Of a stretch of DNA of 64,000 bases, positions 1 through 64,000 are shown one piece after another. Positions within the stretch are counted from its first letter, which is position 1. The number at the start of each line of letters is the position of its first letter. The position numbers and the translations under genes are program-made. The stretch is from Mariprofundus sp. GTDB taxonomy: Bacteria; Pseudomonadota; Zetaproteobacteria; Mariprofundales; Mariprofundaceae. Below the pieces are notes generated by a model. It worked only from the letters and a program-made list of their open reading frames with translations. It made no database searches and was not told the origin of the DNA. The stretch is from contig JAJFLH010000027.1 of assembly GCA_021772775.1 (NCBI GenBank), positions 1 through 64,000 of the forward strand, read 5' to 3'.

Positions 1-809
1 ATGTCCAGAGCTGCAGCGGATGCAACTGCAATGCCATATGTCTGCATATCATACAGTACATTCTTAGGGCTACCGCCTGGGAATACGCGATCCCAAATTG
101 CAGCAATAGGGTGAGCCGCAATTGGCATGTTGATGTTGGCATTCACATAATAGATACGAACACGTTCACCCGGTTTGGATTGTAGTACGCCACCGGTTGA
201 TTTTGGATCGTGTACGGGATCGTATTTGAATGGTTTGCCGTTAATCAGTGCATTGGTCCAGCCTTTGTTTTCCAGCAGGTCGGCGACGGAAGATCCCGCA
301 GGGAAGAGCTGTGACTGAATCAATACATATTCGCGATCAGGTTTAGGGAATTGTTTAGTATATTTCTTGGGATCAACAATGATTACGCCATACATTCCGC
401 GCGCAATATGTTCAACCATTGCGCTTGCACCACAGTGATACATATAGATACCGGCACGTTTAGGTGTGAATTTAAAGTGCTTGCTTGAACCCGGTTTGAC
501 CGGTGCGAACTCTTCTAACACATGTACTTCAGCGGCGTGAAAATCCATGGAGTGAGAGTTTTTGTTTTTCTTAGGATTGATCAGAGTGAAGTCCACGGTG
601 TCACCCTCTGTAACACGTACAACTTTACCTGGAATTGCACCATCAAAGGTCCATGCTGGATATTTGTCACCGGCATTGTTGATGACGACTTCGTTTTCCA
701 TGGCAGTCATGGTGACAGCAACCGTTTTAGCGAGTGCTGCTGGAACGCTTACACCGACAACAATAGCTGCTGCGGCACATGAGATCATGCTTGTTTTTAA
801 TAGATTCAT
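1..809 (-). CDS. nirK: Copper-containing nitrite reductase (NirK), C-terminus beyond window edge
   Basis: Periplasmic two-cupredoxin-domain enzyme that reduces nitrite to NO; 269 residues are visible and the 3' end lies outside the window. A signal peptide covers about residues 1-27. Copper ligands fit the NirK pattern: type 1 His86, Cys126, His134 and Met139; type 2 His91 and His125; Asp89 sits in the catalytic DFH segment, and His233 is placed like the second catalytic His. The Cys-to-His spacing is one residue shorter than in the classical Alcaligenes enzyme and is followed by HIARGMYG, as in the NirK class seen in nitrifiers and other lithotrophs. The ATG at 809 follows a strong GAGGAGA ribosome site. 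Two cytochrome c genes lie directly upstream on the same strand and are probable electron donors. The last type 2 His cannot be seen. Confidence 0.88.
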   Translation of the reverse strand, partial: MNLLKTSMISCAAAAIVVGVSVPAALAKTVAVTMTAMENEVVINNAGDKYPAWTFDGAIPGKVVRVTEGDTVDFTLINPKKNKNSHSMDFHAAEVHVLEEFAPVKPGSSKHFKFTPKRAGIYMYHCGASAMVEHIARGMYGVIIVDPKKYTKQFPKPDREYVLIQSQLFPAGSSVADLLENKGWTNALINGKPFKYDPVHDPKSTGGVLQSKPGERVRIYYVNANINMPIAAHPIAAIWDRVFPGGSPKNVLYDMQTYGIAVASAAALD

Positions 810-903
810 ATGTTTGTTCTCCTCTCTGTTTTTTGTATGCCCGTAGGCGGTGTGGATTCACTTTATTTTACGTGTGAATCAATTGCTAATGCTCGCGCGC
901 GAG

Positions 904-1266
904 TCATTTGGTTTGGTTGTCGCACTGACATAGCTTGCGAAGATGTTTAACGAGATCATCGATCTCATTGTCTGTAAGTGTATCTGCCCAAGGGGGCATG
1001 AGAGATGACTTGCTTATGGCAAGCCCACCCTCTTTAATCACTTTAAACAGCTCGCTGTCGGTGCGGGTGCTCATCGCTTTTGTATCAGTGTGATCTCGTG
1101 GCTGTACAGACATGTCCTGAATATTCAGCCCCATACCTTGACCGGCCATGCCATGACACTGCATACAGTAGGTACGGTAATTATCTTTTGCAGATTCGGC
1201 ACTTGCGCTGCTTATCTGTAGCAGGGATGTCATGATCAGTATGATTATAAAGCAGCAGTTATTCAT
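904..1266 (-). CDS. Periplasmic monohaem cytochrome c
   Basis: A 120-residue class I cytochrome c with a signal peptide (about residues 1-23) and one haem site CMQCH at residues 34-38. A Met-Pro-Pro segment near residue 91 probably supplies the axial Met. It overlaps the end of the upstream dihaem cytochrome gene by 8 bases and precedes nirK by about 95 bases, so the three genes look like one transcript. Inference: it carries electrons to NirK. The last residues contain an extra Cys pair (LCQC) that does not form a haem motif. Confidence 0.85.
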   Translation of the reverse strand: MNNCCFIIILIMTSLLQISSASAESAKDNYRTYCMQCHGMAGQGMGLNIQDMSVQPRDHTDTKAMSTRTDSELFKVIKEGGLAISKSSLMPPWADTLTDNEIDDLVKHLRKLCQCDNQTK

Positions 1267-1981
1267 TGTAGCTCTTCTTGGATAGATTGATCATATAATT
1301 CACCAGCTTTTGTATATTATTATCTGGCAGGTGAGCATTGGGCATCCAAACCTTGGTATCCCATGCTTGGGGGCTGCGGATATAGCTTAACATGAATTCC
1401 GCTTTTAGACGCGTACCAGCTGTATAAACCTCAGGGCCAGACAAACCTCCAAAGCCGGGTTCGATCTGATGGCAGGCCATGCAGCCGTAAATTTTATCAA
1501 ACATCATTTCGCCAAGAGGCCCTGGGGATAGTTTCGGATCATGTTTTTCATTCTGAATAAGTGATCTGTTCTCTTTGAGAGTGGCAAGGGTAGCTGCAAT
1601 GCTCTTGGCATCACTGCTATTGAGTTGGAGGTGTTGTGATAAGCTGGATGTATCAACCATGTTTCGTTTTGGGCCGGGTTTAATGTGGTTCATATAGAAC
1701 ATACCAGCCGGGCGTATGCGTTTTGGATTTTGCAACCATGTTTCAAGCCATTCCTGGCGATATTTATTGCCTGCATAAAATAGATCAGGCCCTTTACGTT
1801 GCCAGAGCGCAGCCAGTGTACTCGGTGCAGGGCCTGTTAATGCGTGACAAGAAGAGCAGTTGTGTTTGTTTAACAGATCCAGGTCACCGGCATGGGCGGG
1901 GCTTGCTGTGACAAGGCTGAATAGTGCCAGAGTTAGCAGTAGCCATTTACCCAATGGAGTTGTCATATTTAGGCTATTCAT
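1259..1981 (-). CDS. Periplasmic dihaem cytochrome c
   Basis: 240 residues with a signal peptide (about 1-31) and two haem sites, CSSCH at 42-46 and CMACH at 167-171, each in its own cytochrome c-like domain. It is the first gene of the cytochrome-cytochrome-nirK set. Met1 is preceded only by a weak purine stretch, and Met6 is an alternative start. A near-perfect 19-bp palindrome lies 112-130 bases upstream. The role as electron relay from the bc1 complex or quinol oxidation toward NirK is inferred from context. Confidence 0.82.
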   Translation of the reverse strand: MNSLNMTTPLGKWLLLTLALFSLVTASPAHAGDLDLLNKHNCSSCHALTGPAPSTLAALWQRKGPDLFYAGNKYRQEWLETWLQNPKRIRPAGMFYMNHIKPGPKRNMVDTSSLSQHLQLNSSDAKSIAATLATLKENRSLIQNEKHDPKLSPGPLGEMMFDKIYGCMACHQIEPGFGGLSGPEVYTAGTRLKAEFMLSYIRSPQAWDTKVWMPNAHLPDNNIQKLVNYMINLSKKSYNE

Positions 1982-2092
1982 TTTTCAAGTTTGTTCTTGA
2001 TATATGCAAAATATAACCCCTATAAAGAATATTTAGAATGCATTATTTCATAAGGCATATTAAGAATGTATCTTATGCTTCTGTCAAGTTTG

Positions 2093-2111
2093 GTGCGGCA
2101 AATTGTCGCAC
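2093..2111. promoter_or_regulatory. Palindromic operator-like site 1 (nirK operon side)
   Basis: GTGCGGCAAATTGTCGCAC is palindromic with a single mismatch pair. It lies 112-130 bases upstream of the dihaem cytochrome gene. Close copies occur before exbB and near 31.04 kb. The GCGnC...GnCGC layout resembles sites reported for the RegA/PrrA/RoxR family of redox response regulators; the identity of the binding protein is inference. Confidence 0.6.
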
Positions 2112-2668
2112 TCAGGTGGCTAAAAAAGCATATTGCGGAGGGCTATTCGTTCATCGGCCATCGTTTGCCATGGGAGGTTGAGAAGGCGTTATCACCTTTC
2201 CCAGTACTAGTCGGAGCACAATTCTTGATGTATAAAGTGAAGTAGTCGTCCAAAACCGACAGGTACTTGAGAGTCAGTCAGTTTCTTTCTTCTGGAGGCT
2301 ATTTTGTGATGTCCACATATTTTGGTGAATTATAACTCGTGCCCGATACTTAAGCATTTTTCCGAGGTGTTCACAGCAATTTGAGCCAAATTAATGCGAG
2401 TGCCGGGCAAATAAAGGTAGAAGCTGGCGTGGGCCATGCAGAAGGTAGAGTACCAACAGTAGGTGCTTTAGGCGACGCAGGTGCTGTCGCCGAGTAGATT
2501 TTTCTCATAGTCCGTTAGAGAGCGTTGCTTCCATCTACTGAGCTAGAGATTAACTTGAACGGTGTAGATGAAGTACGATGGTAATACCTCCGAAAAGCCA
2601 TATGCCTTGGTATGCACCGACGCGCGCTAAGGGTAAGTTGCTTAAAAGTCCGACAATACACTGATAAT

Positions 2669-2687
2669 AATTGGGGTGTCCCCAATT
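2669..2687. promoter_or_regulatory. Perfect inverted repeat upstream of exbB
   Basis: The arms AATTGGGG and CCCCAATT are separated by TGT. No T-run follows, so it is unlikely to be a terminator. It sits about 105 bases before the exbB start and just upstream of the two tandem motif copies. It could be an operator or a small repeat remnant. Confidence 0.4.
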
Positions 2688-2699
2688 GAAATAATAAGC

Positions 2700-2731
2700 T
2701 GCGACAATTCGCCGCGCGACAATTTGCCTAA
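2700..2731. promoter_or_regulatory. Tandem operator-like sites 2 and 3 (exbB side)
   Basis: Two overlapping copies of the 2093 motif with 15-base phasing: TGCGACAATTCGCCGCG starting at 2700 and CGCGACAATTTGCC starting at 2715. They lie about 60-90 bases before the exbB start, a usual position for control of a promoter. The second copy keeps only one full half-site. Confidence 0.6.
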
Positions 2732-2790
2732 TTTTAATAGCACTATTTTCTCATACGCTTCGTAGCCAGTTTTTGATGGAGAGGTGAGCT

Positions 2791-3420
2791 TTGGAGTTAA
2801 CCACGCTGATAGAAAAAGGTGGGCCGGTGATGTGGGTGCTGATTGGCTACTCTGTTGTAGCCGTCACCATAGTGCTGGAGCGGCTCATTCAATTGCAGCT
2901 GCTACCAAGTGTGAGCAGTGATTTTGATGCGTTATATCAGGTCAATGGTAAACGTATGTCTCCGGAATCAGCAATTGCCATTGGTGTGAAGCAGGCTGCA
3001 TCTGAGGGAGTAAAAGATCTGGCGCGTGTTGCATCTCGTATTGGCAGTGATCAGTTGGCTCGAATGGAGAGTGGATTACGCACACTAGCGTGGCTGGGTA
3101 ATACAGCGCCATTATTGGGCTTATTCGGGACTATTACAGGTATGATAAAAGCTTTTCAGGTGATTGAGAGTGCTGGTGGTAAAGTGGATGCGATGGTGCT
3201 TGCAGGAGGTATCTGGGAGGCGATGGTGACCACTGGTGCAGGGTTGGCCGTTGCGATCCCTGTACTGTTTCTTCTGCATTTCCTGGAGGGGTTGGTGGAT
3301 CGTCGCGCCAAGTCGATGCAGCGGGTGGCATCGATGGTGATTGAGAAGCTGCCACATGCGCCAGAGAACAGTGTGAATGACCAGATTAAACACGGGAGAA
3401 GTCTGGCCCATGCAATTTGA
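2791..3420 (+). CDS. exbB: ExbB/TolQ/MotA-family proton channel
   Basis: 209 residues with three membrane segments (about 12-30, 101-123, 147-167) and the MotA/TolQ/ExbB core motif around TAPLLGLFGTITG at 106-117. It uses the proton gradient to energise TonB. The start is TTG at 2791 with GAGGTGAG just upstream; the nearby ATG at 2776 is followed at once by a stop. It is the first gene of a compact run exbB-exbD-tonB-receptor, so this energising complex is dedicated to the neighbouring receptor. Confidence 0.88.
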   Translation: MELTTLIEKGGPVMWVLIGYSVVAVTIVLERLIQLQLLPSVSSDFDALYQVNGKRMSPESAIAIGVKQAASEGVKDLARVASRIGSDQLARMESGLRTLAWLGNTAPLLGLFGTITGMIKAFQVIESAGGKVDAMVLAGGIWEAMVTTGAGLAVAIPVLFLLHFLEGLVDRRAKSMQRVASMVIEKLPHAPENSVNDQIKHGRSLAHAI

Positions 3421-3820
3421 GGGTACACGCCGAAGTGGTCAGGCTCCCAATCTGACACCGCTAATCGACATTGTTTTCCTGCTGCTGGTATTTTTTATGC
3501 TCACAGCTCACTTCGTTAAAGACGAAGGGATCCCCATTGAGCTGCCGGAAGCCCTTAGTGCGATCTCACTTGAAGATAAGCAACCACTTGAAATTGCGAT
3601 CACAGGATCCGGCATGATCAGCATAGCAGGAGAGCAGGTTTCAGCTAATGCACTATCCAAGCAGCTCTCCGCACTACTTGCCAAAAGAGATGAGAAGCGG
3701 GTGGTGATTCGCGGCGATAGCGAGGTGAGCCTAGGTATCTCAGTGAAGCTTATTGATGCTGCTCGTCAGGCTGGAGCAAGCGGAGTAGATATTGTGACAG
3801 AGCAGCCAGATAGATCTTAA
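3410..3820 (+). CDS. exbD: ExbD/TolR-family protein
   Basis: 136 residues with one N-terminal membrane helix containing the family Asp in PLIDIVFLLLVFF, followed by a periplasmic domain. The chosen ATG at 3410 has a GGGAG ribosome site and overlaps the end of exbB by 11 bases, indicating translational coupling. It forms the proton-driven motor with ExbB and TonB. Confidence 0.88.
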   Translation: MQFEGTRRSGQAPNLTPLIDIVFLLLVFFMLTAHFVKDEGIPIELPEALSAISLEDKQPLEIAITGSGMISIAGEQVSANALSKQLSALLAKRDEKRVVIRGDSEVSLGISVKLIDAARQAGASGVDIVTEQPDRS

Positions 3821-3821
3821 A

Positions 3822-4547
3822 GTGAGTGCAAATGTTTTGTCATCAGATCCAAGCTTTCACTTCCCAATGCGTTATGGGGCGTTTGCCGTGTCGCTGCTAT
3901 TACATGGTTTGATCTTTGCAGATTATGGAGGACAAGTAGCTGCAATGTCACCGCAACCGATTCAATCAGTAACACGTTTGAGTTTTCTTGCTCCCCCACC
4001 TGAAGCTGTCGTGGTTCCTGAAGTGATTGAGCCGGTGATTCCTGAGCTGCAACCGGAAACGCTGGAAATCAAGCCGGTAGAGAAAGTAGAGCATAAAGTT
4101 GTGAAAAAAAAGGCTAAAGAGATGGTGGTTGAGCCGGTTCAGGCAGTGGTTCAAGAAGTGCTTCAGGAGCAGCTCATTCAACCGGATCCTGTGGCAGTCG
4201 TGGCGCAGGCAGTAGCTGTTTCTGCTGTGCAACCACAAGTTGATGAAGGGTTGATCAAGCGTGAAACAGAACGCTATCTGACTGAAGTGATGGCTCATAT
4301 TGAAAAGCATAAATGGTATCCAAAGGCGGCCAGGCGCAGAGGTGTTGAAGGCGAGGTACATGTCCGTTTTGTCTTGCATCATGATGGGTCTACGGAAGGA
4401 CTTCGTGTGGAAAGTGGGCCTTCAATGCTCGTGGCTGCAGCCAGAAAGGCAGTTGAGAAGGCGATGCCAATGCCTTCCCCTCCGGCTGGTGTTCATTGCC
4501 CGCTGGAGTGCGAATTCCGAATGCGTTTCAACCTGAATGCATCCTGA
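3822..4547 (+). CDS. tonB: TonB energy-transducing protein
   Basis: 241 residues. The N-terminal membrane helix (about 18-33) carries Ser24-xxx-His28, the SxxxH pattern that contacts ExbB/ExbD. A Val/Pro/Glu/Lys-rich spacer (about 55-140) spans the periplasm, and a C-terminal TonB domain (about 145-240) includes WYPKAARRRG. The start is GTG at 3822, one base after the exbD stop, so translation is probably coupled. No strong independent ribosome site is visible. Confidence 0.88.
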   Translation: MSANVLSSDPSFHFPMRYGAFAVSLLLHGLIFADYGGQVAAMSPQPIQSVTRLSFLAPPPEAVVVPEVIEPVIPELQPETLEIKPVEKVEHKVVKKKAKEMVVEPVQAVVQEVLQEQLIQPDPVAVVAQAVAVSAVQPQVDEGLIKRETERYLTEVMAHIEKHKWYPKAARRRGVEGEVHVRFVLHHDGSTEGLRVESGPSMLVAAARKAVEKAMPMPSPPAGVHCPLECEFRMRFNLNAS

Positions 4548-4577
4548 AGGTGAAGATATCAAAGAGTGGGAGAAGAG

Positions 4578-6791
4578 ATGAATCCAAAAACAAAAAGCAG
4601 TGTGACAGGGGCATTGGGTCTGTCCGTCCTGTTGATGATGCCAAGTATAAGCAGTGCCGCAGATATGGGACTTATGCAGGTGGACTCGACTACGATTGAT
4701 GATCGTTTTGAATCCAAGCGCGGGGAGCCCTCCAATATATCGGTGATATCCGGAACAAAGGTGGAGAAGGCCCATGCCGAAAATATCAAACAGATTCTCG
4801 ATGCGATTCCTGGTGTCACAGCGGAACTGCAGAGCCAAGACTCGTTAAAAATCCATATTCGAGGTGTGGAAAATCAACGCTTTATGGGTGAAAAGCCGGG
4901 TGTCGCTGTGGTCATTGATGGGGTGCCGGTATTCGAGCGCACGGGCCGGGTGAATATCAATATGGATGACATCGAGTCGATCAAGGTGATTAAGGGCGGA
5001 GCCTCTTATCTCTTTGGTGATGATGCTTTGGCCGGAGCGGTGATTATTACCACCAAACGAGGTGCTAAAATGGCTGGAGGGCAGGTTTCAGGAGAAGCAG
5101 GCAGCTTTGGTTCCGCGCGTGGTTTGGCACGAGCAGGATTTGCTGGTGATTCTGTTTCAGGGCATGTGCAGCTCAGTCGCCGGGAAGCGAATAGTTATTA
5201 TTTTCAAGGAGGCTACAAAGCCGATTATTTGAATGGAAAATTGCAAGGCTATCTATCAGATACGAGTGATCTCACCTTCGGCTGGGAGGTGGCCAAGCGC
5301 TTCAAGGATAGTCACGGCACGGTAACAGGTGTTACGCAGGCAGCGCTTGATTCGACCAGTGTGGCTGGCCGTGATTACGCTCGAAACTATAACGTGGATC
5401 TTGGTAAATATTACCTCACCTATGCCAACGATATTTCGGAAAGCAGTAACCTGATGCTCAACCTTTACCAGTTTGGTGATCATACAAACTTCTGGACGGC
5501 CCCGATTCGCACCGATGTGAACCGTTTACCGGTTATCGATGTGAATGCGTACCAGAACAGTAATGACTACAAACAGACTCAGCGTGGTGTGAAGGGTGAA
5601 TGGCGTAATGGTGGAGAAAGACTCGCCTGGATGAGTGCATTTGATTTGCGCGATAATAGTTATAAAAACAAGGTTTCTATCCTGCAGGACTTTCGAGTCA
5701 GTGCATTCAGTCCAATCACAACAGCAGGAACAGTCATAGCTGATAATAAAACGAAAGAGCGCATGTATGCCGCCTACGGAGAGTTAAAGTTCAGTCTGAC
5801 TGATGCGCTTACTGCGACATTGAACGGGCGCTATGATCACATCAAGCTCAGTTATGAAGATTATTTGCCAGCAGCTCCGGCCGCGAGTCTTTCCAAAAGT
5901 TTCAATGTGGGTTCATGGCGTGGAGGTATCAATTATGACTTCAACGATTCAGTTTCATTGTACTCTAATGTTTCGACTGGTTTCCGTGCTCCAACGATTA
6001 ATCAGCTCTTTGCGGGCACGATTACGCTAAATGGCAATGTTGCAGCCAATCCCAATCTAAAACCTGAGCAAGCCTATAACTATGAAATTGGGTTGCGCGG
6101 CAGGCTAGATGTCGTTGGTGGCGTTGAATGGGATATCGCTGCATTCCAAATAGACCGCAAGAATTTTATTCTCAATGTGGCAGGTCAATATGCTAATCCG
6201 CTCAGAGGTGTTACGGATCAATATCAGAATATTGGTGGTAGTCGTAACCGTGGTGTCGAATTGGCTGTGAAGAGCGATCAGGATCAGATGTTTTCGATGG
6301 ATGTCGCTTACACATTCCTGGATGCGAAATTCACCCAGTATGACAATTTTAACCTGCTGCTTGGTAACCGGTTCAGTCCGGCACCGGGCGCGAGTACCAT
6401 CGTTCCCTACAATAATAGTGGTAATGTCGTGCCACGCGTACCCAAACACAAACTTTTCCTGGCTGCGCGCCTGAAACCATTTTCCGGTTTTACGCTGACC
6501 GGTGAAATGAATGCCCAAGGGTCCTATTTTGCTGATGAGATCAATCAGGAAAAGATAGGTGGTCATGCACTGTTTGATCTGATCGCCAACTATGATTTTG
6601 CTACCGGAGCCAATAATAGGGTGAAGTGGGCACTGTTTACGCGCATGGATAATGTGCTGGATAGGCAAGTCTACAACACGGCTCGCGGCTATACCGACAG
6701 CAATGGCGACTTTATCTACAACGCCGAAGACCTCTCTATCGTGGTCAATCCCGGACGAAGCTGGAGCGCCGGTATATCGGCAACATTTTAA
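4578..6791 (+). CDS. TonB-dependent outer-membrane receptor
   Basis: 737 residues: signal peptide (about 1-28), plug domain with IPGV, IRGV and VVIDGVPV motifs, then a 22-strand-type barrel ending in a terminal Phe. The ATG at 4578 has GGGAGA upstream and is preferred to the GTG at 4566. It imports a scarce ligand across the outer membrane using the ExbBD-TonB genes just before it. The ligand is not visible in the sequence. Context (copper nitrite reductase upstream, His-rich and LTxxQ-type periplasmic proteins downstream) suggests a metal such as copper or an iron chelate; this is inference. Confidence 0.88.
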   Translation: MNPKTKSSVTGALGLSVLLMMPSISSAADMGLMQVDSTTIDDRFESKRGEPSNISVISGTKVEKAHAENIKQILDAIPGVTAELQSQDSLKIHIRGVENQRFMGEKPGVAVVIDGVPVFERTGRVNINMDDIESIKVIKGGASYLFGDDALAGAVIITTKRGAKMAGGQVSGEAGSFGSARGLARAGFAGDSVSGHVQLSRREANSYYFQGGYKADYLNGKLQGYLSDTSDLTFGWEVAKRFKDSHGTVTGVTQAALDSTSVAGRDYARNYNVDLGKYYLTYANDISESSNLMLNLYQFGDHTNFWTAPIRTDVNRLPVIDVNAYQNSNDYKQTQRGVKGEWRNGGERLAWMSAFDLRDNSYKNKVSILQDFRVSAFSPITTAGTVIADNKTKERMYAAYGELKFSLTDALTATLNGRYDHIKLSYEDYLPAAPAASLSKSFNVGSWRGGINYDFNDSVSLYSNVSTGFRAPTINQLFAGTITLNGNVAANPNLKPEQAYNYEIGLRGRLDVVGGVEWDIAAFQIDRKNFILNVAGQYANPLRGVTDQYQNIGGSRNRGVELAVKSDQDQMFSMDVAYTFLDAKFTQYDNFNLLLGNRFSPAPGASTIVPYNNSGNVVPRVPKHKLFLAARLKPFSGFTLTGEMNAQGSYFADEINQEKIGGHALFDLIANYDFATGANNRVKWALFTRMDNVLDRQVYNTARGYTDSNGDFIYNAEDLSIVVNPGRSWSAGISATF

Positions 6792-6817
6792 TGCAAGTTA
6801 AATCAATGGAGAAGTAT

Positions 6818-7309
6818 ATGAATAAACATCTAATTATAGCCACTGCAGCTATGTTGCTTGCCATGCCAACACAGGCTACAGCAACAGATAGAGCTGTCAG
6901 CTCTTATTCGACAGAGGGCAAGGTATCTACAAGTTATAAAACATCGAGCCATTACAAGATACCGGGAACAAGTCCGAGCTATATTCGTAATATTTTGAAA
7001 AAAGCAGCTCGAATTGGCTTGACCGATAAGCAGTTCAAAGAGCTTGGTGGCTTGCTGGTTGAGGCGGAAACAGGAGCTGCAGAAGCGCATGCGCAGGCAG
7101 AGCTTACCGTGGCCAAATTCCGGACTCGGCTGCACAGTGGTCATTTAAGTGACAAGGAGATTCATACATACACTTCACGTATGGGTGAGCTTCGATCTGC
7201 TAAATTGCAGGCCAACTTGATGGCATCGGTGAGAGCTTCACGTCTACTGACTGCTGAGCAGAAATCAAAACTGTATGCCGGAAAAAAGTCAGTGGGCTTT
7301 AAAAAGTGA
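6818..7309 (+). CDS. LTxxQ-type (Spy/CpxP-like) periplasmic protein
   Basis: 163 residues with a signal peptide (about 1-23) and a helical mature part. Two LTxxQ-like motifs, IGLTDKQ and LLTAEQK, stand at the start and end of the helical region, as in the Spy/CpxP/CnrX fold of periplasmic chaperones and metal sensors. The ATG at 6818 follows GGAGAAG and is preferred to the ATG at 6791 that overlaps the receptor stop. Its place between a TonB receptor and a membrane ferredoxin suggests a metal-sensing or chaperone role; unproven. Confidence 0.65.
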   Translation: MNKHLIIATAAMLLAMPTQATATDRAVSSYSTEGKVSTSYKTSSHYKIPGTSPSYIRNILKKAARIGLTDKQFKELGGLLVEAETGAAEAHAQAELTVAKFRTRLHSGHLSDKEIHTYTSRMGELRSAKLQANLMASVRASRLLTAEQKSKLYAGKKSVGFKK

Positions 7310-8100
7310 AAGCTGGAGTATGGATGGGGGCCACGCTTGTCGTGGCTCTCTTCAGCTTCACTGCGCAAGCCGCAATGGTCTGGTCACCAGTGCCTGTGGA
7401 GAAGGGGCATGGTGGTCATGATCGTCGTGCAGGCAAGTCCTATCTGCTAGAGAACGGTGATGGAGCGAATCTTCACCTCATCAGTCCGAAGCTTGAATCA
7501 AAAGAGATTAGTGCAATATCAGGTCGGGTAAGTGTAAAACCGATGGGCATGGATAATTACCATGCTTTAGTCGCGATCAGAAATATTGATCACAGACACG
7601 AATCTGCCATTCGTTACGTCTACATGTTCGGTAAACCGTCGAAAGAGTCGCCTTCGCGTTTGATGGGGTATGAAAAATCGGCTCTGGAGATTGAACCTGC
7701 TCCGTATGCCAGAGAGCACTGGCGTTATTACTCCAGTACAGATGCTCAATTCATCATTCGCTTTAAAGGTGAAGTGATCGCAGGTGCTGAAGTAATCATG
7801 CAGACATCCAATGGAACACGAAGCACTTTTACCAGTGATGCTGAAGGGCGACTGACTGTGCCGCTTCCTGAAGACTTTTCTGACGTGAAGGCGGGGCGCA
7901 GGGCAAACCGTGCCGCCGAATTTATGCTGACTACAGAGCGTGAGGATGGTGCTGATATCTACATCACTTCGTTCTCAGCCGGATATCACGTTAACCCGAA
8001 CCACTGGCAGTCCACAGAGCTTGCTCTTGCAGTCGTTGCTGGAGGCATGCTGCTTGGTGGGTTGATCACCTGGCGTAGTCGTCGCCGTAAGGAGAAATAA
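7306..8100 (+). CDS. Unknown periplasmic membrane-anchored protein, DUF4198-like
   Basis: 264 residues: N-terminal signal sequence, a periplasmic region with a His-rich patch near the mature N-terminus (HGGHD), a beta-rich segment resembling carboxypeptidase-regulatory/DUF4198 folds (GAEVIMQTSNG...DAEGRLTVPLP), and a C-terminal membrane helix (about 237-255) followed by a basic tail. The start is GTG overlapping the previous stop (GTGA). An ATG at 7324 with CTGGAG upstream is a credible alternative. DUF4198-type proteins accompany nickel/cobalt and other metal transporters, which fits the operon, but the family call is tentative. Confidence 0.55.
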   Translation: MKAGVWMGATLVVALFSFTAQAAMVWSPVPVEKGHGGHDRRAGKSYLLENGDGANLHLISPKLESKEISAISGRVSVKPMGMDNYHALVAIRNIDHRHESAIRYVYMFGKPSKESPSRLMGYEKSALEIEPAPYAREHWRYYSSTDAQFIIRFKGEVIAGAEVIMQTSNGTRSTFTSDAEGRLTVPLPEDFSDVKAGRRANRAAEFMLTTEREDGADIYITSFSAGYHVNPNHWQSTELALAVVAGGMLLGGLITWRSRRRKEK

Positions 8101-8101
8101 T

Positions 8102-9133
8102 ATGCCTGTCTGGAAAAATCTTTCAGTGATCCGAAAAGTGGTGCAGCTGCTGGCGTTTCTGTTCCTGGTTTACGGGTCGGTATTTGTTGGGTTCTATTCG
8201 GCGGATAAATTATCTGGCGCTTTTCCAGTGCTCGCCTGTGCATATGATGCCAAAACAGCGGATTACTGTGTTCTGATTCCGCTGCAGCATCAATTCGGGC
8301 ATCGCTTGGGGCCGGCACTTTCAGCGGGGATGTTCAGTTTCAGTCTGATCCTGCCTATTCTCACGACACTGGGTACATTCCTGATTCTATTTGTAGTGCT
8401 GAACAAGGCATTTTGTGGCTGGCTCTGCCCTCTCGGATTTTTCCAGGAGGTGCTTGGCATGATTGGGCAGAAGCTTCGCTTAAAGCGCACTGAGTCGCTG
8501 GATCCGGAACTGCTTGATCGTATAAGGCCAGCCAAATGGCTGATGTTGGGACTGTTGGTAGTGCTCTTCCCTCTGGCATCGGGACTTGGTTTTGTTGGCA
8601 GTGAACTGGGGGATCCATTCTGTAAGATTTGTCCGAGCCGAATTCTCACTTCACTGGCTGCGGGCCAGTTGAATCAGCTCTATATCGATACATCTTCGCT
8701 CGGCTATATGATTCTGTCGATCCTTGCCGATACACTGTTTGGCCTGATTCTGGTTCTCTCACTCACCATGCGCCAGCCATTTTGCCGTATATGCCCATTG
8801 CTAGCGATGCATGCGTTGTTCAGAAAAGTTGGTTTGGTAAAGCTGGTGAAAAACTATACAAGCCGTTGTGATAAGTGTGGTCTATGTGCGAAGGCTTGTC
8901 CGATGGATATTCGTGAGATTCATACATCCAAAGAGAAAGATATTCTCTTTCCTGACTGCACACTGTGCGGCCGCTGTGTGGAGTTCTGCCCTGATAAAGG
9001 AGTGATGGCATTGAAGTACGTCGTGATTCCTATCAAGGTCTCTGATCCGCAATATTTCAAAGAACGTAACAGAGCACAGAAGAAGTGGGAGGGTAAACAG
9101 AAACCATCCCGTCGTGTGAAAAAGGCTTCGTGA
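8102..9133 (+). CDS. NapH/NosR-like membrane polyferredoxin
   Basis: 343 residues with several membrane helices and cysteine motifs typical of NapH/NosR/CcoG-type proteins: CGWLCPLG, CKICPSR and CRICP in the membrane part, then two 4Fe-4S ferredoxin motifs (CDKCGLCAKACP and CTLCGRCVEFCP) near residues 258-297. It would pass electrons across or along the inner membrane. ATG at 8102 follows AAGGAG. It is tightly linked to the SafE-like gene (stop and start share a base). In nitrous-oxide and nitrate respiration such proteins mature or reduce periplasmic metalloenzymes; here a link with metal import is inferred. Confidence 0.82.
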   Translation: MPVWKNLSVIRKVVQLLAFLFLVYGSVFVGFYSADKLSGAFPVLACAYDAKTADYCVLIPLQHQFGHRLGPALSAGMFSFSLILPILTTLGTFLILFVVLNKAFCGWLCPLGFFQEVLGMIGQKLRLKRTESLDPELLDRIRPAKWLMLGLLVVLFPLASGLGFVGSELGDPFCKICPSRILTSLAAGQLNQLYIDTSSLGYMILSILADTLFGLILVLSLTMRQPFCRICPLLAMHALFRKVGLVKLVKNYTSRCDKCGLCAKACPMDIREIHTSKEKDILFPDCTLCGRCVEFCPDKGVMALKYVVIPIKVSDPQYFKERNRAQKKWEGKQKPSRRVKKAS

Positions 9134-9777
9134 TGGAGGTTCTTTTCTCATCCATGTTGGCTACATTTATCATCGGCCTCTCATTCGGGGCTGGTGCATG
9201 CATGTTTACCTGTATTCCAACGCTCGGAGTCATGTTGTTGGCTCAGGATATTGATGCCAAAGAGACGTCACTGCAAACGCTGCGCTTTAATATTGGGCGA
9301 ATGAGTGCCTATGCACTACTTGCAGCTGTTTCCGGGTTGCTTGGTGCTTCACTGGTAGGGTTTCTCGATCTGAATTACGCTAATCTCATTTTTGCCGCGA
9401 TGCTGCTCTTCTCTGCCATTCTCTTATGGCGCAAAGGTAAGGTGGTTGGCTGCTCCTCAATGGGCCAGAAAAAGAGATTTAGAGCAGGCCTGCTTGGGAT
9501 GGGGTTTGCTATGGGACTTCGGCCATGTGCACCTCTTGCCGGTGTTATGGCTGCATCGGCTTTAACGGGTTCAGCCTCATATGGTCTGTTACTTGGCCTC
9601 TCTTTTGGGGCCGGTGCAATTGTGATTCCACAGCTTGTATTTGGATATGGGTTAGGAAGCGCTGGCAAAGAGTTGCGTTCACAGCTGCGCGATAAGCAGC
9701 AGCAGTTGGCAAGGATAGGAGCTTCTGTGTTGGCTATCGTGGGTGTCGGGGTCGGCGGCGGTTGGATATCTCTGTAG
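9133..9777 (+). CDS. SafE/DsbD-like integral membrane protein
   Basis: 214 residues, about six membrane helices, with the ACMFTCIPTLG and LRPCAPLAGVM segments seen in the sulfite exporter TauE/SafE and DsbD/CcdA transmembrane families. The ATG at 9133 shares its A with the stop of the ferredoxin gene. Cysteines in the two membrane motifs could carry thiol electrons as in CcdA, or support metal/thiol transport. It is the last gene of the exbB operon. Confidence 0.75.
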   Translation: MEVLFSSMLATFIIGLSFGAGACMFTCIPTLGVMLLAQDIDAKETSLQTLRFNIGRMSAYALLAAVSGLLGASLVGFLDLNYANLIFAAMLLFSAILLWRKGKVVGCSSMGQKKRFRAGLLGMGFAMGLRPCAPLAGVMAASALTGSASYGLLLGLSFGAGAIVIPQLVFGYGLGSAGKELRSQLRDKQQQLARIGASVLAIVGVGVGGGWISL

Positions 9778-9822
9778 TGGAATAAGGTTTTTTTCTGTTA
9801 ACTACTTAGTTCAGATACATTT

Positions 9823-9960
9823 ACCGCAGAGGGCGCAGAAGAAAGATAAATAGCAGACCTTTAAAAGTTTATTGGTGAAGAATTTTTTATTTCCAATGTA
9901 TTCTCATCTTCTCCGGCCAGGTCATCCGTTTCTATGGTTCCACTCTGCGTCCTTTGCGGT
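9823..9960. repeat. Dispersed intergenic inverted repeat, CCGCAGAG family
   Basis: Left arm ACCGCAGAGGGCGCAGA (9823-9839) and right arm TCTGCGTCCTTTGCGGT (9944-9960) pair with two mismatches across about 100 bases. The same CACCGCAGAG...CTCTGCGGTG arms occur at 44448-44598 and 46205-46297. Such repeats are common between genes in many proteobacteria. It closes the TonB operon on its downstream side. Confidence 0.6.
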
Positions 9961-10008
9961 GAAAATACTTTGAACTTGATTGTTATCAGCTCTGAATAGT
10001 TACGTTTT

Positions 10009-10626
10009 CTAACCCCAATAGTTTGAACGGCTTTTTTCTTCATCAGCCATGATCTGCCATTTATACTGATCAATGCCAGCTTGTGCTTTTGATGGATCTG
10101 GCGGAGGTAGTATTACTGCCTCTTGTTGTGCAATTGAAGCGGAAGTAGGCGGCCTCAACGGAGTCGCGATTGCCATAGGGGCTTGTATATCTGGAGGAGT
10201 TGGTGTTTTAGGGGGGCTTTTTGAAGGGGCTAAGGTTGCCATTACGTGTTCACTGATATCTTTGCCCGTGGTGGAATCTACAAACACATTAGCGACGGCA
10301 GAAACCAGGCTGGAAACAAGGTTACCAACGATGCCGCCATAGAGGGTATCGCCAGCAATGCGGGGGGCATAACCCATTTCGTCGCCAGTGATCTTTCGAT
10401 AAATCGTAGAGATGATGGGAATGTGTTGTAGGGGGTTGATGGCATCAACAATATCCCAAAAACTAAATGAGCTATTTTCCCATACGCCGGGTGATTTTGT
10501 GGCCTCATTTTTCAGAGGTTGGGCGGGAACAGGATCAGCCACAGGATTGGCAGCCAGAGACGGCTTGTTGGCGGCCCTGATGGGAGCGAAGGTTCCGACG
10601 TTATGGGGTACGACTTGCATGACCAT
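10009..10626 (-). CDS. Conserved-looking hypothetical protein, proline-rich
   Basis: 205 residues, no signal peptide. A well-structured middle part (about 48-120, with FWDIVDAINPLQHIPIIST and ITGDEMGYAPRIAGD) contains a small Gly/Ser/Val-rich hydrophobic segment. It is flanked by Pro/Ala/Thr-rich low-complexity regions. I do not assign a function. The start is uncertain (Met1 or Met3) because no clear ribosome site precedes either. It follows lgt on the same strand after a 102-base gap. Confidence 0.6.
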   Translation of the reverse strand: MVMQVVPHNVGTFAPIRAANKPSLAANPVADPVPAQPLKNEATKSPGVWENSSFSFWDIVDAINPLQHIPIISTIYRKITGDEMGYAPRIAGDTLYGGIVGNLVSSLVSAVANVFVDSTTGKDISEHVMATLAPSKSPPKTPTPPDIQAPMAIATPLRPPTSASIAQQEAVILPPPDPSKAQAGIDQYKWQIMADEEKSRSNYWG

Positions 10627-10728
10627 TAACTCGCAAAGGCTATGCCATAATATAACTACTTATATTTCAGTACATTATGTGACCGATTCATAAAATGTAC
10701 GGAAACATTTTCCTGTTTGCGGTAGATC

Positions 10729-11514
10729 TTACCTCTTATCTTTAAACAGCAACCATAACCACAACACTCCGGCGGCAATCATGGTGGATGATAATAACAT
10801 GCCCATGGTGACAGGGCCGAATAGAAATCCGAGTTGTGCGTCGGGCTGGCGGAAGTTTTCGCAGATGATGCGGGCAATGGCGTAACCAATTAGAAAGATT
10901 GCAACACGGGCACCGGCTGGCCACTGTTTACCGCGCAATGACCACATAATGATGAACAGGAGCAAGCCTTCCAGTGCCATCTCATAGAGTTGACTGGGGT
11001 GCCTTGGCTCCGGCCCAACATGTGGGAATACCATGGCCCAGGGTACGTCGGTGACGCGCCCCCACAGTTCGCCATTGATGAAATTGCCTATACGGCCAAA
11101 CATCAGGCCAAGTGGGGCGACGGTGAAAAAGCGATCACACAACTCTAAAAATGGCAGTTTATGCTTTTTACAGTAAAACCAGCCGGCAATGACTGGGCCA
11201 ATCATACCACCGTGAAAAGACATGCCGCCCTGCCAGATATAGAGAATCTCAATGGGGTGACCGAGGTAGTAGCTAAAGTTATAAAACAGCACATAGCCAA
11301 TGCGGCCACCGAGCACGACTCCAAGAATAAGGCTGGTAAAGAGTCCTTCATAGGCATCACGCGAAATCTGTGTTTCCCATAAACCAGCTTGTTGCAGTTG
11401 TCTGCGCACCAGATACCAGGAGCCAAAGAAAGCTGCGATATACATCAGTCCGTACCAGTGAATAGCAAGAGGGCCCAATTGAAGAGCGACGGGGTTAATG
11501 CCTGACCAAACCAT
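10729..11514 (-). CDS. lgt: Prolipoprotein diacylglyceryl transferase
   Basis: 261 residues, about seven membrane helices, transfers diacylglycerol from phosphatidylglycerol to the lipobox Cys of prolipoproteins at the inner membrane. Family motifs seen: HWYGLMYI near the N-terminus, the Lgt signature GRIGNFINGELWG, and RHPSQLYEMALEG. The ATG at 11514 overlaps the uppP stop (TAATG), so the longer upstream start is rejected. Cotranscribed with uppP. Confidence 0.95.
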   Translation of the reverse strand: MVWSGINPVALQLGPLAIHWYGLMYIAAFFGSWYLVRRQLQQAGLWETQISRDAYEGLFTSLILGVVLGGRIGYVLFYNFSYYLGHPIEILYIWQGGMSFHGGMIGPVIAGWFYCKKHKLPFLELCDRFFTVAPLGLMFGRIGNFINGELWGRVTDVPWAMVFPHVGPEPRHPSQLYEMALEGLLLFIIMWSLRGKQWPAGARVAIFLIGYAIARIICENFRQPDAQLGFLFGPVTMGMLLSSTMIAAGVLWLWLLFKDKR

Positions 11515-12281
11515 TATGCGATCATCCATAATAAGAAGCAGCCGAATATAATGCGGTACACACCAAAGGCGACAAAGGTAAAGTGTTCGAGAAATTGGAT
11601 GAAGAGGCGCATCACCAGCCAGGCTGTAACAAAGGCTACGAGAAAGCCAACAGCCAAGACTAGAAAATTAGCACCGCTAAAATCCTGATAATGTTTTAAC
11701 AGATCAAAACCACTGGCCGCTAACATAACAGGCAGGGCAAGCAGGAAAGAGAATTCGGCACTGGCTTTGCGATTTAATCCGACCAGAAGAGCACCAACAA
11801 TGGATGCGCCTGCACGGCTGGTGCCGGGGATCAGGGCAAATATTTGTGCAATGCCAATCCATAAAGCTTGTTTGTAACTGATGTCTTCAACGCGTTCGAC
11901 TTCATACTGTTTATTGCGATGAAAATATTCGATCAGCAGGAACACAATGCCTCCAATAATAAACATCGGTGCCACGACTTCGACGGTAAACATCGCTTTG
12001 ATCTGTTTGTGAAATAGGAAGCCAACCACGCCTATGGGAATAAAAGCCAATGTCACCTTGGCCCATAAATCAAAATGACTAAGGCTGAATTTATCCCGGT
12101 AATTGGCTACTACGGCAAGGATGGCAGCCAGTTGGATAATCACTTCAAAGGCTTTATTGGTCTCAGTTTGTGGCAAAGCCATCCATTGGCTGGCGACAAT
12201 CATGTGTCCGGTCGATGAAACAGGCAGGAATTCCGTCGCACCTTCGATCACGCCTAAAATAATTGCCTGTATGAGATCCAT
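11514..12281 (-). CDS. uppP: Undecaprenyl-diphosphate phosphatase
   Basis: 255-residue integral membrane protein that recycles the lipid carrier for cell-wall synthesis and gives bacitracin tolerance (BacA). Signature motifs [14 protein letters not shown] (residues 14-27) and PGTSRAGAS are present. It is the promoter-proximal gene of uppP-lgt and diverges from sppA. Confidence 0.95.
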
Positions 12282-12420
12282 GTTATTAACCCTTTGTTAG
12301 TCCAGCTTTTGAAGCGCGCTTACTCTACGAGTCGGCTATAACAACACAACGTCGTGCCCGTTGCGAATTGCTGATACGGTTTGCACTGAACTTTTTTGTA
12401 TATTAAACATGAAGGATGCT

Positions 12421-14250
12421 ATGAAACAATTTTTTTCTACACTGTTTAGCTGGTTAGGGCGATTACGGAACTTCATTATCAATGGTCTGTTCTTGGTTTT
12501 TTTGTTGGTGTTTATCAGCGCAATTTTTACCGGACAGCCAGAAGTACCGGCTAATGCGGCGCTGGTTATTGACCCGCGGGGTCAAATTGTTGAAGAGCTT
12601 GAGTTGCCTGCACCTGGTGCTATGCCGTTTGATTTTAGTTTTAGTGCACCCAACCAGACCAATCTGCATGAGCTGATTGAGGTCATTCAGCATGCGGCAG
12701 TTGATGATCGCATTCGTCTACTTGTGTTGAAATTGAACGATATGGAGAAGACCTCTCTGCCCAAACTGCAAGAGTTAGGGCGAGCCATCATGGCATTTAA
12801 GGATTCAGGAAAAATGGTCATCGCAGTTGGGCCAAACTATTCGCAATCACAGTATTATCTGGCGGCGATGGCGGATCAACTGTTTTTGGATCCAATGGGG
12901 TTGGTGGCTTTGCAGGGTTTTGGTATTTATCGCAACTATTTTAAGTCGGCACTCGATAAGCTAAATATTGATGTGACGGTGTTTCGTGCGGGTAAATATA
13001 AAGCGGCGATTGAGCCATTAATTCGTAACGATATGTCAGATGAGGATAGGGCTTCCAACCAGGCAATGTTGTCGGTTTTATGGTCGGCTTATAAGGGTGA
13101 TGTGGCGCAGATGCGTGGCATCAAGGCTCAGCGCCTGCAGGCATTGCTAGATAAACCGGCCTCATTTTTGGCTAGATACGACGGTGATTATGCAGCTCTG
13201 TTCAAGGCTGAAGGTCTGGTTGATGAGCTGGCTGATTATCACACGATTGAGAGTTATATTGCCGGTGCAATGGGTGAGGCTGGAGATTATGCCAGCATCG
13301 ATTTCCATCACTACATGGCTGCCACTGCATCCGAGTTTCCTGACGCTAAAAACCAACAAGTCGGTGTGATCTCTGTAAGTGGCATGATTGTGGATGGTAA
13401 GCAGCCGCCAGGTATGGTGGGTAGCGAATCGATGATCGAAATGCTGCATCGAGCAAGGGTTGATTCACACATCAAAGCTGTCGTTCTCAGAATTGATAGC
13501 CCCGGTGGCAGTGCTCAAGCTTCTGAAGCAATCCGCAATGCGATTGTACATCTGAAAGCATCGGGTAAACCGGTGGTTGTATCAATGGGCAGCATGGCGG
13601 CTTCCGGTGGTTACTGGATAGCAGCGCCTGCCGATGAAATATGGGCTTCTCCTACTACAATTACCGGTTCGATTGGTGCTTTCGGGGTGATGGCTAATTT
13701 TGAGCATGGTTTAGAGAAGTTGGGAATACATAATGATGGTTTGGGCACAACGTCTATTGCAGACGGTATTCGACCGGATCGCGCCATGTCTCCGCAATTG
13801 GTCGAAGTGATGGAATTGGCGATGGCACATACATATCAGCGTTTTTTAAATATTGTTGCTGATGGTCGAGGCCTCTCTGTCGAGGCGGTTGATAAGTTGG
13901 CTGAAGGCCGAGTTTGGACAGGTGTTGATGCGCATCGTTTGGGTTTGGTCGATTCGCTGGGGGGATTTAAGGAGGCTATCGAAGCGGCTGCTAAATTGGC
14001 CAAGATCGATGCCGACTACAGCTCTGTATGGATTAAACCACCGTTGGGTTTGCGTGATATGATCATGTTAAAGCTATTGGGCAATGCAGATGTCCTGACA
14101 GCGGGACTTTTTTCCCCAAGTGCATCGCTCTTGGGTTTACCGATGTTGAAAGTATTAAAGTCGGATGTTGATCGCTATGCCCACATCCTCTCCCTCTCGG
14201 CAGATCAGCCGAAAATATTTTCCTTCAGCGATGTGCGGGTGAGCCCATAG
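12421..14250 (+). CDS. sppA: Signal peptide peptidase SppA, 67-kDa type
   Basis: 609 residues, close to the usual long SppA. One N-terminal membrane anchor (about 16-36) is followed by two S49 domains. Catalytic Lys is probably Lys194 (GKYKAAIEP) in the first repeat and Ser395 (MAASGGYW) in the second. It degrades cleaved signal peptides in the inner membrane. The ATG at 12421 has AAGGA five bases upstream; an ATG at 12409 is less likely. Confidence 0.92.
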   Translation: MKQFFSTLFSWLGRLRNFIINGLFLVFLLVFISAIFTGQPEVPANAALVIDPRGQIVEELELPAPGAMPFDFSFSAPNQTNLHELIEVIQHAAVDDRIRLLVLKLNDMEKTSLPKLQELGRAIMAFKDSGKMVIAVGPNYSQSQYYLAAMADQLFLDPMGLVALQGFGIYRNYFKSALDKLNIDVTVFRAGKYKAAIEPLIRNDMSDEDRASNQAMLSVLWSAYKGDVAQMRGIKAQRLQALLDKPASFLARYDGDYAALFKAEGLVDELADYHTIESYIAGAMGEAGDYASIDFHHYMAATASEFPDAKNQQVGVISVSGMIVDGKQPPGMVGSESMIEMLHRARVDSHIKAVVLRIDSPGGSAQASEAIRNAIVHLKASGKPVVVSMGSMAASGGYWIAAPADEIWASPTTITGSIGAFGVMANFEHGLEKLGIHNDGLGTTSIADGIRPDRAMSPQLVEVMELAMAHTYQRFLNIVADGRGLSVEAVDKLAEGRVWTGVDAHRLGLVDSLGGFKEAIEAAAKLAKIDADYSSVWIKPPLGLRDMIMLKLLGNADVLTAGLFSPSASLLGLPMLKVLKSDVDRYAHILSLSADQPKIFSFSDVRVSP

Positions 14251-14296
14251 CCTGTCACTGCTTTGATGCTTTAGCAGTGGAACTCGCTAAACAAAA

Positions 14297-14323
14297 ATAC
14301 CCAGTAGCAAGGCTACTGGGTAT
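14297..14323 (+). terminator. 12-bp perfect hairpin after sppA
   Basis: ATACCCAGTAGC and GCTACTGGGTAT pair perfectly around an AAG loop. No T-run follows on the plus strand, while A residues precede it, so it could end transcription of either strand inefficiently or act as a 3'-end stabiliser. Confidence 0.5.
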
Positions 14324-14414
14324 GATGTGTGGATAGGCTTAAAATAGTTAAACTCAGTCAATAAGCCAGAAACCTAAATGCTAATGACCAAACGATTAAG
14401 TTTGGTCTATAAAC

Positions 14415-14522
14415 TTAAAATTGTTTTTCTTCATTTGGTTTTTTCTCAAGCAGATGCGCTTTGAAAAAAATACCAACCAATAAGGCTATGCCTACAACGC
14501 CTACAATTGCCATATCTTCCAT
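14415..14522 (-). CDS. Small single-span membrane protein, 35 residues
   Basis: An ATG at 14522 follows a strong TTGGAGGT ribosome site at ideal spacing. The product starts MEDMAIVGVVGIALLVGI and continues with FF and a charged tail (EKKPNEEKQF): one membrane helix at about residues 5-20. A CCTACTA/TAGTAGG inverted repeat lies 25-45 bases upstream. It stands alone between sppA and the copper island, so it probably has its own promoter. I do not recognise a family; the layout resembles small subunits or regulators of membrane complexes. Confidence 0.6.
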   Translation of the reverse strand: MEDMAIVGVVGIALLVGIFFKAHLLEKKPNEEKQF

Positions 14523-14546
14523 GGTGTGTACCTCCAATAGTTAATC

Positions 14547-14567
14547 ACCTACTACTATATATAGTAG
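14547..14567. promoter_or_regulatory. Inverted repeat upstream of the small membrane-protein gene
   Basis: CCTACTA and TAGTAGG flank a 7-base CTATATA centre. Located 25-45 bases before the 14522 start, where it could be an operator overlapping an AT-rich promoter. Confidence 0.4.
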
Positions 14568-14754
14568 GAAGATCTCCCCAGATCGGCTTATAAGGTATGT
14601 TTAGGCTGTTTTATGTCAATATCTTTTGTGTGGTCTTATTGATCTATTTGTAAGGCACCTTTGAAAATAACTTTTAATATTAAGGTGATATAAAACTAAT
14701 ATAAAGTAGTACATTTCATAGCCTTTTAATCTTATCACGCCTAAAGTTCTGAAC

Positions 14755-15195
14755 ATGTTGAAACTTGCCCAGCATATGCGCAGCTCTTGCCGACTGATGG
14801 TCGGCCTGTTTACGTTGCAATTTTTTGCAGCTGGCTTCTGTCTGATTGCACCTGCGGCGCATGCGTCGGATATGCCTATGGCATCTTCAATGGGTTCTCA
14901 GGCCTCCTCTTCTCACGCTTCATTAAATTTCGATAGTGCTTGTGATCAAGCCGCGATGGGCGAATTCAAACATGTAGATCATGAGATGGCGGCATGTGCC
15001 CATTGTGATCTGCCCAATGAGTTGGTTTCCAATGCTGTGTCGAATTTTAATATTGATTTTCCAGTTGTCGTGTTGCTTACGGCAACGATTGATTTGGCTC
15101 TGCCACTAACTACTGATTTAAGCGTATCTCCGGCCACTGGGCCACCAGAAAGCTCTCCCCGCCGTTTTCATACCAACCAACGTATTTTAATCTGA
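14755..15195 (+). CDS. Secreted Met/His/Cys-containing protein of the copper island
   Basis: 146 residues. N-terminal signal peptide (about 1-37, ending AAHA), then Met- and Ser-rich sequence and a His/Cys cluster (HVDHEMAACAHCD) with a CxxC pair, possible copper ligands. A hydrophobic stretch (about 101-120) near the C-terminus may contact the membrane. Short proteins of this kind (DUF2946-like) often precede heavy-metal efflux operons. The family assignment is tentative; the location directly before the CusCBA-type genes supports a copper role. Confidence 0.6.
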   Translation: MLKLAQHMRSSCRLMVGLFTLQFFAAGFCLIAPAAHASDMPMASSMGSQASSSHASLNFDSACDQAAMGEFKHVDHEMAACAHCDLPNELVSNAVSNFNIDFPVVVLLTATIDLALPLTTDLSVSPATGPPESSPRRFHTNQRILI

Positions 15196-15276
15196 TTTAA
15201 ACCTGCTGTTACGTCACATCGAGAGATGTGATTTCTATTGTGCACTTTGCAATCGTAATCGTTACAGGAGGCTTCG

Positions 15277-16593
15277 TTGTCTTATATCATTAAATCCAGT
15301 TATCTCATTTTTATTTTCATGTCGTTGGCATGGCATGCCGTATTGGCTGACGAAGTTGTTTTAAATGCAGATCAGGCAGTGGCATTAGCACTCTCCCATA
15401 ATCAGGCTCTCGCCGTTCAGGATGCACATGCCAGATCAGTGCGGGCAGTGGCACCACAAGTAGGCAGTTTGCCCGGTCCTGTTCTGTCGATGCGGGCGCT
15501 GAATCTGCCAGTGGATAGTTTTTCAAGCTCACAAGAAAACATGACTCAGCTGCAATTGGGCATCAGTCAGGCTATCCCATTTCCGGGGAAACTTTCTTTA
15601 CGCGCATCAGCAGCGGATCTGCTGGCGGATGCGGCGATGTTGGATAGTGATGAATTCCGACTTCAGCTCAGTAGTCGTGTACAGGGTGTCTGGTGGAATC
15701 TATTTTATCTTGAGCGTGCGACTGAGACGGTGGAGCGAAATAAACAGCTGTTGCGTCAATTCATCCGCATTGCCGAAACCAAATACAAGGTGGGCAAGGG
15801 TTTGCAACAGGATGTGTTGCTGGCGCAACTAGAGCTCTCCAAATTACTCAATGTTGGTATCAATTTAAAAGCGGCACGTAAAAAAGAGGCGACCAGTTTG
15901 AATACGCTGCTTAATCGTTTGGCTTATGCGAAGATTATATTGCCGCAAAAGGTGAATGAATCACTGCCGGATCTGGCCGGGGAAGTGTTGCTGGGCAAAC
16001 AAGCATTGGTATCTCGTCCGCTACTCTCCCAACGAGGTAAATATATTGAGTCGGCTCAAACGCAAGTGCAGTTGGCAGAAAAAGATTATTACCCTGATTT
16101 TAATCTTGGGGCGGCATATGGGCTGCGTAGCGGAATTAATCCAGCCAACAGTCGCAGCAGAGCGGATTTGGTCAGTGTGCAACTGAGTATGACTATGCCC
16201 TTCTTTACCGGAAGCAGGCAGAGCCATCAGCTGGATCAGCGCAGAGCGGAATTGGCACGCTCTCAGTTTTCATATCAGGATGCTAAAGAAGCTGTTTTAG
16301 CTGAAGTGTCGCAAGCACTGGCAGATTATGAAAAGGCCAGAGAGCAAGGGCTGTTGTTTAAAACAGGGATTATTCCGCAAGCGCATCAAACAGTGGCTTC
16401 GATGCTGGCTGCTTATCAGGTTAATAAAGTTGATTTCCTGAATCTCGTGCGCGCCCAGGTGACGCTCTATAATTATGAAACCCAATACTGGAAGTCATTG
16501 GCTGAGGCGAATCAGAGCCTTGCCCGCCTTGATGCTGCGATTGGGATGGCTGTTACAAGCATAAGCGCTCAAAGGGAGCTCTCTCATGAATAA
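15277..16593 (+). CDS. TolC-family outer-membrane channel of Cus-type efflux
   Basis: 438 residues: signal peptide, two outer-membrane efflux protein repeats, long coiled-coil helices. The start is TTG at 15277 with AGGAGG five bases upstream. It overlaps the start of the CusB-like gene by 8 bases. It serves as the outer-membrane exit duct of the tripartite heavy-metal pump encoded with the next two genes. Confidence 0.85.
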   Translation: MSYIIKSSYLIFIFMSLAWHAVLADEVVLNADQAVALALSHNQALAVQDAHARSVRAVAPQVGSLPGPVLSMRALNLPVDSFSSSQENMTQLQLGISQAIPFPGKLSLRASAADLLADAAMLDSDEFRLQLSSRVQGVWWNLFYLERATETVERNKQLLRQFIRIAETKYKVGKGLQQDVLLAQLELSKLLNVGINLKAARKKEATSLNTLLNRLAYAKIILPQKVNESLPDLAGEVLLGKQALVSRPLLSQRGKYIESAQTQVQLAEKDYYPDFNLGAAYGLRSGINPANSRSRADLVSVQLSMTMPFFTGSRQSHQLDQRRAELARSQFSYQDAKEAVLAEVSQALADYEKAREQGLLFKTGIIPQAHQTVASMLAAYQVNKVDFLNLVRAQVTLYNYETQYWKSLAEANQSLARLDAAIGMAVTSISAQRELSHE

Positions 16594-18004
16594 GCAAATT
16601 TGGTTCACTGCAATTGTTATGTTGCTCATTGGTGGTACAGGGGGTTACTGGTTGGCTGAGCAGCAAACGTCAGTGATGCCAATGCCGACAAAGGCGGAGC
16701 AGAAGGCAGAAACGAGGGCTAAAATATTGTTTTATCGTAATCCTATGAATCCGGCGATCACCTCACCTGTCGCTACTAAGGATGAGATGGGTATGGATTA
16801 TATTCCAGTTTATGTTGATGTCGCTGATGTTTCATCGGACTTAAGCGGAACAGTTACGATCAATGCGACCGTAGTTCAAAATATTGGTGTGCGTACTATC
16901 GCAGCTACCTTAACCACCTTGTCGCGCACTGTGCGCACAGTGGGGCGAGTCACTTTTGATGAAAAGCGTGTGACCCGTCTGCATCCCAAATACGATGGCT
17001 GGGTGGAGAAAATGTTCATCGATAGAACGGGTGAGAAGGTGAGCAAGAACACCATGTTAATGTCGATTTATGCGCCGCAACTTGTGGCGACACAGGAGGA
17101 GTATCTGCTGGCCCTAAACAATGCGCAGATATTGAAGGATAGCACTTTCCCTGATGTGCGTGATGGCGCCAAGAGTCTACTTCGTTCCGCCCATGAGCGT
17201 TTGCAGCTACTTGATATGCCCCCGCATCAAATTCAAAAGTTGAAAGAGAGGCGCAAGGTGATGAAAGCGGTGCATATTCACTCTCCTTTCGATGGTATTG
17301 TGATGAATATTGGAGCGCGTGAGGGGCAGCGCATTACGCCGGATACAGAGCTTTATATGGTGGCTGATCTTTCGCGTGTTTGGGTGATTGTGGATCTGTA
17401 TGAAGATGATCTGCCGTGGGTGCGTGAAGGTGATGCGGCAGAGATGCAGGTGGCGGGTATTCCGGGGCGAAAGTTTAGCGGCGTGGTCAGTTATATATAT
17501 CCCTATCTGGAGGCCAAAACGCGTACGGTTAAAATGCGTTTGGAGTTTGATAATCCTGAGCTGGCGCTTAAACCTGATATGTTTGCCAATGTGACGGTGA
17601 AAGCTGGAAAACAGATTGATGCAGTGATTGTGCCATCGGAAGCGATTGTGCGTACCGGTGAACATGAGCAGGTCTATGTGCAACGCAGTCCCGGTAAATT
17701 TGAGCCGCGTAGAGTGGTGGTTGGTATTGATTCCGATGGCCAAGCACAAATTCTCGAAGGCCTTGAGGCCGGCGATATTGTTGTCAGATCCAGCCAGTTC
17801 CTGATTGATTCAGAGTCAAAACTCAAAGAAGCCACTGCCAAAATGCTGGAAGCAACACAGGCAACACATGCTCCTGCCGAAATGGACATGAAGGACATGA
17901 ATATGTCGGATATGAAACTCTCGAATGATATAGATATGGGGGACCATTCAGCAGGAGAGCCGAAGGGGATGAGCAAAGGTCATATGAACATGGAGGGAAT
18001 GTGA
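16586..18004 (+). CDS. cusB: CusB-type periplasmic adaptor with metal-binding ends
   Basis: 472 residues. After an N-terminal anchor, residues about 46-77 form the heavy-metal-binding domain seen in CusB relatives (YRNPMNP...DEMGMDYIPVY), followed by lipoyl, hairpin and beta-barrel adaptor domains. The C-terminal 45 residues are extremely rich in Met, His and Asp (for example MDMKDMNMSDMK), a CusF-like or methionine copper-binding tail. It bridges the inner-membrane pump and TolC-type channel and hands Cu(I)/Ag(I) to CusA. Confidence 0.88.
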   Translation: MNKQIWFTAIVMLLIGGTGGYWLAEQQTSVMPMPTKAEQKAETRAKILFYRNPMNPAITSPVATKDEMGMDYIPVYVDVADVSSDLSGTVTINATVVQNIGVRTIAATLTTLSRTVRTVGRVTFDEKRVTRLHPKYDGWVEKMFIDRTGEKVSKNTMLMSIYAPQLVATQEEYLLALNNAQILKDSTFPDVRDGAKSLLRSAHERLQLLDMPPHQIQKLKERRKVMKAVHIHSPFDGIVMNIGAREGQRITPDTELYMVADLSRVWVIVDLYEDDLPWVREGDAAEMQVAGIPGRKFSGVVSYIYPYLEAKTRTVKMRLEFDNPELALKPDMFANVTVKAGKQIDAVIVPSEAIVRTGEHEQVYVQRSPGKFEPRRVVVGIDSDGQAQILEGLEAGDIVVRSSQFLIDSESKLKEATAKMLEATQATHAPAEMDMKDMNMSDMKLSNDIDMGDHSAGEPKGMSKGHMNMEGM

Positions 18005-18035
18005 TGGCGTACCCTTGTAGCTCGCAGGTCTTCAA

Positions 18036-21000
18036 ATGATTCGCGCGCTTATTGATGGTTCGATTAAGAATCGTTTCCTGATTCTTATTGCAACTCTGCT
18101 TATTGCTCTAGCCGGTGTTCAGGCGATGAAGTCTATTCCGCTGGATGCCATTCCTGATCTCTCTGATGTGCAGGTGATTGTGTTTACTGAATTCGCCGGA
18201 CAAGCGCCTCAGGTGGTGGAAGATCAGGTTACCTATCCGATGACCACAGCGATGTTATCGGTGCCAAAAACCAAGGTAGTACGCGGTTACTCCTTCTTTG
18301 GTTTTTCGATGGTCTATGTCGTCTTTGAAGATGGCACCGACATGTACTGGGCGCGTACGCGGGTACTAGAATATCTCAACTCAGCCTCTGACCGCCTACC
18401 TGCAGGTGTGTCTCCTAAGCTGGGGCCTGATGCAACTGGTGTAGGCTGGGTCTATGAATATGCCCTGATCGATAAAACAGGTAGTTATGATTTGGCGCAG
18501 TTGCGCTCCATTCAGGATTGGTATCTGCGTTATCCGTTACAGACCGTGAAAGGTGTATCGGAGGTCGCTTCGATTGGTGGATTTGTAAAACAGTATCAGG
18601 TTGATCTTAATCCCGATGCGCTGCTGGCTTATAATATTCCCTTGGGCAAGATTAAAAGGGCGATTCAGCGCTCCAATAATGATGTTGGTGGCCGTTTGGT
18701 AGAGATGGGGGAGACCGAGTACATGGTGCGTGGGCTTGGTTATATCAAGAGCTTACATGATCTGGAGATGATTCCCATTGATGTGGATCTGCAGGGCACA
18801 CCGATCTTTTTGAAGCAGGTGGCCAATATTCACCTGGGGCCGGAGTTGAGGCGTGGATTAACAGATCTGAATGGTCAGGGTGAAGTCGCAGGTGGCATTG
18901 TCATTATGCGTTATGGCGAAAATGCATTGGCGACGATCAAACGTGTGCGCAAAAAAATAGAAGAGTTGAAAGCAGGGCTGCCAGTCGGTGTTGAGATCGT
19001 ACCCGTTTATGATCGTGGTGATCTGATCGAACGTGCGGTAGGTAATCTGACTGAAAAACTGATTGAAGAGTCCATTGTGGTGGCCCTGATCTGCCTGCTA
19101 TTTTTAATGCATGTGCGTAGTGCGTTGGTGGCAATCATCGCGCTTCCAGCCGGAATTTTGATCGCTTTTTTAATCATGAGCTGGCAGGGGTTGTCAGCAA
19201 ATATCATGTCATTGGGTGGCATTGCCATTGCCATTGGCGCGATGATTGATGGGGCAATCGTGATGATTGAAAATGCCCATAAACATTTGGAACGCTTGCA
19301 TGAAAAAAAGAACAGAGCCGTTATTCCCGCAGAGGCGGGAATCCAGCCTGTAGCAGAAAAAACAGAAGCTCTGGATTCCCGTTTTCACGGGAATGACGAT
19401 GCAACACTAACTTCAGCCGAGCGCTGGGCGGCGATAGGAGATGCCTCCAAAGAGGTGGGGCCAGCGCTGTTTTTCAGTCTGTTGATTATTACCGTCTCCT
19501 TTATTCCTGTGTTTACTTTGCAAGCTCAGGAAGGGCGATTGTTTGCGCCGCTCGCTTTTACCAAAACCTATGCCATGGCGGCGGCAGCATTGCTGGCTGT
19601 TACGCTGGTTCCGGTGCTGATGGGGCTGCTTATTCGTGGCAAGATACCGTGTGAAGAAGCTAACCCGCTAAATGTAGGCTTGAAGGCTTTGCATGCACCG
19701 CTGCTCGGTTGTGCTATGCGCTGGCGCACGATTACGCTGATTGGGGCACTACTTCTGCTGGCTGCTACAGTTTACCCGATTATGAAAACGGGTTCGGAAT
19801 TTATGCCGCCATTGGATGAAGGTGATATCCTCTATATGCCCACAACCTATCCCGGTATCTCGATCACCAAAGCCAAAGAGCTGTTGCAGCAGACTGATAA
19901 AATCCTGACCACCTTTCCTGAAGTGGAGAGTGTGTTCGGTAAAGTTGGACGTGCTGAAACGGCAACCGATCCGGCACCACTCTCTATGCTGGAGACGACT
20001 ATTCGCTTGAAACCGAAAGAGCAATGGCCTGACCCGAATAAAACAAGCAAACAGCTGATGCGAGAGATGGATGATGCCATTCAGTTTCCGGGTTTGGCCA
20101 ATGCCTGGACCTATCCGATTAAAACGCGCATTGATATGTTATCGACCGGCATCAAAACGCCGATTGGGATCAAAGTATCCGGTGCTGATTTGAGCGTGCT
20201 GGAGAAGGTGGCGGGTGATATTTCACAAGTTTTGGCTGGACATCCCGACACACTGTCTGCTTTTGCAGATAAAGCGGCCGGTGGTTACTACCTTGATTTC
20301 GATATCAAGCGTGAAGAGGCCGCCCGCTATGGGCTTACAGTCGGTGATGTGCAGGATGTGATTCAGTCGGCCATTGGCGGCATGAATGTCAGTGAGACGG
20401 TGGAAGGGTTGGAGCGTTATCCAATTAATATCCGCTATCCGCGTGAGCTGCGTGACAATATGCAGTCGTTGAAACGGGTGCTGATTTCGACACCGACCGG
20501 TGCCCAGATTCCACTGTCATTGGTCGCTGATCTTGCATTGCGGCGTGGCCCTCCATCCATTAAAACTGAAAATGCTACGCCAAATGCCTGGGTCTATATT
20601 GATATCACCACCTCCGATATCGGTGCTTATGTTGCTGTTGCGAAACAGCTGGTGGCTGATCAGGTGAACATACCTTCGGGGTACTCCTTGAACTGGTCCG
20701 GGCAATTTGAATATATGCAACGCGCGGCGGAGCGACTGAGTATGGTAATTCCGTTAACGCTACTGACCATATTTCTGCTGCTCTATTTTAACTTCCGAAA
20801 TTTCACAGCACCGCTGGTGGTGATGTTATCGATTCCGTTTGCTTTGATCGGTGGTTTTTGGCTGGTCTGGTTTATGGGCTTTCATATGTCGGTGGCAGTG
20901 GCGGTTGGTTTTATCGCGCTCGCCGGTGTTTCAGCAGAGATTGGTGTGTTGGTGATGACTTTTATTGATCAGGCGATATTAAAGGCGAGGGGTGAGCTGT

Positions 21001-21290
21001 CAGAAGGGAGGAGACTGTCTTCTGCTCAAATGATGGAAGCAGTGAAATCGGGCACGACCCAACGTGTGCGTCCGATTGCGATGACGGCGACAGCTATCAT
21101 TGCCGGACTTATTCCCATTATGTGGGGCAGTGGCACAGGCTCAGATGTAATGCAGCGCATCGCAGTTCCTATGATCGGCGGTATGTTCAGTGCCACAATT
21201 CTTAGTCTGCTGGTGTTGCCGGTGGTGTATGGATTAGTGCTGCAGTGGCAGGAAAAGAGTGGTGAAGCCATGCAAGGAGAAGAGCAGTGA
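18036..21290 (+). CDS. cusA: CusA-type heavy-metal RND efflux pump
   Basis: 1084 residues, twelve-helix RND transporter of the HME family. It has GAMIDGAIVMIENAHKH in TM4 and the TRIDMLSTGIKTPIG segment that carries a copper-coordinating Met in CusA. It expels Cu(I)/Ag(I) by proton antiport. Residues about 429-454, in the cytoplasmic loop between TM4 and TM5, do not belong to the family: they are translated from an inserted palindromic repeat (listed separately) and read in frame. Homologues continue directly from the ENAHKHLE region to the ERW..I.DASKEVGPALF region. The ATG follows cusB by 31 bases. Confidence 0.92.
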   Translation: MIRALIDGSIKNRFLILIATLLIALAGVQAMKSIPLDAIPDLSDVQVIVFTEFAGQAPQVVEDQVTYPMTTAMLSVPKTKVVRGYSFFGFSMVYVVFEDGTDMYWARTRVLEYLNSASDRLPAGVSPKLGPDATGVGWVYEYALIDKTGSYDLAQLRSIQDWYLRYPLQTVKGVSEVASIGGFVKQYQVDLNPDALLAYNIPLGKIKRAIQRSNNDVGGRLVEMGETEYMVRGLGYIKSLHDLEMIPIDVDLQGTPIFLKQVANIHLGPELRRGLTDLNGQGEVAGGIVIMRYGENALATIKRVRKKIEELKAGLPVGVEIVPVYDRGDLIERAVGNLTEKLIEESIVVALICLLFLMHVRSALVAIIALPAGILIAFLIMSWQGLSANIMSLGGIAIAIGAMIDGAIVMIENAHKHLERLHEKKNRAVIPAEAGIQPVAEKTEALDSRFHGNDDATLTSAERWAAIGDASKEVGPALFFSLLIITVSFIPVFTLQAQEGRLFAPLAFTKTYAMAAAALLAVTLVPVLMGLLIRGKIPCEEANPLNVGLKALHAPLLGCAMRWRTITLIGALLLLAATVYPIMKTGSEFMPPLDEGDILYMPTTYPGISITKAKELLQQTDKILTTFPEVESVFGKVGRAETATDPAPLSMLETTIRLKPKEQWPDPNKTSKQLMREMDDAIQFPGLANAWTYPIKTRIDMLSTGIKTPIGIKVSGADLSVLEKVAGDISQVLAGHPDTLSAFADKAAGGYYLDFDIKREEAARYGLTVGDVQDVIQSAIGGMNVSETVEGLERYPINIRYPRELRDNMQSLKRVLISTPTGAQIPLSLVADLALRRGPPSIKTENATPNAWVYIDITTSDIGAYVAVAKQLVADQVNIPSGYSLNWSGQFEYMQRAAERLSMVIPLTLLTIFLLLYFNFRNFTAPLVVMLSIPFALIGGFWLVWFMGFHMSVAVAVGFIALAGVSAEIGVLVMTFIDQAILKARGELSEGRRLSSAQMMEAVKSGTTQRVRPIAMTATAIIAGLIPIMWGSGTGSDVMQRIAVPMIGGMFSATILSLLVLPVVYGLVLQWQEKSGEAMQGEEQ
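19319..19397. repeat. dRS3-like palindromic repeat inserted in frame in cusA
   Basis: Two ATTCCC-N8-GGGAAT units (ATTCCCGCAGAGGCGGGAAT at 19323-19342 and ATTCCCGTTTTCACGGGAAT at 19375-19394) lie in inverted arrangement with GGAATCCAG and CTGGATTCC inside. They translate as the familiar VIPAEAGIQ ... LDSRFHGNDD peptide. The form matches the dispersed ATTCCC-N8-GGGAAT repeats known from Neisseria and other proteobacteria. The insert keeps the cusA frame open. I saw no other copy in this window. Confidence 0.85.
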
Positions 21291-21766
21291 AACAGATGAT
21301 TATATTCATGGCGTTTTTGATGCTGTTGGTTCAAACGCACAGTGCACAGGCCAATGATCATCCAATGGATATGCATGCGACACATATCTATGGAGATCTG
21401 CATAATGAGATGCAAAAGAGCCATGTGGATGACGTATCTGAGGTGTTTTTAGTCAAACAGCATATAGATGGCTATGAAGTTCGCTTTCATGTCATGAAGC
21501 CGACGAGAGATATGCAGCATGGTGGCGACCATAACTTTATGGTGAGAATTGAAAAAGATGGTAAAGCTTTGAGTGATCTACTGGTCAATTCAAAAGTGAG
21601 CCATGCCAATGGGAAGTCTGAATCAAAAATGATGATGAGAATGGGCGTTTGGTACATGGCAGGTTATGATTTGGATCATGGTGGCAAACATCAGCTTATG
21701 GTGTTGTTTAAAACAGCTGATGGCACCAAACACTTTGGTGGCGTGACTTTTCCAGATGACAAGTAG
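21287..21766 (+). CDS. Secreted Met/His-rich protein of the copper operon
   Basis: 159 residues: signal peptide (about 1-22), then HPMDMHATHIYGD and a beta-rich domain with many Met and His (KMMMRMGVWYMAG, DLDHGGKH). GTG start overlaps the cusA stop (GTGA) with AAGGAGAAGAG upstream, so it is coupled to the pump. No family recognised; a periplasmic copper-binding accessory role is inferred from residue content and context. Confidence 0.7.
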   Translation: MKQMIIFMAFLMLLVQTHSAQANDHPMDMHATHIYGDLHNEMQKSHVDDVSEVFLVKQHIDGYEVRFHVMKPTRDMQHGGDHNFMVRIEKDGKALSDLLVNSKVSHANGKSESKMMMRMGVWYMAGYDLDHGGKHQLMVLFKTADGTKHFGGVTFPDDK

Positions 21767-21836
21767 AGCTTATTATTTAGCTTGCGGCTGAAATATAGGT
21801 CTTGGGAATAGAGTAGAGAAAGAATAAGGAGTTCAT

Positions 21837-22295
21837 ATGAATGCAATAAATGTAAGTGTTGGACTCATCGTGATGGTATGTCTGGCCGTGTTTGTCGCCA
21901 GTATCAATCAAGGTGATGCCAATGAAGTGATCATGCATAAATCAGAGAATTGTGAGTGCTGTACCGAATGGGCTGATCATTTGAAGAAAGACGGTGGTTT
22001 TACAGTGGTAGAAAGAGTTCATGACAATATGGATGAAATCAAAAAAACTCTCGGTATGCCTGAGAAGCTGGCTTCATGCCATACAGGTGTGATTGGTGGT
22101 TATCTGATTGAAGGGCATGTTCCTGCTGCTGATATAACACGTTTGTTGAAAGAAAAACCGGATGTGGTCGGCTTGACCGCCCCCGGCATGCCAATGAAAT
22201 CACCTGGTATGCAGAAACCAGGTCTACCAGCCAAGGGATATGATGTGTTGGCGATCAAGGGTGATGGCTCAACCTATGTGTTTTCCCATTATTAA
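21837..22295 (+). CDS. DUF411 copper-associated protein
   Basis: 152 residues with a short N-terminal hydrophobic anchor and the DUF411 core: EVIMHKSENCECCTEW (Cys pairs), ASCHTGVIGGYLIEGHVPA and GLTAPGMPMKSPGM. DUF411 proteins occur with copper export genes and may bind Cu through the CxCC and CH residues. The ATG is preceded by AAGGAG. It lies between the efflux pump and copA. Confidence 0.82.
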   Translation: MNAINVSVGLIVMVCLAVFVASINQGDANEVIMHKSENCECCTEWADHLKKDGGFTVVERVHDNMDEIKKTLGMPEKLASCHTGVIGGYLIEGHVPAADITRLLKEKPDVVGLTAPGMPMKSPGMQKPGLPAKGYDVLAIKGDGSTYVFSHY

Positions 22296-22322
22296 CAGCA
22301 AGGCCTAGGCCTTATTTCTATT

Positions 22323-24584
22323 ATGAAGGATCAGTTGGTCATTCGTCTCTCCGTTAGTGGTATGCGTTGTGCCGGTTGTCTTGGAAAGGTTGAAATAGCC
22401 ATTGATGCCGTAGATGGTGTGGCAAAGGCCAGTGTCAGTCTGGCTGATCATACGGCTATTATTATTGCCAATGAAAGCGTGTCCGATCATTTGGGTGGCA
22501 TGGAAGAACTTTCTGATGCATTGATTGCTGCCATCGCTGCTACGGGCAGAGAGGCAGAGCGCCTCTCTGCCGATGATGATCTGAATGCTCAGCCTGAAGT
22601 CTCGCAAGAACAGGCTGAGCAGAGTAGCAAACGATTGCTGCAAGTCTTGCTCGCGGGTGTGGCTGGTTTCGGATTAATGGCTGCCAATATGGTGGGCTAT
22701 CTGCCTGCCATCACGGCTGAGTATCTGAATTTCTGGATAGGTATAGCCCTGATCACAGCAATCATTATGCTGGCTACTGGCTTTGATTATTACAAAGGTA
22801 TGTTGCACGGTCTGAAGTATCGCACCGGTAGCATGGATACTTTGATTGGTTTGGGCACGGCATCGGCATGGTGTTATTCAACCGTCTTGGTGATTAATCC
22901 TGAACTTATCGCAGAAGCCGCCCGTCACACCTATTTTGAAGCAGCATTGATCATTCTAGCTCTGATCAATCTGGGCCAATGGTTAGAGGCGCGCGCCAAA
23001 GGCAAAACAGGTGAAGCGATCCGTCGGCTCTGTGGTCTGCAGCCCAGAGATGCTCGTTTGCTTAGAGATGATATTGAGATGGATATTCCTATTTCGCAGG
23101 TACGAGTAGGCGATATCCTGCGCGTTCGTCCCGGTGAAAAAGTGCCTGTGGATGGCCGCGTTACAGAGGGTCAAAGCGCACTTGATGAGGCCATTATTTC
23201 CGGTGAATCGATGCCGACTCTTAAAAATATTGGTGATAGTGTGATTGGCGGAACCATCAATAGCACCGGCTCCCTGTTGGTTCAGGCCGAGCAGGTTGGC
23301 CACGATACAGTGTTGGCGCATATTATTGATACCGTACGCATCGCCCAGGCCAGTAAACCATCCATTGCCAAACTAGCTGATCGCGTCGCAAGCATTTTTG
23401 TCTCTGCGATTATCTGCTTTGCTCTACTCACATTCACGGTATGGTGGTTCTTTGGCCCTGAGCCATCGTCTGTATATGCTTTCACTACGATGATGAGTGT
23501 CCTATTGATCGCTTGCCCCTGTGCGCTGGGCCTGGCAACACCGATCTCCATTATGGTGGGCACAGGCCGTGGTGCGACCGCCGGTGTGCTTATTAAAAAT
23601 GCTGAAGCATTGGAAATCTTTGAAAAGGTTACCGCCTTAGTCGTGGATAAAACCGGTACCCTGACCGAAGGCAAACCAAGCCTGACCACGATTCATCCTG
23701 CAACCAATATGAATGAAGATAAGCTGCTTGCCTTGGCCGCCAGTCTGGAAAAGGCCAGCGAACATCCATTGGCCGCAGCCATTGTTGGTGCAGCTCTGGA
23801 TCGAGAGTTGGTATTGGAACCGATTGAGGATTTCAGTGCGGTGGTAGGCAAAGGTGTGCGTGCCACGTTAGAGGGGCAATCAATCCTTCTTGGTAATGCT
23901 CAGCTGATGTCAGATGATGGCATTGATATCTCTACTGTAAGCTCGTGGGTTGAAACGCATCAACAGGGTGTTGAGACCGTGATTTATCTGGCCGTGAATG
24001 GATTACTTGCCGGTTTGATCGGTGTGTCTGATCCCATCAAAGCCTCGTCACAGGAGGCGATTCAAGCCCTGCATAGCGAAGGTGTGGAAGTGGTGATGTT
24101 GACTGGTGATAATCACCACACAGCTGCTGTCGTGGCTGCCAAACTCGGCATCAAACATTTTGAAGCAGAAGTGCTGCCCGAGCAGAAGGCCGCTGTGATC
24201 AAACAGATGCAGGATGAGGGGCATACTGTCGCCATGGCTGGAGATGGTATCAACGATGCTCCTGCATTGGCTCAGGCCCATGTGGGAATCGCCATGGGTA
24301 CCGGTACCCATGTGGCGATGGAATCCGCTGGCATTACCCTGATCAAAGGTGATCTGACTGGTATCGTGCGGGCTCGCCGTCTGTCCAGAGCCACCATGAA
24401 AAATATTCGCCAAAATCTGTTTTTTGCCTTCGTCTATAACTCCGCTGGAGTTCCGATTGCAGCAGGTATTCTCTATCCCTTCTTTGGTCTGTTGTTGTCA
24501 CCAGTTATCGCAGCAGCAGCGATGAGCTGTAGTTCGGTATCAGTAATTACCAATGCCCTGAGGTTACGTTCCGCTAAATTGTAG
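22323..24584 (+). CDS. copA: Copper-exporting P1B-type ATPase
   Basis: 753 residues. One N-terminal metal-binding domain with GMRCAGC (Cys16, Cys19), membrane CPC motif in ACPCALGLATP, phosphorylation site DKTGTLTEG, the SEHPLAAAI motif and hinge GDGINDAPALA. It pumps Cu(I) out of the cytoplasm into the periplasm, from where CusCBA can remove it. No clear Shine-Dalgarno precedes the ATG; a perfect AAGGCCTAGGCCTT palindrome sits at 22300-22313 just upstream. Confidence 0.93.
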   Translation: MKDQLVIRLSVSGMRCAGCLGKVEIAIDAVDGVAKASVSLADHTAIIIANESVSDHLGGMEELSDALIAAIAATGREAERLSADDDLNAQPEVSQEQAEQSSKRLLQVLLAGVAGFGLMAANMVGYLPAITAEYLNFWIGIALITAIIMLATGFDYYKGMLHGLKYRTGSMDTLIGLGTASAWCYSTVLVINPELIAEAARHTYFEAALIILALINLGQWLEARAKGKTGEAIRRLCGLQPRDARLLRDDIEMDIPISQVRVGDILRVRPGEKVPVDGRVTEGQSALDEAIISGESMPTLKNIGDSVIGGTINSTGSLLVQAEQVGHDTVLAHIIDTVRIAQASKPSIAKLADRVASIFVSAIICFALLTFTVWWFFGPEPSSVYAFTTMMSVLLIACPCALGLATPISIMVGTGRGATAGVLIKNAEALEIFEKVTALVVDKTGTLTEGKPSLTTIHPATNMNEDKLLALAASLEKASEHPLAAAIVGAALDRELVLEPIEDFSAVVGKGVRATLEGQSILLGNAQLMSDDGIDISTVSSWVETHQQGVETVIYLAVNGLLAGLIGVSDPIKASSQEAIQALHSEGVEVVMLTGDNHHTAAVVAAKLGIKHFEAEVLPEQKAAVIKQMQDEGHTVAMAGDGINDAPALAQAHVGIAMGTGTHVAMESAGITLIKGDLTGIVRARRLSRATMKNIRQNLFFAFVYNSAGVPIAAGILYPFFGLLLSPVIAAAAMSCSSVSVITNALRLRSAKL

Positions 24585-24611
24585 TTGTAAGTTTGATTAA
24601 GGAGTGGTGAA

Positions 24612-25047
24612 TTGGATCGAATCAATAGAATTATTCACGAGGTTCGCAGTAAAATTTCAAATGTGGCACAAGGCTTTGACTCTACGGTCGAAGTCTTAGT
24701 TAAGTTTGTGGGTGTTTCAGATGAAAAATCGTATAACTCTATTATTGATTCCTTTTACCTCCTAGAGGATACCGAACTTACGAAACAAGAGTTTAAAAGT
24801 TAATTTTTTTGATGAACCTTTTGGACGTCTCTACCTCTTTTATTATGGCGTTCTTAATGCATGCGATATGCAGCAGCAGGCAATCTTAATTTTTGGTAAG
24901 AAGATGTGTATTAAGTTAAATATTATTGAAATAAAAAAGTCCGAAATTTTCGTGTATAGGAATGATTTCTCCGCACATTCATCTAATAGAGGAAGAATTA
25001 GAGTTGGTATGCTTGAGAATACTAAAAAAGAGAATATAAGGAATTGA
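24612..25047 (+). pseudogene. Frameshifted small gene of unknown function
   Basis: A TTG at 24612 with GGAG seven bases upstream opens a 63-codon frame ending at 24803. A second, overlapping frame is open from 24766 to the TGA at 25047 and reads as ordinary protein (for example FDEPFGRLYLFYYGV). Adding one base in the AAAA run at 24795-24798 joins them into a single chain of about 145 residues without stops. Either the gene is decayed or the read contains a base error. The AT-rich composition differs from the neighbouring copA. No family recognised. Confidence 0.5.
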
Positions 25048-25723
25048 GTATTTAAAGTTGCCGTTTAGCGTCAAGCCATGCCGTGACGGATTGAGGTTAA
25101 TCTGAAACGTTAACGATGTAGGCGAGTTCGTTCATTTCTTTTCCAAAAAAGAAACGAGCCAAAGAAATTGCCCCAAATCAGCCAGCCCTTCGGGTTCCCA
25201 GTCTTAGTGATTTATATCCGGTCACGGCTACCGCCGCTCTCATCCGTCTAGAAATAACCAAGATCGGTAGTCTGCTAGGGGGGATCTATAAAGCTTTGAT
25301 TTTGATTTCATTCCCCTTTCAAATCGGCCTCAGGAATCATATTTTAGCGGAGCCGTGACCGCTCAAATATAATTACTGAGGGGATCCGAAGGACAGAGAT
25401 GGGGGGGGGGCTTTTTTTGCTTCTTTAGTTTGATTCGAGCTATCCATAGCTCTCACCCTGCGGGTTAGCTAAAGCTAGTCCACAATTGTACAGGGTAGTA
25501 CACAACAGGCCCAAGCGCCCTGAAAGGGTGAGGTACACGGATGTACGGCATGAAACGGCCTATGTTTTTGTGGGCAAGCAAGCTTGGAACGAACTCGCCT
25601 ATACGAATAACCCTTCAGCACATCACAAACCGTCGCGGCATGGCTGTGTATTACGCATTGCGAATGACTCAAAAAAGCATAAATGGTTAGTTGGACAATC
25701 AGACCAGTGAATAGAAACGTGAA
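25048..25723. other. Non-coding, repeat-like intergenic region with G10 tract
   Basis: No convincing gene in about 0.68 kb. A 10-bp perfect inverted repeat, GGTCACGGCT (25220-25229) and AGCCGTGACC (25351-25360), encloses about 120 bases. A run of ten G followed by C and seven T lies at 25401-25418. The stretch around 25135-25200 resembles decayed repeated sequence common near mobile or rearranged DNA. Two overlapping open frames at 25475-25710 on opposite strands lack ribosome sites and family motifs and are not called. Confidence 0.5.
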
Positions 25724-26284
25724 TTACTCAAGCTTTGTCAGGGTGTTTTGATCCGTGTGATGGAAGATACTCTCATTAGCAGGAATCCACAGCTGGGTCT
25801 CTTCTTTGTAACTGAATTGACCATTGTCATGGATGGTGACATCCAGATTGTATTTCATGGTTTTATGTGATGCATCCAGGAACTTATTCGATAAAATGCC
25901 GTATGTTTCTGAACCAACTTCTGCAGATAGATGCAGGCTTGTGCTGTCAGCTTCTGCATCACCACCGGCATTGATGAGCACGCCGCGTGGCACCATAAAA
26001 CAACGTAATAGCTGCTTTTGTGCGGCATCCCACAACCAATATCCCAGCTCTTCGTGGAAAGCATCATTCTCACCCAGGCGCCAAGCGGTCATGCTATAAC
26101 GCAGCCCATAGAGTGTTTGAGGGCCGTTTTTTACAGGGCCTAAGGGATCAAATGTGATCTCTTCCTGGTACGCGGTCTGTTGCTGCTGATGATTGATGTA
26201 GGAGATGTCGATGCCCTGATTGCCTTGCCATCTTCCTGCCAGTGGGGCCAATGGCCCTAAGGTGTTTTCTTCAGGTTTACTCAT
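25724..26284 (-). CDS. Nitrobindin-like haem-binding beta-barrel protein
   Basis: 186 residues, cytoplasmic. The N-terminal LGPLAPLAGRWQGNQGID matches the start of the FABP-like/nitrobindin (THAP4 haem-binding, DUF1794) family, whose small beta-barrel binds haem or NO. The C-terminal part is less typical and some family members do not bind haem. ATG with GAGAAGAG upstream. A link to NO produced by NirK is possible but speculative, as the gene is not near nirK. Confidence 0.62.
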   Translation of the reverse strand: MSKPEENTLGPLAPLAGRWQGNQGIDISYINHQQQQTAYQEEITFDPLGPVKNGPQTLYGLRYSMTAWRLGENDAFHEELGYWLWDAAQKQLLRCFMVPRGVLINAGGDAEADSTSLHLSAEVGSETYGILSNKFLDASHKTMKYNLDVTIHDNGQFSYKEETQLWIPANESIFHHTDQNTLTKLE

Positions 26285-26425
26285 GCTCTTCTCCTGATGT
26301 TTTTCTGTCTGATGTGATCAAAAAGCGTATTCAGCAGGGTAGGCCTTGTTTTATCGTATGTCAGCTACCAATTGCCCTTTTATAAGCAGTGATTAGATTG
26401 CGCAATCCTTTCATGGAGGTGCAGC

Positions 26426-26914
26426 ATGAATCTGCCAGTTGATAAAAAGAAAATTTCCATTGTCTGTTTTTCCGGCGACTTTGATAAAATGGTTGCAGCG
26501 TTCACTGTCGCGACCGGTGCTGCAGCCACCAATCGAGAAGTCACCATGTTTTTCACCTTCTGGGGTTTGAATGCACTGAAAAAGAAAAAGGGACGCATTG
26601 CGACTGGAAAGAGCCTGATGGCCAAAGCATTCAACTTTTTGATGGGGGGTATCAACAATCTACCGCTATCCCGCCTGAATTTCTTCGGTGCCAGTCCAAA
26701 ACTGATGACGATGATGATGAAGCAGCACAATGTCGCCACCCTGCCTGAGCTGGTGGAAGCCGCGCATGCGCTGGGTATTCGCATCGTTGCCTGTGAAATG
26801 GCCATGAAGATTCTCGAAGTTGAACAGAGCGATATGATTGAAGAGGTTGAAAGCGTTGTCGGTGTCGCCACCTTCCTCAATGAATCAGAAAACTCTCACA
26901 TCATTTTTATTTAA
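26426..26914 (+). CDS. DsrE/DsrF-like protein
   Basis: 162 residues of the DsrE/F/H-like (peroxiredoxin-like) family: ISIVCFSGDFDKM at the N-terminus, FFTFWGLNAL, and IVACEMAMKILEVEQ with the family Cys. Such proteins take part in sulfur relay. ATG at 26426 is preceded by GGAGGTG. Eleven bases separate it from tusA, so the pair forms a sulfur-carrier operon. Confidence 0.85.
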   Translation: MNLPVDKKKISIVCFSGDFDKMVAAFTVATGAAATNREVTMFFTFWGLNALKKKKGRIATGKSLMAKAFNFLMGGINNLPLSRLNFFGASPKLMTMMMKQHNVATLPELVEAAHALGIRIVACEMAMKILEVEQSDMIEEVESVVGVATFLNESENSHIIFI

Positions 26915-26925
26915 GGACTCCTGAC

Positions 26926-27147
26926 ATGAAACATTTCCTCGATATTACCAATGAAACTTGCCCAATGACCTTTGTGAAGGTCAAACTGCAACTGGCAAAA
27001 ATGGACAGCGGCGAAACGCTGGAAGTTTTACTCAACGAAGGTGAGCCCCTAGAAAATGTGCCTCGCTCATGTGAAGAGCAGGGCTTTAAAGTACTCTCCA
27101 ACGAACCAACTGATAACAACAAACATCTGATCCTGATCGAAAAATAG
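26926..27147 (+). CDS. tusA: TusA-family sulfurtransferase
   Basis: 73 residues of the TusA/SirA/YedF family with the active CPM motif (Cys12-Pro13), which carries persulfide sulfur in the cytoplasm. The length is normal for the family. Paired with the DsrE-like gene, suggesting sulfur delivery or oxidation. The symbol is by family; the exact paralogue is uncertain. Confidence 0.82.
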   Translation: MKHFLDITNETCPMTFVKVKLQLAKMDSGETLEVLLNEGEPLENVPRSCEEQGFKVLSNEPTDNNKHLILIEK

Positions 27148-27150
27148 TAA

Positions 27151-27255
27151 CTGTTCAGTATAAGCATTGAAATCACAGATGATGCCCTAGGGCACCCTCT
27201 CTTGTGCAAGCATTGTCACCTTGTCGCAGATAAACACAGATTTAGAAGCACTTAA
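27151..27255 (-). repeat. Dispersed intergenic repeat, copy A
   Basis: Read on the minus strand this segment aligns with 56601-56725: both contain TCTAAATC.. GTTTATCTG, then AGGTGA, CTTGC, AGAGAG, and end in GGGCATCATCTGTGATT and AATGCTTAT. A related core (AAGGTGA...GCGCTTGCGCAAGAG..GTGCCCT) is at 44546-44596. Non-coding, follows tusA. Confidence 0.65.
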
Positions 27256-27333
27256 ATGCACTCGTGATTCAAACTTGAAGTACAGAGACAGAAGGTGAAT
27301 GCCGCTTGCGGCAGAGAAGCTCTCCTAAGGGAC

Positions 27334-27401
27334 AAAGGCACCAAGGAAAGGCAATAGATATTCATCTTTCATATCTAAATCGTTTCTCCTTGGTGCCTTC
27401 G
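27334..27401. repeat. Intergenic inverted repeat, CACCAAGG family
   Basis: AAAGGCACCAAGGAAA pairs with TTTCTCCTTGGTGCCTTCG across about 35 bases. A related pair (AAAGACGCCAAGAAA / TTTTCTTGGCGCCTTTG) is at 41288-41338. Lies at the 3' end of the next minus-strand gene and may act as a weak terminator or is simply a dispersed repeat. Confidence 0.5.
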
Positions 27402-27414
27402 TGGTAAATGCTAG

Positions 27415-28500
27415 TTAGATTGCTTTTGTGACTCTGAAGAAAAACCAGTGGTCGGTCACCTGCTGAGTACCATTAACCTTTTGGTAAACAGGGAGACGAT
27501 ATTCACCACTCACAGCCCAACCATCACCAGCAACCCACTGAAAACCAGGGCTTATAAACATGGAGTGCAAACCTGTATTGGCAACATTATCCAGTACATT
27601 TCCATTTACATTCTGATATGCCACCAGACCAGAGGGCTGATCTATCGTGCCGTTTGTTGAATCGTGCTGGGACCAGACACCATTCAAATCCAGTTTCACA
27701 TTGAATGTGGATGTCACACGATAACGCGCTGATATATCATAGTTCAAACGATTGCCCACCTTATAACCGAGTGCATTCTTCGAATTGAACTGATAAAATA
27801 ACGAAGGAGCTAGCAAGAACTGTGCGCCGCCATCCTCATTCTCACCGAAAGCAAGCGTACCATTGGCTGAAAGCAGACCATCCCAGCTATTCGTACCCGC
27901 CTGCATCATCATATGAACAAGTCGCCCCTGTGAATTGCGTGCTTTTGATTTGCCGGTTGGGGCTTTCACACCAATGCCAAGCGTCAAACGTTGACGGGTA
28001 CGAATATCCGCATCTTTATATACATCACGTATATATAGCAGCGACATATCACCAAGACCTCGGATGGTATCCATCTTCATATTGGAATAGCTGATGTTAG
28101 ACCCGGCCATCATTTTCATGCCCATCATCATATCCATATCATTGATCACATAGGGGGTCGTCAATAAAAAAGCATTATCTTCATCCATGCGATAGGCAAT
28201 GTTTGTAGCGATTTTCTGCATGGTCATCGCTGTGGAGACTGCATAACCACCAGCCCGGCCAGTCAGTTCATTGCTAATGATCGTTGTGGGGGCGACTTTA
28301 GTAGTGCCCTGTTTGTTGGTTTTCATCAACATCGTGTCGTATTGCATGGAGACAGTCAGTCCGACGCTGGAACCTATGCCATCAACGCCTGCCGCGATGC
28401 AGCAAGAGAGGCCACATTCACTGGCAACGGCCTGTTGATTAAATGTCATCATACTCAGAGGCATCGCCAAAGCGAAAGCCAAAATTCTTTTTTTATTCAT
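27415..28500 (-). CDS. Met-rich outer-membrane beta-barrel protein
   Basis: 361 residues with a signal peptide (about 1-26), a CGLSCC cluster just after it, alternating beta-strand pattern and a C-terminal strand, as in phenol-degradation MetA-pathway/transporter-like barrels. A Met-rich segment (DMDMMMGMKMMAG) near residue 125 suggests copper contact. It is followed on the same side by another secreted His/Met/Cys protein gene. Function unknown; a copper-related channel is plausible. Confidence 0.68.
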   Translation of the reverse strand: MNKKRILAFALAMPLSMMTFNQQAVASECGLSCCIAAGVDGIGSSVGLTVSMQYDTMLMKTNKQGTTKVAPTTIISNELTGRAGGYAVSTAMTMQKIATNIAYRMDEDNAFLLTTPYVINDMDMMMGMKMMAGSNISYSNMKMDTIRGLGDMSLLYIRDVYKDADIRTRQRLTLGIGVKAPTGKSKARNSQGRLVHMMMQAGTNSWDGLLSANGTLAFGENEDGGAQFLLAPSLFYQFNSKNALGYKVGNRLNYDISARYRVTSTFNVKLDLNGVWSQHDSTNGTIDQPSGLVAYQNVNGNVLDNVANTGLHSMFISPGFQWVAGDGWAVSGEYRLPVYQKVNGTQQVTDHWFFFRVTKAI

Positions 28501-28602
28501 GCTTGTTTCTCCAAATTAATTTTTTAAATGCATACGCAAACGACTAAGGCATCAACCCAAGTGCGCGCAGAAACGGACCGTTCTTCAGAACAGCAGTGTG
28601 AT

Positions 28603-28995
28603 TTAAAAAATAAACTGACGTGGAGGTGGTACAGAAACCTTGTTTGGACGATTTGTGAAAACAGGCCGGAGCTGTGCCTGAGTCTGCATAGAGAAGATAT
28701 CGGTTTTAAACTGGAGTTGAGAAATTTCGTGGGGGGCTAAAAGGTGGGGCAGTGCATCAGTGCTACGATGACATCCGCAACCGCACTCAATGCGCACCTG
28801 CCGACAATCTTTGATTCGCATAACATCAGGACTACTCTGTAACTGCTGATGTTGCATCTGTTCGTCTTGCTCATGCATATCAGAGAGATGAGAAGAGAGT
28901 TCATTTTGGTGATGCGGCACGGCTTGCGAAAGCATGGGTACACTACTGACACTCAATAGCGTACAAACCAAAAATAAAGCAACAAACCTCTGCAT
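28603..28995 (-). CDS. Small secreted His/Met/Cys protein
   Basis: About 130 residues: signal peptide (MQRFVALFLVCTLL...), a His/Met/Gln-rich stretch (MHEQDEQMQHQQ) and a Cys cluster IECGCGCH. ATG at 28995 is preferred to an in-frame GTG at 29013, though neither has a strong ribosome site. It likely precedes the Met-rich barrel gene in one transcript. No family recognised; a periplasmic metal-binding role is inferred. Confidence 0.55.
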   Translation of the reverse strand: MQRFVALFLVCTLLSVSSVPMLSQAVPHHQNELSSHLSDMHEQDEQMQHQQLQSSPDVMRIKDCRQVRIECGCGCHRSTDALPHLLAPHEISQLQFKTDIFSMQTQAQLRPVFTNRPNKVSVPPPRQFIF

Positions 28996-29086
28996 AGTTA
29001 ACAATATTGTCACAAAGGCATAGTCTCTGCAAGGTTTTCAAAAAGCTTTCGACCATCTCCATGAAAGCGAGGAAGAAGGAACATCT

Positions 29087-29626
29087 ATGCAACGTAGAAT
29101 GGTAACAATATTCATCTTTTGTTTTCTCTTCACTCCCCTGAATGCTCAAGCTTTCAGTCTGGCTGATCTCTTTGGTGGCGGGGCGGAGAATGAAAGTATC
29201 GAATTCAAATGGCAGGATATTAATGGCAAACCGTTTTCCAGCAAACAGTATCAGGGCGAAATGCTCATTTTACATCTCTGGGCATCCTGGTGTCCGCCTT
29301 GCCGGGAAGAGCTGCCCGGTTTTGCCAATTGGGTGAAACAGAACCCTGAAATCAACATTATTCCTGTCTCGCTTGATCGCCATGGTGATGATGCTCGCGA
29401 TTATTTAAAAGCGAGTGGAATTGATATATCGGTCCTTTTAACTGATGAGGTTCAAATCAGGAAGTTAGGTACTCTGGCCTTGCCTTCGACTGTTATTATT
29501 GCTGCTGATGGTTCCATTCTTAAAAGCTTTAAAGGCTCTCAGGATTGGAGCGATGAAATTTTTACTCAGCAACTGTTAAACAGATATCCTGTATCAACAG
29601 CCAAACAAGCTGACGAAGAGAATTAA
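29087..29626 (+). CDS. TlpA-like periplasmic thioredoxin
   Basis: 179 residues: signal peptide (about 1-22), then a TlpA/ResA-type redoxin fold with WCPPC at 68-72 and a cis-Pro segment TLALPST. It reduces disulfides in the periplasm, for example in cytochrome c or copper-centre maturation. ATG at 29087 has AGGAAGAAGGA upstream. Convergent with the next gene (one base between the stops). Confidence 0.85.
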   Translation: MQRRMVTIFIFCFLFTPLNAQAFSLADLFGGGAENESIEFKWQDINGKPFSSKQYQGEMLILHLWASWCPPCREELPGFANWVKQNPEINIIPVSLDRHGDDARDYLKASGIDISVLLTDEVQIRKLGTLALPSTVIIAADGSILKSFKGSQDWSDEIFTQQLLNRYPVSTAKQADEEN

Positions 29627-29627
29627 C

Positions 29628-30047
29628 TCAATCGGTTGAATGGAGCTTATAAAACTCAACATAAAATCGTACCGAATTTTTGGCTTTTACGGCGTGTAGC
29701 ATTTGCGGTGGAACATTGGCGCTATCACCTGATCTGATTTCAATACTATCGGCTCCTTGCGGGCTATAAATAAGTAGACCTGCCAATACATGAATTTTTC
29801 CCCATGTACCCACTTTCGTGGCATGATGATTGAGCAGAGCCTTGGGAATAGTCTGCTCTGTAAATTCAGGCGTACGTTTATATGGCATTAAGCCTTCAGG
29901 AAAACTCAGGGCATTACATTTAGTGCATTCAAGTTCGCTATGAACAATGCTCGGATGCGGTATGGTGTGGTTATGAAAACAGTCTAGTTCGGTTATCCAG
30001 CCGTTGCCGTTTTTATCTTGATAAGAACTCACTACTTTTCTTTTCAT
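29628..30047 (-). CDS. DUF3565-DUF1971 fusion protein
   Basis: 139 residues. The N-terminal part (about 1-50, KRKVVSSYQDKNGNGWITELDC...ECTKC) resembles DUF3565. The C-terminal part (about 55-137, YKRTPEFTEQTIPKALL...GTWGKIHVLAG) resembles the cupin-like DUF1971 found in tellurite-resistance TehB-like proteins. The two domains usually occur separately; here they are one short chain. Role unknown. Confidence 0.7.
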   Translation of the reverse strand: MKRKVVSSYQDKNGNGWITELDCFHNHTIPHPSIVHSELECTKCNALSFPEGLMPYKRTPEFTEQTIPKALLNHHATKVGTWGKIHVLAGLLIYSPQGADSIEIRSGDSANVPPQMLHAVKAKNSVRFYVEFYKLHSTD

Positions 30048-30071
30048 CGCAATAGCACTCCCTGTCTGATC

Positions 30072-30968
30072 CTATTTTAGAATATCAATCACGCGGCTGC
30101 GATAAGATGTATGGCAAGCCATACAGGCGCTTAGCATTTGCGACTGTCGCTTGATTAGCAGGGGCATATCTTTTGCTTTTGCTGCCTGTTCTATTTCAAC
30201 AGCCAGGGCATGTACTTTTTCATCGGCTTTTTTGAAATCGGACATCTCCAATCGCAATGAAGCCAAAATCTTCATGCGTTGACCCATGGAGGGTTTATCA
30301 TGGAAAGCTATGGTGTGAGCTGCTTTTTCAGCAGTTTCAAAATCCTCTAGCAATATAGCACGATCAAGGTCGCTATAATCTTGGCCGAGCTGCTGCATGA
30401 CCTGTTTCAGAGTTCCATCCTCAGCGCTTGATGGAGCTGGCAATGTCGATGAGGGTCGTACTGAGTTGGTTCCGCAGGAACCACATCTTGCAGTGGAAGA
30501 AGAGTTGTTTCCACACATGCGATTAAAATTCTTTTTAATTTTGTTAAAGTGTTTCAGATCGCCCTCTGACTTGGCCATTTTCATCGCGGCTTTCATATGT
30601 CCACATGGCTTGGCAAATGTTTCATCATGAATATAGGCGGCAATTTTGCGAACATCAGCCTCTTCTACACCAGGGTTTGGCATGACACCAAGATGATCAA
30701 CGGCCATTTTCAGGATGGCTTTATCCTCAGTGGGATCCATTGCAAAGGTCGTTACCTTTTCAATGAAGGCATCCCGATCAGCAGTAGCGCGTTTGTAATG
30801 TTTTTGGACACCGAACATGGGTGGAGCCTGTGGTGGATCAAGATCTGCATTGTGGCAAACGAAGCAGTTTTCCTTAAACAGGCTTTTACCTTCGGCCATC
30901 TTCTTTTCATCGGCATAGGCATTGGCGGTGAATAACATTGCGATTGCCAGTAATATTATCTTTTTCAT
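30072..30968 (-). CDS. Fusion of class I cytochrome c and cytochrome c'-like domain
   Basis: 298 residues. A signal peptide (about 1-19) is followed by a class I domain with haem site CFVCH at 35-39 and Met-Pro-Asn as a possible axial ligand. A Cys-rich linker (PCGHMK, RMCGN, ARCGSCG) comes next, and a helical C-terminal domain ends in CMACH at 282-286, as in cytochrome c'/c-556. The ATG at 30968 with CGGAGAGA upstream is preferred to an upstream ATG at 31007. A palindromic motif like that of the nirK control region lies at about -70. The combination in one chain is unusual. Confidence 0.75.
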   Translation of the reverse strand: MKKIILLAIAMLFTANAYADEKKMAEGKSLFKENCFVCHNADLDPPQAPPMFGVQKHYKRATADRDAFIEKVTTFAMDPTEDKAILKMAVDHLGVMPNPGVEEADVRKIAAYIHDETFAKPCGHMKAAMKMAKSEGDLKHFNKIKKNFNRMCGNNSSSTARCGSCGTNSVRPSSTLPAPSSAEDGTLKQVMQQLGQDYSDLDRAILLEDFETAEKAAHTIAFHDKPSMGQRMKILASLRLEMSDFKKADEKVHALAVEIEQAAKAKDMPLLIKRQSQMLSACMACHTSYRSRVIDILK

Positions 30969-31038
30969 GCTCTCTCCGTTTTTCTGCTGTTTTATCATGT
31001 CAGCCATTCATTATGTTTTGCCAAGGGAGGGCCCACAA

Positions 31039-31056
31039 TGTGGCAAATTGTCGCAG
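31039..31056. promoter_or_regulatory. Palindromic operator-like site 4 (cytochrome fusion gene)
   Basis: TGTGGCAAATTGTCGCAG shares 16 of 17 positions with the core of the site at 2093-2111. It lies about 71-88 bases before the start of the cytochrome c fusion gene on the minus strand, in the space after the DUF1302-type gene. Confidence 0.6.
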
Positions 31057-31107
31057 CATACATGAGTAAAACAGTACTGTGGTTTGTAGGTTATACATTT
31101 ATTCATT

Positions 31108-32394
31108 CTAAAATGTGTATTCGACTTCGCTATAAACACGATCATTTTTATCATATTGGCCAAAGAAAGCATTCGAACCACCAAACAGATCAGCGCCAAG
31201 TCTTGCGATAATCTGATCACTGAATTCATAGGATAGTTTCGGGCGTAACATCCAGCTTCCATCAGCCCAGTCGTAGAGCCCAATGATTTCTGGTTTCAGT
31301 TTTTCATTCAGATAGTCGGTGGCGATCATCAAGCTGAAAAAGCCGGATGCTTGATCCTCTGCAATCGTATTATCCCAGCCAGGTAGATAACGGATAAAAA
31401 ATTGAGGACTGATACGCCAGTTGTTTTTATTATAATCCAGCCCTAAAGAAGCATTCACTGTTGTTTCTGTTCCCACAGATGTGAGCAGAGTCATACCTGT
31501 TTTATTGATGCTTTCACTAATATTAACAGCCAATTCACCACGCAGAACGGTGGCTCCGAACGCATTGGAGAATGAGCCGCCGAGCGTATTCATACGCTGG
31601 TAGAGAGGTGTCAGCGTTAACAGAGCAGGTGTCATGTTTTTCTGCATGCTCGGGGTATCTTTCCAGCCATAAAACCAGTTCAGAGAGAGATCCCAGCCGG
31701 AAAGATTGGCTCGCCATGCCATGCCTGCCTCGATATCTGAAGGCCTCCAGCCCGGTTCGTTTCCATTTTGAATGCTCAAGCCAGTGCCGACAGGCGTTGC
31801 AGGTAGAGCAAAAGCCCAGCGCGATGCTGTCGGGGCGAGTTCCACAGAGCGGGCATCAGGAATCAGCACAAACTCGAATTCATGATCGCTACCACCTACA
31901 TTGGCATACCAGTTTAATCTGGCCGACCAGAGTCCGATGCGTGAATCGAGAAAATCATCGAGCATAAACTCACGCATATCCAATGGATTGACGATATCGA
32001 GCATGCGCAGGCCGTCGGTCTTGCCCCAGACAATCTGCTGCTGGCCGATACGGAAATCAAAATCATCGCCGCCGTAAAGCAGATAGGCCTCTTTGCTGCG
32101 GATATAATTACGATAGTGCATTTTAATACCCGGTGTCATATCTGTGGTATTGCTTGCTTCGATATTCATGGCGGCGTCATGCCATGCCAGCACTCGGCCA
32201 CGAAACTCCCAGCGGTCACTTAAGATCGCTTCCGGCTTCAACTCCAGTCGATTCTGCAGTTTATCGAGGCGCTTCTCTCCTGAGATAAAATAAGCCGTCT
32301 CATTTTTCAGAGAGCCGTGCATAGTCCATTCGAATGCACTGGCTGCTGAAGGTAATAACAGCAGTGCAAACGTCAGGATGAAGAGCTGTTTCAT
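31108..32394 (-). CDS. DUF1302-type outer-membrane beta-barrel
   Basis: 428 residues: signal peptide (about 1-20), then repeated amphipathic strands with the YLLYGGDDFDFRIGQQQIVWGKTDGLR region typical of DUF1302 proteins, and a terminal Phe. The gene overlaps the MMPL exporter by 4 bases. DUF1302 barrels commonly pair with MMPL exporters and LolA-like proteins, suggesting an outer-membrane part of a lipid or hydrophobic-compound export route. Confidence 0.8.
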   Translation of the reverse strand: MKQLFILTFALLLLPSAASAFEWTMHGSLKNETAYFISGEKRLDKLQNRLELKPEAILSDRWEFRGRVLAWHDAAMNIEASNTTDMTPGIKMHYRNYIRSKEAYLLYGGDDFDFRIGQQQIVWGKTDGLRMLDIVNPLDMREFMLDDFLDSRIGLWSARLNWYANVGGSDHEFEFVLIPDARSVELAPTASRWAFALPATPVGTGLSIQNGNEPGWRPSDIEAGMAWRANLSGWDLSLNWFYGWKDTPSMQKNMTPALLTLTPLYQRMNTLGGSFSNAFGATVLRGELAVNISESINKTGMTLLTSVGTETTVNASLGLDYNKNNWRISPQFFIRYLPGWDNTIAEDQASGFFSLMIATDYLNEKLKPEIIGLYDWADGSWMLRPKLSYEFSDQIIARLGADLFGGSNAFFGQYDKNDRVYSEVEYTF

Positions 32395-34697
32395 ACTTTG
32401 ATCTTTTCCTTACCGAGACCGAGCAGTACCGGAAATAGATAACAGGTGGCCAAGTAACAGATCACCATGGTGGCGGCGATCAATGCACCAAGCTTCATCT
32501 GCGGATAGAGGGCGGCCGATAGGAGAACCAGAAACCCACCAATGACCACAAAACTGTTGAACAGAATGGCATGGCCCACACTGCGGTTGGTGTTGATGAC
32601 GCTCTCCCTGTAACTATTGCCGGCTGAACTCTCCTCGTGGTAACGGTGTAAGTAATGGATAGCAAAATCGACTCCGATTCCTAGCGCCATGGCACCAGTC
32701 AGAGCCGTAGCAATATCAAGTGGGACACCGAAATTACCCATCATGCCGTAGTTGACTGTCACCGCGAGTGAAACTGGAATCATCGCAATCGCCGCGATCA
32801 GTAGGCGTTTAAACATCCACCAGCAAAGCAGAAAGATAGCTATAATGGAGGTGGCGAGTGATGCAACCTGACCATCAATAATCATTTCGGAGAGGCGGTG
32901 TACGGTGAAACCAGTGCCTGCCCATTCCACTTTAAAGCCCTTATCTGCTGGGAACCAGAGGTCTGTTTTATCCTTTAGGCTCTCCAGCAGTGTGGCGATG
33001 ACTTTGGTTTCATCGGTTTTCATATTGATGCGCACATGCGCTTGACGGTAATCACCGGTCACAAAGGTCTCAAAATCATCCGGTGCACCAGAGAAGGAGT
33101 AGAGCAACAGATATTGCGCTGCCAAATCAGAGGAGTCGGGCACCTTTTTCCAGGCCGGGTCATCAGCATGCAGGGCCTGATTCATAGTCTGTAAAAACTC
33201 GGCAATCGATGAGCTATCGCCGACCATCGGGTTCTTCTCAATCTCCTGTTGCAGATCGACCAGATGCTGCAGAAATTCAGGCTCAAGAAGGCCGTTCTCA
33301 CGTCCTGTATCGATCATGACATCCAGACTGGTAGTGCCTGAAAAGTGCTGATTGAGCATTTTATCAGCCTGGCGCAACGGATCAGCCGGTTTGAACTGAT
33401 CAACCAGTGATGCATTTACATCCAGTTTCATGATACCTGCGACGGAAATGACCAGCAGGATGGCAAAGAAGGCCATGATGCGTTTAGGATAGGCAAGGAC
33501 TGCTTCACCCAGCCACCTCACATAGCCCGAGAAGAGCGGTTTACGTTCTGCATGTTTTACTTTTTCAGGCAATAACATCAGTGCAGCAGGTAAAAATAGC
33601 ATGGTAATCAGTAGGGCATAGACGATGCCAATGGCTGCAAACATACCGAAATCACGGATTGGAGGCAGATCCGATGCCAGCATAGAGAGGAAGCCGGCAC
33701 CGGTGGTGACCGTTGTCATCAGCATCGGCTTCCACAGCTCATGCATCACCTCAACCATGCGCTCTTTGCGATGGGCATAAGCCTTATGGTGGGCCAGCAG
33801 GCGTTCGCGACTAAGGAAATGCACCGCATCGGCAATACCGATGGCCAAGATCAGAATAGGTAACATGGTCGTTACGGTGTAGATCGGGGCACCGAGTGCA
33901 GCCATGGTGCCCAGCGTCCAGATCTCCGCCATCAGTACGACTGCGATCGGTAGAAATACACCTCTTGCAGTGCGGAAAGAGAGGAATAGTAGCACCAGCA
34001 ACAGCCCCATAATCATTGGCTGCATGCGTTTCATCTCTGCAGGCATATAGACACCGAACACACCCTCAATGACCGGGCGACCAGATATAAAGAAGCGTTC
34101 AGAACCACCTCGCGCTTCAAGCTCGGCGACTTTATTCTTCACCAGATCATAGATTTCGGCATATTGATGGCGTGAATCAGGCATGGGACGTACTGCAAAG
34201 ATCGTGCCGCTACCGTCGGCTGAAACAATCACATCCTCGTAAAGGCCAAATTCATGCATGCGCTGTTTGAGATGCTCAATCTGGTTTTGAGATTCAGGCA
34301 CGCCATCCATAAATTGTTCAACATCAAGACCAGCGTCAGAACCACGGATATCCTTGATCGTTGCGAGTGATAGCAGGTCATTCAGAGCCAGAGTGCGAAA
34401 TTGGGGCTGTTCCGCCAACCAGTCGGTCAGCTCCTGAACCAGCGTCAGGCTCTTGGTGTTGTAGACGCCATCTTTGGCATCATTGATTATGCCGATAATC
34501 ACCATATCGACACTGCCGAAGCGCTCTTCGAGCACCTGTTTGTTGATGTAGGCATCACTATGTTTGGGTAGCATGGCATCCATATCGGTCTCAATATGGA
34601 TATGACGCATCTGGCTTACTGCCAGCACTGTGGTTAGCACTAACATCAATAGTACTGATTTGGGGTGTGTTAGTACCCAGTTAAATATCTTTTTCAT
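32391..34697 (-). CDS. MMPL/HAE3-family RND transporter
   Basis: 768 residues, two repeats each with one helix, a periplasmic domain and five helices. RND helix-4 type motifs LAIGIADAVHF and GVDFAIHYLHR carry the family Asp residues. Members move lipids, hopanoids or hydrophobic molecules from the inner membrane. It sits between the LolA-like gene upstream and the DUF1302 barrel downstream, with one base-pair-level overlap to the latter. Confidence 0.88.
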   Translation of the reverse strand: MKKIFNWVLTHPKSVLLMLVLTTVLAVSQMRHIHIETDMDAMLPKHSDAYINKQVLEERFGSVDMVIIGIINDAKDGVYNTKSLTLVQELTDWLAEQPQFRTLALNDLLSLATIKDIRGSDAGLDVEQFMDGVPESQNQIEHLKQRMHEFGLYEDVIVSADGSGTIFAVRPMPDSRHQYAEIYDLVKNKVAELEARGGSERFFISGRPVIEGVFGVYMPAEMKRMQPMIMGLLLVLLFLSFRTARGVFLPIAVVLMAEIWTLGTMAALGAPIYTVTTMLPILILAIGIADAVHFLSRERLLAHHKAYAHRKERMVEVMHELWKPMLMTTVTTGAGFLSMLASDLPPIRDFGMFAAIGIVYALLITMLFLPAALMLLPEKVKHAERKPLFSGYVRWLGEAVLAYPKRIMAFFAILLVISVAGIMKLDVNASLVDQFKPADPLRQADKMLNQHFSGTTSLDVMIDTGRENGLLEPEFLQHLVDLQQEIEKNPMVGDSSSIAEFLQTMNQALHADDPAWKKVPDSSDLAAQYLLLYSFSGAPDDFETFVTGDYRQAHVRINMKTDETKVIATLLESLKDKTDLWFPADKGFKVEWAGTGFTVHRLSEMIIDGQVASLATSIIAIFLLCWWMFKRLLIAAIAMIPVSLAVTVNYGMMGNFGVPLDIATALTGAMALGIGVDFAIHYLHRYHEESSAGNSYRESVINTNRSVGHAILFNSFVVIGGFLVLLSAALYPQMKLGALIAATMVICYLATCYLFPVLLGLGKEKIKV

Positions 34698-34738
34698 GCT
34701 GTTCCTCTCTATAAAATTTAGATTGAAATACGTGTTGT

Positions 34739-35539
34739 TTATTTGGCGCGATAGCCGCGTTTGAGCATGCGCTCGGAGAACGTGCGGTCGGATAGGCCTG
34801 TGTTATAACGCTGATCGGTGAAGCTTAGCTCAGTGCGATGATTCGATTGTACGTTTGTCATCGTACCTTTCATTGCAGTCCAAACGCCATCAATCTGTTT
34901 GATCTCTTCAGAGATCAGGTATTTCAGCTCTTTTCCTTTACGATCCCAGTAATCGACCCGGACGTACATGTTAATGTCTTTGCGAATGGTGTAACGTGTA
35001 TTGGAGTAACCGAGGTTCTTTTTCAATTCATCGGTTTTTGGTTTGCCCTCTACGATCCACATATCATGTCCATCAATTAATTTAGATTCGATGAGTGTCC
35101 AGTTATAATCTTCAAGTTCCGGTGTCTGTTTGATATCTTCAAATGTGAAATCGGTGCCCATGAAATAATCACCACGATCCGAGGAGGAGATGCGGCGTAC
35201 TTTTTTCAGAGCTGGAAGATAGAGCCACTGATCATCATCTTTCTCAATGCCATCATAATCCCAAGTTAACAGCCCGGTATCACGGATATTGGATGGGGCT
35301 AAGAAGTAGGTGATCGATTTGCTATCTTTACCATAGTCTTTACGTAACGAAACCATCTCACGTTCACGCACATTGCCACGGCGATCAATCAGACGCTGTT
35401 TCATGTTCTGAATCAGATCGTCGCCGTCATCACGGGTATCCACAAGTTTCATGATATCCAGGCCGGTCATTTCATTGCTGTAAGCCGGAGCAGCCAGAAG
35501 TAGAGCGGCGCTAAACATAAGCAGACTTAATTTTTTCAT
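34739..35539 (-). CDS. LolA-like outer-membrane lipoprotein-sorting protein
   Basis: 266 residues: signal peptide (about 1-21), then the fold annotated as 'outer membrane lipoprotein-sorting protein' in MMPL clusters, with WLYLPALKKVRRISSSDRGDYFMGTDFT as its signature. It is a periplasmic lipid-binding shuttle by homology to LolA/LolB. ATG follows AGGAGAATC. Overlaps the next upstream gene by 4 bases. Confidence 0.85.
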   Translation of the reverse strand: MKKLSLLMFSAALLLAAPAYSNEMTGLDIMKLVDTRDDGDDLIQNMKQRLIDRRGNVREREMVSLRKDYGKDSKSITYFLAPSNIRDTGLLTWDYDGIEKDDDQWLYLPALKKVRRISSSDRGDYFMGTDFTFEDIKQTPELEDYNWTLIESKLIDGHDMWIVEGKPKTDELKKNLGYSNTRYTIRKDINMYVRVDYWDRKGKELKYLISEEIKQIDGVWTAMKGTMTNVQSNHRTELSFTDQRYNTGLSDRTFSERMLKRGYRAK

Positions 35540-35919
35540 GAGATTCTCCTTTCTTCATTCTTTACATTATAAAGGTAACGGTAGCTTAGTGCGAAAACCA
35601 CGGTCCATACTGTTGATCGCAGTGTCATGGCTGCAACAGTGCGCAGTTCATAAGCTCCATCAGTAAATATATGCCAACCCAAGAGGGCAAATACAAACAG
35701 AGTAGGTATTGCAATGCACAAGGCAATCCACACAGACCACTGTTGGCGTAGTGCTATACCAATGCCTGCAATGATATAAGCAAAGCCAGCTATAAAATTA
35801 AACCAGAGCACAAACGCAACATAGTCACCTGCCGCAATGCGAGAGCTATCATCGCCGAACAGTACCTGCCCACCGGACTTTATAGTTATGATGCCAAACA
35901 GCCCCGCGATCAATGCCAT
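35536..35919 (-). CDS. Small four-helix membrane protein
   Basis: At least 127 residues from ATG 35919, with four membrane helices and a short polar tail. Start uncertain: the region 35920-35946 stays in frame and reads naturally, and an AGGAG site at 35954-35950 is well placed for a non-standard ATC start at 35946. The open frame extending to 36048 overlaps the DUF2892 gene and is not credible. Overlaps the LolA-like gene by 4 bases. No function assigned; part of the MMPL gene set. Confidence 0.65.
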   Translation of the reverse strand: MALIAGLFGIITIKSGGQVLFGDDSSRIAAGDYVAFVLWFNFIAGFAYIIAGIGIALRQQWSVWIALCIAIPTLFVFALLGWHIFTDGAYELRTVAAMTLRSTVWTVVFALSYRYLYNVKNEERRIS

Positions 35920-35978
35920 AACGTAGATGGTTACTTGATAGTTGATTCCAACTCCTTGCTTTGCTAATTCACCGCATC

Positions 35979-36206
35979 TTAGCTTTTGCAACTGCCACCG
36001 CTGGGTTTTACACCCAACTTGATCAGAATCTTCTCCATCAAACACCAACGGGTAAAACCCGACTGAAATAGATTGACGCCAACAAACAGGGTAAACCAGA
36101 GCCAGGTTGTTTGGTTTAATACGCTTCCGTTATATGCTGAACTTAAAAGCACCGAGGTCATGATAAATAATCCTGCAATTATTCTAATAACTCTTTCTGT
36201 AGTCAT
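35979..36206 (-). CDS. DUF2892 (YgaP-like) membrane protein
   Basis: 75 residues, two membrane helices, motif LWFTLFVGVNLFQSGFTRWCLMEKIL. This matches the transmembrane part of YgaP-type rhodaneses, here without a rhodanese domain. ATG at 36206 with CGGAGTG upstream. A close relative lies at 45938-46156. The conserved Cys in RWCLME may carry sulfane sulfur; inference. Confidence 0.82.
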   Translation of the reverse strand: MTTERVIRIIAGLFIMTSVLLSSAYNGSVLNQTTWLWFTLFVGVNLFQSGFTRWCLMEKILIKLGVKPSGGSCKS

Positions 36207-36280
36207 AAAGGTCACTCCGTTGTTTTAATTTTCTGAGTACTTAGGCCAGTTGCTTTTTATTGTTCGATTGCTTTGCGGTT

Positions 36281-36751
36281 TTAAATACGTTTTTCAGGTA
36301 GCTGGAAGCTGGCGTGGCAGGCAATACAATTGTTCATCGTATCACTCAGTTTTATCTGAATGGCCTTGGCTGGCGCTCCCTCTTTGGCCATATCGGCAAT
36401 ATCGTCAAATGCGTAGTGGGTGCCGAAACCCAGTTTTTTAAACTCCAGCGGCAGCTTGGCGCGCAGACTGAAATCTACAGTGGCAATAGCAGCACTGCCG
36501 ATTGGGCGTGCTGCGGCTTCTACGGCTGCCATATCTTCATTGGCCAGAGCCTCTACAATACTCTGCGTTGTCTCCAACAGTATGCGCATCTCGCCCAATA
36601 CCGCCTGACGTTCGGCAGGCTCGAGTATTACCGCAGTGCGTCCATCGTCTGCTTTTGCCGTGTTACCCAATACGATTACTTTGAATGCGCCGGCAGCCAG
36701 TACAGTTACCAGCAGTCCGATGACGATCCAGTGTGGTGTTGTAGTCTTCAT
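36281..36751 (-). CDS. Cytochrome c'-type protein
   Basis: 156 residues: N-terminal signal/anchor (about 1-35), helical domain and C-terminal haem site CIACH at 142-146, as in cytochrome c'/c-556. Such proteins bind NO or act as small electron carriers. ATG is preceded by AAGGAGAGA. Lies directly after the MarR gene (12 bases), probably the same transcript. Confidence 0.8.
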   Translation of the reverse strand: MKTTTPHWIVIGLLVTVLAAGAFKVIVLGNTAKADDGRTAVILEPAERQAVLGEMRILLETTQSIVEALANEDMAAVEAAARPIGSAAIATVDFSLRAKLPLEFKKLGFGTHYAFDDIADMAKEGAPAKAIQIKLSDTMNNCIACHASFQLPEKRI

Positions 36752-36763
36752 CTTTATCTCTCC

Positions 36764-37267
36764 TTACTTGAGATTGATCAATTTATCAGAAATATGTTTT
36801 AGCGTTTTAATGGTGACTGCTTTTTCTTCATCAGAAATATCACAGAGCATCTCCTGCTGGAAATCAGCAACCAGAGGTGTCATAACCGCGAGTGCCTGGT
36901 GGCCTGATGCTGTTAATTCAATGCGAAAGCAGCGGCGATCATCCGGGCATGCATTACGTGATACAAAATCTTTTTTGGTTAATCCGTTAATGCGACGTGT
37001 GATGGTAGTTTTGTCACGCATGGTGACGGTTGCAATTTCAACTTGAGTCATTGGCCCTTGCTCCTGCAAGCGGAAAAGAATGGCAAAATCTTGAGCTGAC
37101 AGCGCGTAACCATGAGCACTGAAACGTCGGGAGATTTCTTCAGTCATTAAAAATGCAGTGCGGTTTACATTCATTCCGATAGCCCTCTCAAGCTTAAACC
37201 TTTGGGTGGATTCAAGTATGGTGGCGATAGCATTCTCCAATTTGTGGTCTTGATTTGATCCGCTCAT
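36764..37267 (-). CDS. MarR-family transcriptional regulator
   Basis: 167 residues with a winged helix-turn-helix (about 65-130: MTQVEIATVTMRDKTTITRRI, then wing with CPDDRR). First gene of a leftward run including cytochrome c', DUF2892, LolA-like and MMPL genes. A 33-bp near-perfect palindrome lies 33-65 bases upstream, so it probably represses its own operon and responds to a small ligand or oxidant. Only one Cys stands in the wing. Confidence 0.9.
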   Translation of the reverse strand: MSGSNQDHKLENAIATILESTQRFKLERAIGMNVNRTAFLMTEEISRRFSAHGYALSAQDFAILFRLQEQGPMTQVEIATVTMRDKTTITRRINGLTKKDFVSRNACPDDRRCFRIELTASGHQALAVMTPLVADFQQEMLCDISDEEKAVTIKTLKHISDKLINLK

Positions 37268-37299
37268 TTTATCTCCTGTTGGCGAACCTTAATCAACAA

Positions 37300-37332
37300 G
37301 GTTGCAATATACAACTATTGTATGTTGCAACC
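37300..37332. promoter_or_regulatory. 33-bp palindrome, probable MarR operator
   Basis: Outer arms GGTTGCAA and TTGCAACC are perfect, inner ATACAA and TTGTAT also pair; only the centre and one pair differ. It lies 33-65 bases before the marR-like start, overlapping the expected promoter. MarR proteins bind such interrupted palindromes. Confidence 0.65.
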
Positions 37333-37433
37333 AATTAAAGGGGGGATGCAAAGAACTTATCTACGGGGTGCTCAGCTGATTGTATCAGGTTAATTGGAGG
37401 GACTATCTATGGAGGAGAATAGAAGGGGGGCTT

Positions 37434-37652
37434 TCAGCGGTGGCGGAATTGCATCCACATTTTGAGCAGCAATAATATAGCTGGAAAGCTATGCCACAGC
37501 ACATCAAATATATCGATCAGTTTGTTTAGCTCTCCAGCTTGCAGCATTCTCATTTTTTCAACCAGATGCGGTTCAGGCTGCATGGGTAACATGGCCATTA
37601 GCACCGATGCAGCTATTAAAATGAGATAAGGTATCTCTTCAAGCCATTTCAT
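37434..37652 (-). CDS. Small membrane protein of MMPL/RND clusters
   Basis: 72 residues with two membrane helices and the segment PEPHLVEKMRMLQAGELNKLIDIFDVLWH. Short proteins with this pattern are annotated 'RND transporter' and accompany MMPL exporters; they may be small partner subunits. It lies upstream of marR on the same strand, separated by the operator region. Confidence 0.65.
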   Translation of the reverse strand: MKWLEEIPYLILIAASVLMAMLPMQPEPHLVEKMRMLQAGELNKLIDIFDVLWHSFPAILLLLKMWMQFRHR

Positions 37653-37720
37653 TATTTATCTCCCGACAATATGGCTGTAGTTGCCATGGAAACAGGTTGG
37701 TCATCCTGCTTGATGCTCAA

Positions 37721-39037
37721 TTATGAAGATTCAGAAATCAAACGATCAAGCAGAGCGACGACTTCTGCAGAGAGGGGGGCAATCGCTTCAACATCGGCAA
37801 TGGCGGCATGTTTATCGCCCTTGTTGTAAGACTCCACTGCGCGTCTACCCAGTGAATGCACTTTTTCATGAGGTGTTTCTAACTGTCGGAATGTAGGGCT
37901 ATTACCGTAAGATTGTTTACCCATGACGTCATACCATTTGCCAAGGCGACAATCGTGGTGGTTGGCGACAGTAGAGATGTCAATGTCGCCCCGATCTAAA
38001 ATCATATTGACCAGGCGCTTTTTCCACAGGATGTGATCTGATTTTGCCATACGTAAGATCGCGCCAGTAAGTTTCATGTCGGCAAAACTTTGAATTTCAG
38101 ACATGAGTTTATTTTCCAGAGCATCGGTATCTTGCAGCGTTTGATTGACGACATGACGAGCACTGCTCACCATTGTAGCTGTTTCGCTGACCGAAGATGC
38201 GACCTCTTGAGACGCCTCCGATTGATCCTGAGTTGCCTGGGTGATTTGATCGACTTCTCCAGCAATGAGGTGCAACGCATCGGTCATTTCATGCATGCGA
38301 TCACTCACATCACCCATATTCTGGTTGCCGTGATCAACCGCTTTGGTGATGCCTTGGGTTACTTCTGCAATGCTTGCAACATCCTGCTGAATGCGATGGA
38401 TTTTCTCGATAATGTTCTCAGTTGCCTTCTTGGTTTGTTGAGATAGCTCTTTTACTTCATGTGCAACAACGGCAAAACCTCTGCCTACTTCGCCAGCTCT
38501 TGCTGCCTCAATGGTTGCGTTAAGTGCTAGCAGGTTGGTCTGATCCGATATCTTTTTAATCACCGCCAGAATGCTGTCGATTTCACGTGAGGCTTGCGTC
38601 AATGCTTGCACACGCTCTCCTGCCTGCTCCACACGCTGGTCGATGTTGTTCATCGCATCTACAGCGTGGCTAACCGCTGCGCCAGCATCCTGGCTCTGCT
38701 GATTGGCATGAGAAATACTGCTATTTACCTGATCAATACGTGCCGCAACATGGGTGACATTGGCACTCATCTGTTCACTTGCACTTGCCATAGCGATTGC
38801 TCTGTCATCAAGGGTGCTCATGTCCTGCTCCATGTGACCCATAGAGATGGTTGTTTCAAAGGCATTCATGGTCATTCCAACCATATTATCAAGTTGATTT
38901 AACATGCGATGTTCTAGCTGTGCAGCCAGTGCGTTGGCTTGCTGTATCAGTTGATCATCACCACTAGCTCGATATGTAAAATCACCTTCAGCCAGTTTTG
39001 CAAAGAGGGTTATTGCTTCTTGCTGCGTTTGATCCAT
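37721..39037 (-). CDS. Cytosolic chemoreceptor with CZB domain
   Basis: 438 residues, no membrane helix. N-terminal short region, MCP signalling domain with the hairpin tip [36 protein letters not shown], and a C-terminal CZB domain (about 335-430) with the zinc ligands His in [10 protein letters not shown], Cys in HHDCRLGKW and His in [11 protein letters not shown] receptors sense zinc or oxidants such as hypochlorite. ATG with GAGGAG upstream. No other chemotaxis genes are in the window. Confidence 0.88.
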
Positions 39038-39128
39038 GAGGGGCTCCTCGGATAGTTCCTGTTACTCGTTGATCTGCTTTTATGCATCCATTTTAAGCAA
39101 TAATGGTACCAATAACAAACACTGGTGA

Positions 39129-39596
39129 TCAAATGGCTTGAGTTTTTTCATTACCTTTAAGTAATCTAACCAGCATGAGGGCGGCAAATGCCAAGCCGAT
39201 CATTGAAAGTGCGCCCAAGCCTTCATGTTTTAGCCATTGGCAGAAAAACACCCACGCGGCTAAAGAGAGAAATGCCGTTAATCCGCCAACCGTTTGCAGT
39301 AACACTTCTGATATACCGCCTCGCCGTTTTGCGGTAGAGAAAATAGCTCGTAAAGGGCTCAAAAGCCATCTCTCCAGTCGATTCAGATATGCTGGTTTTT
39401 TTAACAATACCCAGCCCAATGCAATAATTGACAGGGCAAAAATGCCGTAATCCACGATCAACAGAGCAAAATCAATTTGATCCATCCAGTCTGGTGGCCC
39501 CTGGCGGGTTGTATAGGCTTCACCCTTATCGAGAGGATCCGCCGATAGTGCTGCTGGCCAGCATGCCAGCAGCAACCATAGACCGATTTTATTCAT
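39129..39596 (-). CDS. Membrane protein beside cytochrome c peroxidase, paralogue of 40595-40903
   Basis: 155 residues: signal peptide (about 1-20), then three membrane helices. The C-terminal third (WVFFCQWLKHEGLGALSMIG) resembles the end of the small protein encoded at 40595-40903 on the other side of the peroxidase gene. ATG at 39596 or GTG at 39599; CAGGAG lies upstream. Possibly a membrane partner or quinol-linked subunit for the peroxidase; no family recognised. Confidence 0.6.
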   Translation of the reverse strand: MNKIGLWLLLACWPAALSADPLDKGEAYTTRQGPPDWMDQIDFALLIVDYGIFALSIIALGWVLLKKPAYLNRLERWLLSPLRAIFSTAKRRGGISEVLLQTVGGLTAFLSLAAWVFFCQWLKHEGLGALSMIGLAFAALMLVRLLKGNEKTQAI

Positions 39597-39602
39597 CACC
39601 TG

Positions 39603-40580
39603 CTACTCCTGCCAATCTAGAGCGTGATTGTTTGGGCGAGGAAGTTGTGGATAGGTGATCTGTGGCATTTCACCCGTTAAGGTTTCCAGAAATGCTACAA
39701 TATCTTTTACATCGTGTTTCGAAAGTTTGGTGTTCAATTGTACTTTCGCCATGATGCTTACTGCCTCTGCTAATGTCTTAGCTGAGCCATCATGAAAATA
39801 GGGCGCGGTCATTGCTACATTACGCCATGACTGCACTCGGAAAACGTGATCATCATCATCCTTACCGGTAACTGCCTTTAAGCCGATATCTGAACCATGT
39901 TTGAAGGCAACAAATTTATTGCTGGTGAACAGAGGGCCGGCATGGCACGAGGTGCAGCCAATATCAGCCACCTTATTCATACCACGGATGGCAGCCGGGC
40001 TAATTGTACCTTTGCCCTGCACATAAAGGTCAAATGGCGCATTCGGCGTATTTAAAGTGCGCTCAAAGGCCGCAATAGCTTTTGCCATATTGTTATAGCT
40101 GATACTGTTTTTTCCAAAAACCGCATCGAATTCGGTTGTGTAGCCTGCAGCTTTCAGGCGTGTTACCGCATCAGCTTCAGATTCAACCGCCATTTCCACG
40201 GGGTTCAATGGCGGCCCTTTAGCCTGATCTTCCAGCAGTGGTGCACGTCCATCCCAGAACTGCCTGCTCCAGAAACCGGAGTTCAACACTGTGGGGGCAT
40301 TACGTCCGCCACGCTGCCATTTATGGCCAATAGAGAACTGTTGATTATCTACACCCCAAGTGGCTAAGTTATGGCAGGAGTTGCATGAGAAGTGGCCACT
40401 TTTTGATAGAGCTGGTTCAAAGTATAGTTTTTTGCCCAACTCTACTTTGGCTTGAGTCATTGGATTGTTAGTAGGAATTGGTGGTGATGATGGCAATACG
40501 CCCATGCCTTCAGGGATCTCATTGGCCCAAGCATTGCTTGATAGAGCCATAAAGAAGAGTGCTAAAAAGATGTTTTTCAT
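39603..40580 (-). CDS. Dihaem cytochrome c peroxidase
   Basis: 325 residues: signal peptide (about 1-19), haem sites CNSCH at 66-70 and CTSCH at 209-213, and the CCP/MauG-family segments RNAPTVLN and FWDGRAP. It reduces hydrogen peroxide in the periplasm with electrons from cytochromes or cupredoxins. ATG at 40580 has AGGTG upstream. Flanked by two related small membrane proteins, an arrangement that suggests membrane association. Confidence 0.9.
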   Translation of the reverse strand: MKNIFLALFFMALSSNAWANEIPEGMGVLPSSPPIPTNNPMTQAKVELGKKLYFEPALSKSGHFSCNSCHNLATWGVDNQQFSIGHKWQRGGRNAPTVLNSGFWSRQFWDGRAPLLEDQAKGPPLNPVEMAVESEADAVTRLKAAGYTTEFDAVFGKNSISYNNMAKAIAAFERTLNTPNAPFDLYVQGKGTISPAAIRGMNKVADIGCTSCHAGPLFTSNKFVAFKHGSDIGLKAVTGKDDDDHVFRVQSWRNVAMTAPYFHDGSAKTLAEAVSIMAKVQLNTKLSKHDVKDIVAFLETLTGEMPQITYPQLPRPNNHALDWQE

Positions 40581-40594
40581 GATGTTCACCTAAG

Positions 40595-40903
40595 TTAAAT
40601 TTTTTCGCGCATTTTTTTCTGTTTTTCTTCGATCATTTTTAAGGCCTGCAAGCCTAACAGCATCGCAATACCTAGCCCAGATGCGCCGAGGCCATACCAG
40701 CCTTTGGCATCGAGCCAGTGGCAGCTTAGTAGCCATATTATAAAGATTGGTGAATAGATCATTAATTGCCAGGCGAAAGAACGGCCTTCTCCCCATTTGA
40801 GCAACAGGAAAGGGATAAACCTCAACCAGAATGATTGATGCTGATAGGCTTTGATAGAGAAAGCCATTAAGACGATGAATATAATCACATGCAATAGAAA
40901 CAT
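40595..40903 (-). CDS. Small membrane protein upstream of cytochrome c peroxidase
   Basis: 102 residues with three membrane helices and a basic C-terminus. The segment IIWLLSCHWLDAKGWYGLGA resembles the C-terminal part of the protein at 39129-39596, indicating a shared origin. Function unknown; context points to the peroxidase. Confidence 0.6.
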   Translation of the reverse strand: MFLLHVIIFIVLMAFSIKAYQHQSFWLRFIPFLLLKWGEGRSFAWQLMIYSPIFIIWLLSCHWLDAKGWYGLGASGLGIAMLLGLQALKMIEEKQKKMREKI

Positions 40904-40920
40904 AGCGATAAACCAAATGT

Positions 40921-41265
40921 TTATGGCTTTGAGAACTCCTCAAATGCCTGCATGGCCTCTGCCGCATACATCAATGACGGGCCACCACCCATATATATTG
41001 CCATAGCTAAAGTTTCAGTTAGCTCTTCTCGGGTTACACCTAAAGCAATCAGTGCTTTGACATGAAAGCCTATACAGCCCTGGCAGTGACCAGCTACACC
41101 TATTGCCAGAGCGATCAGCTCTTTGGTCTTTTTGCTTAATGCACCATCTTCAAGTGCAGCGCCAGCCATGGCTGAAAAGCCTTTCATAACATCAGGAATG
41201 TCTTTGCGAAGACCGCCAATGGTGGTCGATAACTCAGTTGTCAGTTGTTTGTAGTTTTCAGACAT
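40921..41265 (-). CDS. AhpD/carboxymuconolactone decarboxylase-like protein
   Basis: 114 residues, CMD/AhpD family. The redox pair is HCQGCIGFH, and the helical motif ALGVTREELTETLAMAIYMGGGP follows. Such proteins reduce peroxiredoxins or act as thiol peroxidases. The second of two adjacent ATGs fits the GAGGAG site best. Lies between SQR and the peroxidase, in keeping with an oxidant/sulfur stress set. Confidence 0.85.
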   Translation of the reverse strand: MSENYKQLTTELSTTIGGLRKDIPDVMKGFSAMAGAALEDGALSKKTKELIALAIGVAGHCQGCIGFHVKALIALGVTREELTETLAMAIYMGGGPSLMYAAEAMQAFEEFSKP

Positions 41266-41287
41266 CATTACTCCTCAATGGATAGAT

Positions 41288-41338
41288 AACAAAGACGCCA
41301 AGAAAGCTCGAGAGGGTTTTCTTGGCGCCTTTGTTGTT
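41288..41338. repeat. Inverted repeat between SQR and AhpD-like genes
   Basis: AACAAAGACGCCAAGAAA pairs with TTTTCTTGGCGCCTTTGTT around an 11-base loop. It could act as a terminator for SQR on the minus strand although no T-run follows. The sequence belongs to the CACCAAGG-type dispersed repeats also seen at 27334. Confidence 0.5.
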
Positions 41339-42616
41339 TTATTTCAAGCGTTCAATTCCCATGCGTTTCAGGAATGCTTTTTCAATAAATGGCTCTGAGA
41401 CACCTGTTTTCATCTTACGCATGAAATATTTCTCAAAACCTACTTTGGCTACATGCACCCATTTTCCACCTTTGGCCCAAACCATATTACGTGGTGGAAT
41501 CTGCGGGTAAGCGACCAGTGCGACACCTCCATCACCAAAATCAGCCAGGCAGATGGCTCCCCAGGTCCCACATTGCTCAGGCTCTTCACCTTTCAGTTCA
41601 TGGACAATATTGTGCACAATCGCTGTTGTCATCGATTCAATCATAAAACCGGTTTTCGGAGTGCCTACAGGTAGAGGCGTCTCTTCAACTGGCGGGATGG
41701 CAACAATTACGCCTGTACCATAGATGTTTTTAAATTTAGGGCTTTGCTGATAATCATTGATATGCATAAAGCCAATCGGATTAACCAGTCCTTCGCAGTT
41801 GGCCACAGGGCCAACACCACGAAATGGCGGCATTAGCATTGCGAACTGATGATCCAATGAACCTGAAGCGATGGTGTTACCATGGCGGTCTACTTCTTCA
41901 TAATCAATTGTATGCTCATGAACTTCTGTTGTTCTACAGTTCGTAATAAATTTTATATCACGTTTTCTCAACTCTGACTCTAACAGTGCCTTAGAATCTT
42001 CCACGCCACCTAGTCCGAGGTGACCAATATACGGCTCAGGTGTGATAAATGTCATCGGTACTTTGTTACGGATTTTGCGACGACGTAGCTCTGTATCAAG
42101 GATGCAGGCATATTCATAGGCTGGCCCATAACATGATACGCCTTGCACAGCGCCAACAACAATCGGGCCCGGGTTTTTACAGAACTCTTCAAACGCATTG
42201 TATGCTTCTACAGCATGATCAACATGACAAATCGAATGGGTATGCCCTTCTGGCCCCATGCCAGGGACCAGCTCAAACGCCAGGCGCGGGCCAGTTGCAA
42301 CAATCAAATAATCATAATCCAGATTCTGCCCATTACTTAACCGTAAACGACTCTCATCGGCCAGAATCTCATCCACACCGCAGGATAAAAAGTTAATGCC
42401 TTTTTTATTCAAATATGGCGAGCATTGAAAACTGATCTGCTCTTTATCTCGCCAACCCACAGCAACCCATGGGTTTGATGGCGTGAAATGGAAATAGTCC
42501 ACATTGGATATTACCGTCACTTCATGTCCATCACCGAGTTTATTCAGTTCTTCTTTCATTTCATAAGCTGCCGGCATACCGCCGATACCCGCTCCAATAA
42601 TGACTACATGCGCCAT
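41339..42616 (-). CDS. sqr: Sulfide:quinone oxidoreductase
   Basis: 425 residues, FAD-dependent membrane-associated enzyme that oxidises sulfide to sulfane sulfur and reduces quinone. It has N-terminal GAGIGGMPAA for FAD, and three redox Cys in the expected places: Cys130 (SICHVD), Cys162 (GVSCYGPAYE) and Cys356 (GAICLADFGD), matching the spacing in the Acidithiobacillus enzyme. The IPPVEETP and PKTGFMIESM segments near residues 308-330 are also typical. ATG with AAGGAGAC upstream; a GAGGGC/GCCCTC hairpin stands at 42637-42658. It heads the sqr-AhpD-peroxidase run. Confidence 0.92.
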   Translation of the reverse strand: MAHVVIIGAGIGGMPAAYEMKEELNKLGDGHEVTVISNVDYFHFTPSNPWVAVGWRDKEQISFQCSPYLNKKGINFLSCGVDEILADESRLRLSNGQNLDYDYLIVATGPRLAFELVPGMGPEGHTHSICHVDHAVEAYNAFEEFCKNPGPIVVGAVQGVSCYGPAYEYACILDTELRRRKIRNKVPMTFITPEPYIGHLGLGGVEDSKALLESELRKRDIKFITNCRTTEVHEHTIDYEEVDRHGNTIASGSLDHQFAMLMPPFRGVGPVANCEGLVNPIGFMHINDYQQSPKFKNIYGTGVIVAIPPVEETPLPVGTPKTGFMIESMTTAIVHNIVHELKGEEPEQCGTWGAICLADFGDGGVALVAYPQIPPRNMVWAKGGKWVHVAKVGFEKYFMRKMKTGVSEPFIEKAFLKRMGIERLK

Positions 42617-42749
42617 AGTTGTTTGTCTCCTTCTATGAGGGCATTCACTATGGCCCTCTGCTAATATTACTCTCTACCTTGCGGCAAGACTTAAGCGGGA
42701 AAAGCTCCGGATATCGTCTCCAGAAAGCTATTTACCTGTTATATATTCA

Positions 42750-42995
42750 TCAACCTTCTCTGCCGTGGCAGGTTTGGCTGAATAGAGAGCTAGCTATGGC
42801 ATAAAGCGGACAAAATCCCACTGCTGCAGTGGCAATAAAAAATAGCCCGAGAGCCAGCCATGGCAGCAAGATTGCACTCAAGATGCTGCTTATAATCATG
42901 GCTAGTCCGAACCAGACTCTGATCGATTTATCAAATTTACTGATATGCCCGATCATAAGGTCTTGCATTATTGGGGCGATGTTCTTATGTCTCAT
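42750..42995 (-). CDS. DUF2892-type small membrane protein
   Basis: 81 residues, two membrane helices, with DKSIRVWFGLAMI and the closing VGFCPLYAIA motif of the DUF2892 family. The start is uncertain because no ribosome site precedes Met1; Met10 or Met14 are alternatives. It sits between sqr and another DUF2892 gene. The Cys in GFCPLY is conserved in the family and may handle sulfur. Confidence 0.72.
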   Translation of the reverse strand: MRHKNIAPIMQDLMIGHISKFDKSIRVWFGLAMIISSILSAILLPWLALGLFFIATAAVGFCPLYAIASSLFSQTCHGREG

Positions 42996-43060
42996 TATTA
43001 TACCATACTTAGCTACTCAGTTATGCGCATTATAATATGGTAATATAATATATCAATGAA

Positions 43061-43264
43061 TTATTTTGCTGGGCACGTTTTGAAGCCAAATATGACATAT
43101 AGTGGGCAAAACTTAATGACTGAAGTGAGTGTAAATACCGCACCTGCACCCATTGCTACATAGTTCCAAGGTTCAGCCAATCCAGCGATTGCACCAGCGG
43201 CAATCAAGGCAAGACCTGCAACCAAACGAAAGATTCTGTCGACTCCACCTACATTTGCTTTCAT
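43061..43264 (-). CDS. DUF2892-type small membrane protein
   Basis: 67 residues, two membrane helices, begins MKANVGGVDRIFRLVAGL and ends IKFCPLYVIFGFKTCPAK, the usual DUF2892 form with FCPLY. ATG preceded by AAGGAGATA. A GTGACA-T-TGTCAC palindrome lies 60-72 bases upstream. Confidence 0.8.
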   Translation of the reverse strand: MKANVGGVDRIFRLVAGLALIAAGAIAGLAEPWNYVAMGAGAVFTLTSVIKFCPLYVIFGFKTCPAK

Positions 43265-43323
43265 AATTATCTCCTTTCATCGTTAATGAAGTGCAATCCT
43301 ATAATTATCAAACAAACGCTTCA

Positions 43324-43336
43324 GTGACAATGTCAC
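43324..43336. promoter_or_regulatory. 13-bp palindrome, possible Crp/Fnr-type operator
   Basis: GTGACAATGTCAC, six-base arms around one central base, lies between the Crp/Fnr gene and the DUF2892 gene, 60-72 bases before the latter. Half-sites resemble those of the Crp/Fnr superfamily but spacing differs from classical Crp and Fnr sites. Confidence 0.4.
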
Positions 43337-43341
43337 CGAAA

Positions 43342-44028
43342 TTAATCTTTATCTCGAATTGCTATATCTCGAATTGCATCAAGCTGGAGTACTATGATTT
43401 TATTGCGCCCAAGTGTGACTAGCCCTTTGCGCTCAAAATCTTTGATCAGACGGCTGACCACTTCACGAGCAGTGCCCAGTTCAACAGCCATCTGCCTGTG
43501 TGTAAACTCAAGTATATCACCATTTCTAGTTGAGTTTTTTAACAGAAAGGCGGCAAGGCGAACATCTTTTCGGCCAAATGCGACATCTTCTAGCAATAGC
43601 ATCAGATCACTGATGCGGTGGCCAATATTTGCCATGACAAATTGTCTGAAAAGAGGGGATTGAGCCAGAGCGGCATCAAACACATCCAATGGCAACAACA
43701 CCAGATCCACATCTGCTTCAACCACACCTTCAGCTGGATAGTGCTGCTTACCCAGCAGACAGGTCGTGGTCAGCATGCAACTTTGACCCTCCTCGACGCG
43801 GTAGAGCACGATTTCATGTCCCTGAGGGTCAATCTTTTGCACACGAATAGAGCCGCTTACAACAAGCACATAACCGTTGCAGGCATCACCATCACGAAAC
43901 AGTACGCTGCCTTGTTTTACTTGCATGCGCATGGCTTTCGCTGAAGCAGTACTCCAGGCCTTATCGCTGTTCTCATTGAGTTCAGGGAAGTTTGTGAGCC
44001 ACTCTTTTAGCGTGTTTTTTTGATTCAT
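43342..44028 (-). CDS. Crp/Fnr-family transcriptional regulator
   Basis: 228 residues: cyclic-nucleotide-binding-type beta-barrel (about 25-120), dimer helix and C-terminal winged helix with THRQMAVELGTAREVVSRLIKDFE as recognition region. Two Cys (in DACNGYV and SCMLTTTCLLG) are present but not the Fnr [4Fe-4S] N-terminal set, so it is not Fnr itself. The close neighbours (DUF302, rhodaneses, DUF2892, SQR) suggest it regulates sulfur genes. Confidence 0.9.
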   Translation of the reverse strand: MNQKNTLKEWLTNFPELNENSDKAWSTASAKAMRMQVKQGSVLFRDGDACNGYVLVVSGSIRVQKIDPQGHEIVLYRVEEGQSCMLTTTCLLGKQHYPAEGVVEADVDLVLLPLDVFDAALAQSPLFRQFVMANIGHRISDLMLLLEDVAFGRKDVRLAAFLLKNSTRNGDILEFTHRQMAVELGTAREVVSRLIKDFERKGLVTLGRNKIIVLQLDAIRDIAIRDKD

Positions 44029-44029
44029 C

Positions 44030-44419
44030 TCAGATGCTGTTGAGAGCCTGTTCTAACAGTGGTCTGGCATCCTTGACCAAGCAGTCCAACTTGGGGTTAT
44101 CAATCATACCAACCATGGCCTGCGGATCAATGATGGAAACAACTATTTCGTCATTATCATTCTGATAAATAATGACATTGCATGGCAACATCAAACCGAG
44201 TTCCGGCTCCAGGTTAAGAGCATTGTTGGCCAGTTTAGGGTTACAGGCACCTAAAATCACATAAGGAGCACGTTCAACTTCAATTTTCTTCTTTAAAGTT
44301 TCTGCAACATCAATGCGGGTCAGGATACCAAACCCGACCCCTTTTAAGGCCTCGGTAATCGCTATTTCTGCCGCTGCCATATCGCCATCAAAGATTGTTC
44401 TCATACCATAATCACTCAT
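44030..44419 (-). CDS. DUF302 protein
   Basis: 129 residues of the DUF302 family: ITEALKGVGFGILTRIDVAETLKKK, ILGACNPKLANNAL and LMLPCNVIIYQ, including the family's two Cys positions. Cytoplasmic. Often found near sulfur and metal stress genes; activity unknown. Directly precedes the Crp/Fnr gene (one base between them). Confidence 0.88.
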   Translation of the reverse strand: MSDYGMRTIFDGDMAAAEIAITEALKGVGFGILTRIDVAETLKKKIEVERAPYVILGACNPKLANNALNLEPELGLMLPCNVIIYQNDNDEIVVSIIDPQAMVGMIDNPKLDCLVKDARPLLEQALNSI

Positions 44420-44447
44420 ATCATCCTCCTTATAATCTAAACCTATT

Positions 44448-44598
44448 CACCGCAGAGTACTCAGAGTCACATAGAGAAAAACCAATCAGAAAGGAGATCA
44501 GATGACGAAAGCATCTTTACAATTCTCTAGATTCTACTCTGCAGCAAGGTGAATTGCGCTTGCGCAAGAGCGAGTGCCCTGGGGTGACTCTGTGGTAA
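44448..44598. repeat. Composite dispersed intergenic repeat
   Basis: Outer arms CACCGCAGAGTACTCAGAG and GACTCTGTGGT mark the CCGCAGAG family. Inside, 44546-44596 carries the AAGGTGAATTGCGCTTGCGCAAGAG..GTGCCCT core shared with 27151-27255 (minus) and 56601-56725, with a TTGCG-CTTG-CGCAA hairpin. Non-coding. Confidence 0.6.
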
Positions 44599-44603
44599 TA
44601 ATT

Positions 44604-44936
44604 TTACGCTTGATCGACAGGATAACCGGCCTGTTTCCATGCCATGGTGCCACCTGCGACATTGATTACATTTGTATGGCCTGCTTGTCTGGCCAAATAA
44701 TCAACGGCCTGGGCGGAACGCGCACCAGAGTGACAAATTAGAAATACATCGCCCTGTTTTGGAAACTCATCGACGCGAGCCATCAATGTGTTCAGGGGAA
44801 TCAATGTGGCGCCAGGGACATGGCCTGATCTGTATTCGTCCATTGAGCGCACATCAAATAGGGCGACAGGAGCCTTTTTTTCTTTAGCTACCAGCCAACG
44901 CGGGTACAATTCATTTACAGTCATGCTTGCAGACAT
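44604..44936 (-). CDS. Rhodanese-like sulfurtransferase
   Basis: 110 residues, single rhodanese domain without a signal peptide. Active loop ICHSGARSAQA has the catalytic Cys; VALFDVRSMDEYRSGHVPGA is the entry motif. Transfers sulfane sulfur, probably from persulfide made by SQR. The ATG directly follows the stop of the upstream rhodanese gene. Confidence 0.9.
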   Translation of the reverse strand: MSASMTVNELYPRWLVAKEKKAPVALFDVRSMDEYRSGHVPGATLIPLNTLMARVDEFPKQGDVFLICHSGARSAQAVDYLARQAGHTNVINVAGGTMAWKQAGYPVDQA

Positions 44937-45350
44937 CTATTTCACCACCGGATAACCGGCTGCTTTCCATGCTTTGATGCCGCCTTTAATGTTTTCAATA
45001 TTCTTAAAGCCATGTTTAGCCAATAGCTTTGAAGCTTTTACTGAGCGTACGCCAGAGTGGCAATATACGTATACGCGTTTGCCATGGGGAATATCACCCA
45101 AGCGTTTGGCCAATTCCTGTACTGGAATCAATGTTGCTCCTTCGACATGGCCCTCGGCGTACTCCTCAGCTGTACGCACATCGAGTAGCATGAAAGGTAC
45201 CGGTGACTTTTCACCTTGCATCCAGTGTTCATGCGCATGGTTTACATTAGCATTTTCATAACCATCCGGACTCTGATCGCCAAACCCACATGCCGTAGCA
45301 GCCAGTGGCATGGCTATAACTATCAAGAACATCATCATTATACGTTTCAT
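44937..45350 (-). CDS. Exported rhodanese
   Basis: 137 residues: N-terminal signal sequence ending AATACG, which could be a weak lipobox, then a rhodanese domain with LLDVRTAEEYAEGHVEGA and active loop VYCHSGVRS. The ATG at 45350 with AGGAGA upstream is preferred to a longer start. Placed in the periplasm or on a membrane. The second of three successive rhodanese genes. Confidence 0.87.
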   Translation of the reverse strand: MKRIMMMFLIVIAMPLAATACGFGDQSPDGYENANVNHAHEHWMQGEKSPVPFMLLDVRTAEEYAEGHVEGATLIPVQELAKRLGDIPHGKRVYVYCHSGVRSVKASKLLAKHGFKNIENIKGGIKAWKAAGYPVVK

Positions 45351-45407
45351 TTTAATTCTCCTATCTGTGTTATTAATATTAAACGGTGTGCAACAATTCA
45401 ATCATTA

Positions 45408-45815
45408 TTATGAGCCACTTTTAACCGGTAAACCTGCACTTTGCCATGCTGACATGCCACCGGAAAAATTATAAACTGTAGCGAAGCCTGCTTTGGCCAG
45501 CTTGGTTGCAGCCATAGCAGAGCGATTGCCAGATGCACATATCACGACAACGGGTGTCTCTTTGGTGATTTCATGCATGCGATCAGTAATCTCTCCAAGC
45601 GGCATGTGAATCGCTGTTTTGGCATGGCTGGAGCTCCATTCAGGTTGTTGGCGTACATCGACCAGAGTATGCGGCTCTCTGGCAATCTGCATGTAAGCAC
45701 TTGCCGATATTGATTTGACTCCGGAAAGTTTGGGTGCAATCAAGCGTTTCCAAAGCATCCACACGATCAGTGTAGCCAAAAAGATATTGATCGCATTTTG
45801 CTGCATGAATTCCAT
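45408..45815 (-). CDS. Membrane-anchored rhodanese
   Basis: 135 residues: an N-terminal membrane helix (about 7-22) and a rhodanese domain with TLVDVRQQPEWSSSH and active loop VICASGNRSAMAA. ATG at 45815 follows CAGGAG; a start at 45839 is less likely. First of the three rhodaneses on this strand, preceded by a terminator. Confidence 0.87.
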   Translation of the reverse strand: MEFMQQNAINIFLATLIVWMLWKRLIAPKLSGVKSISASAYMQIAREPHTLVDVRQQPEWSSSHAKTAIHMPLGEITDRMHEITKETPVVVICASGNRSAMAATKLAKAGFATVYNFSGGMSAWQSAGLPVKSGS

Positions 45816-45863
45816 TTTTTTACTCCTGTGCAACTTCAATAATTTTTTGAGTAAGATTAAAAA

Positions 45864-45923
45864 GACAGGTGCAGACGGTGACGTCTTAGGGAGGGGGAAA
45901 GAAGGACACCACCTGCACCCGTC
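45864..45923 (-). terminator. Rho-independent terminator after the DUF2892 gene
   Basis: On the minus strand GACGGGTGCAGGTGGTG pairs with CACCGTCTGCACCTGTC (14 of 17 positions, loop about 26 bases) and is followed by TTTTT. It separates the RND/DUF2892 transcription unit from the rhodanese genes. Confidence 0.65.
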
Positions 45924-45937
45924 AACTGTGCAGCTAC

Positions 45938-46156
45938 TTATTTATTGCAGCTATGCTTCATACCCAGCTTGGAGAGAATCACTTCCATCAAACACCATTG
46001 GCTAAAACCGGATTGTAAAAGGTTGGCACCGATAAAAGCTGTGAACCAGAGCCAGGTTGGCTCACTTAAAACCACACCATTATAGCGGTAAGACAGATAA
46101 AGACTCAGCAAGATAAATGTGCCTGCTATAATCCTGATCATGCGTTGAATAGTCAT
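45938..46156 (-). CDS. DUF2892 (YgaP-like) membrane protein
   Basis: 72 residues, two membrane helices, LWFTAFIGANLLQSGFSQWCLMEVIL; closely related to the protein at 35979-36206 and to the membrane part of YgaP rhodaneses. ATG with TGGAGAAA upstream. Beside three rhodaneses, so sulfane-sulfur handling at the membrane is likely. Confidence 0.85.
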   Translation of the reverse strand: MTIQRMIRIIAGTFILLSLYLSYRYNGVVLSEPTWLWFTAFIGANLLQSGFSQWCLMEVILSKLGMKHSCNK

Positions 46157-46204
46157 TGTATTTCTCCATTATATTTTTATATTCATTCAAAATCTAAAAT
46201 CTTT

Positions 46205-46297
46205 CACCGCAGAGTACGCGAAGGGTGTAGAGGAAAAACCAAATTTTATTTTTTCATGTTTTGCATTGTCTCTATATACTCTGTGTCCTCTGCGGTG
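46205..46297. repeat. Dispersed intergenic inverted repeat, CCGCAGAG family
   Basis: CACCGCAGAGTACGCG...GTAGAG pairs with CTCTATATACTCTGTG...CTGCGGTG. Best-preserved copy in the window. Lies between the RND pump and the DUF2892 gene. Confidence 0.65.
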
Positions 46298-46308
46298 CAT
46301 GCTTTTGC

Positions 46309-49300
46309 CTATGCCTTTTTGCGTTGCCAGAGGTAATACATCAGCGGAGTGATGAACAGGGTCAAAATCGTGGCTGCGAGCGTGCCGAAAGCCATCGATA
46401 CACCTAAGCCCCCGAAAACCGGATCTGAAATCATAATCGAAGTGCCAGCTATCACGGCCAGAGCCGTTAGCAGAATTGGACGAGCACGCACGGCTCCTGC
46501 TTCGAGCACGGCTGTTTTCAGATCATAACCCTGATTGCGATAATCGAGGATAAAATCAATCAGCAGGGTGGAGTTACGCACCACTATGCCTGCCAGTGCG
46601 ATCATGCCAATCATCGAGGTGGCGGTGAACGGTTGCCCGGTGATCCAGTGCCCAGGGAAGATACCAATCATGGTGACCGCAGTTGGTGCCATCACCAGCA
46701 TCGGTAGAGTGAACTGGCCATAATAGGCCACCATCAACAGATAAATCAGCACCAGTGCAACGATGAATGCAGCACCCAAATCACGGAATACATCCAGTGT
46801 TAAGCGCATCTCACCATCCCAAAGCATGTGATAACCATAGGTATCTTCAGGTACAGTTTTAGTAAACAGCATACCGCCTGTTTTCAGCTTGGCACCGGGC
46901 ACAATCTCCTGCCCATCGAGTTTAGCATCCATATCGAGTAGGGAATAAACCTGTGAACCCTGTTTCGGTTCAGCCATCACATAAGTCACCTGATGCCCAT
47001 CTTTGGTATAGATCGGTTTACCTGCGATGCTGCTCTCAACGGTCGCAAAAGCCGATAGTGCAACAGGCCCTTGAGTGCCACTGACATAGATGCGATTCAG
47101 GTCCTCAGGGTGTGCACGCAAGGCTTTTGGAAGCTGTACATGCAATTTGATCTGATGACGCTCATGCTCCACGTGTAAAGCACCAAAATCATAACCGTGC
47201 AGGAAATCACGCAGGGCTGTTTCAACCTGTGCTGTAGCGACACCCAATTGAGCTGCTTTCTCTTTGTTTACTTTGATGTTCAGCTGCTGCTGATCATCGC
47301 CAACCGAGTCATCAATATCACTAACATCATAGGTCTCTTCAAATGTCTTGCGTACCGCTTTGGCGATCTCCCGCTGTGTGTCGTAATCAGGGCCATAAAT
47401 TTCAGCCAAAAGCGTAGAGCGTACTGGTGGACCCGGTGGATCTTCTACCAGTTTGATGCTGGTTTTTGGATGGGCAGCCAGCACTGGTGCCAACATCTCA
47501 CGAATTTCCAATACAATGCCATCGGAGCGAATAGAGCGCTGATGTTTATCGATCAGGTTTACCCGGATGTCGGCTAGATTGGTGCCATGACGCAGCACAG
47601 CACCACGCAACATGCCATTAAAATCAATAGGACCAGCCTGACCGACAAAGCTTTCAAAGTCGGTGACCATGGGATGCATCTGAACAACTTCAGCCACTTC
47701 TCTGGCAATGCGATCCGTCTCTTCCAGTGATCCGCCTTCCGGCAGATCGATGGTGATGTTAAAGGTATTATTATTGCCTTTAGGAAGCATTTTCAGCTCC
47801 ACTGAGCCTGGCGTCATCGGGCCATTAATGCCATCTGAACGCAGGAACTGCCAGCCCGGCTGCAACATGGCGGCCACAAACAGCAGCAGCACAACGACCG
47901 AGAAGAGGCGGCGCACTGCTTTGGATTCCACCAATGGCGTCGCAAGGCGCATATAGACACGATGTACCCAGTCCTGGCTAGGTTCATCATGTGCAGCAGC
48001 AGCTTTCGTATCGGCGATATGATAGGGCAGCCAGCGTTGCGCAATCCAAGGTGTAAACATGTAAGCAATCACCAGTGATGCAGCCATGGCAATCGGTGTG
48101 TTGAATGGAATAGGTCCCATGTATGGGCCCATCATGCCGGTCACAAATGCCATCGGAATAAAGGCCAGAATAACAGCAATCGTAGCAATGATAGTTGGTT
48201 TGCCGGTCTCGTTGGTGGCCAGTACAATCAAACGTGCTTTCTCTTTCACACTATCGGCAGTTTGGCGGCCTTTTTTACTCAAGTGGCGATGAATATTTTC
48301 TATCACTACAATGGCGTCATCGACCAATAGACCCAATGCCAGAATCAGAGCAAACAGGGTGATGCGGTTGATAGTTTGGTCTGCGATCAGCCCGACGGCC
48401 AGCACAACAAACAGAATCAGAGGTATATTCATGGTGACAATGGCTGCTTCGCGCCAACCCAAAAAGAGCAGCAGGATAATGATCACGGTAACAATGGCGA
48501 TACCGAGATGCTCCAGCAATAGATTGACTGCGGCATTGGCCCGCTCGCCGGAATCACGGGTGATGGTTACATCGACATTGTCGGGGATGAAATCACCTTT
48601 CAAGGCGTTCAGTTTTGTTGCGATACGTTCGGTTACCACGACAGCATTGCTGCCGCGTTTTTTAGCTAGCGTGATGGATACCGCAGGAATTGAGGCGGAT
48701 GCAAGTTCACCCGGATTGAGCGATTGACCAAAACCAATACGGTGATAATGGTTCACTTCGGATGGGCCATCACTGATGGTGGCTACATCGCTCAAATAGA
48801 TCGCTTTATTTTGCCACTGGCCTACAATCAGACGTCCTACTTCGGTGGCATTCTTCAGATAGCCATCAAGCCAGACTTTTATCTCCCGGTTATCACCCAC
48901 GAGTTGACCGCTTGGGCCACCTGCATTGGCACCGACTAAAACCTGATGCACACTATCAAGTGCAAGCTGATAAGCAGCCAGACGTACCGGGTCCAGCTGA
49001 ATGCGAATCTGACGATCATTACCACCGATAATATCGACAACAGATACGCCATCCAATGGCGCCAATTGATCACGCACACGCTCAGCCAGGCGTTTCAGAT
49101 CGAGGCCATCCATCTCTGTTGAAGAGAGGGTGATCACTGAGGCGGGCACATCATCAACATCGAGGGGTTTCACCAGCGGTTGTGATGCTCCGGCTGGCAA
49201 ACGATCAATACTATGCATCATGCGGTCATACAATTTGACCAAGCTGGCCTCTTTATCTTGCCCAACTTCAAACATGACCGTGACCACAGCCTGTGAATCC

Positions 49301-49608
49301 ATCGCCATGCCATAGGTGTGTTCTACACCAGTGATTTCACGTAACACCATTTCCAATGGGCGCACGATCAGATTTTGTACCTCTTCGGGAGAAGCGCCCT
49401 GCATCTGTACAATGACATTGGCAGCAGGCACATCAATCTGTGGGTTCTCTTCACGTGGCGTCACCATCAAGGCAATGGCGCCAAGCAGGAAAATAAGCAT
49501 GCTGATCATCGGCGTCAGATTAGAGAACATGGCCGCTTTGCCGAGTTTGCCGGCAATATTTAATGGCGTTGGCTCAGGTGTAGACTCAGGCATTGTTTGA
49601 TTGGACAT
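46309..49608 (-). CDS. RND efflux pump inner-membrane subunit
   Basis: 1099 residues, twelve helices, AcrB/MdtB-like. TM4 motif GLLVDDAIVVIENIHRH holds the paired Asp for proton transfer. The N-terminal Pro/Thr-rich extension and long first periplasmic loop are usual for the group. It shares one base with the adaptor gene and belongs to an arsR-tolC-adaptor-pump operon. Substrate not visible; the ArsR type suggests a sulfur-related inducer. Confidence 0.92.
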   Translation of the reverse strand: MSNQTMPESTPEPTPLNIAGKLGKAAMFSNLTPMISMLIFLLGAIALMVTPREENPQIDVPAANVIVQMQGASPEEVQNLIVRPLEMVLREITGVEHTYGMAMDSQAVVTVMFEVGQDKEASLVKLYDRMMHSIDRLPAGASQPLVKPLDVDDVPASVITLSSTEMDGLDLKRLAERVRDQLAPLDGVSVVDIIGGNDRQIRIQLDPVRLAAYQLALDSVHQVLVGANAGGPSGQLVGDNREIKVWLDGYLKNATEVGRLIVGQWQNKAIYLSDVATISDGPSEVNHYHRIGFGQSLNPGELASASIPAVSITLAKKRGSNAVVVTERIATKLNALKGDFIPDNVDVTITRDSGERANAAVNLLLEHLGIAIVTVIIILLLFLGWREAAIVTMNIPLILFVVLAVGLIADQTINRITLFALILALGLLVDDAIVVIENIHRHLSKKGRQTADSVKEKARLIVLATNETGKPTIIATIAVILAFIPMAFVTGMMGPYMGPIPFNTPIAMAASLVIAYMFTPWIAQRWLPYHIADTKAAAAHDEPSQDWVHRVYMRLATPLVESKAVRRLFSVVVLLLFVAAMLQPGWQFLRSDGINGPMTPGSVELKMLPKGNNNTFNITIDLPEGGSLEETDRIAREVAEVVQMHPMVTDFESFVGQAGPIDFNGMLRGAVLRHGTNLADIRVNLIDKHQRSIRSDGIVLEIREMLAPVLAAHPKTSIKLVEDPPGPPVRSTLLAEIYGPDYDTQREIAKAVRKTFEETYDVSDIDDSVGDDQQQLNIKVNKEKAAQLGVATAQVETALRDFLHGYDFGALHVEHERHQIKLHVQLPKALRAHPEDLNRIYVSGTQGPVALSAFATVESSIAGKPIYTKDGHQVTYVMAEPKQGSQVYSLLDMDAKLDGQEIVPGAKLKTGGMLFTKTVPEDTYGYHMLWDGEMRLTLDVFRDLGAAFIVALVLIYLLMVAYYGQFTLPMLVMAPTAVTMIGIFPGHWITGQPFTATSMIGMIALAGIVVRNSTLLIDFILDYRNQGYDLKTAVLEAGAVRARPILLTALAVIAGTSIMISDPVFGGLGVSMAFGTLAATILTLFITPLMYYLWQRKKA

Positions 49609-50651
49609 TATTTTTGCGCCTGTACCGTCATGCCTGTTTGAAGGGCTGGATTTCCAGCCCAGGCGATCACGTCACCATCGTGTAGGCCAGCCAGTATCTC
49701 TGTTGTTGAATTGCTGCTGTGCCTAGCTTCACCATTACGGCCTGTGCGAATTTGACGATAATGGACAGTGCCTTTGTCATCGACGACATAAACACCGTTC
49801 AATCCCGCTCTTTCAACGATAGCTTCATTGGGAACCATCAAGGCTTTGCGTGTGCCAATATTAAAACCTACCTGAGCATACATGCCCGGATGCACAGAGG
49901 GATCATTCTGCAGGGCAATTTTAATCAGGAACTGATGTGAGACAGCATCTGCTGCTTCAACCACCTGGCGCACAACACCTGAAATAGCGCGCTTCATAGA
50001 GGGGATCTCTACTTTCACACTATCGCCGCTATGAATGCCACTGACAAACTGTTCGGACACATAGGTTTTTACGAGTAAGCTGGTGGGGTCTTCCAATGTG
50101 AGAATCGATGCGCCCGGCTGAGCCAGATCACCTTTGCTGAGTCGTTTTTCAATCACAACGCCATTTACCGGTGAAAGTACTTCGGCATAGCCCAATTGAT
50201 TACGGGCCTGAGCAGCCTGAGAACGAGCCACTTTGTAACGCAGACGCACGCGGTCGAGCTGCTGTTTGCTGGTTGCATGTTCTTTAAACAGTGACTCATA
50301 ACGTTTCATGTCGGCCTGTGCATCCGCCAGGTCTGCTTCAGCCTGAACCAGAGCCTGTTTGGCATTGACCGGATCCACGCGTACCAACACCTGGCCTTTT
50401 GTCACACGATCACCTTCGCGAACTGATAGTTTGCGAATGTAGCCTGAGATGCGCGAGCTGATCGATACACGATGATCGGATGTCACGGTGCCGCTGGTAA
50501 CATAGTGAGAATCAACATTCACAGATCTTACAGTCACAGTCTTTGCATCGGTCAGCACAATGGGCTGAACCGCAGTGCGGTGAGTGGTATCATCACTGCA
50601 TGCTTGCAGCGCCAATAGTGCGAGCACCGTCAATAAAAAACTTTTTTTCAT
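49608..50651 (-). CDS. RND periplasmic adaptor lipoprotein
   Basis: 347 residues. Signal peptide with lipobox LQAC (Cys18), then HlyD/AcrA-type lipoyl, hairpin and barrel domains (SSRISGYIRKLSVREGDRVTKG near residue 65). Links the RND pump to the TolC-like channel. Overlaps both neighbours by one to four bases. Confidence 0.9.
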   Translation of the reverse strand: MKKSFLLTVLALLALQACSDDTTHRTAVQPIVLTDAKTVTVRSVNVDSHYVTSGTVTSDHRVSISSRISGYIRKLSVREGDRVTKGQVLVRVDPVNAKQALVQAEADLADAQADMKRYESLFKEHATSKQQLDRVRLRYKVARSQAAQARNQLGYAEVLSPVNGVVIEKRLSKGDLAQPGASILTLEDPTSLLVKTYVSEQFVSGIHSGDSVKVEIPSMKRAISGVVRQVVEAADAVSHQFLIKIALQNDPSVHPGMYAQVGFNIGTRKALMVPNEAIVERAGLNGVYVVDDKGTVHYRQIRTGRNGEARHSSNSTTEILAGLHDGDVIAWAGNPALQTGMTVQAQK

Positions 50652-52018
50652 CGGATTACCTCGATATTCAGTGTGCCAGTAGCCAGTTGTAGAGCAGCCT
50701 GGGCAATGGTGGTGTCATAACGGGCTTGAATGCTCGATAAGCGTGTTGTGTCCACTTGCATCTGGGCATCAAGCAGGTCTGATGTTTTGGCTAAGCCTTG
50801 CTGATAGCGCAGTGATTTAATGCGCAGTGACTCTTCACTCTGCTTCAATGCTTCACGCTCACTGCTGTGGCGACTTTTGCTCTCATCGAGCATACGCCAG
50901 GCATGCGTGACTTCATTGTGAATTTGTTGTTTATGGTCGGCAATTTTTAATCCGAGAGCGACCTCTTTGGCACGGGATGCACGCATCTGTGCCTGATCGT
51001 AACCGCCGGAAAAGAGGTTTATGCTGATCGTTGCCCCAATCATGCTATTACGGCTTTTCAATGTGGCGGTGGATGCATTCCACTCTTGCCCGGCGACCAG
51101 GCCGACATGCGGTAAAAAAGCAGCTCTGTTCAAATCGATGTCTGCTTCACTGGCCTGATAAGTTTGTTCAAGGGCTTTTAAGTCGGGACGGAATTGCGTC
51201 GATTTTTCTATGGCCTGATTCAGGGTACCAGTTGTTATGACAAGATTAGGTTCATCCTCGACAGAAATAGCAGTTGTGCTATCAAGGCCCATAACGCGTT
51301 GCAGCTCTTCTTTGGCCTGAGCATATGCATTGTTGGCCTGCTTCAATTTTAACTGGCTACGCAGCAGATGAACCCGCGCATCCATCACGTCACTATCAAT
51401 TAAAATGCCGCGCTTTTGTAAAGCTAATGTATCCTGATGGCGTTTTTCAGCCGCACTAACGGCTGTCTCCATTGCGTGGATGGCAGATCCGGCCTGTCGG
51501 GTGCGCGCATAAGAATGGATGGTCTGAAAAATGACCTGTTGCTGCATATAACTGTGATTGAACAGAGCAGCTTCAGTATGGTGTCCCGCTTGTCTACGGC
51601 CCGCCCACAAGGCGCCGCCTTGATAAAGCGGCATTTTGAGTTGCAGGCTAGTTTGATAGTTGTTGATGAAACCTGGATTATTCAAAAATGCAGGATTGAA
51701 ATCTGCGGCTTTGACCCGTTGCTGATTGAGTTTGGTGCCAAAATAATTGCCCGGTGAATCGGTGCGTATAACGCCAGTGGAAAGGTCCACACGTGGCATA
51801 AATTGACTTGTCGCCATATCCTGCCCTGCACTGGCCTGTTCAACAGCACTGTTGTTGGCTTCCAGTAAGCGGTTATGGTTGAGTGCATAGTCCACGCTTT
51901 GTCGTAGTGTTGTAATCTCTGCGGCGCTGGCGAGACCAGCGGTCATCATCAGTGTGGAGATGAGTGCGGTCTTTATTAAAATATTATAATTAGCTGATAT
52001 GTAAGGGAAAAAAAACAC
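50648..52018 (-). CDS. TolC-family outer-membrane channel
   Basis: 456 residues, signal sequence and two outer-membrane efflux repeats with long helices. GTG start at 52018 with AAGGAGTG upstream, three bases after the ArsR stop. The duct of the tripartite pump encoded by the next two genes. Confidence 0.88.
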   Translation of the reverse strand: MFFFPYISANYNILIKTALISTLMMTAGLASAAEITTLRQSVDYALNHNRLLEANNSAVEQASAGQDMATSQFMPRVDLSTGVIRTDSPGNYFGTKLNQQRVKAADFNPAFLNNPGFINNYQTSLQLKMPLYQGGALWAGRRQAGHHTEAALFNHSYMQQQVIFQTIHSYARTRQAGSAIHAMETAVSAAEKRHQDTLALQKRGILIDSDVMDARVHLLRSQLKLKQANNAYAQAKEELQRVMGLDSTTAISVEDEPNLVITTGTLNQAIEKSTQFRPDLKALEQTYQASEADIDLNRAAFLPHVGLVAGQEWNASTATLKSRNSMIGATISINLFSGGYDQAQMRASRAKEVALGLKIADHKQQIHNEVTHAWRMLDESKSRHSSEREALKQSEESLRIKSLRYQQGLAKTSDLLDAQMQVDTTRLSSIQARYDTTIAQAALQLATGTLNIEVIR

Positions 52019-52021
52019 GAT

Positions 52022-52366
52022 TCACTCCTTGTCTTCAGAATTGAAGCACATTTCAGGACAATAAATTTGTTTCAGGGCCAGCACCAGGTCTTCCCAAGCA
52101 GGGTTCGCAATGCGGTAAAAGACTTGTTGACCGCGCTTTTCGTTTTCCACAATGCCTAACATACGCATCTTGGCCAGATGCTGTGACAGATTGGATTGAG
52201 CAGCTCCGGTAGCTTCCATTAATTCTTGCACACACATGGTTCTACCCAACAACAGGCACAATACGGACAGTCGTAACTCATGCCCAATCGCACTCAGTCC
52301 CTGACTGGCTTCTTTGACTTTATCTTTGGGTATTTCTTGCATCGGCGAATCATATTCCAATCTCAT
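52022..52366 (-). CDS. ArsR-family repressor of BigR/SqrR type
   Basis: 114 residues, winged helix-turn-helix (QSNLSQHLAKMRMLGIVE, recognition helix). Cys37 (SVLCLLL) and Cys103 (QIYCPEM) are 66 residues apart, exactly the spacing of the two persulfide-sensing Cys in BigR (Cys42 and Cys108), and the surrounding sequence fits. Two further Cys (45 and 107) are extra. It would release DNA when the pair forms a tetrasulfide or disulfide. It heads the RND pump operon. The first ATG has weak ribosome signal; Met9 is possible. Confidence 0.85.
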   Translation of the reverse strand: MRLEYDSPMQEIPKDKVKEASQGLSAIGHELRLSVLCLLLGRTMCVQELMEATGAAQSNLSQHLAKMRMLGIVENEKRGQQVFYRIANPAWEDLVLALKQIYCPEMCFNSEDKE

Positions 52367-52369
52367 TAT

Positions 52370-52385
52370 ATAATCAAATCATTAT
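52370..52385. promoter_or_regulatory. AT-rich inverted repeat, possible ArsR operator
   Basis: ATAAT-N6-ATTAT lies just upstream of the arsR-like start on the minus strand. Its AT-rich palindromic form and position would suit autoregulation of the pump operon; the short arms make this tentative. Confidence 0.4.
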
Positions 52386-52480
52386 TTAGAGGAGGGTAAG
52401 TGTTATAGTTACTGTGAAAGGGCATTGCGTCGCGGCCTCTCTTACGTATACCATTCAGAAATGATGAAAATGGAAATGAT

Positions 52481-53092
52481 ATGCGTGATATACCTTTAGT
52501 TCTAATTGTTGATGATGAAGTTATCATTCGTGATATTTTAGAAAAAATGATTCATGCGCTGGGTTTTGCAGTCATGCAAGCGGCGAACAGTAGCGAAGCA
52601 CAACAGATGATTCGTAAGCACGCGCCTGATCTGATTCTTTTGGATATGATTTTGCCGGGTGTCGATAGTATCGAAGTGTTGAGATCTGTGCGTGATGATG
52701 ACGCTCTGAAGCATATCGCTGTTATTCTCATTTCGGGCATCGATGATCTGGAAGCTGTTGGTTCATTTATCGAGGCTGGCATCGATGATTTCCTACCCAA
52801 ACCATTCAATAAAGCTCTACTGACACTAAAAATCAATGCTTGTCTATCTCAGATGAAGAGTCGGGAAAGCTCTCGAGATGCGAAACAGATCATGGAAAGT
52901 TTCTGCCGGGATCTCTCCCATGATCTGAATAATGCACTGACGGGTATCATCATGACCGCTGAATTGATGTTGATGAATGCAAAGTCGGAACCGGAAAAAG
53001 AGTATATTGCAGATATTATCGAATCGAGTGAGAAAATTACCGGCTTGATCAAAGAGCGTCGCAAGGCTCTGGCAAGCAGCACTCACAAATAG
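52481..53092 (+). CDS. Response-regulator receiver with histidine-kinase H-box helix, no ATPase
   Basis: 203 residues. Receiver domain (about 5-122) with acidic VDDE, phosphorylation Asp in LILLDMILPG and Lys in LPKPF. Then a helical segment with FCRDLSHDLNNALTGIIMTAEL, an H-box as in histidine-kinase dimerisation domains. The chain ends about 60 residues later and no HATPase follows in any frame. It may be a phosphotransfer protein or receiver partner. Lies between the arsR operon and mfd, no linked kinase. Confidence 0.75.
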   Translation: MRDIPLVLIVDDEVIIRDILEKMIHALGFAVMQAANSSEAQQMIRKHAPDLILLDMILPGVDSIEVLRSVRDDDALKHIAVILISGIDDLEAVGSFIEAGIDDFLPKPFNKALLTLKINACLSQMKSRESSRDAKQIMESFCRDLSHDLNNALTGIIMTAELMLMNAKSEPEKEYIADIIESSEKITGLIKERRKALASSTHK

Positions 53093-53144
53093 AGGACCTG
53101 AACCGTAGCTGTGCCCATATCTTTTCGGCAGCATACGCCATCCT

Positions 53145-56100
53145 ATGAATAGCACGACTCCTCCTCCGACCCATCATCCATCTGACGCACTCACTGGTTT
53201 AGGCTGGCGTCTAGCTCAGCTCGCCAATTCAAATGATCCCAAGCAATCAAATCGTTTGAATCAAACAAACCGACTGCATGTCTGGATATGTCCAGATGTG
53301 CGTAGTTATCGTCAACTGTCTGAGGAGCTGGCATTTTTTCTGCATGACAAACCTGAGCTTCTGTGGCGCTTCCCTGCCTGGGAGGTGCTGCCCTATGATC
53401 GTGTATCTCCGCATCATGGTATTGTTGGCGAACGTTTTGCCACGCTTGGCCGCCTGCTCAATACGCCCAATCCAACGGGGATACTACTGACTGCACTGCC
53501 TGCCTGGTTGCAACGTATCGCTCCACCGGAGTCGGTGGCTGCACATGTTTGGCAACTGAAACTCAATATGGAGCTGGATACTGCTGGTCTTAAAACGCGT
53601 TTGACTGAAGCCGGTATGATTCCTGCCGACAGAGTTTTGGTTCCGGGTGAATTTGCAGCTCGTGGAGGTCTGTTCGACATTTGGCCGGCGACTGAAGATA
53701 CGCCGTTGCGCATTGATCTGTTTGGCGATGATATCGAATCGATTCGACGGTTTGATCCGGAAACTCAACGCTCTGGTGATGTGCTCGATAGTTTTACTTC
53801 TGTGCCTGTACGAGAGGTAATTCTCGACAAACAGGGCTGTGATACATTTATCGCCAATTTTCGTACCCGGTTTCCGCATCAACGCAAACACCCAATGTTA
53901 AGTGCGGTACAGGCTGGTCGTCCGCATCCAGGCATTGAAGCGCTATTGCCCTTGGCTTATGGTACTATGGCACGTTTAGGCGATTATTTACCGGATAGTT
54001 GCGTAGTTTATGCCGATAGCGACATTGAACAACGCCGCCATGGTTTTGCAGAACAGGTACGTGCTCAGTTTGAAATGGTGCGTGCGAGTGCTGAGCCGAG
54101 TATCAGCCCACAAGAGCTATATGCTGTTGAAACAGCGGTGAATGCTAAAAAACTGCCAGGTTTTGATATTGAGCCAGCTCCATCGCTGAGTGATTACAGT
54201 GACCGTGCCAATCCCGTGCAAGCCATGCGCACCTTATTGAATAAGAAGTTGGATGATGGTTGGAAACTCTGTCTGGTTGCGCACGGCTTAGGCCAGCAAG
54301 AACGCATGATCGAAGCATGTGATGAGCTTACCCTTAAGCTAGAAACAGAACAAAATCTCCTAGCATGTAAGGAGGTTCAGTTATCGACCACCATCGGTTA
54401 TCTCGATAGTGGTTTTGCGATCCCCAAAGAGAAGTTGCTGATGCTGACCGGACGGGAACTGCTGGGGCAGCATTCGCCACGTAAACGTAGCCGCAATAGC
54501 ACTGTGCTACGCGCTGATATCTTTTCCAGTTTGGCGGAGCTGCAGGTCGGAGATCCGGTTGTTCACGAAGATCACGGTGTGGGTCGTTATCAGGGTTTAG
54601 AGAGTATTGATGAAGATGGTGATCTGGCTGATTTCATCAAAATCGAATATGCCGACAAAGCCAGCATTTTTGTGCCGGTTGAAGAGCTGGCACGGCTGCA
54701 TCGTTATACCGGAGAGGAGTCCCCCACACTCAATAAACTCGGTTCAGAGAAATGGAAACGTACCCGTGAACGTGTTAAACGCGATCTGCTGGCCATGGCG
54801 AATGAACTGATTGAAGTTGAAGCTGCACGCAGTGGTAACAGCCGTGAGCCCTATCCTATGCAGGGCTCTGTACTGGCGGCCTATGATGAATTTGCGGCCC
54901 GATTCCCTTTTGAAGAGACCGATGATCAGGCTGAAAGCATTGATGCTATTCTGCGCGATTTAACTCACGAGAAACCGATGGATCGGGTGATTTGTGGTGA
55001 TGTTGGTTTTGGTAAAACAGAAGTATCCATGCGCGCAGCCTTTGTGGTGGCGCAATCAGGGCGGCAGGTGGCCATTCTTGCGCCTACTACCGTTTTGGCG
55101 AATCAGCATTATAGTAGTTTCTCTGAGCGATTTGCCGGCACGGGTTTGAAAGTCGATCTCATTTCTCGTCTGCAAGGAAAGAAGGAAGCTGATCGTATTA
55201 CCCGTGAACTGGCCGGTGGTGAAATTCGAATCATTGTGGGTACACATCGTTTGCTCTCAGATCAATTTGAGTTTGCTGACCTAGGCATGGTTATTGTCGA
55301 TGAAGAGCAGCGCTTTGGTGTAAAACATAAACAGAAGCTCAAGGCACTGCACACCAGTGTTGATCTGCTGACGCTGACGGCGACTCCGATTCCGCGCACC
55401 CTGCATCAAACATTATCCGGTCTGCGTACGGTATCGATTATCAGTACACCGCCGGCTGAGCGTGAAGCGATTCGCACTATGGTGTCTAGTTTCGATGCGC
55501 ATATTGCTGCTGAAGCGATCAGGCGTGAGCTCTATCGCGGTGGCCAAGTCTATTATCTACATAACCATGTCAAAAGTATTGAACGCATTGCAGCGCGCTT
55601 ACGGGAAGATGTACCTGAAGCAGAAATCGGTGTGGCGCATGGTCAAATGAGTCCGGCTGAGCTCGACCGGCAAATGTTGGCCTTTTATGAGGGGCGTCTG
55701 CATATTTTGCTCTGCACCACGATTATTGAATCGGGTCTTGATGTGCCCAATGCCAATACGCTGATTGTTGAACGGGCAGATCTGCTTGGCTTATCACAAC
55801 TGCATCAGATTCGAGGCCGTGTTGGGCGCAGTCACAGGCAAGCTTATGCCTACCTGTTCACGCCTGACGCACGAGCCATGACAGCCGATGCGCGTGATCG
55901 CCTGCAGGCTATTGCTGAACACACTGAGCTTGGTGCTGGCTTTTTGTTGGCGCGGCAGGATATGGAAATTCGTGGAGCCGGTAATCTGCTCGGGGCAGAG
56001 CAGAGCGGCAAAATTGAAGAGATCGGTTTGGATATGTATCTGGATATGCTGACCAAGGCAGTCTCTGAAGCACGCGGTAATGCGCCAAAGCCGAGCCAGC

Positions 56101-56534
56101 CCATGGAGATGCACTTGGGACTCAATGCCATTCTGCCGCCGGATTATATGCCACAGTCAGGCGAACGCCTGAACCTCTATCGTCGCATTTCGCGTGCCGA
56201 AGACGATGGTCAGATTACGCTGTTATTCGAAGAGATGACTGATCGTTTTGGACGCATGCCGGACGAAGCGAAATTTTGTCTGGAATCGGCGCGTTTGCGT
56301 TGGCGCGCTCAGGCCCTGTTCCTATCCGGTGTGCGTGAAAGCGGCGGTGGTTTCAGGCTCAACTTTACAGCTGACTCGAAGATTGATCCGGCTGCATTGA
56401 TGATGCGTGTTCAACGGGAGCCGAATCGTTTTCGCCTTACTCCGGATGGAAATTTATCGCTGTTGCATCAATCCGAACATAAACGTGAGCAACTTAAAGA
56501 TTGCATTGCATTTTTAGATGAGTTGTTGAAATAA
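53145..56534 (+). CDS. mfd: Transcription-repair coupling factor
   Basis: 1129 residues, normal length. UvrB-like N-terminal region, RNA-polymerase-interaction domain ([17 protein letters not shown], near residue 470), then a RecG-like translocase with Walker [10 protein letters not shown], the DEEQRFG box and IRGRVGRS helicase motif VI, and a C-terminal TRCF domain. Releases RNA polymerase stalled at DNA damage and recruits UvrA. Stands alone. Confidence 0.97.
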
Positions 56535-56600
56535 CTCAGCATGCCTTATCAATCAGCTGTAGTGAAATGCGGGTGGCTAGAAATATAGAGAACGTGCACC

Positions 56601-56725
56601 CAAGCGTTTCTAAATCCCCGTTTATCTGTGTCCAGAAGGTGAATCGGGCCAAGCTGAATCGAGCTTGCGAGAGAGAAGGCCGACTGGGGCATCATCTGTG
56701 ATTCTAATGCTTATTGTGAACCGTT
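56601..56725 (+). repeat. Dispersed intergenic repeat, copy B
   Basis: Aligns with the reverse complement of 27151-27255 along most of its length, including TTTCTAAATC, GTTTATCTG, AGAAGGTGAA, GAGAGAAGG, GGGGCATCATCTGTGATT and AATGCTTAT. Follows mfd and carries no open frame. Confidence 0.65.
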
Positions 56726-56874
56726 ACGAAAAGGTTTAGCCGCAGTCATACTAAAGTAGTATGGAGACTTATCCCTCGCTCCATACGATTGCGAGCAAGT
56801 TATGAATGTTTCTACGCGGAACTACATAACAAATATCAAGCAATTGGCTCTGTTATGCTGTTGAGGGGAATAAT

Positions 56875-57015
56875 ATGGAAATGATTACTGGAAACTCATC
56901 GTGGTTGGAACTGTTACTGGATTTCTTTCGCGGAGACTCTAAGCCCGAAATGAAAGTTCAGTATGGAAACCTATCTGCTTCAGAACGTACTTACAGAGGT
57001 AATGACCTTTTCTAA
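56875..57015 (+). CDS. Possible small protein, 46 residues
   Basis: ATG at 56875 is preceded by GAGGGG at good spacing. The product (MEMITGNSSWLELLLDFFRG, then a polar tail ending RGNDLF) has an amphipathic helix and no membrane span. No family recognised. The 340 bases before it hold the dispersed repeat and a small CATACT/AGTATG hairpin at 56748-56764. Confidence 0.4.
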   Translation: MEMITGNSSWLELLLDFFRGDSKPEMKVQYGNLSASERTYRGNDLF

Positions 57016-57139
57016 AAATAAGTTCAGCTATAAGTCACAGACAGAAGAGCGATAGCGCAGGATGATCCATTGCGCTTGCCTCAAGCTGTTTTTCTTCGAA
57101 TATCAAAATAGATTGTAATAACAAAATAGAGGGAGTTTA

Positions 57140-58291
57140 GTGACTCACTTTTCCTCATTACTAATCATAGGAGAGCTTGTGCATCCATCTATTCAACAAT
57201 CATTAGCTGCAACTTTTGTAGTTATGCTGCTTCTTTCCGGCTGGCTCTACAGCAGTCTTGATAGCTTCAGAGAAGGGGTGAGTAAGCAGGCAAAAGATAC
57301 GCTTAAAACAACACTAGATACCACATATAGAACGCTCATGGATTGGCGTGATATGCATATGAGTGAAACGCTAACGTGGGCATCTCATCCCGATATTAAG
57401 GATTTAACCCAAGGGCTCTTGCTTAGTTATCAGCGGGATAAAGAAAAAATGAACAATCTCCAAAATAAAATTGATGAGGAGCTTAGCCCTGCAGTCGAAA
57501 AGGGGCTATTTTCAAGTTATTCAATTCTTACAGCCGAGGGTGTTTGTATATCGTCCAGCCAAACGAGATGGCTTGGGCTATCCATGATAAAGTCTGAACG
57601 AACCACGAAGCTGCTAAGTCGTGTGTTTGATTTGGGTTATGTGGGTTTTACTGTGCCGGAAAAAGGTCAATTATGGGGTGATCATATGCTTGCTATTGCT
57701 CCCATTTATGATGATAGGGGCGGAGTTATTGCTGCGCTGGCTTTTGGTCTTAATGAGGGATTGTCATATTCGAGTATTAGCAGTCGTGGACAAATCGGTG
57801 AAACAGGAGAGACCTATCTGTTTAATGCTGATGGGCAGATGCTTTCCACGTCAAAGTTTATGGCGCAACTAAAATCGATTGCTGTGTTGAATAGTGATGT
57901 TCTTAGCAATGCGGGAGAGAGCAAGGGGCTGAATATCCAGATTCGCGATCCCGGCGGAGATATGACACAAAGCTTTGTGCCTAAGGTGAATGCAGAAGAG
58001 CTGCCTTTGACATACATGGCACGCTCTGCGGTGGGTGGTGGTCATGGAAGTAATTTAGAAGGTTACAATGACTATCGTGGTGTTCCTGTTGTTGGTGTCT
58101 GGCTTTGGGATGAGGTGATGGAAATCGGCATGACATCTGAAATGGATGTGAGTGAGGCTTTTGCCAGTTATGACCAATATAAACAGGATATGATGACTCT
58201 GTTTGTCATCTTTAGCTGTTTGATAGTGTTGCTGTTGGTGTTTGTGGCGAAGCATAAGAGGCAAGTAACTGGTTTCAGAGTCACTGGTTAA
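57140..58291 (+). CDS. Cache-domain membrane sensor without output domain
   Basis: 383 residues: N-terminal helix (about 20-38), a large periplasmic Cache-like domain (GETGETYLFNADGQMLS, YNDYRGVPVVGVWLWDE) and a C-terminal helix (about 351-370), then only about 13 cytoplasmic residues. Proteins with this sensory part normally continue into kinase, cyclase or chemoreceptor domains; here a stop and a strong terminator follow. GTG start with GAGGGAG upstream. It may work by partnering another protein, or be a truncated sensor. Confidence 0.75.
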   Translation: MTHFSSLLIIGELVHPSIQQSLAATFVVMLLLSGWLYSSLDSFREGVSKQAKDTLKTTLDTTYRTLMDWRDMHMSETLTWASHPDIKDLTQGLLLSYQRDKEKMNNLQNKIDEELSPAVEKGLFSSYSILTAEGVCISSSQTRWLGLSMIKSERTTKLLSRVFDLGYVGFTVPEKGQLWGDHMLAIAPIYDDRGGVIAALAFGLNEGLSYSSISSRGQIGETGETYLFNADGQMLSTSKFMAQLKSIAVLNSDVLSNAGESKGLNIQIRDPGGDMTQSFVPKVNAEELPLTYMARSAVGGGHGSNLEGYNDYRGVPVVGVWLWDEVMEIGMTSEMDVSEAFASYDQYKQDMMTLFVIFSCLIVLLLVFVAKHKRQVTGFRVTG

Positions 58292-58340
58292 AGGCCTAGT
58301 GAGATTGAGTTAACCGCTTGTTGGATAAAGGCCTAACGCA

Positions 58341-58378
58341 AAAAGCCCAGGTGACATTGAGTCACCTGGGCTTTTTTT
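58341..58378. terminator. Strong terminator hairpin, left of rnr
   Basis: AAAAGCCCAGGTGAC and GTCACCTGGGCTTTT pair perfectly (15 bp, loop ATTGA) with T-runs on both strands, so it can stop the Cache gene from the left and tRNA-Leu from the right. Nearly the same sequence, inverted, ends the second tRNA-Leu at 60933. Confidence 0.88.
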
Positions 58379-58380
58379 GT

Positions 58381-58467
58381 TGGTACCGAGAACTGGACTC
58401 GAACCAGCACTTCCAAGAGGAAACTAGCACCTGAAGCTAGCGCGTCTACCAATTCCGCCACCTCGGC
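58381..58467 (-). tRNA. tRNA-Leu (CAG)
   Basis: 87-base sequence with encoded CCA, the long variable arm of leucine tRNA, T-loop GGTTCGAGTCC and anticodon loop TTCAGGT, giving anticodon CAG (reads CTG). Acceptor stem GCCGAGG pairs with TCTCGGT. Divergent from rnr and followed by the terminator at 58341. Confidence 0.93.
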
Positions 58468-58527
58468 CTATAGTGTCCCGCAGTGCGGGGCCTATGAAGG
58501 CGCGCAATCATAGGATGGAGCAACATA

Positions 58528-60780
58528 GTGTCAAGTAAGAGCAATAAATCGGATAATGCGGGCAAGTGGCCTAAAAAGGCTACGAATAAACGGGCTTCGG
58601 GCAAAAGCTCGGATGACAAACGTGCAGACAAGCTGAGTCGTAGCAACAGTGTATGGGATAAGTCGGCCTCTGGTGGAGGCTCCGATGACAAAGGGCGTCC
58701 TGGTAAGAGCCCATGGGGAAAGCGCGCTTCCAGTGAACAATCCGATGACGCTCGTGCAGAGAAATCTCCTCACAGCAACAACGCATGGGACAAAAATGAG
58801 AAGCGACCAAGCCAAAAGAAACGTCAGGGTAGCAGTAAATCACCTTGGGGCAGTGTGAAGAAAAAGGCCCAACAAACCTGGACGGGCACTGTTTCCGCCC
58901 ATCCCGATGGTTTTGGTTTTGTTGATGTTGTTGGCGTCGAAAAAGGTTTTTTCCTGCCGCATGAGCAGATGAATGGTTTAATGCATGGTGACACTGTGGA
59001 AGTGCGCGCTGTGCGTAATCGTGGCCGTGAATCAGCTGAAGTGGTGCGTGTTGTTGAACATGCTTCGGCCATTCTGGTTGGTCAGTTCCTGATTCAAGGC
59101 AATAAAGCGATAGTGAAGCCGCGTTCTCGCAAAATTCCACAAAACATTCTCATTGCTCATAAAGATACTAATGGCGCTCATGAGGGTGATTGGGTGCGCA
59201 TCGAAGTTTCTCGCGTTTCAGGCCCATTGCGTGGCCGTGTACAAGAAGTGCTGGGGGATCAACTTACGCCGTCCAAACTGGTTGAATTGATTATCGCCGA
59301 ACAAGGTCTGGATCAAGAGTTCCCGGACAAAGTTAGCGCTGAAGCGAAACATTTTTCAGATCAGGTGGCAGAAAAGGATATTCATGACCGTAAAGACTTA
59401 AGACATTTGCCGTTTGTCACCATTGATGGTGAAGATGCGCGGGATTTCGATGATGCGATTTGCGTCTTGCCGCGTGGCGATGGTTTTGAAACCTGGGTGG
59501 CCATTGCTGATGTGGCACATTACGTCAAAGCAGGCTCTGCCCTTGATGAGGAAGCGCAGCAGCGCAGTAACTCCTTCTATTTCCCAGATCGTGTGATTCC
59601 CATGTTGCCCGAAAAACTATCGAACGGGCTCTGCTCCTTGAATCCGAACGTTGCACGGCTGGCGATGACTGTGCGTATGCGTTTTGATGCCAATGGCACA
59701 CGCCGTTCGATCCATGTCTATAACGCGGTGATTCATTCACAAGCGCGTTTAACTTATACAGAGGTGGCCAAATGGCTGGATGAACGCGATGAAACAGTTA
59801 TCGAAGCGCCCGGTATTTGTGATATGTTGGATGATGCTGCCCGTCTGTTCCGCAAGCAGGTGATCAAACGCGAGCAGCGTGGTGCTTTAGACCTGGATAT
59901 GCCGGAAGTACGTGCACGACTGGAAAATGATGCCGTTGTCGATATGTGTGCTATGGATCGCAATATTGCGCACCGCCTGATTGAGGAGATGATGCTGGCG
60001 GCCAATACGGCCGTAGCTGAATATATGGAAACGCATAACTGTGCGCTGTTATATCGTGTGCATACTCCGCCGGAACGTGAAGCCATTGAGAAACTTAATG
60101 AATTTCTTGGTCCGTTCGGTCTGTTTGTTCGCCTGCCCAAAGCCAAAGAGAAAGATAGCAATGTGAAACCATGGGCTGTGCAGCAGGTATTAACGCAGTC
60201 ACAAGGCAAACCATTCGCCCATGTGCTGCACCGATTGGTGTTGCGCTCTATGCAGCGGGCTCAATATACACCCAACAACGAAGGTCATTTTGGTTTGGCG
60301 TATGAAACCTATGCTCATTTCACCAGTCCGATTCGTCGTTATGCCGACTTGATTGTTCACCGTCGTCTGAAAGCTTTGATTAAAGGGCAAGACCCGAACA
60401 AAGCCCAACATGAAAGTACACTGACCGAAATTGGTGCACACGCCTCATCTCAAGAGCGCATACAGCAACGCGCGGAATGGGATACACAAGCGATGTTGGC
60501 CGCTCTGTTTCTTGCTAAAGACGTTGGAAAAACCTTGTCTGCCCGCATTTCAGGTTTAAGTAAACGCCGCATTTTCTTCGAACTGGAGCCCAGCATGGCC
60601 GAAGGTTCATTGGATGTGGATGCTCTGCCAGGCGCATTTGTGCTCGATGAAACGGGACACCGTCTGACTTCTAAGCATAGTGGGCATAGTTATCACTTGG
60701 GAGATCAGCTCGAAGTAGTGATTGAATCCGCCGATCCTGTACGCGGACAAATCGCTGTTCGCCTCACCGATAATGACTAA
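58528..60780 (+). CDS. rnr: Ribonuclease R
   Basis: 750 residues, 3'-5' exoribonuclease. Cold-shock domains begin about residue 118 (WTGTVSAHPDGFGFVDV); the RNB domain has the catalytic GEDARDFDDA near 298-307; a C-terminal S1 domain ends the protein. The first 115 residues are Lys/Ser/Asp-rich with imperfect repeats (SDDKRADK / SDDARAEK; KSPWGKR / KSPWGSV) instead of the usual winged-helix start. GTG at 58528 with TGGAG upstream. Confidence 0.93.
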   Translation: MSSKSNKSDNAGKWPKKATNKRASGKSSDDKRADKLSRSNSVWDKSASGGGSDDKGRPGKSPWGKRASSEQSDDARAEKSPHSNNAWDKNEKRPSQKKRQGSSKSPWGSVKKKAQQTWTGTVSAHPDGFGFVDVVGVEKGFFLPHEQMNGLMHGDTVEVRAVRNRGRESAEVVRVVEHASAILVGQFLIQGNKAIVKPRSRKIPQNILIAHKDTNGAHEGDWVRIEVSRVSGPLRGRVQEVLGDQLTPSKLVELIIAEQGLDQEFPDKVSAEAKHFSDQVAEKDIHDRKDLRHLPFVTIDGEDARDFDDAICVLPRGDGFETWVAIADVAHYVKAGSALDEEAQQRSNSFYFPDRVIPMLPEKLSNGLCSLNPNVARLAMTVRMRFDANGTRRSIHVYNAVIHSQARLTYTEVAKWLDERDETVIEAPGICDMLDDAARLFRKQVIKREQRGALDLDMPEVRARLENDAVVDMCAMDRNIAHRLIEEMMLAANTAVAEYMETHNCALLYRVHTPPEREAIEKLNEFLGPFGLFVRLPKAKEKDSNVKPWAVQQVLTQSQGKPFAHVLHRLVLRSMQRAQYTPNNEGHFGLAYETYAHFTSPIRRYADLIVHRRLKALIKGQDPNKAQHESTLTEIGAHASSQERIQQRAEWDTQAMLAALFLAKDVGKTLSARISGLSKRRIFFELEPSMAEGSLDVDALPGAFVLDETGHRLTSKHSGHSYHLGDQLEVVIESADPVRGQIAVRLTDND

Positions 60781-60840
60781 GCTTCTTGCGCAATTATTTT
60801 GCTTTGGCATGATTCCGGCCGCTTAATGTGAATACCATAT

Positions 60841-60927
60841 GCCGAGGTGGTGGAACTGGTAGACACAAGGGACTTAAAATCCCTCGGTAGAAATACTGTA
60901 CGGGTTCGACTCCCGTCCTCGGTACCA
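60841..60927 (+). tRNA. tRNA-Leu (TAA)
   Basis: 87 bases with encoded CCA and long variable arm; anticodon loop CTTAAAA gives TAA (reads TTA). Acceptor GCCGAGG pairs with TCCTCGGT-type strand before ACCA. Ends at the terminator starting 60933. Confidence 0.94.
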
Positions 60928-60932
60928 ACAAT

Positions 60933-60968
60933 AAAATCCCAGGTGACTCAATGTCACCTGGGATTTTT
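60933..60968 (+). terminator. Terminator after tRNA-Leu (TAA)
   Basis: AAAATCCCAGGTGAC and GTCACCTGGGATTTT form a 15-bp stem with loop TCAAT and T-run. A partial second copy (GACTCAATGTCACCTGGGATT...GCGTTAGG) follows at about 60999-61030 as a direct repeat. Confidence 0.88.
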
Positions 60969-61072
60969 GCGTTAGGCCTTTATCGAAAGAACGGGCTGAC
61001 TCAATGTCACCTGGGATTTTTTGCGTTAGGACTTTGCTTGTATGCTACATTGATAGACCCGACCCCATGAGT

Positions 61073-61460
61073 TTACTAAGTTGCCTATGCGGCAGTGAAC
61101 CATGCCGCTCTTCTTCAGCAGATGCATTGCGATTTCTAAGCTGCCTATGCGGCAGTGAACCGTATCTGATGCCACAGCATCGGCCTTGCGTTTTTCTAAG
61201 CTGCCTATGCGGCAGTGAACTATTAAAACAGGGTGCGCCATCAGTCGCGGAATTTCTAAGCTGCCTATGCGGCAGTGAACGTCACCTGCTCCGGGGCTCG
61301 TCTCGTTCTTAGTTTCTAAGCTGCCTATGCGGCAGTGAACGAAAGCATCACGTACAACGCTCATCTGCGTATTTTCTAAGCTGCCTATGCGGCAGTGAAC
61401 AGATTCGAAGTTGATATCCTTGCCGCCGCCAATTTCTAAGCTGCCTATGCGGCAGTGAAC
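61073..61460 (-). CRISPR. Type I-F CRISPR array, 7 repeats and 6 spacers
   Basis: 28-bp repeats (on plus strand TTTCTAAGCTGCC...GGCAGTGAAC) begin at 61073, 61133, 61193, 61253, 61313, 61373 and 61433, with 32-base spacers and an exact 60-base period. On the minus strand they read GTTCACTGCCGCATAGGC..., the type I-F form. The first copy at 61073 has two mismatches, marking the distal end, so the leader is the AT-rich region right of 61460 and transcription runs leftward. No cas genes are in the window. Open frames over the array are artefacts of the repeats. Confidence 0.97.
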
Positions 61461-61768
61461 CCGAGCATATTTCCCAAAAGAATATATGCAACAAGGAGAT
61501 ACCTTGTTTTTTCTTTTTAACCAATGAGAAAAGTAGGCTTTGTAACCAATGAATTATAAAGAGCTTTTTAAATGTTAAAAATTAAAGGCTAAAACATGGG
61601 TTGGCGAACTTAGCCCATAGACACTAATTTCCCAGCCCAAAACAGTTACAAGTTGCGAGAGGTAGTTCCTTAGCTTACACGAATCACTTCTGGAGACTAC
61701 TAAGTAAAGAACTGTCCCACAGAGTTTGGTGACGGGCCTGGCATGAGTTATTTATTTTCCTGAGTTCC
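61461..61768. promoter_or_regulatory. Probable CRISPR leader and adjoining non-coding DNA
   Basis: AT-rich from 61461 to about 61590, as expected for the array leader on the minus strand. ACAAGG-AGATA-CCTTGT followed by T-rich sequence at 61491-61518 could also end plus-strand transcription. The rest, to 61768, holds no gene I can recognise. Confidence 0.5.
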
Positions 61769-61903
61769 TCAATGCTTCTTTTTATCGCTTTCAAACTGCT
61801 CTCCAATATTAAGCCAGTAGCGAGTGCCTTTAAGTTGACCTGTTTTGCTCAGCGCACCAAGCTCAACGAGCTTCTGAAGATCCCTATCGCTAGTTGTTAT
61901 GAC
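61769..61903 (-). pseudogene. C-terminal remnant of a Fic-family protein
   Basis: About 44 codons: TTSDRDLQKLVELGALSKTG followed by QLKGTRYWLN, matching the winged-helix end of Fic-domain proteins. An in-frame stop lies just upstream and no catalytic Fic motif (HPFxxGNGR) is present. Left over from a deleted gene between the CRISPR leader and the M48 gene. Confidence 0.6.
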
Positions 61904-61962
61904 TCAGCTTATAGTACTTAATTCGTTGATTTAATGATATGAGCCGCAGCTGATGATGGTAG

Positions 61963-62160
61963 TTGATTTCAGTGATTCCTTTCATTGGTGCTGTTATGCT
62001 TATCCAGTTTCGAATCTTTGATAGCAAGCTTAGACGAAATCAATATGGGGCTAACCCAACAGCTCTACGGATTACTAATGCAAAGAGCCGTTTGTATCGT
62101 TTACTGCAAATAAAGCTCACCAAATTGATTGAATCAGATACAATGGGGGGCGAAATTTGA
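61963..62160 (+). pseudogene. C-terminal remnant of a DUF805 membrane protein
   Basis: The frame opens after a TAG stop and reads ISVIPFIGAVMLIQFRIFDS then NQYGANP, the closing motif of DUF805 proteins (IPFIG ... DS ... NxYGxNP). The upstream three helices are missing and the tail after NP is extra sequence. Not expected to be functional. Confidence 0.55.
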
Positions 62161-62212
62161 GGTATAAGAACGGCTGCCGTATTGTTGATCTGTTACAGAT
62201 GAGGAGAGACTC

Positions 62213-63799
62213 ATGAATAGATTTTATTGTCCTCGCATAGATGAGTTTACGGCAGACGCGCGGCGCTTGTTATTTCTAATCATAGCAATGCTGTTTACGC
62301 TCTTTTTTCTCAACGGTTGTGCCACCAATCCTGTGACAGGAAAAAATGAGTTGATGCTTATTTCCGAATCCATGGAGCTGGAGATGGGGCAGAAGAACTA
62401 TCTGCCAGCTCGTCAGATGCAGGGCGGTGATTATGTTGTTAACCCTGAAGTGACTGCTTATGTACGCGAGGTTGGTCAGAAACTTGCCGCAGTATCTGAT
62501 CGTAAATTGCCCTATGAATTTAGCGTGTTGAACAACTCAGGGATTAATGCCTGGGCGATGCCGGGTGGTAAATTAGCGATTAACCGTGGTCTGTTATTGA
62601 AGATGGATAGCGAAGCGGAGCTGGCTGCTGTGTTGGGGCATGAGATTGTCCATGCTGCCGCTAAACATGGTGCGCGGCAGATGCAGCAGGCCTTGTTGCT
62701 GCAAGGAGCTATGATGGCAGCCACTCTTGCCATTCAAGATAGTGTCGATGATGAATCCACGCAGGCACTTGGTTTGATGGGAGCTGAAGTCGTTGCGACA
62801 CTGTTAAATTCCAAGTTTAGCCGTGATGATGAGCGGCAGTCAGATCATTATGGCATGACTTATATGTCTCGGGCCGGTTACGACCCTTATGGGGCAGTAA
62901 GGATGCAGGAAGTGTTATTAAACGAATCACAGGGTCAGCAAGGCGATCTGATTTCGAATATGTTCTCCAGTCATCCTCCATCTCAGGAGCGCATTAATAT
63001 CAATCGCGCTTTTGCCACTCAGCTGCCGGCAGGAAAAAATGGACGTGATGAATACCATCAAAGGTTGGCATCGCTGTTTAAGGTGGCCCCGGCTTATGCT
63101 GCGTATGATGAAGGTCAAAAAGCGATTAAAGCTAAGGATTACCACAAAGCCCGTGCGATGGCAGAACAGGCCATAAGTATTGAGCCACGTGAAGCAAAAT
63201 TCCATCTGCTGCGGGGTTCTGCTTTGGAGCATGGGCGTAACAGTAGAGCTGCGTTGGCTGCATACCGGCAAGCAGTAAATTTAAGCCCAACGTATTATGA
63301 ACCACACTTGCGGCTCGGACTGCTGCTTGATGGAATGGGTCATCGTTATCAAGCTAAACAGGCGCTGGAGAATAGTCTTCGTTTTCTTAAATCGGCTTCA
63401 GCTTTGCAGCGATTGGGCAGTTATGCTTTAGCCGATGGCAACTCTAATCTGGCACGCCAATATTTGAGAGAAGCATCTGCTAGCAATAGCCCCGATGGCC
63501 AGAAAGCCTATGCCGAACTGCTGGGCTTTGATCTGCCGGCGAATGCCGGTAATTATTTAACTGCCCAGGTTAGCCTGAGTGCTGATAACCGACTGAAATA
63601 TGTGGTGCGAAACAATACGCCATTTCCAATTTCGAATGTGATTATTCAGTCCAATGAGCCATCAGGTAGCCAGCGTCTGAGTATGAACAGTGCGATCCCT
63701 GGTTATCAAAAATCAACGCTGCTGACGAATAGAAAGCTTAAACAAGAAGAGCTCTACAGCTTTAGTGTCAATGTCATTAGTGCAAATCTGGCGAAATAA
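62213..63799 (+). CDS. M48 metalloprotease lipoprotein with TPR repeats (BepA-like)
   Basis: 528 residues. Signal sequence with lipobox LNGC (Cys36), zinc-protease motif HEIVH at 143-147 and a downstream Glu-containing helix (DERQSDHYG), then TPR repeats (about 300-430) and a C-terminal beta domain (about 450-525). Relatives such as BepA control outer-membrane protein assembly in the periplasm. The Met1 frame has GAGGAGAG upstream. The extra C-terminal domain makes it longer than E. coli BepA. Confidence 0.9.
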   Translation: MNRFYCPRIDEFTADARRLLFLIIAMLFTLFFLNGCATNPVTGKNELMLISESMELEMGQKNYLPARQMQGGDYVVNPEVTAYVREVGQKLAAVSDRKLPYEFSVLNNSGINAWAMPGGKLAINRGLLLKMDSEAELAAVLGHEIVHAAAKHGARQMQQALLLQGAMMAATLAIQDSVDDESTQALGLMGAEVVATLLNSKFSRDDERQSDHYGMTYMSRAGYDPYGAVRMQEVLLNESQGQQGDLISNMFSSHPPSQERININRAFATQLPAGKNGRDEYHQRLASLFKVAPAYAAYDEGQKAIKAKDYHKARAMAEQAISIEPREAKFHLLRGSALEHGRNSRAALAAYRQAVNLSPTYYEPHLRLGLLLDGMGHRYQAKQALENSLRFLKSASALQRLGSYALADGNSNLARQYLREASASNSPDGQKAYAELLGFDLPANAGNYLTAQVSLSADNRLKYVVRNNTPFPISNVIIQSNEPSGSQRLSMNSAIPGYQKSTLLTNRKLKQEELYSFSVNVISANLAK

Positions 63800-63808
63800 A
63801 ATACCACG

Positions 63809-64000
63809 ATGATATTCCGCCGAATGATTCCTCTGTTGCTGATTGTGCTGCTTTTATCAGGCACATGGCTTACGGCTCCCTTGTGGTTATCGAAAACGGT
63901 AGAATATATTTTAACTGACCAACAATGCAGTGAAGCTGTGGTTGATCTTGAATCCGTTGGTTGGAATAGCAGCCAGATCAACAGGCTCTATTGCAAGGAT
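63809..64000 (+). CDS. Start of an unknown membrane-anchored protein, cut by window edge
   Basis: 64 codons visible from ATG 63809: an N-terminal hydrophobic helix (about 7-27, IPLLLIVLLLSGTWLTAPLW) followed by a polar segment with two Cys. It follows the M48 gene by nine bases, so it is likely cotranscribed. Too short to assign; an AsmA/YdbH-like anchored envelope protein is one possibility. Confidence 0.6.
   Translation, partial: MIFRRMIPLLLIVLLLSGTWLTAPLWLSKTVEYILTDQQCSEAVVDLESVGWNSSQINRLYCKD

Follow-up and report, generated by a model that had tools for sequence, protein, structure and literature searches.

A TonB-receptor operon with a membrane polyferredoxin in Mariprofundus, a candidate system for copper acquisition

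Why would a TonB-dependent import system share an operon with a membrane electron-transfer module? The question is raised by the 64,000-nucleotide stretch of DNA analysed here (the window; Mariprofundus sp., contig JAJFLH010000027.1), whose host is a marine, iron-oxidising bacterium. At positions 2791-9777, eight collinear ORFs on the plus strand encode ExbB, ExbD, TonB, a receptor, an LTxxQ-like protein, a DUF4198-like protein, a polyferredoxin and a SafE/DsbD_2 protein, the spacing between neighbours ranging from an overlap of 44 bp to a gap of 18 bp (Table 1). A preliminary description of this DNA took the eight genes for one TonB/electron-transfer operon, knew of no described system with the full set, and proposed that an imported metal would serve a divergent NirK operon. 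The operon was confirmed by the ORFs, by Pfam and by its recurrence in relatives, and our literature search for the gene set likewise found no description.

Table 1. Positions of the operon genes, the upstream elements and the divergent operon in the window.
Feature	Position	Strand	Evidence and remarks
NirK-like multicopper protein	3..809	-	TIGR02376 140.5 bits, cutoff 296.3; 3' end lost at contig edge
Cytochrome c, divergent operon	904..1266	-	Pfam Cytochrome_CBB3 E 1.9e-11
Cytochrome c, divergent operon	1259..1981	-	Pfam Cytochrome_CBB3 E 2.5e-7
Second box, TGCGGCAAATTGTCGCA	2094..2110	-	128 bp upstream of cytochrome-NirK-like operon
Decayed regB-regA remnant (LSQINASAGQIKVEAG; LGMHRRAL)	2375..2640	+	tblastn 28.5 bits, shuffled maximum 23.1
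Palindromic and direct-repeat box, GCGACAATTCGCCGCGCGACAATTTGCCTAATTTT, RegA/PrrA-like	2701..2735	+	75-90 bp upstream of exbB
exbB, proton-channel subunit	2791..3420	+	Pfam MotA_ExbB E 2.1e-26
exbD	3377..3820	+	Pfam ExbD E 9e-30; true start possibly further 3'
tonB	3822..4547	+	TonB_C E 6.5e-14
TonB-dependent receptor, unnamed family (class 1)	4566..6791	+	Pfam barrel E 4e-54, plug E 2e-19
Small periplasmic LTxxQ-like protein	6791..7309	+	PF07813 19.0 bits, cutoff 24.3
DUF4198-fold periplasmic protein	7306..8100	+	AlphaFold pLDDT 90.6 and Foldseek
Membrane polyferredoxin	8102..9133	+	Pfam Fer4_5/Fer4_10; 4 TM helices (AlphaFold)
SafE/DsbD_2 (PF13386) membrane protein	9130..9777	+	72.1 bits, cutoff 24.9, E 7.6e-20

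The exact eight-gene order is found in seven other Zetaproteobacterial loci; in a further locus the contig ends within the gene set, and L021 has all but the LTxxQ gene. The position of exbB is identical in every complete locus of the class. The four-gene core of receptor, DUF4198-fold protein, polyferredoxin and SafE (the module) was found again in dozens of other genomes. Among 90 loci in many Proteobacteria and Campylobacterota, the DUF4198 gene is directly upstream of the polyferredoxin gene in 87 of 88 and the SafE gene directly downstream of it in 79 of 85. Because both the eight-gene order and the core recur elsewhere, the arrangement is not due to chance. The gene set is common to many bacteria and apparently undescribed before. 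Its hosts are lithotrophs, denitrifiers, methanotrophs and symbionts, and iron oxidisers (Mariprofundus, Gallionella, Sideroxydans and Ferrigenium) are frequent among them. Many hosts are diazotrophs; a link to nitrogen fixation was rejected, nifH being above cutoff in 2 of 78 Zetaproteobacterial genomes, neither of which has the module.

The class 1 receptor has the plug signature STTIDDRFESKRGEPSNI / NQRFMGEKPGVAVVIDGVPVFERTGRVNI and an invariant Met107 and His250 in an alignment of 23 sequences. The window receptor reached the cutoff of no NCBIfam model, all haem and siderophore models staying below theirs, and gave no qualifying match to TIGR01778 (OprC/NosA). The OprC-type CxxxM and HxM copper site is absent from the module's own receptor. 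In a profile search its closest solved structure is PqqU/YncD, and the nearest solved relatives transport PQQ. A haem receptor was considered and rejected, because no His lies between the FRAP and NPNL motifs, which are themselves present in the alignment, and because the models remain below cutoff. Some module loci have class 2 receptors, which score with B12/PQQ receptor models and find chain 9rvq (732 residues, probably CrtA) as a profile match at a threshold at which class 1 does not. The window receptor clusters with no named receptor.

Two periplasmic proteins had been named on first reading as LTxxQ-type and DUF4198-like. The former label is weak by sequence, at 19.0 bits against a Pfam cutoff of 24.3, and the gene is confined to Zetaproteobacteria, missing in L021 and outside the class. 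The latter label holds by predicted fold and fails as a Pfam match, for the anchored protein gave nothing above cutoff in Pfam, DUF4198 included, and no match by sequence in the PDB, so that the fold search alone was informative. The top Foldseek matches of its AlphaFold model were Zcp with bound Zn, Co or Cu (E 1.8e-9) and then a Ni-bound DUF4198 protein (E 8.6e-7), at a TM score of about 0.5 and an identity of about 11-14%. The model places the protein in the predicted metal-binding DUF4198/Zcp fold, whose members are likewise periplasmic and His-rich; it has a His-rich N-terminus, an invariant REH motif (His138) and, in distinction from them, a C-terminal membrane anchor (residues 237-263).

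The polyferredoxin carries 16 invariant Cys in four groups of four (49 sequences), eight of them in a C-terminal ferredoxin domain. Its best NCBIfam match is NapH (TIGR02163; 69.7 bits, under the cutoff of 213), and it resembles the NapH/NosR-type membrane ferredoxins in its four helices, in a CxxxCP motif and in its two C-terminal [4Fe-4S] motifs; of the NapH-type motifs, both CP-type and both [4Fe-4S] ferredoxin motifs are present. Twelve of the 16 Cys are shared with E. coli NapH, whereas C46, C56, C174 and C177 are absent from it. From predicted helices and charge bias, these four additional Cys would lie in the periplasm, while C105/C109 and C228/C231 are predicted to be cytoplasmic; the gene neighbourhood also differs from that of NapH/NosR. 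No relatives of the AlphaFold model were found in the PDB. In the SafE protein, C24, C28 and C133 with their adjoining prolines are invariant in an alignment of 22. In one branch (L076, L149, L151, L153 and L155), a gene for a double-cubane cluster protein stands beside the polyferredoxin gene.

A metal is very likely the cargo of the module, and the neighbourhoods of its relatives speak to which one. CruR/DUF2946 uORFs, belonging to a proven copper uORF family (PMC9426467), lie in the same direction as the module at eight loci (L096, L100, L101, L103, L121, L141, L152 and L153); at five of these the ORF ends 48-149 bp ahead of the module receptor, and four of the five are above the Pfam cutoff. 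None was found in the window genome. Second receptors with CxxxM and HxM, the copper site of OprC (PMC8610252), stand beside the module at six loci (L018, L020, L073, L145, L106 and L111). In the Mariprofundus loci L018 and L020 such a receptor sits between RegBA and exbB, and that of L018 has OprC as its sole solved relatives. The L125 cluster includes a gene for the copper-storage protein Csp1 (E 2.5e-21), homologues of which occur in L122, L145 and L154. Of roughly 100 loci, about 17 show copper markers, and the majority therefore give no indication of the metal. The divergent members L151 and L155 are near a CbiK-like protein, ABC transport genes of B12/iron type and the double-cubane protein, which means that not every branch need have the same cargo. 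From this sequence context we infer that copper is the best-supported cargo.

The upstream region hints at redox control. Whole or half boxes of the type preceding exbB were found in all 10 Zetaproteobacterial loci examined, and in Mariprofundaceae one box is common to the upstream regions of exbB, the module receptor, RegB and OprC-type receptors. The pattern occurs at only four places in the 3.12-Mb genome, one of them ahead of the divergent operon. The regB-regA remnant matches the intact regA of L018 (blastn 80.7% over 57 bp, E 1e-7). For the RegBA homologues, RegA/RegB is the best family by far, at 204-212 bits against an equivalog cutoff of 250 and 247 bits against one of 350. The position of the motif and its adjacency to these genes suggest that RegA may bind the box.

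Several known systems share parts with the module. In the CruR-CrtA-CrpH system of Bordetella pertussis, a copper-regulated receptor with a conserved ligand site, including the essential His358, adjoins an inner-membrane putative copper reductase (PMC9426467, PMC12914433, PMC13038864). Both systems pair a receptor with a putative reductase, sometimes with their own TonB-ExbBD, and in each some members begin with a CruR uORF. In the module, however, the putative reductase is an Fe-S polyferredoxin with DsbD_2 and not a haem PepSY_TM protein, no PepSY_TM reductase gene being among the annotated operon genes; the DUF4198-fold protein is extra, and the receptor belongs to a different family. OprC/NosA is likewise a TonB-dependent copper uptake receptor (PMC8610252); no reductase operon is known to accompany OprC. 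A polyferredoxin and DsbD_2 are also encoded together in the CcoG-CcoH-CcoI-DsbD_2 cluster for copper loading of cbb3 oxidase, which has neither a TonB receptor nor a DUF4198 protein. CcoG, which reduces Cu(II) in the cytoplasm (PMC13038864), is a separate family, found elsewhere in this genome (contig C18) together with a DsbD_2 protein and a CcoI-like copper ATPase; the module polyferredoxin is NapH-like and has neither the CcoG architecture nor a place in a cco cluster. The FtrABCD iron transporter also uses a polyferredoxin in metal uptake, whereas the module has an outer-membrane receptor and its operon no Ftr1 permease, P19 or cupredoxin.

We consider it somewhat more probable than its negation that the operon serves specifically to acquire copper, powered by TonB and with a reduction step of its own in the periplasm. 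Copper, probably chelated, would enter through the receptor, driven by the operon's own TonB-ExbB-ExbD, and the metal or its complex would be captured in the periplasm by the membrane-anchored DUF4198-fold protein. The polyferredoxin is the putative reductase: along the proposed path, cytoplasmic electrons would pass by way of the ferredoxin clusters to the Cys quartet at the cytoplasmic face and on to that at the periplasmic face, where Cu(II) would be reduced to Cu(I) and released from its ligand. SafE/DsbD_2 may supply thiol electrons or pass copper along, a role that its paralogue next to CcoG and CcoI might share, and respiratory cuproproteins would be the destination. Control would lie with a RegBA/PrrBA-type redox system in Zetaproteobacteria and, in a number of other lineages, with CruR copper uORFs. 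A bolder version, which we hold only tentatively and think doubtful as a whole, is that the module represents an undescribed, widespread TonB-coupled class in which an Fe-S wire ending in a periplasmic four-Cys centre (a fourth cluster or a metal site) reduces imported Cu(II) chelates, the double-cubane branch drawing low-potential electrons from its ATP-driven protein.

Other cargoes have to be weighed against copper. It is unlikely, though conceivable, that Ni, Co, Zn or a corrinoid is imported and reduced by the polyferredoxin: the metals bound by solved DUF4198-fold relatives, the B12/PQQ scores of class 2 receptors and the neighbours of L151 and L155 would fit, whereas the CruR uORFs, the OprC-type neighbours and Csp1 indicate copper from independent lineages. 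To our knowledge, no periplasmic reductase is needed for Ni(II) or Zn(II). Import of a ferric chelate with FoxB-type reduction, in iron oxidisers and other lithotrophs, would agree with the many iron oxidisers among the hosts and with receptors whose best scores are to general siderophore and haem models; FtrD, moreover, is a polyferredoxin of an iron system. We regard it as rather improbable all the same: Fur regulation was rejected in the absence of a convincing upstream box (best 12/19, shuffled mean 10.9), FtrA/B/C genes are absent from the operon, the receptor lacks the haem-ligand His, and the neighbours are specific to copper instead.

We think it very unlikely that the module supplies the divergent NirK operon. 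NirK is a copper enzyme, and the same rare box stands on both operons within one 809-bp intergenic region, which makes a local link possible in this genome. As a general role, however, NirK service was rejected for lack of co-occurrence and on the neighbourhood. Of 78 Zetaproteobacterial genomes, 8 have a strict NirK, and none of these 8 belongs to the 14 that carry the module; NirK-like matches scoring 140 bits or more show up at a similar frequency with the module (3 of 14) and without it (11 of 64). Relatives encode RegBA or an OprC-type receptor next to the module, and no nirK. The NirK-like gene here is itself truncated and under the NirK cutoff. Of the preliminary model, the tie between receptor and electron-transfer module and a metal cargo are retained, and NirK service as a rule is given up. 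The least probable explanation is that the electron-transfer genes form a Ccm/Dsb-like device for cytochrome or thiol maturation merely sharing the receptor operon. SafE is indeed a member of the CcdA/DsbD_2 family, its Cys-Pro motifs are conserved and of redox type, and several relatives have TlpA-like thioredoxins; against this, the four core genes are kept together across classes and phyla although two receptor families are in use, which argues for one pathway.

Copper uptake in Gram-negative bacteria is an open question, and in the literature searched the characterised receptors are OprC/NosA, methanobactin receptors and CrtA only. If the copper reading is true, outer-membrane uptake coupled to an Fe-S membrane reductase would be, after CrtA-CrpH, a second and independent solution, periplasmic copper reduction would become directly testable, and a polyferredoxin family whose nearest curated model is NapH would gain a candidate function.

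All eight genes named in the preliminary description were confirmed by inspection of the open reading frames, and they are collinear almost without gaps. Pfam backs ExbB, ExbD, TonB, the TonB-dependent receptor, the Fer4_5 polyferredoxin and the DsbD_2 protein (SafE). Of the two weaker labels, LTxxQ falls under the Pfam threshold and DUF4198 has no sequence support, but a predicted-structure match places the latter protein in the DUF4198/Zcp fold. The exact order recurs in seven other Zetaproteobacteria loci, of which L025 has a frameshift that splits its receptor gene; a further locus is cut by a contig end and another is without the LTxxQ gene. More distant genera of the class carry exbB-exbD-tonB after the core (receptor, DUF4198-fold, polyferredoxin and SafE genes) instead. 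The DUF4198-fold protein, which has a membrane anchor, occurs in 14 of 78 Zetaproteobacteria genomes, and the polyferredoxin in the same ones.

In the wider phylum, matches were found in 17 non-zeta genomes, and at least 79 named loci came from a scan that took a single genome for each species. Thiodiazotropha, Sedimenticola, the Solemya velum symbiont, Neptuniibacter, Amphritea, Methylomonas, Sulfuricurvum, Denitromonas, Azonexus, Parazoarcus, Gallionella, Sideroxydans, Ferrigenium, Thiobacillus, Competibacteraceae and Magnetococcales are among the matches listed. Across 90 loci, counting testable cases, the DUF4198-fold gene lies directly 5' of the polyferredoxin gene in 87 of 88, SafE directly 3' in 79 of 85, a receptor gene upstream in 75 of 86, and at least two of tonB, exbB and exbD inside 9 kb in 38 of 57. 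The receptors fall into two groups, A8 (about 50% identity across classes) and the more mixed A7, and the inner-membrane part is constant whichever is present, a pattern read here as a single pathway whose receptors are interchangeable. In L114, L137, L143, L078 and L089 the module adjoins a sub-cluster in which receptor-tonB-exbB-exbD is joined by a TlpA-like thioredoxin and a BNR/sialidase-like protein; the latter has an HTCECCR motif in L143.

The anchored protein has a confident AlphaFold model (pLDDT 90.6) with a His-rich N-terminus and a C-terminal helix (237-263). In structure comparison it is closest to Zcp in its zinc-, cobalt- or copper-bound forms (E about 1e-9, TM 0.5) and next closest to a nickel-bound DUF4198 protein. 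The REH motif is invariant in the alignment, and the window's protein has zero cysteines. For the polyferredoxin, four membrane helices are predicted (7-29, 80-100, 144-162, 200-222; AlphaFold model), and 16 of its cysteines are invariant across 49 sequences. Eight of these form the ferredoxin domain; by predicted topology C105, C109, C228 and C231 lie on the same side, and C46, C56, C174 and C177 on the opposite, periplasmic side. E. coli NapH (25% identity) has equivalents of the first twelve but not of the predicted periplasmic four. The arrangement in four quartets suggests clusters that span the membrane as a chain. SafE keeps C24, C28 and C133 with adjoining prolines. Elsewhere in the genome, a CcoG-type protein and a DsbD_2 paralogue are grouped with a CcoH-like protein and a CcoI-like copper ATPase, a precedent for the polyferredoxin/DsbD_2 pair in copper handling. 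A divergent polyferredoxin branch (L076, L149, L151, L153, L155) is accompanied by a double-cubane-type 2-hydroxyacyl-CoA dehydratase-like protein and in some cases a BadF-type ATPase, together a possible ATP-driven electron donor; this branch may carry another cargo.

The proposed service to NirK was not borne out as a general role: among 78 Zetaproteobacteria genomes NirK shows no co-occurrence with the module, relatives do not conserve the adjacency, and the window's NirK-like gene is incomplete. The two divergent operons may be co-regulated in this genome, since only four places in its 3.12 Mb carry the pattern YGCGRCRNNNTGNCGC and two of the four fall within the 809 bp that separate exbB from the cytochrome-NirK-like operon. 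Mariprofundaceae share a box, GCGACAATTTGCC with a palindromic extension, that stands upstream of exbB, the module receptor, RegB and OprC-like receptors; of its 28 near-matches in 210 kb, 22 point the same way as one of these genes and lie no more than 300 bp ahead of its start. It resembles RegA/PrrA sites such as GCGACCGTTCGTCGC at ccoN (table in PMC5359404). RegB/RegA-like genes, whose top NCBIfam matches are ActS/PrrB and ActR/PrrA (under equivalog cutoffs), are the operon's immediate upstream neighbours in several Mariprofundaceae; some beta- and gammaproteobacteria also have them close to it. The window retains a decayed remnant, and an intact pair lies on contig C24 of the same genome (L174) beside an OprC-like receptor, which has GPNWM where CxxxM is expected and the box upstream. 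A cytochrome-containing gene preceded by the box is a possible further regulon member.

Coordinates of features (in the window unless a locus is named)
Feature	Position	Strand	Remark
regB-regA remnant	about 2375-2640		decayed
Copper/silver efflux island	14755-24584		5 kb downstream of operon
Small CxxC leader-like ORF	14755-15195		island; resembles CopL/CruR
TolC-type protein; Met-rich CusB-like protein	within 14755-24584		island
CusA	18036-21290		island; TIGR00914, 1245 bits
VIPAEAGIQ...LDSRFHGNDD	about 19320-19400		in cusA frame; looks like in-frame insertion of dispersed repeat element
DUF411-like protein	21837-22295		island
Copper P-type ATPase	22323-24584		island
Cytochrome-containing gene	30072-31007
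GCGACAATTTGCC box	31042-31054	minus	about 35 bp upstream of that gene
Six CRISPR-DR4 repeats	61133-61460	minus	Rfam RF01317
OprC-like receptor, L174	6913-9120		TIGR01778, 194 bits, under cutoff
Divergent polyferredoxin branch, L076	7504-8784

Copper is the metal favoured, because of DUF2946 upstream ORFs, nearby receptors with the OprC site, a Csp1 homologue and the common box. Genes of DUF2946, the family to which the copper-sensing upstream ORF CruR belongs (PMC9426467), run in the same direction as the module at eight alpha-, beta- and gammaproteobacterial loci; the family is rare, being present in 1 of 78 zeta genomes and 1 of 14 control genomes. Receptors carrying the CxxxM half as well as the HxM half of the OprC copper site (PMC8610252) adjoin the module in L018 and L020 (Mariprofundus), L073 and L145 (Magnetococcales), L106 and L111, and OprC is the sole match among solved proteins for the second receptor of L018. 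The window's own module receptor lacks this site and is nearest to PqqU among solved structures. A homologue of the copper-storage protein Csp1 is encoded in L125 (E 2.5e-21), with relatives in L122, L145 and L154. Of the roughly 100 loci, about 17 show a copper marker.

The preliminary description knew of no system with the full set, and the combination was likewise not found in open-licence papers, though it may be described elsewhere. The nearest published idea is CruR-CrtA-CrpH, in which a PepSY_TM protein is a putative copper reductase; PMC12914433 and PMC13038864 mention no ferredoxin, DUF4198 or SafE partner for it. Judged from sequence and predicted structure, the module probably works in the following order: the cargo would enter through the receptor by TonB-dependent uptake and be captured by the DUF4198-fold protein, cytoplasmic electrons passing through the polyferredoxin would reduce and release it with the help of SafE, and it would finally be delivered to respiratory cuproproteins.
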